Positions 1 through 23,071 of a DNA stretch of 23,071 nucleotides are shown in pieces. The notes under the pieces are model-generated. The model was not told the DNA's origin and did not search any database. It saw only the letters and a list, made by a program, of their open reading frames with translations. The position numbers were made by a program, and so were the translations under genes. The first letter of the stretch is position 1. Each line of letters opens with the position of its first letter. Origin of the DNA: a virus; IMG/VR virus record IMGVR_UViG_3300032331_002187, positions 1 to 23,071 of that record. One strand, written 5' to 3'.

Positions 1-891
1 ATTATTTACGATGATTTGATTCACATTCAATTTTGGAATCTCCAAATAAACATTTTCCCAACCATCCAGATTCACAAGATCTTTGAGTGCTTTTTCAAGA
101 TTACCAACAGTCTTGACTCCAGGTTCAGATGTTTCACCACCTTGCTCACTTTTAACTTTTTGTTTTTGTTGTTGTTCTTGAGATTTCTGTTCGCCAGTTT
201 GATCAGAACTTGCACCATCGCCACTCTCTATTTCAGGTTGGTCATTGTCAACTTCCTGTTGATCTGAGAAATCAGAAGCAGGAGAATTTCCACCAGATTG
301 TGGAATTTCATGAGAATCTAGATTGATTTTAGTTTCTTCCTGCTGCTTTTGCTTACAATACTTATAGAGAACCTCAGCAGCATCTAGTGCCTCACTAAAG
401 GTTTCTGCCGTACCGATTTGGTCAATAATTTCCCACTCTTCTACCGTAAAATTGAGAGAGAGAAAATTACCAACTTTAAAATAAAGATTCGCACGATCAG
501 CAAGATTATAAGTAGAAGTATCTTCATTCTCTAACTGAAAGAAGTCCTCATCGTTTAACTCCTTATAACCATTAAAGAAAGTTTTAGCAAGTCCAGCATA
601 TTTACGCTTCATCAACTTCTCAACCCGTGCATCCTCAGTTACATTCACAAACTGAGGGGGGATTTTGCGTGTTTTAGACCAGTCAATATCATCGGTAAAA
701 ATTGAATGCCCGCACTCATGGGCTACAAGCAAATCATAGACATTATTGCTAGCCTTTTCCCACATCGGGAGAGTAAGAACTCTGGTATGGACATTAAAGC
801 AGGCAGTCTCAACTTTCTTATGCTCAACAACAATATCTTCTGTTGCTAGAAGACGAGCAAGCATTCCCTTTACTTCAAAATTGACAGACAT
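1..891 (-). CDS. HExxH metallopeptidase-like phage protein, C-terminus beyond the window
   Basis: An ATG at 889-891 opens a frame that stays open to the left edge: 297 codons with no stop, so the C-terminus is missing. The protein starts MSVNFEVKGMLARLLATED. Near residues 58-62 it has HECGH, the HExxH zinc-binding signature of metallopeptidases, in the context LLVAHECGHSIFTDD. About 20 residues on, NVTEDARVEKLM could supply the third ligand, as in VWA/CobT-linked peptidases. Residues of roughly 185-260 form a Gln/Glu/Ser-rich low-complexity linker. Marine T4-like phages carry proteins of this type annotated as peptidase or VWA-domain protein; a VWA domain would lie in the missing part. The role in infection is unknown. 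It follows a terminator and a TATAAT-type -10, and no strong ribosome binding site is visible. The zinc motif is clear; proteolytic activity is inference. Confidence 0.7.
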   Translation of the reverse strand, partial: MSVNFEVKGMLARLLATEDIVVEHKKVETACFNVHTRVLTLPMWEKASNNVYDLLVAHECGHSIFTDDIDWSKTRKIPPQFVNVTEDARVEKLMKRKYAGLAKTFFNGYKELNDEDFFQLENEDTSTYNLADRANLYFKVGNFLSLNFTVEEWEIIDQIGTAETFSEALDAAEVLYKYCKQKQQEETKINLDSHEIPQSGGNSPASDFSDQQEVDNDQPEIESGDGASSDQTGEQKSQEQQQKQKVKSEQGGETSEPGVKTVGNLEKALKDLVNLDGWENVYLEIPKLNVNQIIVNN

Positions 892-913
892 TGGTGTTTT
901 TTGAACTGACCGT

Positions 914-919
914 ATTATA
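914..919 (-). promoter_or_regulatory. TATAAT -10 element upstream of the metallopeptidase gene
   Basis: The minus strand reads TTTTTTTGTATAATACGG here: a perfect -10 hexamer directly after the T-tract of the preceding terminator. No convincing -35 lies 17 bases upstream, where the terminator hairpin sits. The ATG is about 23 bases downstream. It could be an early promoter read by host RNA polymerase or a divergent late promoter. Confidence 0.4.
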
Positions 920-920
920 C

Positions 921-945
921 AAAAAAAGGAGATCTTGCGACCTCC
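921..945 (-). terminator. Rho-independent terminator with GCAA loop after the 155-aa gene
   Basis: On the minus strand a 7-bp stem (GGAGGTC pairing with GATCTCC, one G-U) closes a GCAA tetraloop and is followed by seven T. It sits about 30 bases after the stop codon of the 977-1444 gene. The hairpin is part of a 51-bp direct repeat with 1471-1521. Confidence 0.85.
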
Positions 946-971
946 CAGTGTGCCAGTTTAAAAAGTGGTTT
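921..971. repeat. 51-bp direct repeat, copy 1 (terminator module)
   Basis: This block matches 1471-1521 with only three substitutions (positions 932, 943 and 961). It contains the terminator hairpin plus about 25 conserved bases on its upstream side in the minus-strand sense, including AAACTGGCACACTGGG. Conservation outside the stem suggests recent duplication together with the upstream gene, or function in the flank. Confidence 0.9.
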
Positions 972-976
972 TATGA

Positions 977-1444
977 TCAGGGATTATTCCTGTCTACATT
1001 TGCCAGATGTGTTCTACGTCTTTTAGCACGAGCAGCGGCCTCCTTTCGCGCTGCATCTGCAAATGCTTTTGGATTTGCTTGAATTGCCGCACCAACAGCA
1101 TTTTGCTGCTCAGCACGTCTTGCTGCCTCATCTGCTGCAGGAGCACCTTCAACAATACTCTCTATCCACTCTCCACCCATGTTTGCCATGATTTGGAGTG
1201 CTGCCTCTTCATTATCAGCATATCCTTCATTGATTAGATGTGAGAGAATGATGTCGTAGAGGTCAGTTTCTTCTTTTCTTATGACATTTTTCATTTTTGG
1301 TCCTTTTATTGTTCCACCACCTTTAGGTCCACCCTCAGCATCTCGCATATCATAAGTATCCGATATTCTAGGACCCCTACCAGTTTCCTGTTCATAAACA
1401 TTCAAATATGCTTCTTGAAGATTGCGAATATCTTGGGAATTCAT
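977..1444 (-). CDS. MNS-family accessory protein A with EGYAD box
   Basis: This 155-aa protein has no function I recognise. Residues 1-19 (MNSQDIRNLQEAYLNVYEQ) match the N-termini of the proteins at 1521-2159 and 2797-3735. Residues 61-99 hold the shared box, with DLYDIILSHL, EGYADNEEAA, IMANM and ESIVE. The C-terminal 55 residues are rich in Ala, Arg and Lys (ARKEAAARAKRRR), which could bind nucleic acid. The box ends in I-V-E, which fits the (L/I)xE pattern cut by T4-type prohead protease, though that is only suggestive. The gene has its own late promoter at 1464-1471 and its own terminator at 921-945, so it is probably a late, single-gene unit. No clear Shine-Dalgarno sequence is seen. A capsid-packaged or host-modifying role is possible but unproven. 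Confidence 0.8.
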   Translation of the reverse strand: MNSQDIRNLQEAYLNVYEQETGRGPRISDTYDMRDAEGGPKGGGTIKGPKMKNVIRKEETDLYDIILSHLINEGYADNEEAALQIMANMGGEWIESIVEGAPAADEAARRAEQQNAVGAAIQANPKAFADAARKEAAARAKRRRTHLANVDRNNP

Positions 1445-1463
1445 CTTACAACTACTTTTTAGT

Positions 1464-1471
1464 TATTTATA
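1464..1471 (-). promoter_or_regulatory. T4-type late promoter for protein A
   Basis: The minus strand shows a perfect TATAAATA octamer about 20 bases upstream of the ATG at 1444. Its first bases are the end of the T-tract of the preceding terminator. The leader after it (CTAAAAAGTAGTTGTAAG) is nearly identical to that of the 3735 gene. Confidence 0.8.
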
Positions 1472-1495
1472 AAAAAAGGAGGTCTTGCGACCCCC
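1471..1495 (-). terminator. Rho-independent terminator with GCAA loop after protein B
   Basis: Minus-strand stem GGGGGTC / GACCTCC (one G-U) with a GCAA loop and a run of seven T, downstream of the 1521-2159 stop codon. The T-tract runs into the late promoter of the next gene. Confidence 0.85.
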
Positions 1496-1521
1496 CAGTG
1501 TGCCAGTTTAGAAAGTGGTTT
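1471..1521. repeat. 51-bp direct repeat, copy 2 (terminator module)
   Basis: Second copy of the block at 921-971. The differences in the stem (932 and 943 versus 1482 and 1493) only exchange pairs allowed by G-U wobble, so the hairpin is preserved. The copy reaches the stop codon region of protein B. Confidence 0.9.
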
Positions 1522-2159
1522 CAGGCACCCTTTACTTTTGTGCGTGGGACAAATTTCTCCCAGTTGTCTCCGTGCTTTTTCTTCAATTCCTTAACTTTAT
1601 CATTTGCCCTATGGGCATCCGCAAGACTATGAGTGTTTCCAGGACTATCTGGATCCATAGATTCAACAATACTCTCTTTCCAATTGTCACTCATATTTGC
1701 CATAATAGCAAGGGCCGCTTCATTTGTATCAGCATAACCTTCGGCAACCAGGTGCTCCAAAATATGCTCAAACATATCTTTCCCACCCTTTTTAGGAACT
1801 TTGTTTCTTACTTTAAGTACCTGGCGGCCACCTTCTGCCCTCTCTTCCTGAGAAGCACCAGGTCTAAAACGACCCATCATTAATCTACTGTCTCTTTCAA
1901 CCTCTGCTTCTGGTCTTCCTCTTTCTTTATCAGCTTTACGCTGTGCTGATTCATGAGAAAGAGCGCTCAAACTAGTTCTTCTACCTTCATCGAGTTGAAT
2001 ATAATGCTCATACATCTCATCCCAAGTATAATCACTCAAATCATAACCTTCTTCGAGAAGATTATTGACCCAAGACTCGAATTCTAGTTTTTCTCTAATA
2101 TCGTTATCATATACTGCAAGATATGATTCTTGAAGAGTGCGAAATTCTTTTGAGTTCAT
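1521..2159 (-). CDS. MNS-family accessory protein B with two EGY modules
   Basis: This 212-aa protein of unknown function is paralogous to those at 977-1444 and 2797-3735. Residues 1-17 (MNSKEFRTLQESYLAVY) are the family N-terminus. Residues 28-53 hold an extra module, WVNNLLEEGYDLSDYTWDE followed by MYEHY. Residues 128-166 hold the shared box (ILEHLVAEGYADTNEAAL, IMANM, ESIVE). The two modules resemble each other (LLxEGYD... and LVxEGYAD...), so an internal duplication is possible. The region between them is highly charged (RKADKERGRPEAEVERD). The gene is flanked by its own perfect late promoter (2183-2190) and terminator (1471-1495). Similar N-termini and modules are, from memory, frequent in hypothetical proteins of marine T4-like phages. 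Confidence 0.8.
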   Translation of the reverse strand: MNSKEFRTLQESYLAVYDNDIREKLEFESWVNNLLEEGYDLSDYTWDEMYEHYIQLDEGRRTSLSALSHESAQRKADKERGRPEAEVERDSRLMMGRFRPGASQEERAEGGRQVLKVRNKVPKKGGKDMFEHILEHLVAEGYADTNEAALAIMANMSDNWKESIVESMDPDSPGNTHSLADAHRANDKVKELKKKHGDNWEKFVPRTKVKGA

Positions 2160-2182
2160 CTTTACAAAAATACTTTTTCAAT

Positions 2183-2190
2183 TATTTATA
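2183..2190 (-). promoter_or_regulatory. T4-type late promoter for protein B
   Basis: Perfect TATAAATA on the minus strand, 24 bases upstream of the ATG at 2159. The octamer contains the TAA stop codon of the preceding gene (2186-2188), so coding end and promoter share bases. Confidence 0.8.
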
Positions 2191-2455
2191 ATCCTTGTCT
2201 TTTTTGAGATTGTTTTTGCATTTGTGTTATTCTTGGAATATCCTGAGACAAAGGAGATTTTGGTCTGTAGTTAGTATGCTCGGGATATTTTAAAAGATGA
2301 GCTTCGGCACCTATTGCATCAGCAACTTCAGTATTTCCACTTGCCTTTGCTTTAGCATATCCAGTTTTTGTCATTTGAATTGCTGCCTTCCTACTATCAT
2401 AGTTTGGGGCATTTTCAATATCTGCTTCTGAAATAAACTGTTTAAAGGTTTTCAT
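2186..2455 (-). CDS. Small protein with capsid-targeting-like N-terminus (MKTFKQFISEA)
   Basis: An 89-aa protein of unknown function. Its start, MKTFKQFISEADIENA, closely resembles the capsid-targeting sequence of T4 internal head proteins (MKTYQEFIAEA in IPI and IPIII). That peptide directs the protein into the prohead and is removed by the gp21 protease after Glu in an (L/I)xE context. The I-S-E/A at residues 8-11 fits that cleavage rule. The remaining 79 residues are polar and basic (MTKTGYAKAKAS, QMQKQSQKRQGL), as expected of a DNA-associated internal protein. The ATG directly abuts the TAA of the upstream gene, which carries a similar N-terminus, so the two are probably translated together from the late promoter at 3756-3763. 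Packaging and injection are inferred from the N-terminal resemblance. Confidence 0.75.
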   Translation of the reverse strand: MKTFKQFISEADIENAPNYDSRKAAIQMTKTGYAKAKASGNTEVADAIGAEAHLLKYPEHTNYRPKSPLSQDIPRITQMQKQSQKRQGL

Positions 2456-2800
2456 TTACACATCAGTATATTTTGGTTTTTTATAATTACCCCGAATAAC
2501 TGGCATATTATCTGGATTTGAATTTTTGGGAGTTGATATTGGCATTTTTGCAGTGGGTTTGTCCATAATGTCTCTTTTTGCAATATCTTGAATAATATAA
2601 CCACCCCTGCCAGATAAATCAGATGCAGTTTTTCCAACATTTTTAGTTGTTTGTTTTATTGCATCAACTCCACGATTAAGTTGTGTTTTAATTTTATCAA
2701 TAATACTAGGAGATTTTATACCATTAGATGTTGATGGAAGAGCATCAAATGCTTTTCTTGAATTTTCAGATTCTAAAATAAACTGCTTAAAGGTTTTCAC
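2456..2800 (-). CDS. Small protein with capsid-targeting-like N-terminus (MKTFKQFILES)
   Basis: A 114-aa protein of unknown function. It starts at a GTG (2798-2800) that overlaps the TGA stop of the upstream gene as GTGA, typical of translational coupling. Residues 1-11 (MKTFKQFILES) are almost identical to the start of the next gene and resemble the T4 internal-protein capsid-targeting peptide; I-L-E/S would suit gp21-type cleavage. The body is basic, Ser/Thr/Asn-rich and lacks hydrophobic segments (SIIDKIKTQLNRGVDAIKQT). After the shared N-terminus the two proteins diverge, so the tag looks modular. A frame-shifted ATG at 2640 gives only a shadow reading frame and is not used. Confidence 0.7.
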   Translation of the reverse strand: MKTFKQFILESENSRKAFDALPSTSNGIKSPSIIDKIKTQLNRGVDAIKQTTKNVGKTASDLSGRGGYIIQDIAKRDIMDKPTAKMPISTPKNSNPDNMPVIRGNYKKPKYTDV

Positions 2801-3735
2801 TTTTGTCCGTAATATGCTCTTTGTTTTGCAATCGTTTTATTTGCGATATTCTGAGTTCCTTTATATCCAGGTTTTTGTTTTCCTGCTTTTACTAACCACT
2901 CATCAGCATCTTGTGCTTGGGATCTCATTTGATCATCCTTCATATCTGCAAAAGAAGGAACATCATAAGATGGTTTTCGGAATATACTGTTTGCAGTATC
3001 TGGACCGTATGGTTTTCTAGTAAGACTTCTAGGTGGAGTATATGGTTCTGGTTGTTGTTTTGGTTCTTTTTTTGGTCCAAAATTAATATTATAATCTCCT
3101 GGTGTTATTCCACCACTAGAATTAGAACTACCAGAATTAGAAGTAGATGAAGGTTTTGCTGCCATATTTTTCTGCCCAAGAGCAATAACTTGATCTTTAC
3201 TCATTCCAGATTTTTTCATTTTAGCATTACCACCACCTGCTTCAAAATCAGTCATTTCAACAATACTATCTCTCCACTCTTCACTCATATTGACCATAAT
3301 AGCAGTTGCTGCTTCTTCAGTATCAGCATATCCTTCATCAAGAAGATGTGAAAGGATTACATCATAGAGGTCAACTTCCTCAATCTTCATTCTATCTGCA
3401 GATCCTTGTTGAACTTTTGCAGTATTGTACCTAGATCTTTCATCTGCAGTAGGACCTGCTCCAACTCTAGATTGCTTATAAAGACCACGATCAATCGTTG
3501 TATCACCTTTAGAAATTTTTTCTCTTTGCGCTGGAGTAGTAGTCGTAAATGTTCCAGGAACAGGTTTGTTTGGTCCAACACCAATATCAGTTCCAGGTAT
3601 AGACAATGTTGGTTTTACTTTTACAGAACCAGGAACACCACCTTTTTGTGCAAGGACTTCTGCTTCATCAAGTTCTTGGGGAGCATAAACTTGAGTATAA
3701 GCTTTTTGAATAGCACGAAGTTCTTGGGAATTCAT
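2797..3735 (-). CDS. MNS-family accessory protein C with EGYAD box
   Basis: The largest paralogue, 312 aa, function not recognised. Residues 1-17 (MNSQELRAIQKAYTQVY) and the box at 122-160 (DLYDVILSHLLDEGYADTEE, IMVNM, DSIVE) match the proteins at 977-1444 and 1521-2159. The stretch between is Pro/Gly/Thr-rich and probably disordered. After the box come a Ser/Asn-rich linker (SSTSNSGSSNSSGG, near residue 190) and a Pro/Lys-rich tail ending in KQRAYYGQK. It lacks signal peptide and membrane segments. It heads a three-gene unit with 2456-2800 and 2186-2455, driven by the late promoter at 3756-3763. Co-transcription with two capsid-targeted candidates suggests, but does not prove, a shared late role in the virion. 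Confidence 0.8.
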   Translation of the reverse strand: MNSQELRAIQKAYTQVYAPQELDEAEVLAQKGGVPGSVKVKPTLSIPGTDIGVGPNKPVPGTFTTTTPAQREKISKGDTTIDRGLYKQSRVGAGPTADERSRYNTAKVQQGSADRMKIEEVDLYDVILSHLLDEGYADTEEAATAIMVNMSEEWRDSIVEMTDFEAGGGNAKMKKSGMSKDQVIALGQKNMAAKPSSTSNSGSSNSSGGITPGDYNINFGPKKEPKQQPEPYTPPRSLTRKPYGPDTANSIFRKPSYDVPSFADMKDDQMRSQAQDADEWLVKAGKQKPGYKGTQNIANKTIAKQRAYYGQK

Positions 3736-3755
3736 CTTAAAACTACTTTTTTAGG

Positions 3756-3763
3756 TATTTATA
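3756..3763 (-). promoter_or_regulatory. T4-type late promoter for the protein C unit
   Basis: Perfect TATAAATA on the minus strand, 21 bases before the ATG at 3735. It continues directly from the T-tract of the terminator at 3763-3798. The leader (CCTAAAAAAGTAGTTTTAAG) closely matches that of protein A. Confidence 0.8.
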
Positions 3764-3798
3764 AAAAAAGAAGCATCTCTTTGATTGAGACGCTTCTT
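3763..3798 (-). terminator. Rho-independent terminator after the gp46 operon
   Basis: Minus-strand 12-bp stem AAGAAGCGTCTC / GAGATGCTTCTT (one G-U) with a 7-base loop and a run of T. It begins within the stop codon of the 60-aa gene and closes the gp55-gp47-gp46 transcription unit. Confidence 0.85.
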
Positions 3799-3979
3799 AA
3801 GATTCTTCATTCTTTTTTTCGCTTGGCGAATTGCCTGAGGTTTCTTCTTCCCCTTGTCGGGACGACGCGACGGGTGGCGTCCACTTTCCCAGATTTTGTG
3901 GTGGGCCATAGATCCAACGGTCTAGTTTAGACAGCATTCTATCTATAAAAATATCAATCCTATCGGGTTCGTGTGCCAC
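3797..3979 (-). CDS. Small hypothetical protein at the end of the gp46 operon
   Basis: A 60-aa frame starting at GTG (3977-3979), 14 bases after the gp46 stop codon. The product starts MAHEPDRIDIFIDRM and continues with a basic/aromatic stretch (SKLDRWIYG), then a Ser/Glu/Lys-rich tail ending SEKKNEES. The first 25 residues could form an amphipathic helix. The stop codon lies in the terminator stem, which supports a real end of the operon. Codons 20-45 are noticeably richer in G and C than the surroundings. I do not recognise the family and no strong Shine-Dalgarno sequence is seen. No later in-frame start looks better. Confidence 0.5.
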   Translation of the reverse strand: MAHEPDRIDIFIDRMLSKLDRWIYGPPQNLGKWTPPVASSRQGEEETSGNSPSEKKNEES

Positions 3980-3993
3980 TTTAAAAATCGTCC

Positions 3994-5709
3994 CTATGAT
4001 TCAGTTTTATAAGAAAATCCACCTTTCTTATCAAATCTAATAACATTATCAAACTTATCGTGAAGTTCTGACTTATGAGATATTACAAAAATATTCGCAT
4101 CTTTAATCACATAACGAATGATCTTAAGAAACTCATCAGTTCCAAATCCATCAAGAGAACTATCAAATACCTCATCCATAATCAATAGATTTGTATTTAC
4201 AGAGTTCTTCAATCTTGCAACTTCTCTCCAAGTAAAGAGTAGAGATAAGTCTACTCGCATTTTCTCTCCCTCAGAGAATGAGGAATATGAGAAGTTTTCG
4301 TGAATAGGAGATTGAATAGATTCATTGAATTCCTCATCAAGATTAAAGTTAATATAGAAGTCCATCATCTGAAGATAACGGTTAACTTGCTGATTGATGA
4401 AGGGAAGATATTTTTTGATGATCTTCGTCTTTACCCCATCATCTTTAAGAAGAGAGTATGCAAAATCATAATAAACAACCTCATCCTTCTTCTTTGAAAG
4501 ACTCTCAAATGTTTTTTGCAGATTTTCTCTAAACTCCTCTAACTTTTCATGCTCAGTATTTCGATTTTCAAGTTGTTCGGTAATAGTTTGAATTTCAGAT
4601 TCAAGATCTCTGATCTGTCGCTGATTGAGTGAAATCCTAGTATTGTTTTGAGAAATCTCATGATTGAGTTTCGTTATCTCCTTTGAAAGTAAGGTGAATT
4701 GACGCTCCCTCTCTTCTTCCATCTTGATGGTATCTTCAAGGTCTTTATAACCAGATTGCAATTCCTTTGCTTTATTTTGAGCATCTGCAATTCTATCTAG
4801 GCGGAATCTTTCATCAATATCCTGAGTGCAGGTAGGGCATACCGTATTTTCTGTAAAAAATTTATGTTCTGTAGTGATAGCAGATACTTTCTGAGAAATT
4901 TTACCTTTCAGATTTCCAAGTTTTTTAAGTTTATCAGCAGCACCATTTACTTCTTCAAGTTCTTTCGTAAACTTAAAGATATCCTCTTCAGTAATAGAAT
5001 TCTCACGCATATGGATATCAACTTCACCCATAAGTTGAGATACCTTTACCTTACGATTTTCGATATTTTCTTTACCGCGATTTTCCAACTCTTCGATAAA
5101 GTTTTTCTGCATTTTCTCCTTATCTTTGAGATTTTCTTTACGAGACTCTAAAGATTTGATCTGTTCTTTCTCTATACGAATCTTATCTTTGATAAGAGCG
5201 TTCATTGCAGAGAAGATACGAATATCCAACAGATCTTCAATAACTTCACGACGATTTGCCGTAGCCAATTGCATAAAAGGTACAAAATTACTAGAACCCA
5301 GAATCACAATCTGTGTAAAAGACTTATAATTGACCTTGAGAATATTTTCTTCTAGAATTTTTTGATTCGCACGATCATCTGCTTCCTTATGAAGTTGATT
5401 ACCATTAACCTCAATATCAAAAATATTCGGTTTAATTCCACGACGAACAAGATATTCTTTATTGTTTACCGAGAACTCAATCTCAACCAAACAATCCTTT
5501 TCGTTGGTACTATTGGGAAGTTGTGGTTTATTGATTTTACGAAACGGGCGATTGAACAGCACAAAAGTAAGCGCATCCAATACAGTGGATTTGCCTGCAC
5601 CATTTGTTCCGATAATTAGATTTGTATTATGTTTTTGGAAATCTATTTCAGTCCAGTTATTACCAGTACTTAAAAAGTTCTTCCATTTTATCGTCTTAAA
5701 GGTTATCAT
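3994..5709 (-). CDS. gp46: Recombination endonuclease subunit gp46 (Rad50/SbcC-like ATPase)
   Basis: This 571-aa SMC-type ATPase pairs with gp47 to resect DNA ends for recombination-dependent replication, as T4 gp46/gp47 and bacterial SbcC/SbcD do. Length is close to T4 gp46 (about 560). Visible parts: Walker A GTNGAGKST (34-42); a long Glu/Lys-rich coiled coil from about 170 to 400; a zinc-hook CPTC (291-294) near its middle; the ABC signature SFSEGEKMR (about 477-485); Walker B NLLIMDE (507-513) with the following SLD; and the switch histidine in FVISHKSE (about 545). All catalytic elements are present. The ATG overlaps the end of the DUF3110-like gene by 14 bases, so translation is probably coupled. 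Confidence 0.95.
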   Translation of the reverse strand: MITFKTIKWKNFLSTGNNWTEIDFQKHNTNLIIGTNGAGKSTVLDALTFVLFNRPFRKINKPQLPNSTNEKDCLVEIEFSVNNKEYLVRRGIKPNIFDIEVNGNQLHKEADDRANQKILEENILKVNYKSFTQIVILGSSNFVPFMQLATANRREVIEDLLDIRIFSAMNALIKDKIRIEKEQIKSLESRKENLKDKEKMQKNFIEELENRGKENIENRKVKVSQLMGEVDIHMRENSITEEDIFKFTKELEEVNGAADKLKKLGNLKGKISQKVSAITTEHKFFTENTVCPTCTQDIDERFRLDRIADAQNKAKELQSGYKDLEDTIKMEEERERQFTLLSKEITKLNHEISQNNTRISLNQRQIRDLESEIQTITEQLENRNTEHEKLEEFRENLQKTFESLSKKKDEVVYYDFAYSLLKDDGVKTKIIKKYLPFINQQVNRYLQMMDFYINFNLDEEFNESIQSPIHENFSYSSFSEGEKMRVDLSLLFTWREVARLKNSVNTNLLIMDEVFDSSLDGFGTDEFLKIIRYVIKDANIFVISHKSELHDKFDNVIRFDKKGGFSYKTES

Positions 5710-5965
5710 TCAGATTAGGAGGAATAACAATGTCGTTTGAAGTAATCACTGCATATTTGTAATTATAGCGTCTACAAGTCATTATGGCAAGTGCGCCATC
5801 CACTTCCACAACTTCCATTTCTTTCTCATCTTGATCTTCAAGCATTAGAGCATATCTAAAGGCATCATCCTCTTCCTCAAAGAGAAAAAGAACTTTTTCA
5901 CCGTATCTATTTTGAACGGCATATGCTCCATCGTCTTTTTTATCTTTAAGAGTGAGAAGAAACAT
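5696..5965 (-). CDS. DUF3110-like small protein between gp47 and gp46
   Basis: An 89-aa protein of unknown biochemical role. The stretch VLFLFEEEDDAFRYALMLEDQD and the acidic block after it (EMEVVEVDGA) resemble DUF3110, a family found mainly in cyanobacteria and their phages; this is recognition by eye and not a search result. The ATG overlaps the gp47 stop codon by one base (TAATG) and its end overlaps gp46 by 14 bases. This arrangement implies coordinated translation with the nuclease subunits. It could be a small accessory factor of the gp46/47 complex, or a host-derived passenger. It has no signal peptide or membrane segment. Confidence 0.8.
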   Translation of the reverse strand: MFLLTLKDKKDDGAYAVQNRYGEKVLFLFEEEDDAFRYALMLEDQDEKEMEVVEVDGALAIMTCRRYNYKYAVITSNDIVIPPNLNDNL

Positions 5966-7002
5966 TACTCAACTTCGCAAGCTTGTCTATAAAGATCTTG
6001 AAAAATTCCTTTGATGATATTTTTATCATATTCAAATTCTGCTTCATCAATATAACGATTTAGAATTGAAATAGTATTTTCTTCTTCATCAACTTCAAAC
6101 TCCGCACTTTCCTGAATATCAAAGTTTTCAATAATCTTGAGTTCTTGGACACCTGCAGTATAAAGTTTATCAATGAACTTTTCAAAAGATTTTGAATTTG
6201 ATTTTTTACGAACAATAACCTTAACAATCTTGTTTTCATACTCAGTCGCATCAAACATTTGATAAGGAGTATCCTCATAGTAAATATTATAAAATAATTT
6301 ATGAGGATTATTTACTGGAGTATGAGTGAGAGTTTCGGTATCAAAGATATGAAATCCACGAGGATCATTCACATCATTCCAATACATCTCATAAGTATTT
6401 CCAAGATAAAAGATTTTTCCATTATCAGAACGGGTATGATAATGACCAGAGAATACTTTAGTGAACTTATCAAAAATATTTGCATTCATTCCGTGTTCTT
6501 CCATCACAAGATTGCGATTCACACGAAAACCTTGAAGTTCTAAGTGTCCCATAGCAACTTTTGCCTTAGACTTTTTGATTTGATCTAAAGTTTCATCATA
6601 GTTCTCACTACAAATCCAGGGAACCATCATAATGTCTAGACCACAAACTTTAATGGTTTGTGGAGAACTATAGGTACGAATATTTGAATACGTCCGAAGT
6701 AAAAGACTGGGTGAGTTTACACTATTGGTATTCTTATAATAACAATCGTGATTACCTATAATCATGTGAACTTCATAGTTTTTAAGAGGTTCAAATACTA
6801 CACGTTTTGCCCACTCCAGACTTTGATAATCAATTGACTTACGACTATCAAAGGCATCACCCATATGAATGACTGTCTCTACTCTGTGCTCTTCTAGGGC
6901 AGGAAAGAAAACATTCTTGTAGAAGAGTTCAAAGTGATCGTGAAGATGCTTTGAACCTTTCCGTGCGCCAAAATGTGTATCAGTTAAAATTGCGATTTTC
7001 AT
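5965..7002 (-). CDS. gp47: Recombination endonuclease subunit gp47 (Mre11/SbcD-like)
   Basis: This 345-aa metallophosphoesterase is the nuclease subunit of the gp46/gp47 complex; T4 gp47 is about 339 aa. All calcineurin-like metal-binding motifs are visible: DTHFG (D8, H10), HMGDAFDSR (D49), IGNHDCYY (N84, H85), MGHLEL (H153) and SGHYHTR (H187, H189). The C-terminal 100 residues are Glu-rich and would carry the region that contacts gp46. The ATG overlaps the gp55 stop codon by four bases (ATGA) and the stop codon overlaps the next ATG by one, so this is a tightly coupled operon. Nothing is missing or truncated. Confidence 0.95.
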   Translation of the reverse strand: MKIAILTDTHFGARKGSKHLHDHFELFYKNVFFPALEEHRVETVIHMGDAFDSRKSIDYQSLEWAKRVVFEPLKNYEVHMIIGNHDCYYKNTNSVNSPSLLLRTYSNIRTYSSPQTIKVCGLDIMMVPWICSENYDETLDQIKKSKAKVAMGHLELQGFRVNRNLVMEEHGMNANIFDKFTKVFSGHYHTRSDNGKIFYLGNTYEMYWNDVNDPRGFHIFDTETLTHTPVNNPHKLFYNIYYEDTPYQMFDATEYENKIVKVIVRKKSNSKSFEKFIDKLYTAGVQELKIIENFDIQESAEFEVDEEENTISILNRYIDEAEFEYDKNIIKGIFQDLYRQACEVE

Positions 7003-7517
7003 CGATTGCTTCGATATTGGATGTTGTCCTTCATCGCATTATACTCCGAACTGCTGCCAGAAAGCAAGCTGTCATCAATCATCATAACCTCATCAAAACC
7101 AGTTCTTTCAATAATCTTAGTCTTGATTTCCAGTTGTTTCTTTTCTTTTTGTATTCTTCTCAGAAACGCATAGTGAATAATCTGAGTAAAGTAAGCAAAA
7201 GGATTTTGAGATCTTTCTGGATTAAAATTATGAATATATTGGACGCAGTTTTCAATACCATCAGAGATCATATCGTCCCTGAACATATAGTTAACAAAAT
7301 TGGGTTTATATGAAAGATGTGTTGCAATCTTTAAGAAGCATTCGCCTAGGTAGTTGGGAATTCTAGGTTTTCCTTCCCAAGGTCCTGACTTTGGTGGTTC
7401 TGTATCGTATTTCTCAACGAACTTTTCCCGTGCTTTTGCAACTTTGCTTCGATATAATATCAATGCCTCCAATAACTCTTTATTGTTTACATAGTGCTCT
7501 GATTTCTTTTTGGACAT
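6999..7517 (-). CDS. gp55: Late-transcription sigma factor gp55
   Basis: A 172-aa sigma70-like factor; T4 gp55 is 185 aa. In T4 it replaces host sigma on RNA polymerase and recognises the TATAAATA octamer, working with the gp45 clamp and gp33. Visible features are an N-terminal helical part (NNKELLEALILYRSK), the motif DDMISDGIENCVQYI followed by NFNPERSQNPFAYFTQIIHY (sigma region-2-like, residues about 100-136), then a basic segment FLRRIQKEKKQLEIKTKII. The match to gp55 is by pattern and by its position between uvsW and gp47. It is the first gene after the 7518-7647 promoter region, so it is probably read early from the TGTTATAAT promoter at 7554-7582. Perfect target octamers occur six times in this window. 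Confidence 0.9.
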   Translation of the reverse strand: MSKKKSEHYVNNKELLEALILYRSKVAKAREKFVEKYDTEPPKSGPWEGKPRIPNYLGECFLKIATHLSYKPNFVNYMFRDDMISDGIENCVQYIHNFNPERSQNPFAYFTQIIHYAFLRRIQKEKKQLEIKTKIIERTGFDEVMMIDDSLLSGSSSEYNAMKDNIQYRSNR

Positions 7518-7553
7518 AACATTGATCTCTATGGATAAAAAAATATTATGTAT

Positions 7554-7582
7554 ATTATAACATACTTTACATAACTTTAATA
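7554..7582 (-). promoter_or_regulatory. Extended -10 sigma70 promoter for gp55
   Basis: The minus strand has a perfect -10 TATAAT (7554-7559) preceded by TGT, forming an extended -10. A weak -35 (TATTAA, 7577-7582) lies 17 bases upstream. It would start transcripts about 30 bases before the gp55 ATG. Its -35 is two bases from the -35 of the plus-strand promoter, so the pair is back to back. Confidence 0.6.
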
Positions 7583-7584
7583 GC

Positions 7585-7613
7585 TTGACAAGTATGTGAA
7601 ATATGTGTATAAT
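7585..7613 (+). promoter_or_regulatory. Perfect consensus sigma70 promoter on the plus strand
   Basis: TTGACA (7585-7590), an exact 17-base spacer and TATAAT (7608-7613) form a textbook host sigma70 promoter. It points rightward, against all annotated genes, so a transcript starting near 7620 would be antisense to the 7648-8043 gene and uvsW. No plausible plus-strand gene follows. A 14-bp palindrome (GATCTTTAAAGATC) then TTTT lies about 40 bases downstream of the expected start. Confidence 0.7.
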
Positions 7614-7647
7614 ACCTTTGTTAGGTTTGAAGATAATAATTTAGATA

Positions 7648-8043
7648 TTAATTGAGATCTTTAAAGATCTTTTCTAGATTCTTACGAGCATCTTCTACAG
7701 TAGAGATATATCCCATTTTATCGGAAATATTCACTTTTCCATCTAATTCAATATCAACATCTTCATTGTCCAGATATCTCTTATAGAAGTTAATCATTGA
7801 TCCTTCTTTAACTTCTGTCATAGTTACGATCTTATCGTATTTAATTACAAACATATCATCATCCGGGATTTCCAACCAAGGTTTTACCTTAACATATTGA
7901 CCGATATGATTACTGACTATCTTCATGATAACAGGATTGTGAAGAATAATAATAGGATCTCCATCATTTTCATCAACGCATACTAAAGAAAATATTTCTT
8001 CACCCGTTACCAATTTAATTACACTATAAAATTCTTCTCCCAT
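7648..8043 (-). CDS. Conserved-looking small protein between uvsW and gp55
   Basis: A 131-aa protein I cannot assign firmly. The start MGEEFYSVIKLVTGEEIFSL followed by IIILHNPVIMKI and a run of alternating hydrophobic residues resembles a small Sm-like beta-barrel, but this is only impression. The C-terminal third is acidic, then ends with a helix (VEDARKNLEKIFKDLN). The ATG overlaps the uvsW stop codon by one base (TAATG), so it is translationally coupled to the helicase and probably acts in the same late DNA-metabolism phase. No terminator is visible at its end apart from a palindrome inside the last codons. Proteins at this position are common in marine T4-like phages and usually annotated hypothetical. 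Confidence 0.8.
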   Translation of the reverse strand: MGEEFYSVIKLVTGEEIFSLVCVDENDGDPIIILHNPVIMKIVSNHIGQYVKVKPWLEIPDDDMFVIKYDKIVTMTEVKEGSMINFYKRYLDNEDVDIELDGKVNISDKMGYISTVEDARKNLEKIFKDLN

Positions 8044-9506
8044 TAGTTTTTAAGAGCGACGTTTACAATCTCATAATTGAAGTTCTCTTCATTATAAATT
8101 TTAATTCTCTCAATAAGATGATTTAATGTATAATTCTTTCTTGATTTATAACTAATATCATCGGCAATGTCATATAGAGTTGCTTTTACTTTGTTTTCAC
8201 CTTTTCTAAGAACTCTACCGATTGATTGAAGATTTCTGATTCTCGATTTACTGGGAGAAGCAAAGATAACATTGTGAAGATTTCGAATATTAACACCAGT
8301 AGAAAAAGTGCCATAAGAAGCAACGATGATTGCATTATTCTCCTTTTCGGTTATTTCTCTAACTTTTTCCCGTTCTTCAGTTTCTACGCCACCATGGACA
8401 AAGAAAACATGTCTATCATCAATCTTATCATTATTTATGAGTTCATATAAAGGTTGTCCATGACCTTCGACTCTTGAAAATAAAACAAGAGTATTTCCCT
8501 TTAAATCTAGAGCAAGATTTTTGATAAAATTATTTCTCTTTTGATGATTGATGATATATTGAATCTCATCTTCAAATACTTCAAATCTATTTGGTGGGTG
8601 TTTCAATAGCAGTATTTTGATATCCAACTTAGCAAGATGACCCTTCTTCATTAGTTCATCTGTGTTGATAATTTTATAAGAAGGTCCAAATAATCCTTCT
8701 AATACCCATTTGTGAGTTTGACTTCCATCTAGTGTTCCAGTAAATCCAAAGCGATATTTTGCATCACAAAGTTTCGTCATTATAGATATTAATGACTTGG
8801 ATTTAAATTGGTGTGCTTCATCTCCTACGACTACATTAAATCTGGAAAAATACTGCTTGGGCAATTTGTAAATACTTTGCCAGGTGGTAATAATAACTTG
8901 GGAATCAGTTTCTCGTTCCTTACCAGCGTATATCTTGTGGCAGTATGAACCAACATCCCATCCATAATCTGCAAAATCTTTATACATTTGTTCTACAAGG
9001 GAAGTCGTCGGCACAACTATCAGAATATTTTGCTGCTTCTCAACGTAATATCTCACAACAGAATATATCATTAACGACTTTCCAGAAGCAGTTGGAGATA
9101 TCAATAATTTTCGATTATGTCGCAAGGCGTCGTATACTCCCTCAACTTGGTAGTCGCGTGGGGCGTGTCTACTGATCGCAGTCATATAATCTTTCACACC
9201 TTCCGTTGAGATGTTCTCATTTATCTCAAAGGGAAGTCCGTAAAATTTGTTGTTTGAGAATTCATACGTATATTCATGATCCTCACAGAATCGAATAATT
9301 CTGTCTAAGAGTCCAATATAGATTTCTCTCGTATCTACATTAAACAAATATATGCGACCATCCCACCATTTATTTTTATATGAAGGAGAAAACTTGGCAT
9401 TTGGAACTTCAAATTGAAATGCGTCTCTTAATTCATAATAGATATGAGGTTCTGCTTGAATAGTTAAATACACCTCATTCTTTTTTGATATAATCAAATG
9501 TGACAT
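8043..9506 (-). CDS. uvsW: UvsW-like RNA-DNA / DNA helicase
   Basis: This 487-aa superfamily 2 helicase corresponds to T4 UvsW (503 aa). UvsW unwinds R-loops and branched DNA and shifts replication from origin- to recombination-dependent mode. Motifs: Q-like RDYQVEG (about 117-123), Walker A SPTASGKS (137-144), DEAH (229-232, in VVGDEAHQFKS), motif III FTGTLDG (about 255-261), the second RecA domain with LVLFSRVEGHG, and motif VI QSIGRVLRKG. The N-terminal 100 residues include KWWDGRIYLF, matching the UvsW N-terminal DNA-binding domain. It follows a terminator and a one-mismatch late octamer (9528-9535), consistent with late expression as in T4. The next gene overlaps its stop codon. Confidence 0.95.
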   Translation of the reverse strand: MSHLIISKKNEVYLTIQAEPHIYYELRDAFQFEVPNAKFSPSYKNKWWDGRIYLFNVDTREIYIGLLDRIIRFCEDHEYTYEFSNNKFYGLPFEINENISTEGVKDYMTAISRHAPRDYQVEGVYDALRHNRKLLISPTASGKSLMIYSVVRYYVEKQQNILIVVPTTSLVEQMYKDFADYGWDVGSYCHKIYAGKERETDSQVIITTWQSIYKLPKQYFSRFNVVVGDEAHQFKSKSLISIMTKLCDAKYRFGFTGTLDGSQTHKWVLEGLFGPSYKIINTDELMKKGHLAKLDIKILLLKHPPNRFEVFEDEIQYIINHQKRNNFIKNLALDLKGNTLVLFSRVEGHGQPLYELINNDKIDDRHVFFVHGGVETEEREKVREITEKENNAIIVASYGTFSTGVNIRNLHNVIFASPSKSRIRNLQSIGRVLRKGENKVKATLYDIADDISYKSRKNYTLNHLIERIKIYNEENFNYEIVNVALKN

Positions 9507-9527
9507 TCATATAATATCAGTTATAGG

Positions 9528-9535
9528 TATTTATT
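9528..9535 (-). promoter_or_regulatory. Probable late promoter for uvsW (AATAAATA)
   Basis: The minus strand reads AATAAATA, one mismatch from the late octamer, 22 bases upstream of the uvsW ATG and just after a terminator. In T4 uvsW is a late gene, which fits. No good -35/-10 pair was seen. Confidence 0.5.
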
Positions 9536-9540
9536 GGCAA

Positions 9541-9565
9541 TAAAAAAGAGGCATTTCTGCCTTCT
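9541..9565 (-). terminator. Rho-independent terminator after uvsY
   Basis: Minus-strand stem AGGCA / TGCCT with a GAAA tetraloop, extended by a few more pairs across a one-base bulge, followed by six T. It lies just after the uvsY stop codon (9569-9571). Confidence 0.7.
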
Positions 9566-9568
9566 CAA

Positions 9569-10000
9569 TTAATTATATCCAGCACTAAATCTCATAAACT
9601 CTATTGCATTTTTAATTTGATAAGTTCTATTAGAAACTGTCTTAATGATCTCTTCTAAGAACTTAAGCATAATGTCATAATATTTTATCTTCAAATCAAT
9701 TTTAGAAAGTCTTTCATCGGCACTCATATACCTCTCTATTGCGTCCTTTTCCCTTACCTTATACGGAAATGGGTCCTCTACATAGACCTCTGCTGGTGCC
9801 TTTCCTGTGTAGTAGTTGTAACGTTCTAGACGCACTCTATTATAGGTTTCTCGTGCCTTCTCACGAAGAAGAGTAATTGTATTGTAGATGGTATAGTATT
9901 TGGAATGTAGTTGAGGAATTTTTAGTGATTCATCGTGTAGGTTGTCTGGATCGATGACAGAATCTCTCTGCCACATCTCCTGAATTTCATCAAGATTCAT
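9569..10000 (-). CDS. uvsY: UvsY recombination mediator
   Basis: A 143-aa protein; T4 UvsY is 137 aa. UvsY loads the UvsX recombinase onto gp32-coated single-stranded DNA. The sequence follows the T4 protein through its length: RLERYNYYTGK corresponds to the T4 RLDYYSGR segment, then MSADERLSKIDLKIKYYDIM to the T4 LSADKDVLKVD...YW segment. The ending IKNAIEFMRFSAG corresponds to IKHIQDMRAFEAG. It is almost wholly alpha-helical, as expected. The ATG overlaps the stop codon of the upstream gene by four bases (ATGA). It is followed by a terminator, so it ends the unit that starts behind gp23. Confidence 0.9.
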   Translation of the reverse strand: MNLDEIQEMWQRDSVIDPDNLHDESLKIPQLHSKYYTIYNTITLLREKARETYNRVRLERYNYYTGKAPAEVYVEDPFPYKVREKDAIERYMSADERLSKIDLKIKYYDIMLKFLEEIIKTVSNRTYQIKNAIEFMRFSAGYN

Positions 10001-10539
10001 AGAGGTTGGTTATTGGTTCCTAGGATATTATAGACAGTATACTTGAAAGATACCTCTGCTGTAAAGTACTGAATATCTGTAAGTGTAGAATCAAAATCAA
10101 GTGAAGATAAGGAAACGGGAAATAAGTCTTTAAACTTTACAACAGCATTATCTTTATAGTTACTATTTAAAATGTGCAATGTCCCATCACTAAAAGCATC
10201 TTTTGGATCCCTAATTCCATTCTCAATAATTAAATCTGCATATTGTCCTGTTGTTTCTGGATATCCAAGACCAGTTAACCAATTATGAATTGCCATATAG
10301 TTTTCTAAATTTTCATCAACAAGAAATCTTAAATTCAAATCTCCATAAGAAAGTTTTTCACCAGGAACATCTAGATCTTTAAGATACGATGGTTGAATAT
10401 TGGTTTGCAAAGTAATCTCTGGTATTCTTGTAGAATTGCAAAAAAATACTACCTTTGGTTCTTTTGCTAAACTAAACTTAAATCCAACTGGAGATAAGAA
10501 GTTTCTATTTTGTATTTGATTTGCTAATGAAGATGCCAT
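9997..10539 (-). CDS. Tail-tube-fold structural protein (gp3/gp19-like position)
   Basis: A 180-aa virion protein. The text NFLSPVGFKFSL, then STRIPEITLQT, then LDVPGEKLSYGDLNLRFLVD and IHNWLTGLG is the pattern of tail-tube-fold proteins such as T4 gp19 and gp54. In marine T4-like phages the gene between gp23 and uvsY is often annotated gp3, the tail completion and sheath stabiliser. Both sequence pattern and position support a tail-tube or tail-terminator role, but the exact T4 equivalent is uncertain, so no symbol is given. It begins two bases after the preceding gene and overlaps uvsY by four. It is distinct from the true gp19 at 16753-17343, with little obvious identity. Confidence 0.75.
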   Translation of the reverse strand: MASSLANQIQNRNFLSPVGFKFSLAKEPKVVFFCNSTRIPEITLQTNIQPSYLKDLDVPGEKLSYGDLNLRFLVDENLENYMAIHNWLTGLGYPETTGQYADLIIENGIRDPKDAFSDGTLHILNSNYKDNAVVKFKDLFPVSLSSLDFDSTLTDIQYFTAEVSFKYTVYNILGTNNQPL

Positions 10540-10541
10540 TT

Positions 10542-11168
10542 TTATTTTTTAGGTGCAGGTGCAGTCTTTGCATTTGATGGTGAAGAAACTTGTGTATAGA
10601 CCATTCTTTTTCCCCATTTTTGAGGTGTGATATTTGTGCCAGCAATATCTTTTGTGATTTGTGGTGAAAGATCAAAACTAGTATCTTTATTCACATTACC
10701 AGTTTTTCCAAAATCTCCAACATCATTAATCTTTGCCTTAGTTTCTTTTGTTTTTGTTCCCTGTGGTTCTGCAGTAACTCTTAGCGTCGATCCATAGGGA
10801 ATTGAAGGTGCTCCACTTTGTCCTTTTGGTGCTTGACCCTCTTTATATTTGAATGGAACTGCAGCATTTCTGGTTTTCCAATTGTGAGGATCTCCAGTTG
10901 CTGTTACTGCATTTGGTGTAAAGGCATCTCCTGGTGCGTAAACACTTGCTTTTACTGGTTTCCAACCATATCTATTTTGCTCTGTATCACTATGTGCTCT
11001 TTGTGTAAACTTCCCAGTAGATTTATCGAGAACTCCTGGTTGATAGTTTTTATATGCAAGAACTTCTTTAGAAGGTTCTTTAGAAGGTTTTGGTTTAGTA
11101 GATTTTGCAACTAAATTCAAATCCTCTATAATATTTGCATCTTTACAAAATTGCTTATAGGATTTCAT
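10542..11168 (-). CDS. Protein with CTS-like N-terminus and possible RlpA-like double-psi barrel
   Basis: A 208-aa protein. The start MKSYKQFCKDANIIEDLN resembles the MKTFKQF / MKTYQEF capsid-targeting-like peptides, though the (L/I)xE cleavage residue is absent at the expected site. After a Lys/Pro linker, residues of about 75-185 read ASVYAPGDAF, TATGDP, IPYGSTLRVT, AKINDVGDFG and SFDLSPQI. The order and spacing recall RlpA / 3D-domain double-psi barrels (ASWYGPG... TA..G... LPFGTxVRVT... VxVNDRGPF... DLS). Such domains act on or bind peptidoglycan. The C-terminus is Ala/Pro/Lys-rich. The gene sits behind the gp23 terminator and a one-mismatch late octamer. A role in wall penetration is inference and the domain call is by eye. 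Confidence 0.65.
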   Translation of the reverse strand: MKSYKQFCKDANIIEDLNLVAKSTKPKPSKEPSKEVLAYKNYQPGVLDKSTGKFTQRAHSDTEQNRYGWKPVKASVYAPGDAFTPNAVTATGDPHNWKTRNAAVPFKYKEGQAPKGQSGAPSIPYGSTLRVTAEPQGTKTKETKAKINDVGDFGKTGNVNKDTSFDLSPQITKDIAGTNITPQKWGKRMVYTQVSSPSNAKTAPAPKK

Positions 11169-11187
11169 TTATCTGAGATTTTTTTAG

Positions 11188-11195
11188 TATTTAGA
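11188..11195 (-). promoter_or_regulatory. Probable late promoter (TCTAAATA)
   Basis: One mismatch from TATAAATA on the minus strand, 20 bases upstream of the ATG at 11168 and directly after the T-tract of the gp23 terminator, the same layout as the perfect octamers at 1464 and 3756. Confidence 0.55.
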
Positions 11196-11224
11196 TAAAA
11201 AAAGACCCCCCTTGCGGGAGGTCT
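11196..11224 (-). terminator. Strong rho-independent terminator after gp23
   Basis: Minus-strand 9-bp GC-rich stem AGACCTCCC / GGGGGGTCT (one G-U) closing a GCAA tetraloop, followed by seven T. It lies about 22 bases after the gp23 stop codon and is the strongest terminator seen here. Confidence 0.9.
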
Positions 11225-11245
11225 GAGAAGATATGTGAACCGAGA

Positions 11246-12640
11246 TCACATTAGGTTGTCAACACGAACTCTTCTGTAGTAACGATTAGAGTTCATCTGG
11301 ATGCGACCTGCACCAGCAGTAGTTCCTTCAGCGAATGGGTTAGCAACAATACCATATCTGGTCTTGAAGCCAATCTTGGGCTGGAAGGTGTCCTGACCAA
11401 CGGCACGAACCATTTGGAGAGGAACATATGGGCAGTAGAATAAACCAGCATCATAAGGGGAAGAACCCTTATAACCAACAACGTAGTATTGGTTAGAAGC
11501 AACGTTTGCCGAATAAGGATCGATATAAACACGATACTTACCTTGGAGGATACCAGCAAAAGTATTGCCAGTGTCATCAACATTGAGGTTAGCGTTAAGA
11601 GCTGGGGTGTAATCAAGAACACCTGCCATGGTGAGTGCCGAAGCAACGTCTGCCGAGCAGAGGATCATGTTACCCTTTCCTCTACGAGTTCTTTGTGCGA
11701 TTGCGTTAGCATCACGCTCGATTTGGAAGATAAGACCCTTGAACTTCTCAACTGACCAACGACCGTTGGAGTCAACGTCAAGGTCAAAAGTACCAGCGGT
11801 AGCAACGTTTGCTTGAGCACCAGACTCAGCAACGCCATAGATGGTACGGATAACTTCACGGTTGATTTCGGCAAGAATCTCTGTTGAGAGAATGTTTGCC
11901 AACTCAGCTTCTGCATTCAGACCGTGGATTGCCTTGAGGTCTTGTGCGAGTTCGAGCGAATACTCGGCCTTCAGAGCACGTGACTTAGCAGTAACGGTGA
12001 CTTTCTCGATTGAGAATGCCATTTCGTTGAAGTAGTCACCACTACCTTGACCAAGGTTTTCTGAGTCATCGGTTCTCATGCCCTGACCTACGTTGTAGGT
12101 AGTTGCAGTTTGACCCGACTCAGGATTTAGAAGACCTGGGTTTGTTCCACGTTGAGTAGTAGTACCAAGACCAACAGAACCACTGGTGAATCCGTTAGTA
12201 AGATTGAATCCGCTGTCCTGACCAGAGAATGCTGAATCTGCTTCGTTGAACAGAGCTTCAGTGCCGCTTTGGCTGTTGTATCTTGCACGCATTGCGAAGA
12301 TGAGTCCAGTAGGACCGTTCATTGGTTGAACGCCTGCGAGGTCATAAGCGACCAAGTTAGGCATTGCGCGTCTGATCAAGGAGATCAAAACAGGGTCGAA
12401 ACCTTGCATAGCGCCAGTGCTGCTACCACTAAGACCAGTGCCAGATGCAGTGCTGGTGCTAGTGAAGTTGGTTGGAGCTTCTGAAAGGAAAGTGTGCTCT
12501 TCACGGAGCTCTCTTTCTTGGTTTTCGAGCAGGATAGCGGTTACTGATCTGCGATGTGAATCTTGGATCGGATCCATTCCTTGATAATCAAGGATTGGTG
12601 CCCACTTCTCCTGCAATTGTTCTGCATTGAACATTTGCAT
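11246..12640 (-). CDS. gp23: Major capsid protein gp23
   Basis: This 464-aa protein forms the capsid hexamers; T4 gp23 is 521 aa and marine relatives are shorter. Signature text includes DPVLISLIRRAMPNLVAYDL, VQPMNGPTGLIFAMRARY, VTAKSRALKAEYSLELAQDL and the C-terminal KTRYGIVANPF. A likely gp21 cleavage site is FLSE/A at residues 51-55, removing 54 residues, which compares with 65 in T4. The start at 12640 has AGAGG nine bases upstream, supporting it over the second Met two codons later. An octamer one mismatch from the late consensus (TATAAACA) lies 37 bases upstream, and a strong terminator follows. Codons look more regular and less AT-rich than in the accessory genes, as expected for a highly expressed protein. 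Confidence 0.97.
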   Translation of the reverse strand: MQMFNAEQLQEKWAPILDYQGMDPIQDSHRRSVTAILLENQERELREEHTFLSEAPTNFTSTSTASGTGLSGSSTGAMQGFDPVLISLIRRAMPNLVAYDLAGVQPMNGPTGLIFAMRARYNSQSGTEALFNEADSAFSGQDSGFNLTNGFTSGSVGLGTTTQRGTNPGLLNPESGQTATTYNVGQGMRTDDSENLGQGSGDYFNEMAFSIEKVTVTAKSRALKAEYSLELAQDLKAIHGLNAEAELANILSTEILAEINREVIRTIYGVAESGAQANVATAGTFDLDVDSNGRWSVEKFKGLIFQIERDANAIAQRTRRGKGNMILCSADVASALTMAGVLDYTPALNANLNVDDTGNTFAGILQGKYRVYIDPYSANVASNQYYVVGYKGSSPYDAGLFYCPYVPLQMVRAVGQDTFQPKIGFKTRYGIVANPFAEGTTAGAGRIQMNSNRYYRRVRVDNLM

Positions 12641-12676
12641 TTGATTTTACCTCTTTAAAAATTGTTGTTGTTTGAG

Positions 12677-12684
12677 TGTTTATA
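12677..12684 (-). promoter_or_regulatory. Probable late promoter for gp23 (TATAAACA)
   Basis: One mismatch from TATAAATA on the minus strand, 37 bases before the gp23 ATG. It lies inside AGATTATAAACAC, which closely matches AGATTATAACAC upstream of gp22. Confidence 0.6.
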
Positions 12685-12693
12685 ATCTAAAAA

Positions 12694-13866
12694 TCACTTT
12701 TTAGAAACTCTACTCAGAGTTTGTAAATATGCTCCCATAATTCCAGAAACTTCTGGTTGTTGGAGTTGCACGTCTGTGCTTTCAGATAAATTCTCTGAGT
12801 CATCTCTTTGAGCACTAGTACCTCTAGATGGGAAATAAGATTCCCTTAAAGTTGCCAGTTTCTCACGATATTCTGCTTCACTTTCAAACTCAACATTTTC
12901 AGCGAGAGAAGCGAGTTTGTCCTTCTGAGAAAGTGCAAGACCCTCAGCGACATCTGCAAAAATTACATCAGCAACCGACTCTGCTAATCTTCTATTCAGA
13001 GCAACATTTCTTTGAATTTGCTCGTTGAGTTTTTCTTCCATTTCATCAAGTTTATCTACCATACTCTCGATTACATCATATCTATCTTCAGGGATTGAAA
13101 CATAATGATCTTCAAAAAGACCCTTCATTCCAGCAAGGAATGATTCGGTCATTTCGGTCTTAAGACCGTGCTCAACTGCGAGTGCATTCTCTTGAATCCA
13201 CTCGTCAGCAACATACTCAAGATAAGCATCAACACGGTCAGTAAGACCTTCTTTGATTGCTTCGATTTCTTCTACAAGTGCAACTTCATATGCTGCCTGT
13301 AGATCTTCTTTGATTTCAGCAACCTTAGATTTGATTGCTGCCTCAAAGATGGTGCGTGCTTTCTCTTGGAATTCCTCAGAAAGCTCCTCACCTGAAAGGA
13401 GAGCATTGACATCTTCTTCGATATCATACTCTTCCTTCATTCCACAATCATCTTCATCTTCCTTATCATCTTCATCTTCCTTATCATCTTCACCCTTTTT
13501 CTTTTTCTTTTTCTTGGGTGCGTCTTCTTCCTCATCATCTTCTTTAGCCGCTTCGAGGATTTCTTCTTCTTCTAGAACTTCCTCTTCGGTTTCAAATTCT
13601 TCCTTTGCAACACTCTTCATTTCTTCTGCTGCAGCGGCTTTTGCATTAACAACATTCTTGACTTGGGCAAGAGTTGCTCCAGGAGTGTTAAGTTTTGCGG
13701 AATCATCGTCTGGGCGATAATTGTCGACTGTAGGGCCTCCCAAGTCTTCCCAAGATCCAGTTTGTCCGGGAGCAATACCCGTGGACAACTTTTGCATTGG
13801 TTCAGCTTGTGCAGCGTCTTTGGTTACTACGTTTTCCATTTCTTGTAAATTGCTACCAACGGACAT
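12694..13866 (-). CDS. gp22: Prohead core scaffold protein gp22
   Basis: A 390-aa, very acidic, largely helical scaffold protein located between the protease and the major capsid protein, as in T4, where gp22 is 269 aa. Residues of about 80-150 are low complexity: ETEEEVLEEEEILEAAKEDD, then a run of seven Lys (PKKKKKKKGE) and DDKEDEDDKEDEDD. Residues of roughly 150-320 form a long charged helical region (EEFQEKARTIFEAAIKSKVA, MVDKLDEMEEKLNEQIQ). The C-terminus has PEVSGIMGAYLQTLSRVSKK, typical of T4-like gp22. The protein assembles inside the prohead and is degraded by gp21 on maturation; several (L/I)xE sites are present. It has a perfect late octamer at 13897-13904. Confidence 0.93.
   Translation of the reverse strand: MSVGSNLQEMENVVTKDAAQAEPMQKLSTGIAPGQTGSWEDLGGPTVDNYRPDDDSAKLNTPGATLAQVKNVVNAKAAAAEEMKSVAKEEFETEEEVLEEEEILEAAKEDDEEEDAPKKKKKKKGEDDKEDEDDKEDEDDCGMKEEYDIEEDVNALLSGEELSEEFQEKARTIFEAAIKSKVAEIKEDLQAAYEVALVEEIEAIKEGLTDRVDAYLEYVADEWIQENALAVEHGLKTEMTESFLAGMKGLFEDHYVSIPEDRYDVIESMVDKLDEMEEKLNEQIQRNVALNRRLAESVADVIFADVAEGLALSQKDKLASLAENVEFESEAEYREKLATLRESYFPSRGTSAQRDDSENLSESTDVQLQQPEVSGIMGAYLQTLSRVSKK
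13447..13492. repeat. 18-bp tandem repeat inside gp22
   Basis: The plus-strand unit ttatcatcttcatcttcc is repeated about 2.6 times, encoding DDKEDE units. The third copy is partial and the first has two mismatches. The period is a multiple of three, so copy-number changes would keep the frame. Confidence 0.8.
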
Positions 13867-13896
13867 TTTTGTTTTGATTGTGTTATAATCTATATT

Positions 13897-13904
13897 TATT
13901 TATA
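13897..13904 (-). promoter_or_regulatory. T4-type late promoter for gp22
   Basis: Perfect TATAAATA on the minus strand, 31 bases upstream of the gp22 ATG at 13866, immediately after the gp21 stop codon. A second element, AGATTATAACAC (13880-13891), lies between it and the gene. Confidence 0.75.
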
Positions 13905-13906
13905 AT

Positions 13907-14557
13907 TTAAAGATTTGAAAGAAAATCTTGGAACAATTCAACTTTATGTTCCTGAAGTGTTCTTTCATCAACTAATGTATTAATTCTACGTTGAGTTTGT
14001 TTGGCAAGTTTTTCACGAAGAATTCCACCTTCCCAAACCCACTCTTTACCTTCCATAATTCCCTGAACAAAAGCATCAGGAGCAGAAGGATCGGCAACGA
14101 TATCAGCAGCTGTTGCAAGCATAAAATCTGGTCCAACTACTTTATGACCTTCATTTGTCATTTGAAGTGATCCAACACCACGAGAAGAAACACCAAGGCA
14201 AACACCTTCACCAATCAGAGATTTTGCAATCTTTCCCATTGGAGTTTCGAGAAGTTGTGCCTTACCAATGAAATTGCATCCTTTTTGTTCGAGGGAAACA
14301 ATTTTATGAGAAACACGATCAAGATTGACGGTAGGTCCATCAGGATGACCGAGTTCTCCAAGAGCACGACCTTTGCAAATAAATGATTCATTATATCTTG
14401 CTACTTCACGAGCAAGAGTTTGCATTGGATACATTCTGCCATTACGATTGCAGATATCACCTTGAAGGAAAACTCCTTCAATGAACATTTTCTTTTGAGT
14501 ACCTCTTCCCTCGGTGATGAACTTAACCTGGGATACTTCTTCTGTGATGAGTTTCAT
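13907..14557 (-). CDS. gp21: Prohead core protease gp21
   Basis: A 216-aa serine protease; T4 gp21 is 212 aa. It cleaves scaffold, capsid and internal proteins after Glu in (L/I)xE contexts during head maturation. Visible elements: FIEGVFLQGDICNRNGRMYP at residues 25-44, GELGHPDGPTVNLDRVSHKI around 67-86 with His71 and His84 as candidate catalytic histidines, and GVCLGVSSRGVGSL near 118-131 with Ser124/125 as candidate nucleophile, as in assemblin-like proteases. The ITE sequences at residues 4-6 and 14-16 could be self-cleavage sites. The ATG begins one base after the stop of the upstream gene, so translation is coupled to the small genes before it. Confidence 0.95.
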   Translation of the reverse strand: MKLITEEVSQVKFITEGRGTQKKMFIEGVFLQGDICNRNGRMYPMQTLAREVARYNESFICKGRALGELGHPDGPTVNLDRVSHKIVSLEQKGCNFIGKAQLLETPMGKIAKSLIGEGVCLGVSSRGVGSLQMTNEGHKVVGPDFMLATAADIVADPSAPDAFVQGIMEGKEWVWEGGILREKLAKQTQRRINTLVDERTLQEHKVELFQDFLSNL

Positions 14558-14558
14558 T

Positions 14559-14825
14559 TTAGTTTGTGAATGCTACTTGATTTGCTTTAATTGCACTGTT
14601 TGTCCAAATAACATCTGTTGGAAGTTTTTGTAAAAATTCAACAGAGTATTGGGGAATAGTGAAAAAATTAGTCGTTGCTGCTCCCACTCTTGTATTGATT
14701 CCAACGGTAATAGAACCGCTGGTTGCATTACATAAACGAACACAAGTTGCAGAACTAATACTTGTTGCTGCACCAGATGAAGTTCCTGTTGTTTCTTCAG
14801 TAAGAATAATCTTAGTAATTTGCAT
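14559..14825 (-). CDS. Small beta-rich protein between gp67-like and gp21
   Basis: An 88-aa protein. It starts MQITKIILTEETTGTSSGAA and reads as alternating hydrophobic and Ser/Thr/Gly residues throughout (CVRLCNATSGSITVGI, FFTIPQYSVEFLQKLPTDVI), which suggests a small beta-sandwich. T4 gp68 occupies this position but is a helical core protein, so I do not call it gp68. Similar small proteins are known at this locus in marine T4-like phages, and a virion surface or decoration role is possible. The ATG overlaps the stop codon of the gp67-like gene by one base (TAATG), and gp21 begins one base after its stop, so all three are made together. Confidence 0.75.
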   Translation of the reverse strand: MQITKIILTEETTGTSSGAATSISSATCVRLCNATSGSITVGINTRVGAATTNFFTIPQYSVEFLQKLPTDVIWTNSAIKANQVAFTN

Positions 14826-14995
14826 TATTCTTGATCCTCTGAGGTGTCTTCAGTTTCATCAAACATTGTTGAAGATACTAAAGGTCTTGCAGTCTCAATT
14901 CTCTCCGCAGCTTTAGCAAATAAAACTTGTTTAATTTTATCGCTAACATCTGAGGCTGAAGAATCTGTTGCAATCAAATCGATGATTTCTTCCAT
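14825..14995 (-). CDS. gp67-like prohead core peptide
   Basis: A 56-aa frame starting at the ATG at 14993-14995 and ending in TAA at 14825-14827. The product begins MEEIIDLIATDSSASDVSDK, has a central amphipathic helix (IKQVLFAKAAERIETARPLV) and ends in an acidic tail (DETEDTSEDQE). T4 gp67 is a small prohead core component with an N-terminal helical part and an acidic C-terminus, and sits between gp20 and gp21 as here. Cyanophage gp67-like proteins share the KAAERIE...RP...MF pattern. A perfect late octamer lies 25 bases upstream, within the end of gp20. The match is by pattern and position, so moderate certainty on the name but high on the gene. Confidence 0.75.
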   Translation of the reverse strand: MEEIIDLIATDSSASDVSDKIKQVLFAKAAERIETARPLVSSTMFDETEDTSEDQE

Positions 14996-15019
14996 AAAAT
15001 TAGGTATATGTCTATCTTC

Positions 15020-15027
15020 TATTTATA
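15020..15027 (-). promoter_or_regulatory. T4-type late promoter for the gp67-like / gp21 unit
   Basis: Perfect TATAAATA on the minus strand, overlapping the stop codon of gp20 (15023-15025) and 25 bases upstream of the gp67-like ATG. It would drive the gp67-like gene, the 88-aa gene and gp21. Confidence 0.8.
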
Positions 15028-16720
15028 TTTCAGCTTTCTTGGCATCTTTTTGCATATCAGCATCAGATTGTTGGTCAATCGTTGGTTCTTGTGGAATTTG
15101 TCCCATATCCATACCATTTTGACCCATTCCTTCCGTTCCATATCCAGTTCCTTCTGGTGCTGCTGGAGGAAGTGGTTGACCTGTAATCGGATCAATCGTA
15201 GATGGATCTGGTAAAGTGCCATCTTTAATCTCTTTTTCAATCTGTTCATCAATCTCAATAATTTCAGAATCAGTTTGACGAAGAATTCTTTTACGAACAT
15301 ATTCTTGAGAAAAATATTTCCCAATATATGGTTCAATAGTTGCAAGAGTTGCTAGTCTTCCATTTACTAGTTCAGATTCTTTTAGTTCCGCAAACTGATT
15401 ATCATAAAGAAAATCGTATTGTATATGATCCGACATCAAATCCCAGTCTTCTGGGGAAACAATATTCTTCAAAATGAGTTGAGTGCGGAGCATATCATTA
15501 AACATCTGAGAAAATCTTTTTCTCAAACGTCCAACAAATTTTGAAAACTTAAGTTCATCTCTAAGAATTTCAGAAGAACGACCCAAGTTAAATCCACCAT
15601 CAGAAGCAATTCTGGATTCTGGAACTCCAAGTGCTCTGTAAAGTTTCTTTTGGAAATATTCAATATCAGCAAGTTCTCCAAGATTCTGTCCTCCCGGAAG
15701 AGTGGTAATTTCTGTGCCACGACCACCTTCTCTACGTGGAAGCCAGAAATCCTCTAGCATCGACATAAACTTGCGATCATCACGTACTTCACCAGTGTTT
15801 GCATCATATACAAGTTTATTGCGATAACGGTTCATAACCTCTTTAAGGTATTGCTCCGCCTTTACCTTGGGTAGATTACCTACATCAATGTAAAAAATAC
15901 GTCGTTCTGGTGCTCTCGATAATCTATAGATAACCAAAGAATCTTCAATCATTCTAAGTTGATTGAGTGCTTTAATTGCTTTATGGAGATATGAGAGTAT
16001 AGTTCCTTTATTTCTATCGACTAGTCCAGAAGTGCAATAAGAAATGGAATCCTTTGCTATCTTAATTGCCTTTTGTCCACCTGCACCAGATATCATCCCT
16101 GTTGGATAATTTGGAGTTGGTGTGTACATAAAATACTCATCAATCTCAACATTTATAGATTTCTCATTTTGATGAATAGTGTTGAGTGTGACTAAATCTT
16201 TTTTGGAAGGTTTCTTCTCTTGGCGAATATATCGCATCTTCATCGGATCAATATACCTCAATTCTTGAATTCCAAATTGAGGATTTTTGGTATCAATAAC
16301 TTTCAAATAATAAACTCTTCCATCAATATACCAGTTTCTAAAAATCTCATGGCACTTTCTGTCAAAGTCCATGATTTCTTTTATATATTTAAATTCGTTT
16401 CTAATAACTTTTTTTAAACTATCGCTTGCGTTAAGATTGGATAGTTCGATTTCTACTGGAGAATCATATAAATCACTTACCAATGCCTCATTTACAACAT
16501 CCTCAATGGCACCATCACACTCTGGATGAATTGCCATTTCACGATATCTCTTAATCAGATCGTGTTCTGTGCGATATACTCCCTCAATGTCAACATATTG
16601 TCCATAAAAACCACTAGCAATATAGTTATCAACCCCGTCGTCATTGTTAGGTGGGACGGGGGATACTATTGATGGTGATTTTTTTGGTTCGTCAATAGAA
16701 AACCCAAAAAGTTTTGCCAT
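15023..16720 (-). CDS. gp20: Portal vertex protein gp20
   Basis: A 565-aa portal protein; T4 gp20 is 524 aa. Twelve copies form the DNA entry ring on which the prohead is built. Signature stretches: DGAIEDVVNEALVSD (about 75-90), ELRYIDPMKMRYIRQ, GLVDRNKGTILSYLHKAIKA, the conserved LVIYRLSRAPERRIFYIDVG and YRNKLVYDANTGEVRDDRKF, then LPRREGGRGTEITTLPGGQN and ALGVPESRI. These match the cyanophage gp20 segments used in marine diversity surveys. The C-terminal 60 residues are Pro/Gly/Gln-rich (TDPSTIDPITGQ-like, MGQNGMDMGQIPQEP) and extend beyond the T4 protein. There is only a short gap after gp19, with a weak octamer-like sequence in it. Confidence 0.96.
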   Translation of the reverse strand: MAKLFGFSIDEPKKSPSIVSPVPPNNDDGVDNYIASGFYGQYVDIEGVYRTEHDLIKRYREMAIHPECDGAIEDVVNEALVSDLYDSPVEIELSNLNASDSLKKVIRNEFKYIKEIMDFDRKCHEIFRNWYIDGRVYYLKVIDTKNPQFGIQELRYIDPMKMRYIRQEKKPSKKDLVTLNTIHQNEKSINVEIDEYFMYTPTPNYPTGMISGAGGQKAIKIAKDSISYCTSGLVDRNKGTILSYLHKAIKALNQLRMIEDSLVIYRLSRAPERRIFYIDVGNLPKVKAEQYLKEVMNRYRNKLVYDANTGEVRDDRKFMSMLEDFWLPRREGGRGTEITTLPGGQNLGELADIEYFQKKLYRALGVPESRIASDGGFNLGRSSEILRDELKFSKFVGRLRKRFSQMFNDMLRTQLILKNIVSPEDWDLMSDHIQYDFLYDNQFAELKESELVNGRLATLATIEPYIGKYFSQEYVRKRILRQTDSEIIEIDEQIEKEIKDGTLPDPSTIDPITGQPLPPAAPEGTGYGTEGMGQNGMDMGQIPQEPTIDQQSDADMQKDAKKAEI

Positions 16721-16752
16721 AGTATAATCTGTGAACTCTTGTTATATTCTAT

Positions 16753-17343
16753 TTAGTTGATGTCTTGACCACCTGCATTAGCAGCATTTCCTTTAACTGC
16801 TTCCCACCATTGAACTTGAAGTTCTACGGTAAATTCTTGAATACCTTGAGAATCATATGAAAGATCGATTGGTGCAACCTGAGTTGGGAATACATCATAG
16901 AAATGATATGCTCTCAAAGTTTCTCCAGTACGATCAAGTTGGTAAACGTATGCGTCTGCCTGATATGATGCTGGGTTTGTTAAACCAGTGTTATCAGAAA
17001 CTCTATTGATTTTATTCATCCAGTTCTCAAATGCGGAACGGATTGCAAAATCAGTATCATTAATAACAGTTACGGTCCAAGAATCAAAGGTTCTATCTCC
17101 AGCAATTTTTAGAACTCTTCCTCTAAAAGGAACTTCGATCTGAGCAACGTTGGAAGCGGGAAGATTTGCACCTTTTACCAAAAACCTTGCTTTATCAAGA
17201 ACTGCAGCATCTGCCTGAGCAGCATCTGGAAATGAAAGTACAACCTCAAAGAGGTTTGAGCGAGCACCACCACCAGTAAGCTTACTCTTGAAGTCGGTAA
17301 TCTTTCTTAAAGGGGGTGGATTTAGTTGATTTCTAGTTGCCAT
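16753..17343 (-). CDS. gp19: Tail tube protein gp19
   Basis: A 196-aa inner tail tube subunit; T4 gp19 is 163 aa. It begins MATRNQLNPPPLRKITDFKS. The family features are NLFEVVLSFP, ARFLVKGANLPASNVAQIEV, PFRGRVLKIAGDRTFDSWTV, IRSAFENWMNKINRV and the closing VQLDYDSQGIQEFTVELQVQWW pattern of tail-tube proteins (seen as LSYDSQGIQEFTVELQVQWW). It lies 23 bases after gp18, with AGAGG about 13 bases before the ATG, and is probably co-transcribed with gp18 from the octamer at 19573-19580. Confidence 0.95.
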   Translation of the reverse strand: MATRNQLNPPPLRKITDFKSKLTGGGARSNLFEVVLSFPDAAQADAAVLDKARFLVKGANLPASNVAQIEVPFRGRVLKIAGDRTFDSWTVTVINDTDFAIRSAFENWMNKINRVSDNTGLTNPASYQADAYVYQLDRTGETLRAYHFYDVFPTQVAPIDLSYDSQGIQEFTVELQVQWWEAVKGNAANAGGQDIN

Positions 17344-17366
17344 AGTTGTTTAAACCTCTAAGTTAA

Positions 17367-19535
17367 TTAAACTGATCCGATTACTTCTTCAAAAGCAACA
17401 CCAGTTCTGGTGGCAATGAAGGTTAGACCGATGAAGTTGATCGATCTTGCAGGTTTAATGTAAATATCAGCAACAAATTCGTTACTGTCAATAACTGCAG
17501 CGGTATTGTTTGTTTCATCGCAAATAACAACATAATCAAAAATACCCCTCTTAGATTGAACATCGCGGAGGAATGGTTCAATGATATTTACAAAGTTAGT
17601 TCTTGTGATCTCATCGTTGAACTCGAAAAGTTGATCCTTTGCCGCAAAACTGATAGCATCTTCAAGATAGATGAACAAACGTCTAACGTTTATTCTATCA
17701 AATGCTGAAGATTTGCCATAACCAGTCTTATCACCAAACAGAATAATACCAGATCCTGGTGAGAAAATTACTGGGTTAATTCTATTCGAATATAATTTAT
17801 CTCTTTGAACTCTACCTGGATTGTATGCAAGTTTAACCGCATTTAAGATAGCACCCCTAGAGGTTCCTGCTGGTGAGAACCATGGGAATTGGTTGATATC
17901 ATTTCTAGCGCAGGTTCCTGCAATGTCACCATTCAATGGAACATATCTAAATGTATCATTGAATCTATCGTACATATACTTATAACCACTATCAAAAACT
18001 CCATAAGTTGTTGATGTGATAGGAGCAAAGAAACTGATTACATTATTTGTAATCGTGTCAATGTTATTAACTGTTACCGTTCCAACCGATGAATCATTTA
18101 TGAATGCCTGTCTGTATGGAGAAACAAATGCGATTGCATCTTTTCTTGTTTCGGCAACAGCAATTACTTTATTTGCAAGTGCTTGAGCTGTTTCTTTTGG
18201 ATAGTTGGCAGATCCCATTAGGATGAAATCAACAACATAACTTTCTGTATTTTCAAATAGTGTATAACCAGTGATGATATTATCAAGACCTGAGGATAAT
18301 GCCCCAGAAGTTGTTAGATTTGTTCCACCATCATAGTTTTTGCCACCAGATAGTGTATAAGTATTTGATCCAGAAGCATTGAAGATTACATTATCTGCAT
18401 TTTGATCCCATCCACCATCTGCTGTGAGAGTAAAAGTGGCATTTCCAGCGGCACTAAATCCAGTTGTTACAACACCAACAGGTTGAGAACCTCCAAAAAT
18501 AAACTGAGAGTTAGTTGCTAGATACTTTCTCCAGTATGAAGGACTTCCTACAGAATACTCCCCATCCTTTGCCTTAGATAGTGAAAGGTGCTTCTCTAGA
18601 ATTGTTCCAGCATTTCCAGTAACAGTTCCTTTATCATCAATCAGAACAACGTGAACTTCATCAAATCTGGATCCTCTAGATGCAGCATATGTTGAAGTTG
18701 ATGGTCTATTTGCAATAGAATCCCATTCAATTGTTCCTGTAGTTAAAGTAATATACTGCTCTTCAAACCAATCAAGTTGTCCAGTATATGATCTTGTTGT
18801 GAATGCAGTTCCAACTCCATTAGTATGAATTGCAACGTTTCCAGTATTCGAAAGTGTATAAACACCAGATGGTTGATAATCAACTGCTGTTATAGTTCCT
18901 GCTGTGGAAACGTGACTTACTATCTTTGCTCCGAGTGTACCAGATCCAATCTCAGTAATAACTCCCTTAAAATATCCATTTAGCACTGAAGTTGATCCAG
19001 CACCTGGAAGAACGGTTCCTGTTGGAACTGCTTGAGTAAATCCATATCCAACTACAACACCAGATGTGCTAATGCCAGTGATAATCTGGTCTGCCTTAGC
19101 ATCAATAATGGCAACTTTAATATCATTTGCCCAAGAACCAGGATTGTTTGCGGCAAATGTTACATTCGTGATAGTATTTTCATCATATCCTAACTGGTTA
19201 TAATGCTCTTCACTCTTAATTTTAATGCTTGATGCTGCTCCAACAAATGCGTTCTTAAGTGAATCGTCATCTGCTCTAACTACTCTTAATGTTCCACCAT
19301 ATGCGAGATATGATGAAGCCACCATCCAATGCTCGTAATGCTTATCTGTCGAGTATGGTTGTCCAAAAGTTTTATAAAGATCATCCTCATTTTCAATGAG
19401 TTGGGGGTAGTCGACTGGTCCCTTTGCAAAAGGTGCTACAATCGCGCCAATTGAACCAGAAGCTGGATCAACTCTACCAATAGTTAAATCAACCTCTCTT
19501 ACTACAATTCCAGGAGATGCTAAATTAAGCGGCAT
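17367..19535 (-). CDS. gp18: Contractile tail sheath protein gp18
   Basis: A 722-aa sheath subunit; T4 gp18 is 659 aa. It starts MPLNLASPGIVVREVDLTIG, the usual T4-like opening. The N-terminal domain includes VAPFAKGPVDYPQLIENEDD and YLAYGGTLRVVRADD. The middle is a Gly/Thr/Ser-rich insertion (about residues 130-420) which would form the exposed variable part. The conserved C-terminal domain reads DRINVRRLFIYLEDAISFAA, FEFNDEITRTNFVNIIEPFL and ADIYIKPARSINFIGLTFIA. It has a GGGGAG ribosome binding site 8-9 bases before the ATG, one of the best in the window, and a perfect late octamer further upstream, suiting an abundant structural protein. Confidence 0.96.
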   Translation of the reverse strand: MPLNLASPGIVVREVDLTIGRVDPASGSIGAIVAPFAKGPVDYPQLIENEDDLYKTFGQPYSTDKHYEHWMVASSYLAYGGTLRVVRADDDSLKNAFVGAASSIKIKSEEHYNQLGYDENTITNVTFAANNPGSWANDIKVAIIDAKADQIITGISTSGVVVGYGFTQAVPTGTVLPGAGSTSVLNGYFKGVITEIGSGTLGAKIVSHVSTAGTITAVDYQPSGVYTLSNTGNVAIHTNGVGTAFTTRSYTGQLDWFEEQYITLTTGTIEWDSIANRPSTSTYAASRGSRFDEVHVVLIDDKGTVTGNAGTILEKHLSLSKAKDGEYSVGSPSYWRKYLATNSQFIFGGSQPVGVVTTGFSAAGNATFTLTADGGWDQNADNVIFNASGSNTYTLSGGKNYDGGTNLTTSGALSSGLDNIITGYTLFENTESYVVDFILMGSANYPKETAQALANKVIAVAETRKDAIAFVSPYRQAFINDSSVGTVTVNNIDTITNNVISFFAPITSTTYGVFDSGYKYMYDRFNDTFRYVPLNGDIAGTCARNDINQFPWFSPAGTSRGAILNAVKLAYNPGRVQRDKLYSNRINPVIFSPGSGIILFGDKTGYGKSSAFDRINVRRLFIYLEDAISFAAKDQLFEFNDEITRTNFVNIIEPFLRDVQSKRGIFDYVVICDETNNTAAVIDSNEFVADIYIKPARSINFIGLTFIATRTGVAFEEVIGSV

Positions 19536-19572
19536 CTTTATTCTCCCCTACAAGGCCAATGTATTCTAGAAA

Positions 19573-19580
19573 TATTTATA
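19573..19580 (-). promoter_or_regulatory. T4-type late promoter for gp18-gp19
   Basis: Perfect TATAAATA on the minus strand, 38 bases upstream of the gp18 ATG, in the 56-base gap after the gp17 stop codon. No terminator hairpin was seen between gp17 and this promoter. Confidence 0.8.
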
Positions 19581-19591
19581 AATTACCTGTA

Positions 19592-21241
19592 TTACAAATA
19601 GTCCCACATATATGAGCGATCACCATACTCGTCCAAATGCCAACGATCTCCTGAATGATCTACAAAACTTGTCATTTCATCAATACCATCAGAGATAAAT
19701 CCAAATGGAGCCATATCTTGGTCAATTTGATTCTTTTGTTCCTCATAAATTCTCTTACGAACATCGTTATCCGTCATTTCCTTAAAGTAGTCTTGTGCGA
19801 CTAACCAAGAGAATATAACCAGGCACATTGCAAGGTCATCGTTACAACCTTCCTCTGCCTCAAATGAATTGCCCCTTTGAGCGAATGTTGTGAGTTCTGC
19901 GATGATATCATAATCACATACAAGTAATTTATCATCCTCCAATAATGTCTTTAAATTGGAGCATCCTAATTTTTTAACTGCCGCAGTTGTTCTGACTCCA
20001 AGTTGGGACTTCTTACCAGAAAAACCAGAACCCACAATCTGCCCTGCACGACCTCTCATAGCACACATAAGCACATTATCATACTCAAGATCATATTGTA
20101 GAATGCTTGCAACTTGATCACCAATATCATTTACCTCTACCAGCAACCAGGCATCATTATAACCCTTCGCTACTTGATGAATGACACTTGGAAACATCAT
20201 TGGTTTAATTTCATTATTTCTGTATTTTGCTACAATTTTGTATGGGAAGTTTGTGATATCAAAAACAATAAATGCTGAGTAATCATTACCAATTCCCCTT
20301 GCCACGTCAACTGTGATTAGATAGTTATTCTCTTCTTTTGCTTCTTCATAAACATCCAATCCTGCATTTTTCTTGATCGGATCTTCATATACAAGATTTC
20401 TAAGTTTTGCTGGATTGATGAGTGTATTTACAGAACCTAAAAATTCGCACTCAAACTCAACCTTAAACTGCTGTTCGCTAGTATTATCAATCGTCTGCTG
20501 CTTCCATTTTTCATCTCTACCTGGAACCTCTGACCAATGAACATCTGTTGGAACATAACTATTTTTACCCCTTTCAGCATCGTGCCACATACGGTAGAAG
20601 TGATTCATACCACGTGGGGTAGAAACAATAATTACCTTCGTGCTTTGACCAGAAGAAATTGTAGGATAAACCGATGCAAAGAAGTCATCAGCGATGTGAT
20701 TTGGAATGAATGCAAATTCGTCCAAGAAAATGATGTTGTATGAACCACCACGAACGGCAGATGATGATGTGGAGTTTGATGATATTTTAGAACCATTCTC
20801 AAGTTCCAAAGAACCTTTGTTCCAAGATATAACACCTTGCTGCATCCACTTGGGTAAGTTCTCATAAGCAAGTTGCAATCTATTGAGAAGATCTCTTGCC
20901 GTAGATGCCTTGTTTGCCAGAATTGCAATATTCACATTATCATTAAAGACTGCATAATGTAATAGGTATGATACACAAGTTGTAGATTTACCTGTCTGAC
21001 GAGGCATCTTGCAGATATTGAATCTGTGCTCGTGGAAATTACTAATTAACTTCTCTTGGAACGGATACATTCTAAAAGGTTGTAGTCCGTGATCAAGAGT
21101 AACAATCTTAATATAATTCCTTGCAAAGTATACGGGGTCTTCCTTACACTTTAAGAACTCATAGATTTGTTCTTCCGTAAATTCAATCTGGGTATTTGCC
21201 CTTTTTAGATTGGGGTTACCTAAGTAAATGTTGTCAGCCAT
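19592..21241 (-). CDS. gp17: Terminase large subunit gp17
   Basis: A 549-aa DNA packaging motor; T4 gp17 is 610 aa. I place the start at the ATG at 21239-21241 (MADNIYLGNPN). An in-frame ATG 12 codons upstream would overlap the previous gene and add an unlikely MDICIWWCLIKL. ATPase domain: Walker A MPRQTGKSTT (79-88), Walker B IIFLDE (170-175) and coupling motif VSTPRG (206-211). Nuclease domain: VDVARG with Asp312, VEVNDIG with Glu369, and CNDDLAM with Asp468/469, giving the RNase H-like acidic triad. The ATG lies eight bases after the fibre gene stop codon, with no clear Shine-Dalgarno sequence, so coupling to the upstream gene is likely. Confidence 0.97.
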   Translation of the reverse strand: MADNIYLGNPNLKRANTQIEFTEEQIYEFLKCKEDPVYFARNYIKIVTLDHGLQPFRMYPFQEKLISNFHEHRFNICKMPRQTGKSTTCVSYLLHYAVFNDNVNIAILANKASTARDLLNRLQLAYENLPKWMQQGVISWNKGSLELENGSKISSNSTSSSAVRGGSYNIIFLDEFAFIPNHIADDFFASVYPTISSGQSTKVIIVSTPRGMNHFYRMWHDAERGKNSYVPTDVHWSEVPGRDEKWKQQTIDNTSEQQFKVEFECEFLGSVNTLINPAKLRNLVYEDPIKKNAGLDVYEEAKEENNYLITVDVARGIGNDYSAFIVFDITNFPYKIVAKYRNNEIKPMMFPSVIHQVAKGYNDAWLLVEVNDIGDQVASILQYDLEYDNVLMCAMRGRAGQIVGSGFSGKKSQLGVRTTAAVKKLGCSNLKTLLEDDKLLVCDYDIIAELTTFAQRGNSFEAEEGCNDDLAMCLVIFSWLVAQDYFKEMTDNDVRKRIYEEQKNQIDQDMAPFGFISDGIDEMTSFVDHSGDRWHLDEYGDRSYMWDYL

Positions 21242-21249
21242 AAGTTTAA

Positions 21250-23071
21250 TTAAACACCACCATATGCAAATATCCAAACACCACCAACAGCAGTTGAAGT
21301 TGAGAATAGTTCTATCATCATACTTGCCTGAGCAGCACCACCACCTCCAAGTTGATAAACATTACTACCATTACTACACTGACTTGCAGTTACTCCAGTA
21401 AATGTAAAAGTATTTGCAGCAGCATGAGGAGTAATAAAAATCCTAACACCTCTATTTGCTGTAAAATTAGTTAGTGTAACTGTTCTATTTCCATTAGCAC
21501 TTGGTTGCCAGAATATTACATCAGGACCAGTAAAATCTACTGTAAGTGTGCTTGCCTGTGTAGTAGAAGTAGAAATAAAATAAGATGGTATTGCATTAAC
21601 TGTAACTTGCCCTGTTGGGTTGGAAATAGTAACACCAGTGCCAGCAACAATAGAAGTTACAATACCAGTTAGATTTGTTCCAGAACCACTATAAGAAGTT
21701 GCAGTAACTACACCAACACTCATTCCAAGTGATGAAGTATTTCCATAACCTAATACTGAATTTAGGTTTTGTGTTCCAGTAATTGTAACAATACCAATCC
21801 CATTGGAAGGAGAAATTGCAACTCCACTTCCAGCAACAATTTGATTGACGATATTTGGTTTATTTACAATAGATGTAACACCAACTGTTGCAGTCCAATC
21901 AGAATTTTGTTGACCAACTGCATTAATCGTAACTCGTCCTGTTGAACCTGACACTGAAATCCCACCACTGCCAGCAACAATAGAAGTCACAATACCAGTT
22001 AGATTTATACCATTACCAGTATAAGAAGTTGCGGATACAACTCCAACATTGATTCCAAGTGCCGAAGTATTTCCGTTAGTTAATACTGAATTGAGGTTCT
22101 GTGTTCCAGTTGCATTAATTGTGACTGTTCCAATTCCATTAGAAGGAGATAGTGATACACCAGTTCCTCCAATAAGTTGATTAACAATATTTGGTTTGTT
22201 TAGAATTGCAGTAACACCAACAGTGGCATTCCAATCGGAATTGAGTTGAGTTCTTGGTCCAGGAATTTGGTCATAGTGAGTTCCATTATGAATTAGCAAG
22301 TCACCATCTTGAAGTGATAGATTACCACTACCAAAATTGGTTGTACCAGTTCCAACTACTGTATATTCCCAACCTGCTTGTCCTGTTGTGTCTGCTATTC
22401 CTGGAGTATTGGTAACAACATTATATGTTCCTTTGTAGATAACCGCACCAACAATAGTAGGAGGTGTCTCCCAAGACATTACATAATTACCAGCAACATT
22501 AGTAACCTTCAGGAACTTATCTGCTGTTGCTGCTGTTTGTGATGGGAAGTATGTTAATCTTGAGTTGTCGTAGAAAGTGATACCAGTAGTGCTACTTGTG
22601 CCTACAAAAGATAAACCTTCAGTGTTAATTGTTAAATCTAATGTTTTTGTGATTGAACCAATCGGCGCACTATAAAATCTATATTCTGCACCTTGTCTAG
22701 AATTAGTGAAGTTTTCTCTTGCATAAACTTCTATATTGTTTGCTGCAGGTCCTGTAGGAAATGTTGTAGTACCAAATCCAACTGTACTATAACGACTTAA
22801 AATATCCCCAAGAACTATTGCACTTGGAGATGCGGCAGTTCCACGAGCAGCACGACTAACATAAGCAGGAAAAACACCAGTACCAAATGCATCATTTGTA
22901 ATACGACTTACTGCATTATCATTACCAGTAATATGAAGCATTCCACCAGCATTTATAACTGGTTGATATGCTCCACCTGCTGAACCAATGATACTTACTC
23001 CACCAATATCACCTGCAGGAATAGTTGGAGGATAATATTGAGTGCGACCTGTGCGGTCAGTATAATATGCC
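21250..23071 (-). CDS. Repeat-bearing fibre-like structural protein, N-terminus beyond the window
   Basis: The frame is open from the right edge (43 codons before the first internal Met at 22941) to TAA at 21250-21252: 606 residues visible, no start seen. The sequence is Gly/Thr/Ser/Asn-rich and beta-like throughout. Residues 43-200 include a segment with ENFTNSRQGAEYRFYSAPIG and LTINTEGLSFVGTSS, which are typical of marine phage fibre or head-attached structural proteins. Two repeats of about 110 residues follow, each starting NSDW(N/T)ATVGVT and including NKPNIVNQ. The C-terminal domain has DVIFWQPSANGNRTVTLTNF, a Gly-rich patch (GGGGAAQ) and ends GGVWIFAYGGV. The probable role is host adsorption or a virion appendage; the exact assignment is open. 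Confidence 0.75.
   Translation of the reverse strand, partial: AYYTDRTGRTQYYPPTIPAGDIGGVSIIGSAGGAYQPVINAGGMLHITGNDNAVSRITNDAFGTGVFPAYVSRAARGTAASPSAIVLGDILSRYSTVGFGTTTFPTGPAANNIEVYARENFTNSRQGAEYRFYSAPIGSITKTLDLTINTEGLSFVGTSSTTGITFYDNSRLTYFPSQTAATADKFLKVTNVAGNYVMSWETPPTIVGAVIYKGTYNVVTNTPGIADTTGQAGWEYTVVGTGTTNFGSGNLSLQDGDLLIHNGTHYDQIPGPRTQLNSDWNATVGVTAILNKPNIVNQLIGGTGVSLSPSNGIGTVTINATGTQNLNSVLTNGNTSALGINVGVVSATSYTGNGINLTGIVTSIVAGSGGISVSGSTGRVTINAVGQQNSDWTATVGVTSIVNKPNIVNQIVAGSGVAISPSNGIGIVTITGTQNLNSVLGYGNTSSLGMSVGVVTATSYSGSGTNLTGIVTSIVAGTGVTISNPTGQVTVNAIPSYFISTSTTQASTLTVDFTGPDVIFWQPSANGNRTVTLTNFTANRGVRIFITPHAAANTFTFTGVTASQCSNGSNVYQLGGGGAAQASMMIELFSTSTAVGGVWIFAYGGV
21592..22242. repeat. Two tandem ~110-codon repeats in the fibre-like gene
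   Basis: Unit 1 covers 22242-21907 (112 codons) and unit 2 covers 21906-21592 (105 codons). They share NSDWxATVGVT, NKPNIVNQ, SPSNGIGxVTI, TQNLNSVL and LTGIVTSIVAG, with high similarity at DNA level in many stretches. In-frame length and divergence limited to short stretches suggest duplication within the gene. Confidence 0.85.

Follow-up and report, generated by a model that had tools for sequence, protein, structure and literature searches.

A T4-like cyanophage carries tandem genes whose products begin with a capsid-targeting-like peptide found before many unrelated phage proteins

INTRODUCTION

The closest described system is that of the internal proteins (IPs) of phage T4, which are basic and of about 8, 10, and 20 kDa (PMC9026906). 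The first ten residues of IPIII are enough for packaging. Mutations in IPIII have revealed that residues 4 and 7 govern targeting and residues 8 and 10 cutting, and that an aspartate at position 10 blocks cutting while targeting is kept; the cut by gp21 falls after L/I-x-E (PMC9026906). This capsid-targeting peptide (CTS) has been described for T4 and proposed as a general way of loading proteins (PMC9026906), and our literature search on capsid targeting and cyanophages yielded nothing beyond that review. In the T4 record, IPII and IPIII start with MKTYQEFIAE↓A (the arrow marks the cut) and IPI with MKTFKEF.

A second precedent comes from cyanophages. T4-GC190, a putative cytidylyltransferase and cyanophage core protein, has been found by mass spectrometry in purified S-SM1 virions (PMC3037559). 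Its start is MKKFSAFLNE↓A in S-SM1, MKSFSQFLTE↓T in P-SSM2, and MKSFGQFLTE in S-SSM7, and in S-SM1 it is the only ORF that fits a loose tag pattern. Such a CTS-like start would explain how a nucleotide enzyme from the replication region comes to be in the particle.

Here we analyze an IMG/VR virus fragment of 23,071 nucleotides (the window) in which two tandem genes, A and B, start in a similar way, and we follow their N-terminal tag through other phage sequences.

RESULTS

The window is a 23-kb piece of a T4-like cyanophage, the head region of which has its nearest relatives in Synechococcus phage S-SRM01 and Prochlorococcus phage P-SSM2. The main genes are all encoded on the minus strand, among them gp18, gp19, gp20, gp21, gp22, gp23, and gp3 as well as uvsY, uvsW, gp55, gp47, and gp46, with names based on PHROG and Pfam matches (gp21 and gp22) and on gene order in annotated relatives (Table 1). 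Past gp46 comes a variable stretch with N3, B, A, N2, and N1, followed by a "peptidase" gene at the window end; at the place after gp46, P-SSM2 has no tagged gene and S-SRM01 has another hypothetical protein. The gp21 protease that a first-pass annotation had reported in the window is indeed encoded there. Between gp20 and gp21, a small gene (14559-14825) starts with MQITKIILTE↓E, with an L-x-E at residue 10, and its leader is possibly another one that is cut, judging from these letters.

Table 1. Coordinates of the tagged genes, their neighbors, and related features in the window
Feature	Position	Strand	Description
N1	977-1444	-	155 aa, MNSQDIRNLQEAYLNVY..., EGYA domain ending SIVE; no clear LxE after module
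Late promoter of N1	1464-1470	-	ATAAATA
N2	1521-2159	-	212 aa, MNSKEFRTLQESYLAVY..., EGYA domain ending SIVE
Late promoter of N2	2183-2189	-	ATAAATA
Gene A	2186-2455	-	89 aa, ATG start, MKTFKQFISE↓ADIEN...
Capsid-targeting-like peptide of A	2426-2455	-	Residues 1-10; cut expected after E10
Gene B	2456-2800	-	114 aa, GTG start, MKTFKQFILE↓SENSR...
Capsid-targeting-like peptide of B	2771-2800	-	Residues 1-10
N3	2797-3735	-	312 aa, first operon gene, MNSQELRAIQKAYTQVYAPQELDE↓A start, EGYA domain ending SIVE
Late promoter	3756-3762	-	ATAAATA, T4-type, 20 nt upstream of N3; predicted to drive N3, B, and A
X	10542-11168	-	MKSYKQFCKDANIIE↓D..., 208 aa, between gp23 and gp3
Late promoter-like motif before X	11188-11194	-	CTAAATA
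gp23, major capsid protein	11246-12640	-	Own LSE↓A site, residue 54; site type as in A
gp22, head scaffold/core protein	12694-13866	-	Prohead-core partner to which the tags are expected to bind
gp21, prohead protease (Peptidase_S77)	13907-14557	-	Pfam PF03420, 7.2e-33; enzyme expected to cut the tags

Genes A and B are present as the two tandem ORFs that had been annotated, although the GTG start of B had gone unmentioned. Their starts had been read as a T4-like targeting peptide with an I-x-E at residues 8 to 10, and both do agree with MKTYQEFIAE↓A at positions 4, 7, 8, and 10, with F4, F7, I8, and E10 in each protein and a gp21-type L/I-x-E at the peptide end (ISE↓A in A, ILE↓S in B). Residues 1 to 8 (MKTFKQFI) and E10 are common to A and B. 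The first 30 bases are identical at 27 of 30, and the two tag DNAs form a 30-nt imperfect direct repeat on both sides of gene B. Past residue 10 there is no likeness between the products, again as the annotation had it. Cut after E10, A would be left with 79 aa (8.7 kDa, pI 9.5) and B with 104 aa (11.3 kDa, pI 9.9).

The body of A has relatives in three IMG/VR contigs only, and that of B has none in IMG/VR. Neither gave anything credible in Pfam, PHROGs, NCBIfam, or a tblastn search against 50,697 phage records, and comparison with the T4 IP families phrog_2667 and phrog_8765 revealed no whole-protein homology (E 0.11 to 0.19, N-terminal part only). For A, AlphaFold2 predicted a helical protein with low confidence (pLDDT 62), which is too uncertain for a fold search.

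The claim that A and B are late genes is upheld by promoter evidence from the sequence. The coding strand of the window has 11 copies of ATAAATA or CTAAATA and the other strand none, and 10 of these 11 motifs lie 19 to 37 nt before a gene start, against a mean of 0.38 in a gene-map-shift control. Behind the motif that precedes N3, the genes N3, B, and A abut or overlap. Further T4-type late promoters lie at 9528-9534, 13893-13903, 15020-15026, and 19573-19579, and the promoter in front of uvsW suggests, by its sequence, late expression of a recombination gene. Among mixed IMG/VR contigs, which differ in hosts and promoters, we saw no excess of late promoters before tagged genes (25% versus 24%).

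A third tagged gene in the window, X, had escaped the first-pass annotation. Its product follows the tag pattern in part (Y4, F7, C8, and D10, then IIE15): the targeting residues are kept, position 10 carries the residue that blocks cutting in T4, and a second I-x-E follows five residues on. Cut after E15, X would have a mass of 20.9 kDa, and the predicted pI values of mature A, B, and X range from 9.5 to 9.9. In size and charge, the three predicted mature proteins thus come near the basic T4 IPs of about 8, 10, and 20 kDa. At the place of X, S-SRM01 has a gene with a similar start (MKSFQQFQEDL) and a different body. We found 33 relatives of X in IMG/VR, with the tag on nearly all full-length members read. 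In this family the body (VLAYKNYQPGVLDK...) has one of two kinds of leader. Some members, among them L412, L414, and L416, have the canonical tag of ten residues (examples are MKTFSEFINE↓A, MKTFNEFIKE↓T, and MKTFKEFVTE↓S), and others have a longer leader in which a second I-x-E site comes later, e.g., IQE15. In most members a gp21-type site parts leader from body. The AlphaFold2 model of X (pLDDT 80) is a double-psi beta-barrel (RlpA/expansin-like). Foldseek matched it to 4avr (E 7e-5) and 8kea (E 2e-5), and VIA-align, over 94 to 102 residues, gave Z scores of 10.8 for PA4485 (4avr) and 10.5 for a cyanophage A-1(L) baseplate domain (8kea); the X profile had no sequence match among solved structures. 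Going by the model, X may act on the cell wall, as a candidate for an injected protein of this type.

A degenerate DNA pattern for MK[ST][FY]K[QE]F[FILM]xE matched at least 120 viral stretches in IMG/VR, and permuting the order of its codons left a single match. A looser protein motif, applied to ten phage genomes, retrieved 11 ORFs, from T4, P-SSM2, S-SRM01, S-SSM7, and S-SKS1, and 60 permuted motifs gave means of 0 to 0.05 matches per genome. This enrichment and the permuted-motif control exclude chance as the origin of the tag. The tag is not universal, since several T4-like genomes (KVP40, HTVC008M, Syn9, P-SSM4, and S-PM2) contain no ORF matching the tag patterns used. Some pattern matches are probably false; we discarded one tagged ORF with an HK97-type phage capsid match (PF05065; L271, by eye) as spurious.

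The first-pass annotation had called for a search for proteins that have only the start in common, and such proteins turned out to be plentiful: among the matches listed, a first scan of IMG/VR gave 83 tagged ORFs with a length of 40 aa or more, which fall into 36 unrelated BLAST body clusters, and a cruder k-mer clustering of the 228 ORFs of all fetched contigs gave 115. With only MKTFK[QE]F fixed, 43 of 55 body families have a glutamate at position 9 or 10, compared with a background of 14% at neighboring positions, and by this measure of sequence conservation the cut site of the tag is under selection. A Peptidase_S77 gene was present in 12 of the 50 contigs found with the tag (1.64 Mb). 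In the control set, which had been retrieved with a pattern of no relation to the tag, 3 of 39 contigs had one (1.66 Mb); that 12 of the 15 S77 contigs are on the tag side corresponds to a p of about 0.02 in a simple binomial test. T4-like genomes measure 150 to 200 kb and have about one gp21 each, and 12 S77 genes are about what one would find if almost every contig with a tag came from a T4-like phage.

Elsewhere, the PHROG matches of tagged ORFs bear the names internal head protein or internal virion protein (phrog_2667 and phrog_5341), or else virion structural protein. Others carry a SAM lyase (PF23780, 2.4e-17), an ART-PolyVal domain (PF18760, 1e-23), a DPBB lytic transglycolase (3e-12), or members of GNAT and methyltransferase families, and bodies of these kinds are the sort of cargo expected for delivery at the start of infection. 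The founding activity of the SAM lyase family is given in one account (PMC7877911) as a T3 counter-defense enzyme. CTS-tagged SAM lyases (PF23780) occur in several IMG/VR contigs (L036:1441-2154, L331:10542-11237, and relatives) and would be head-delivered anti-restriction enzymes. A CTS-tagged ART-PolyVal ADP-ribosyltransferase (L079:6037-6816) adjoins a second tagged gene, and in two contigs three to four tagged genes, the bodies of which are unrelated, form an array (L069:6502-9422 and L347:4676-6976); by eye, these genes include those for a metallopeptidase-like HELTH protein and ART-like proteins.

On the question of whether the tag also occurs on proteins known to stay in the cell, the protein to consider is T4 gp61.1, for which we know of no assigned location. 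Gene 61.1 (L226:567-731) encodes a 54-residue protein with the start MKTFKEFIKED, which has the CTS pattern. We know of no virion role for gp61.1, and on the strength of its start it is possibly an overlooked T4 internal protein.

Relatives of the locus differ at the tag itself. IMG/VR contigs L003 and L004 are 97 to 99% identical to the window, minus exactly gene B. In both, N3 runs directly into A, the start of which joins the upstream flank and GTG of B to the tag and body of A, and this places the breakpoint within the first 14 bases of the tag. In the more distant contig L005, the body of A stands behind tag DNA that is the same as the B tag for 29 nt. Taken together, the breakpoint in L003/L004 and the tag of B on A in L005 make the tag look like a cassette-exchange point, as far as these sequences indicate, and at this locus the 30-nt direct repeat of the two tags is a site of cargo gene loss, gain, or retagging. 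In a wider comparison for homogenization of tag DNA within contigs, pairs of tag DNAs from the same contig had a mean identity of 0.884 versus 0.842 (p about 0.03; only 11 pairs).

The flanking genes N1, N2, and N3 have their own common N-terminal module, MNSQ(E/D)(L/I)RxLQxAYxxVY, which in relatives usually ends in LDE↓A, and a common domain (phrog_3708) of the form DLYDIILSHLLDEGYADTEEAAxAIMxNMSEEWRxSIVE. A DNA pattern for the module found 37 IMG/VR stretches. An L/I-x-E lies within 8 residues after the ..AYxxVY core in 32 of 37 unique MNSQ proteins, compared with 6% in other sequence windows, and is most often followed by alanine. With the common EGYA domain masked, the bodies of the MNSQ proteins form 17 clusters, and S77 is present in 7 of 36 MNSQ contigs (0.70 Mb). 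The EGYA domain itself ends in IVE or IME, another gp21-type site, in 26 of 27 matched cases. Besides the window, contigs L005, L329, L330, and L347 have MNSQ genes near CTS-type genes. Judged by this pattern, MNSQELRALQEAYxxVY..LDE↓A is a candidate for a second peptide of the capsid-targeting kind, and a function in the core scaffold is just as possible.

DISCUSSION

A and B resemble T4 IPI, IPII, and IPIII in having a peptide of equal length and pattern with an L/I-x-E cut site, in being late genes that encode small basic mature proteins, and in the presence of gp21 and gp22 in the genome. They differ from the T4 proteins in that their mature bodies are unrelated, they belong to a cyanophage rather than a coliphage, and their genes form an operon with MNSQ-module genes near gp46; also, A and B are known here from genes alone. 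T4-GC190 of S-SM1, P-SSM2, and S-SSM7 is likewise a cyanophage protein with a CTS-like start, proven to be in the virion in the case of S-SM1 (PMC3037559), but unlike A and B it is a large enzyme with a different body, encoded in the region of the replication genes. The injected polyvalent/ART proteins and T4 Alt (PMC5512222) embody the same idea of a virion-delivered effector, and one tagged ORF has an ART-PolyVal domain. Polyvalent proteins, however, are large, multidomain, and not defined by this tag, and A and B are without such a domain. New in the present locus are the loss of gene B with a breakpoint in the tag DNA, the occurrence of A with the tag of B, and the second module on the flanking genes.

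Since A and B start with the label by which T4 packs and cuts its internal proteins, they probably travel inside the virion and enter the next host cell from it. We consider it quite probable that A and B, and with them X, belong to the internal head proteins of this T4-like cyanophage and are packaged, cut by gp21, and carried out with the DNA. Packaging and cleavage of A and B are likely; for these two proteins themselves we infer packaging, cutting, and injection, the last by analogy with T4. In the sequence of events that we propose, A, B, and X would be expressed late, and their first ten residues (notably the aromatic residue at position 4 and F7) would bind a gp22-type prohead core, such that the proteins become enclosed as the gp23 shell forms. 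The gp21 protease would then cut X after E15 and A and B after E10, leaving mature proteins, small and basic, that would remain in the head with the DNA and exit with it into the next cell. Given that the bodies of A and B have no detectable function, an anti-defense role for them is only a guess. Such a role is more plausible for the tagged class, because SAM-lyase and ADP-ribosyltransferase domains are found on tagged proteins, and by analogy with this class our best guess for A and B is a part in early host takeover or in the protection of incoming DNA.

Conceivably, the tag sends A and B to the prohead core for a purpose in head assembly only, as core filler or in size control, with no role after infection. 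T4 IPIII influences head morphology (PMC9026906), A is predicted to be helical, and N1 to N3, with their several L/I-x-E sites, resemble core-type proteins, all of which would suit such a role. On the other hand, close relatives (97 to 99% identical) do without B, bodies are swapped freely, and the tagged enzymes found elsewhere make no sense as filler, and we regard an exclusive assembly function as unlikely. We attach much less weight still to the idea that the tag is no capsid-targeting peptide and leads elsewhere, be it to the tail, the baseplate, or a host target. The match to the T4 head tag, the co-occurrence with the S77 prohead protease, and the L/I-x-E at the boundary all speak against this, even if the tag is carried by T4 gp61.1 and by several genes outside the head cluster and the detection of T4-GC190 leaves its place within the virion unspecified.

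The least credible proposal is that the common start reflects a recent duplication of a gene start without any targeting function. Such an event could account for the 27 of 30 identical bases in A and B and for the B-like tag DNA of A in L005, but not readily for the same peptide in front of 36 unrelated BLAST clusters, in many contigs and with synonymous differences in the DNA, nor for the retention of E at position 9 or 10 and the match to T4 internal proteins with proven targeting. The wide spread of the tag on unrelated bodies leads us to reject a functionless duplication.

More speculatively, and with the balance tilting somewhat against it in our own estimate, marine T4-like phages may employ a modular delivery code with at least two interchangeable N-terminal addresses that end in a gp21 site, i.e., the T4-type CTS and the MNSQELRALQEAYxxVY(x0-4)LDE↓A module of about 20 to 24 residues. 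Both would load changing cargo into the head, and the tag DNA would act as a crossover point at which cargo genes are gained, lost, or retagged. Should the tag prove dependable as an address label, the effectors that uncultured marine phages inject would be readable from sequence; the tagged ORFs sampled here comprise dozens of unrelated body groups, including a SAM lyase and an ADP-ribosyltransferase. With such a label, ordinary virion proteomics could test which proteins T4-like phages send in along with their DNA, a long-standing question, and the exchange of cargo via the tag DNA suggests how effector sets may evolve quickly.

Follow-up and report, generated by a model that had tools for sequence, protein, structure and literature searches.

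A conserved sigma-70 promoter antisense to the late uvsW unit at the gp55 junction of T4-like cyanophages

Introduction

The stretch of DNA analyzed here, referred to as the window, comprises 23,071 nucleotides (about 23 kb; IMG/VR record IMGVR_UViG_3300032331_002187) of a T4-like cyanophage. All of its recognisable genes, namely gp46, gp47, gp55, an Sm-like protein gene, uvsW, uvsY, and the tail and head genes, lie on the minus strand. A perfect sigma-70 promoter on the plus strand, within the 130 bases that separate gp55 from the Sm-like gene, raises the question of whether it is used, what RNA it would make, and what such an RNA or its synthesis could do at this junction. In T4-type phages gp55 is the switch to late transcription, and marine cyanophages lack MotA and AsiA. 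An antisense promoter of consensus sequence that essentially every examined relative keeps beside gp55, as do some T4-like phages from outside the family, would be a concrete piece of the timing control of the late switch in these abundant marine phages.

Promoter and gene organization of the window

The initial annotation had described TTGACA, a 17-base spacer and TATAAT at 7585–7613 of the plus strand, with the nearby genes all on the minus strand, and the hexamers, the spacer and the gene strands could all be confirmed. A scan of positions 1–20000 revealed this as the sole site matching the sigma-70 consensus at 12 of 12 positions, and the TTGACA/TATAAT pattern with spacers of 15–19 bases occurred once in the window compared with 0.07 expected from dinucleotide shuffles. 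The features of the junction were as follows.

7585..7590, plus strand: -35 hexamer TTGACA of the antisense promoter, exact
7608..7613, plus strand: -10 hexamer TATAAT of the antisense promoter
7614..7626, plus strand: short dyad ACCT-TTGTT-AGGT spanning the predicted start site
7620 (G) and 7620..7637, plus strand: predicted start G and conserved 5' leader GTTAGGTTTGAAGATAAT of the predicted antisense RNA, placed by the start G position and the conservation profile in relatives
7656..7673, plus strand: GATCTTTAAAGATC followed by TTTT, a weak terminator proposed by the initial annotation
6999..7517, minus strand: gp55, late sigma factor (phrog_234)
7554..7562, minus strand: extended -10 TGTTATAAT of the divergent gp55 promoter
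7586..7591, minus strand: TTGTCA, in relatives the shared -35 of the gp55 promoter
7648..8043, minus strand: Sm-like protein gene (PF16243 Sm_like, above cut-off), its 3' end antisense to the predicted RNA
8043..9506, minus strand: uvsW helicase, the next gene along the antisense path
9528..9534, minus strand: late promoter ATAAATA upstream of uvsW
9549..9562, minus strand: terminator-like hairpin closing the uvsY unit ahead of the uvsW late promoter

The predicted start lies 28 nt before the stop codon of the Sm-like gene and on the opposite strand to it, and the RNA would thus be cis-antisense. The gene labelled 'methylamine utilization' in many cyanophages encodes this Sm-like domain protein (PF16243), which also has weak similarity to PDB 3by7. 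Elsewhere in the window, three minus-strand ORFs (977–1444, 1521–2159 and 2797–3735) matched different parts of phrog_3708, a family of unknown function, and perhaps represent a duplicated or broken large gene.

Conservation of the promoter among relatives

Homologous gaps were gathered from IMG/VR and from GenBank phages, including S-RIM2, S-CAM22, S-MbCM6, S-RSM4, P-SSM2, P-SSM7, S-SSM7 and ACG-2014d/e/f; the counts refer to the matches listed, a set weighted to near relatives. Among the first 103 distinct gaps TTGACA was invariant and the spacer was 17 bases in all except two. The wider set listed 229 distinct gp55-upstream gaps, of which 219 matched the strict pattern, 214 of them with a 17-base spacer and 218 with an exact TTGACA, while the -10 was TAGAAT, TAGACT, TACAAT or similar in most relatives. 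Nine of the ten gaps missed by the strict pattern carried TTGACA (TTGACG once), a spacer of 16–17 bases and TATAAT; the tenth was an extraction miss, with the antisense site present in the same contig. Over all 229 gaps, TTGCCA and TTGACG each replaced TTGACA in one. Thus a TTGACA and a TATAAT-like hexamer with sigma-70 spacing (16–18 bases) were found at 7585–7613 and were also kept in the relatives.

The site could also be found outside Kyanoviridae, in the Sinorhizobium phages phiM7 and phiN3 and in further contigs. In one group of nine contigs (L229–L237), where the gene facing the promoter was identified by tblastn, the end of uvsW lies about 55 bp away from the promoter, which still points into uvsW, and no Sm-like gene was found by the same search.

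Weighted information content averaged 0.97 bits per position over +1 to +20 against about 0.1 bit in the flanks. Conservation peaked at the -35, at GGGC before it, at AAA and a G in the spacer, at the -10, and then over +1 to +18, and returned to background past the Sm-like stop codon. All 113 homologous sequences had a start G at a distance of 7 or 8 nt downstream of the -10. Conservation in relatives rules out a chance occurrence. The initial annotation had named a comparison of this gap between related phages as a check, with loss of the hexamers counting against the promoter; they are not lost, since hexamers and spacing are nearly invariant, also beside the gp55 promoter. Because the site, its spacing and its start region are kept in essentially every relative examined, we infer that the promoter is almost certainly used, and it is very probably a working early promoter.

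Overlap with the gp55 promoter and position at the late unit

The gp55 promoter of most relatives, usually with a TATAAT -10, shares or overlaps the -35 of the antisense promoter. When the two -35 elements were compared in 228 gaps, they overlapped in 110, the gp55 element fell inside the antisense spacer in 74, and they abutted in 22; in about 22 relatives the two promoters stood well apart or none could be recognised for gp55. The junction is marked by sigma-70 hexamers at fixed spacing, a fixed start G, a leader with a dyad, and -35 elements that mostly overlap or abut. The claim of a genuine promoter that is antisense to the Sm-like/uvsW unit and stands back to back with that of gp55 is borne out by this conservation. 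In the window itself the overlap has been lost. The extended -10 reported for gp55 (TGTTATAAT, 7562–7554, minus strand) is real, but the -35 that the initial annotation had placed two bases from TTGACA is poor here. TTGTCA is probably no longer used for gp55 in this phage, because it lies 26 bases from the gp55 -10.

The two sides of the gap differ in their late signals. A late promoter ATAAATA was present upstream of uvsW in 70 of 99 relatives, mostly 26–28 bases before the start codon, and upstream of gp55 in one of 229 gaps. The antisense promoter therefore lies at a border, with a late unit on one side and an early gene on the other. Early transcription by the unmodified host polymerase is the published view for cyanophages (PMC2984593).

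The late promoter of uvsW makes an early antisense RNA directed against a late gene a coherent idea, and the initial annotation had proposed such an RNA to keep late uvsW mRNA off early in infection. The UvsW protein of T4 is a late product that unwinds R-loops at origins. An early RNA could accordingly pair with uvsW or Sm-like mRNA, or block its polymerase, so that the R-loop helicase is withheld until origin replication is done. The T4 role and timing, the late promoter, and the contigs in which the promoter faces the 3' end of uvsW about 55 bp away with the Sm-like gene missing all fit this proposal. Against it, no synonymous constraint was found in the overlapped Sm-like gene, and a copy of the element elsewhere in the genome, described below, behaves differently.

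Properties of the predicted antisense RNA

The promoter probably makes a non-coding antisense RNA. No start or frame of a plus-strand ORF following the predicted start was shared among the relatives, and a hidden ORF or protein-coding leader was rejected. The only annotated antisense ORF among the records examined was gp36 of phiM7, a 50-amino-acid ORF (L222:1108–1260) downstream of the antisense promoter; in the same phage, the end of gp55 overlaps with the gene of the homing endonuclease MobE.

The initial annotation had further suggested that a palindrome could end the transcript as a small RNA. The palindrome (7656–7669, followed by TTTT) exists, but it is AT-rich and private to the window, being present in one of 113 homologous sequences. 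Intrinsic terminators were predicted within the first 140 nt in 14 of 109 relatives compared with 11.5 in shuffles, which is chance level, and a small RNA terminated in this way was rejected. Mean folding z-scores of -0.2 to -0.5, similar on the opposite strand, gave no signal of a stable conserved fold, and an Rfam family search with the antisense RNA returned no match; a structured RNA was likewise rejected. A host-derived leader was dismissed, as no exact leader match occurred in the genome_contigs collection. To our knowledge cyanobacteria have no Rho, and the antisense transcript may therefore be long. A literature search found no paper on this site in the gp55 gap, and the excerpts of a strand-specific RNA-seq study of P-HM2 infection (PMC5082946) report nothing on it.

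The sharp conservation of the leader raises the alternative that its unstructured 5' end (GTTAGGGTTGAAGA) is the seed of a trans-acting small RNA directed at phage or host messages, possibly together with the neighbouring Sm-like protein. This would be consistent with strong conservation confined to +1 to +18, with the Sm-like gene adjoining the site in cyanophages, and with a leader common to the dispersed copies described below. Such a role nevertheless seems rather improbable given the chance-level terminators and the lack of a fold signal or Rfam match, and the promoter persists where the Sm-like gene is absent.

A dispersed class of promoters with a common leader

Across six complete cyanophage genomes, the pattern TTGACA-17-TANANT matched 75 sites on the gene strand and 10 on the opposite strand, five of the latter being the gp55 site. 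Pattern scans of IMG/VR revealed that promoter and leader together form a dispersed class with at most three strict copies in any one genome. At 21 of 56 sites a SegE-type GIY-YIG nuclease gene follows a copy in the sense orientation, and at 14 of 56 a DEAD/DEAH helicase gene does; the class is thus not specific to antisense use, since these copies drive ordinary genes. Antisense copies were also found divergent from glutaredoxin, and there the antisense target differs between phages. As the divergent gene is constant and the target varies, the element appears to serve the divergent gene or the junction rather than one target. This counts against silencing of uvsW: its late promoter stands in favour of the proposed antisense control, the changing target at glutaredoxin against it, and on balance we consider it unlikely.

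Several arrangements of these copies could be described. Back-to-back divergent promoters precede glutaredoxin, with the antisense arm carrying the leader of the gp55 site, in L213:3631–4355 (S-SRM01, about 10.6–11.4 kb), L542, L588 and L525. At the helicase copy, the leader contains a strong terminator 65–78 nt after the start, as in L637 (S-SKS1, 169858, minus strand) and L638 (S-SRM01, 44601, plus strand); this attenuator-like arrangement recurs in many contigs and has no Rfam match. In composite terminator-promoters (L439, L444, L548, L567 and L416), an upstream terminator-like hairpin (GGGGGCTTGACAAGTCCCCTTTTTTT) holds TTGACA in its loop, and the T-run of the hairpin forms the promoter spacer.

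The arms of the dyad spanning the start site co-vary in relatives. At sites not next to gp55, the dyad was kept in 52 of 56, compared with 36 expected when sites exchanged their 3' parts (at most 45 in any of 2000 swaps); the swaps ignore phylogeny, and the result is support rather than proof because relatedness is uncorrected. The dyad is unlikely to act as a hairpin of the antisense transcript, since its 5' arm precedes the predicted start. It could instead be recognised at +1 by a factor of phage or host origin, which would switch an early regulon consisting of the SegE-like nuclease, the helicase, and the antisense transcripts at gp55 and glutaredoxin. The excess over arm swapping and the leader common to sense and antisense copies agree with this. 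The arms occur both as CC/GG and as GG/CC, sometimes in one genome, which a sequence-specific protein is unlikely to tolerate easily, and a regulon of this kind is accordingly doubtful, about as much so as a trans-acting RNA.

The sense copies before SegE-type GIY-YIG genes, together with the 50-amino-acid ORF after the phiM7 promoter, might point to a relic of a lost divergent gene, such as a SegE-like homing endonuclease that carried the promoter class. A nuclease gene of this type occurs in the gap of no relative surveyed, and conservation is far above neutral. A functionless leftover, as the initial annotation had alternatively offered, does not fit conservation so far above background, and we regard the relic as highly improbable, whereas such an origin followed by domestication is possible. 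More broadly, T4-like phages may have a promoter-leader module in dispersed copies with a start-site dyad that covaries, some copies serving as ordinary early promoters and others as divergent antisense promoters that mark a boundary between late units and downstream early genes, gp55 above all, and possibly spread by SegE-type homing genes before domestication; this generalization is speculative, although possible.

Evaluation of the site as a replication origin

The site adjoins uvsW, and its transcript could, as at T4 ori(uvsY), form an R-loop that primes synthesis. The detrended GC-skew minimum fell within about 1–20 kb of the site in four genomes, but the offset was mostly 14–20 kb and the signal weak, and relatives have a better candidate elsewhere, marked by iterons and DnaA-box-like repeats. 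An origin at the gp55 site is thus very unlikely.

Another antisense promoter of consensus sequence recurs, pointing away from an early promoter, in L181:1058–1256 (S-SKS1, 151258, plus strand), L178 (S-SRM01, about 85471, minus strand), L182 (S-SM2, 58164, minus strand) and SynMITS9220M01 (49670, minus strand). In S-SKS1 it is followed by five 22-bp iterons and DnaA-box-like TTTTCCACA/TTATCCACA repeats. This second locus is a good candidate for the replication origin of T4-like cyanophages.

Proposed role at the junction

Compared with silencing of uvsW, a trans-acting small RNA, a start-site regulon, an origin or a relic, we favour, tentatively and to judge from sequence, a boundary or competitor role for the site, as an early promoter conserved in divergent orientation where gp55 meets the late uvsW or uvsW–Sm-like unit. 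The unmodified host polymerase would fire the antisense promoter early, and an untranslated, unterminated plus-strand RNA from about 7620 would enter the 3' end of the late unit in antisense. Where the two promoters overlap, a polymerase could occupy only one of them at a time, and the antisense promoter would compete with that of gp55; with such occupancy, the site would act as both a timer and a boundary. Convergent transcription or antisense pairing may limit the late-unit messages (uvsW and Sm-like), and read-through of the late unit into gp55-gp47-gp46 may likewise be limited until host-sigma transcription fades. Three findings weigh against a boundary or competition role. It does not by itself account for the conservation of the leader, the gp55 promoter is separated or unrecognised in about 22 relatives, with the overlap lost in this window, and ordinary genes are driven by sense copies of the promoter class.

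Comparison with known systems

The anti-late RNAs of T4 are early RNAs complementary to late messages and are not known to be tied to one dedicated junction promoter. The RNA predicted here would be of the same kind in another T4-type phage, but with a consensus promoter and a conserved leader fixed at one junction. The T4 origins ori(uvsY) and oriF are R-loop origins; a promoter lies close to uvsW/uvsY, and its RNA could remain on the template. The gp55 site likewise has a promoter near these genes, but its position and polarity differ, and a convincing origin signature is absent from it.

The closest likeness among cyanophages is CfrI of S-PM2 (Millard et al. 2010), an experimentally detected antisense RNA of about 225 nt at psbA and a homing endonuclease gene, as described in PMC2984593 and PMC12197685. 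CfrI likewise belongs to a T4-like cyanophage and extends in antisense out of an intergenic gap into the 3' part of the adjacent gene, the course that is predicted for the RNA at gp55. CfrI lies at psbA and the homing endonuclease, whereas the present site lies at gp55/uvsW in essentially all relatives examined, and its RNA is a prediction from sequence. Overlapping or back-to-back divergent bacterial promoters offer a further parallel, in that two sigma-70 promoters share or abut their -35 regions; at the gp55 junction, in contrast, no gene product can be recognised for one of the arms, which has a leader specific to the phages and a dyad on its start site.
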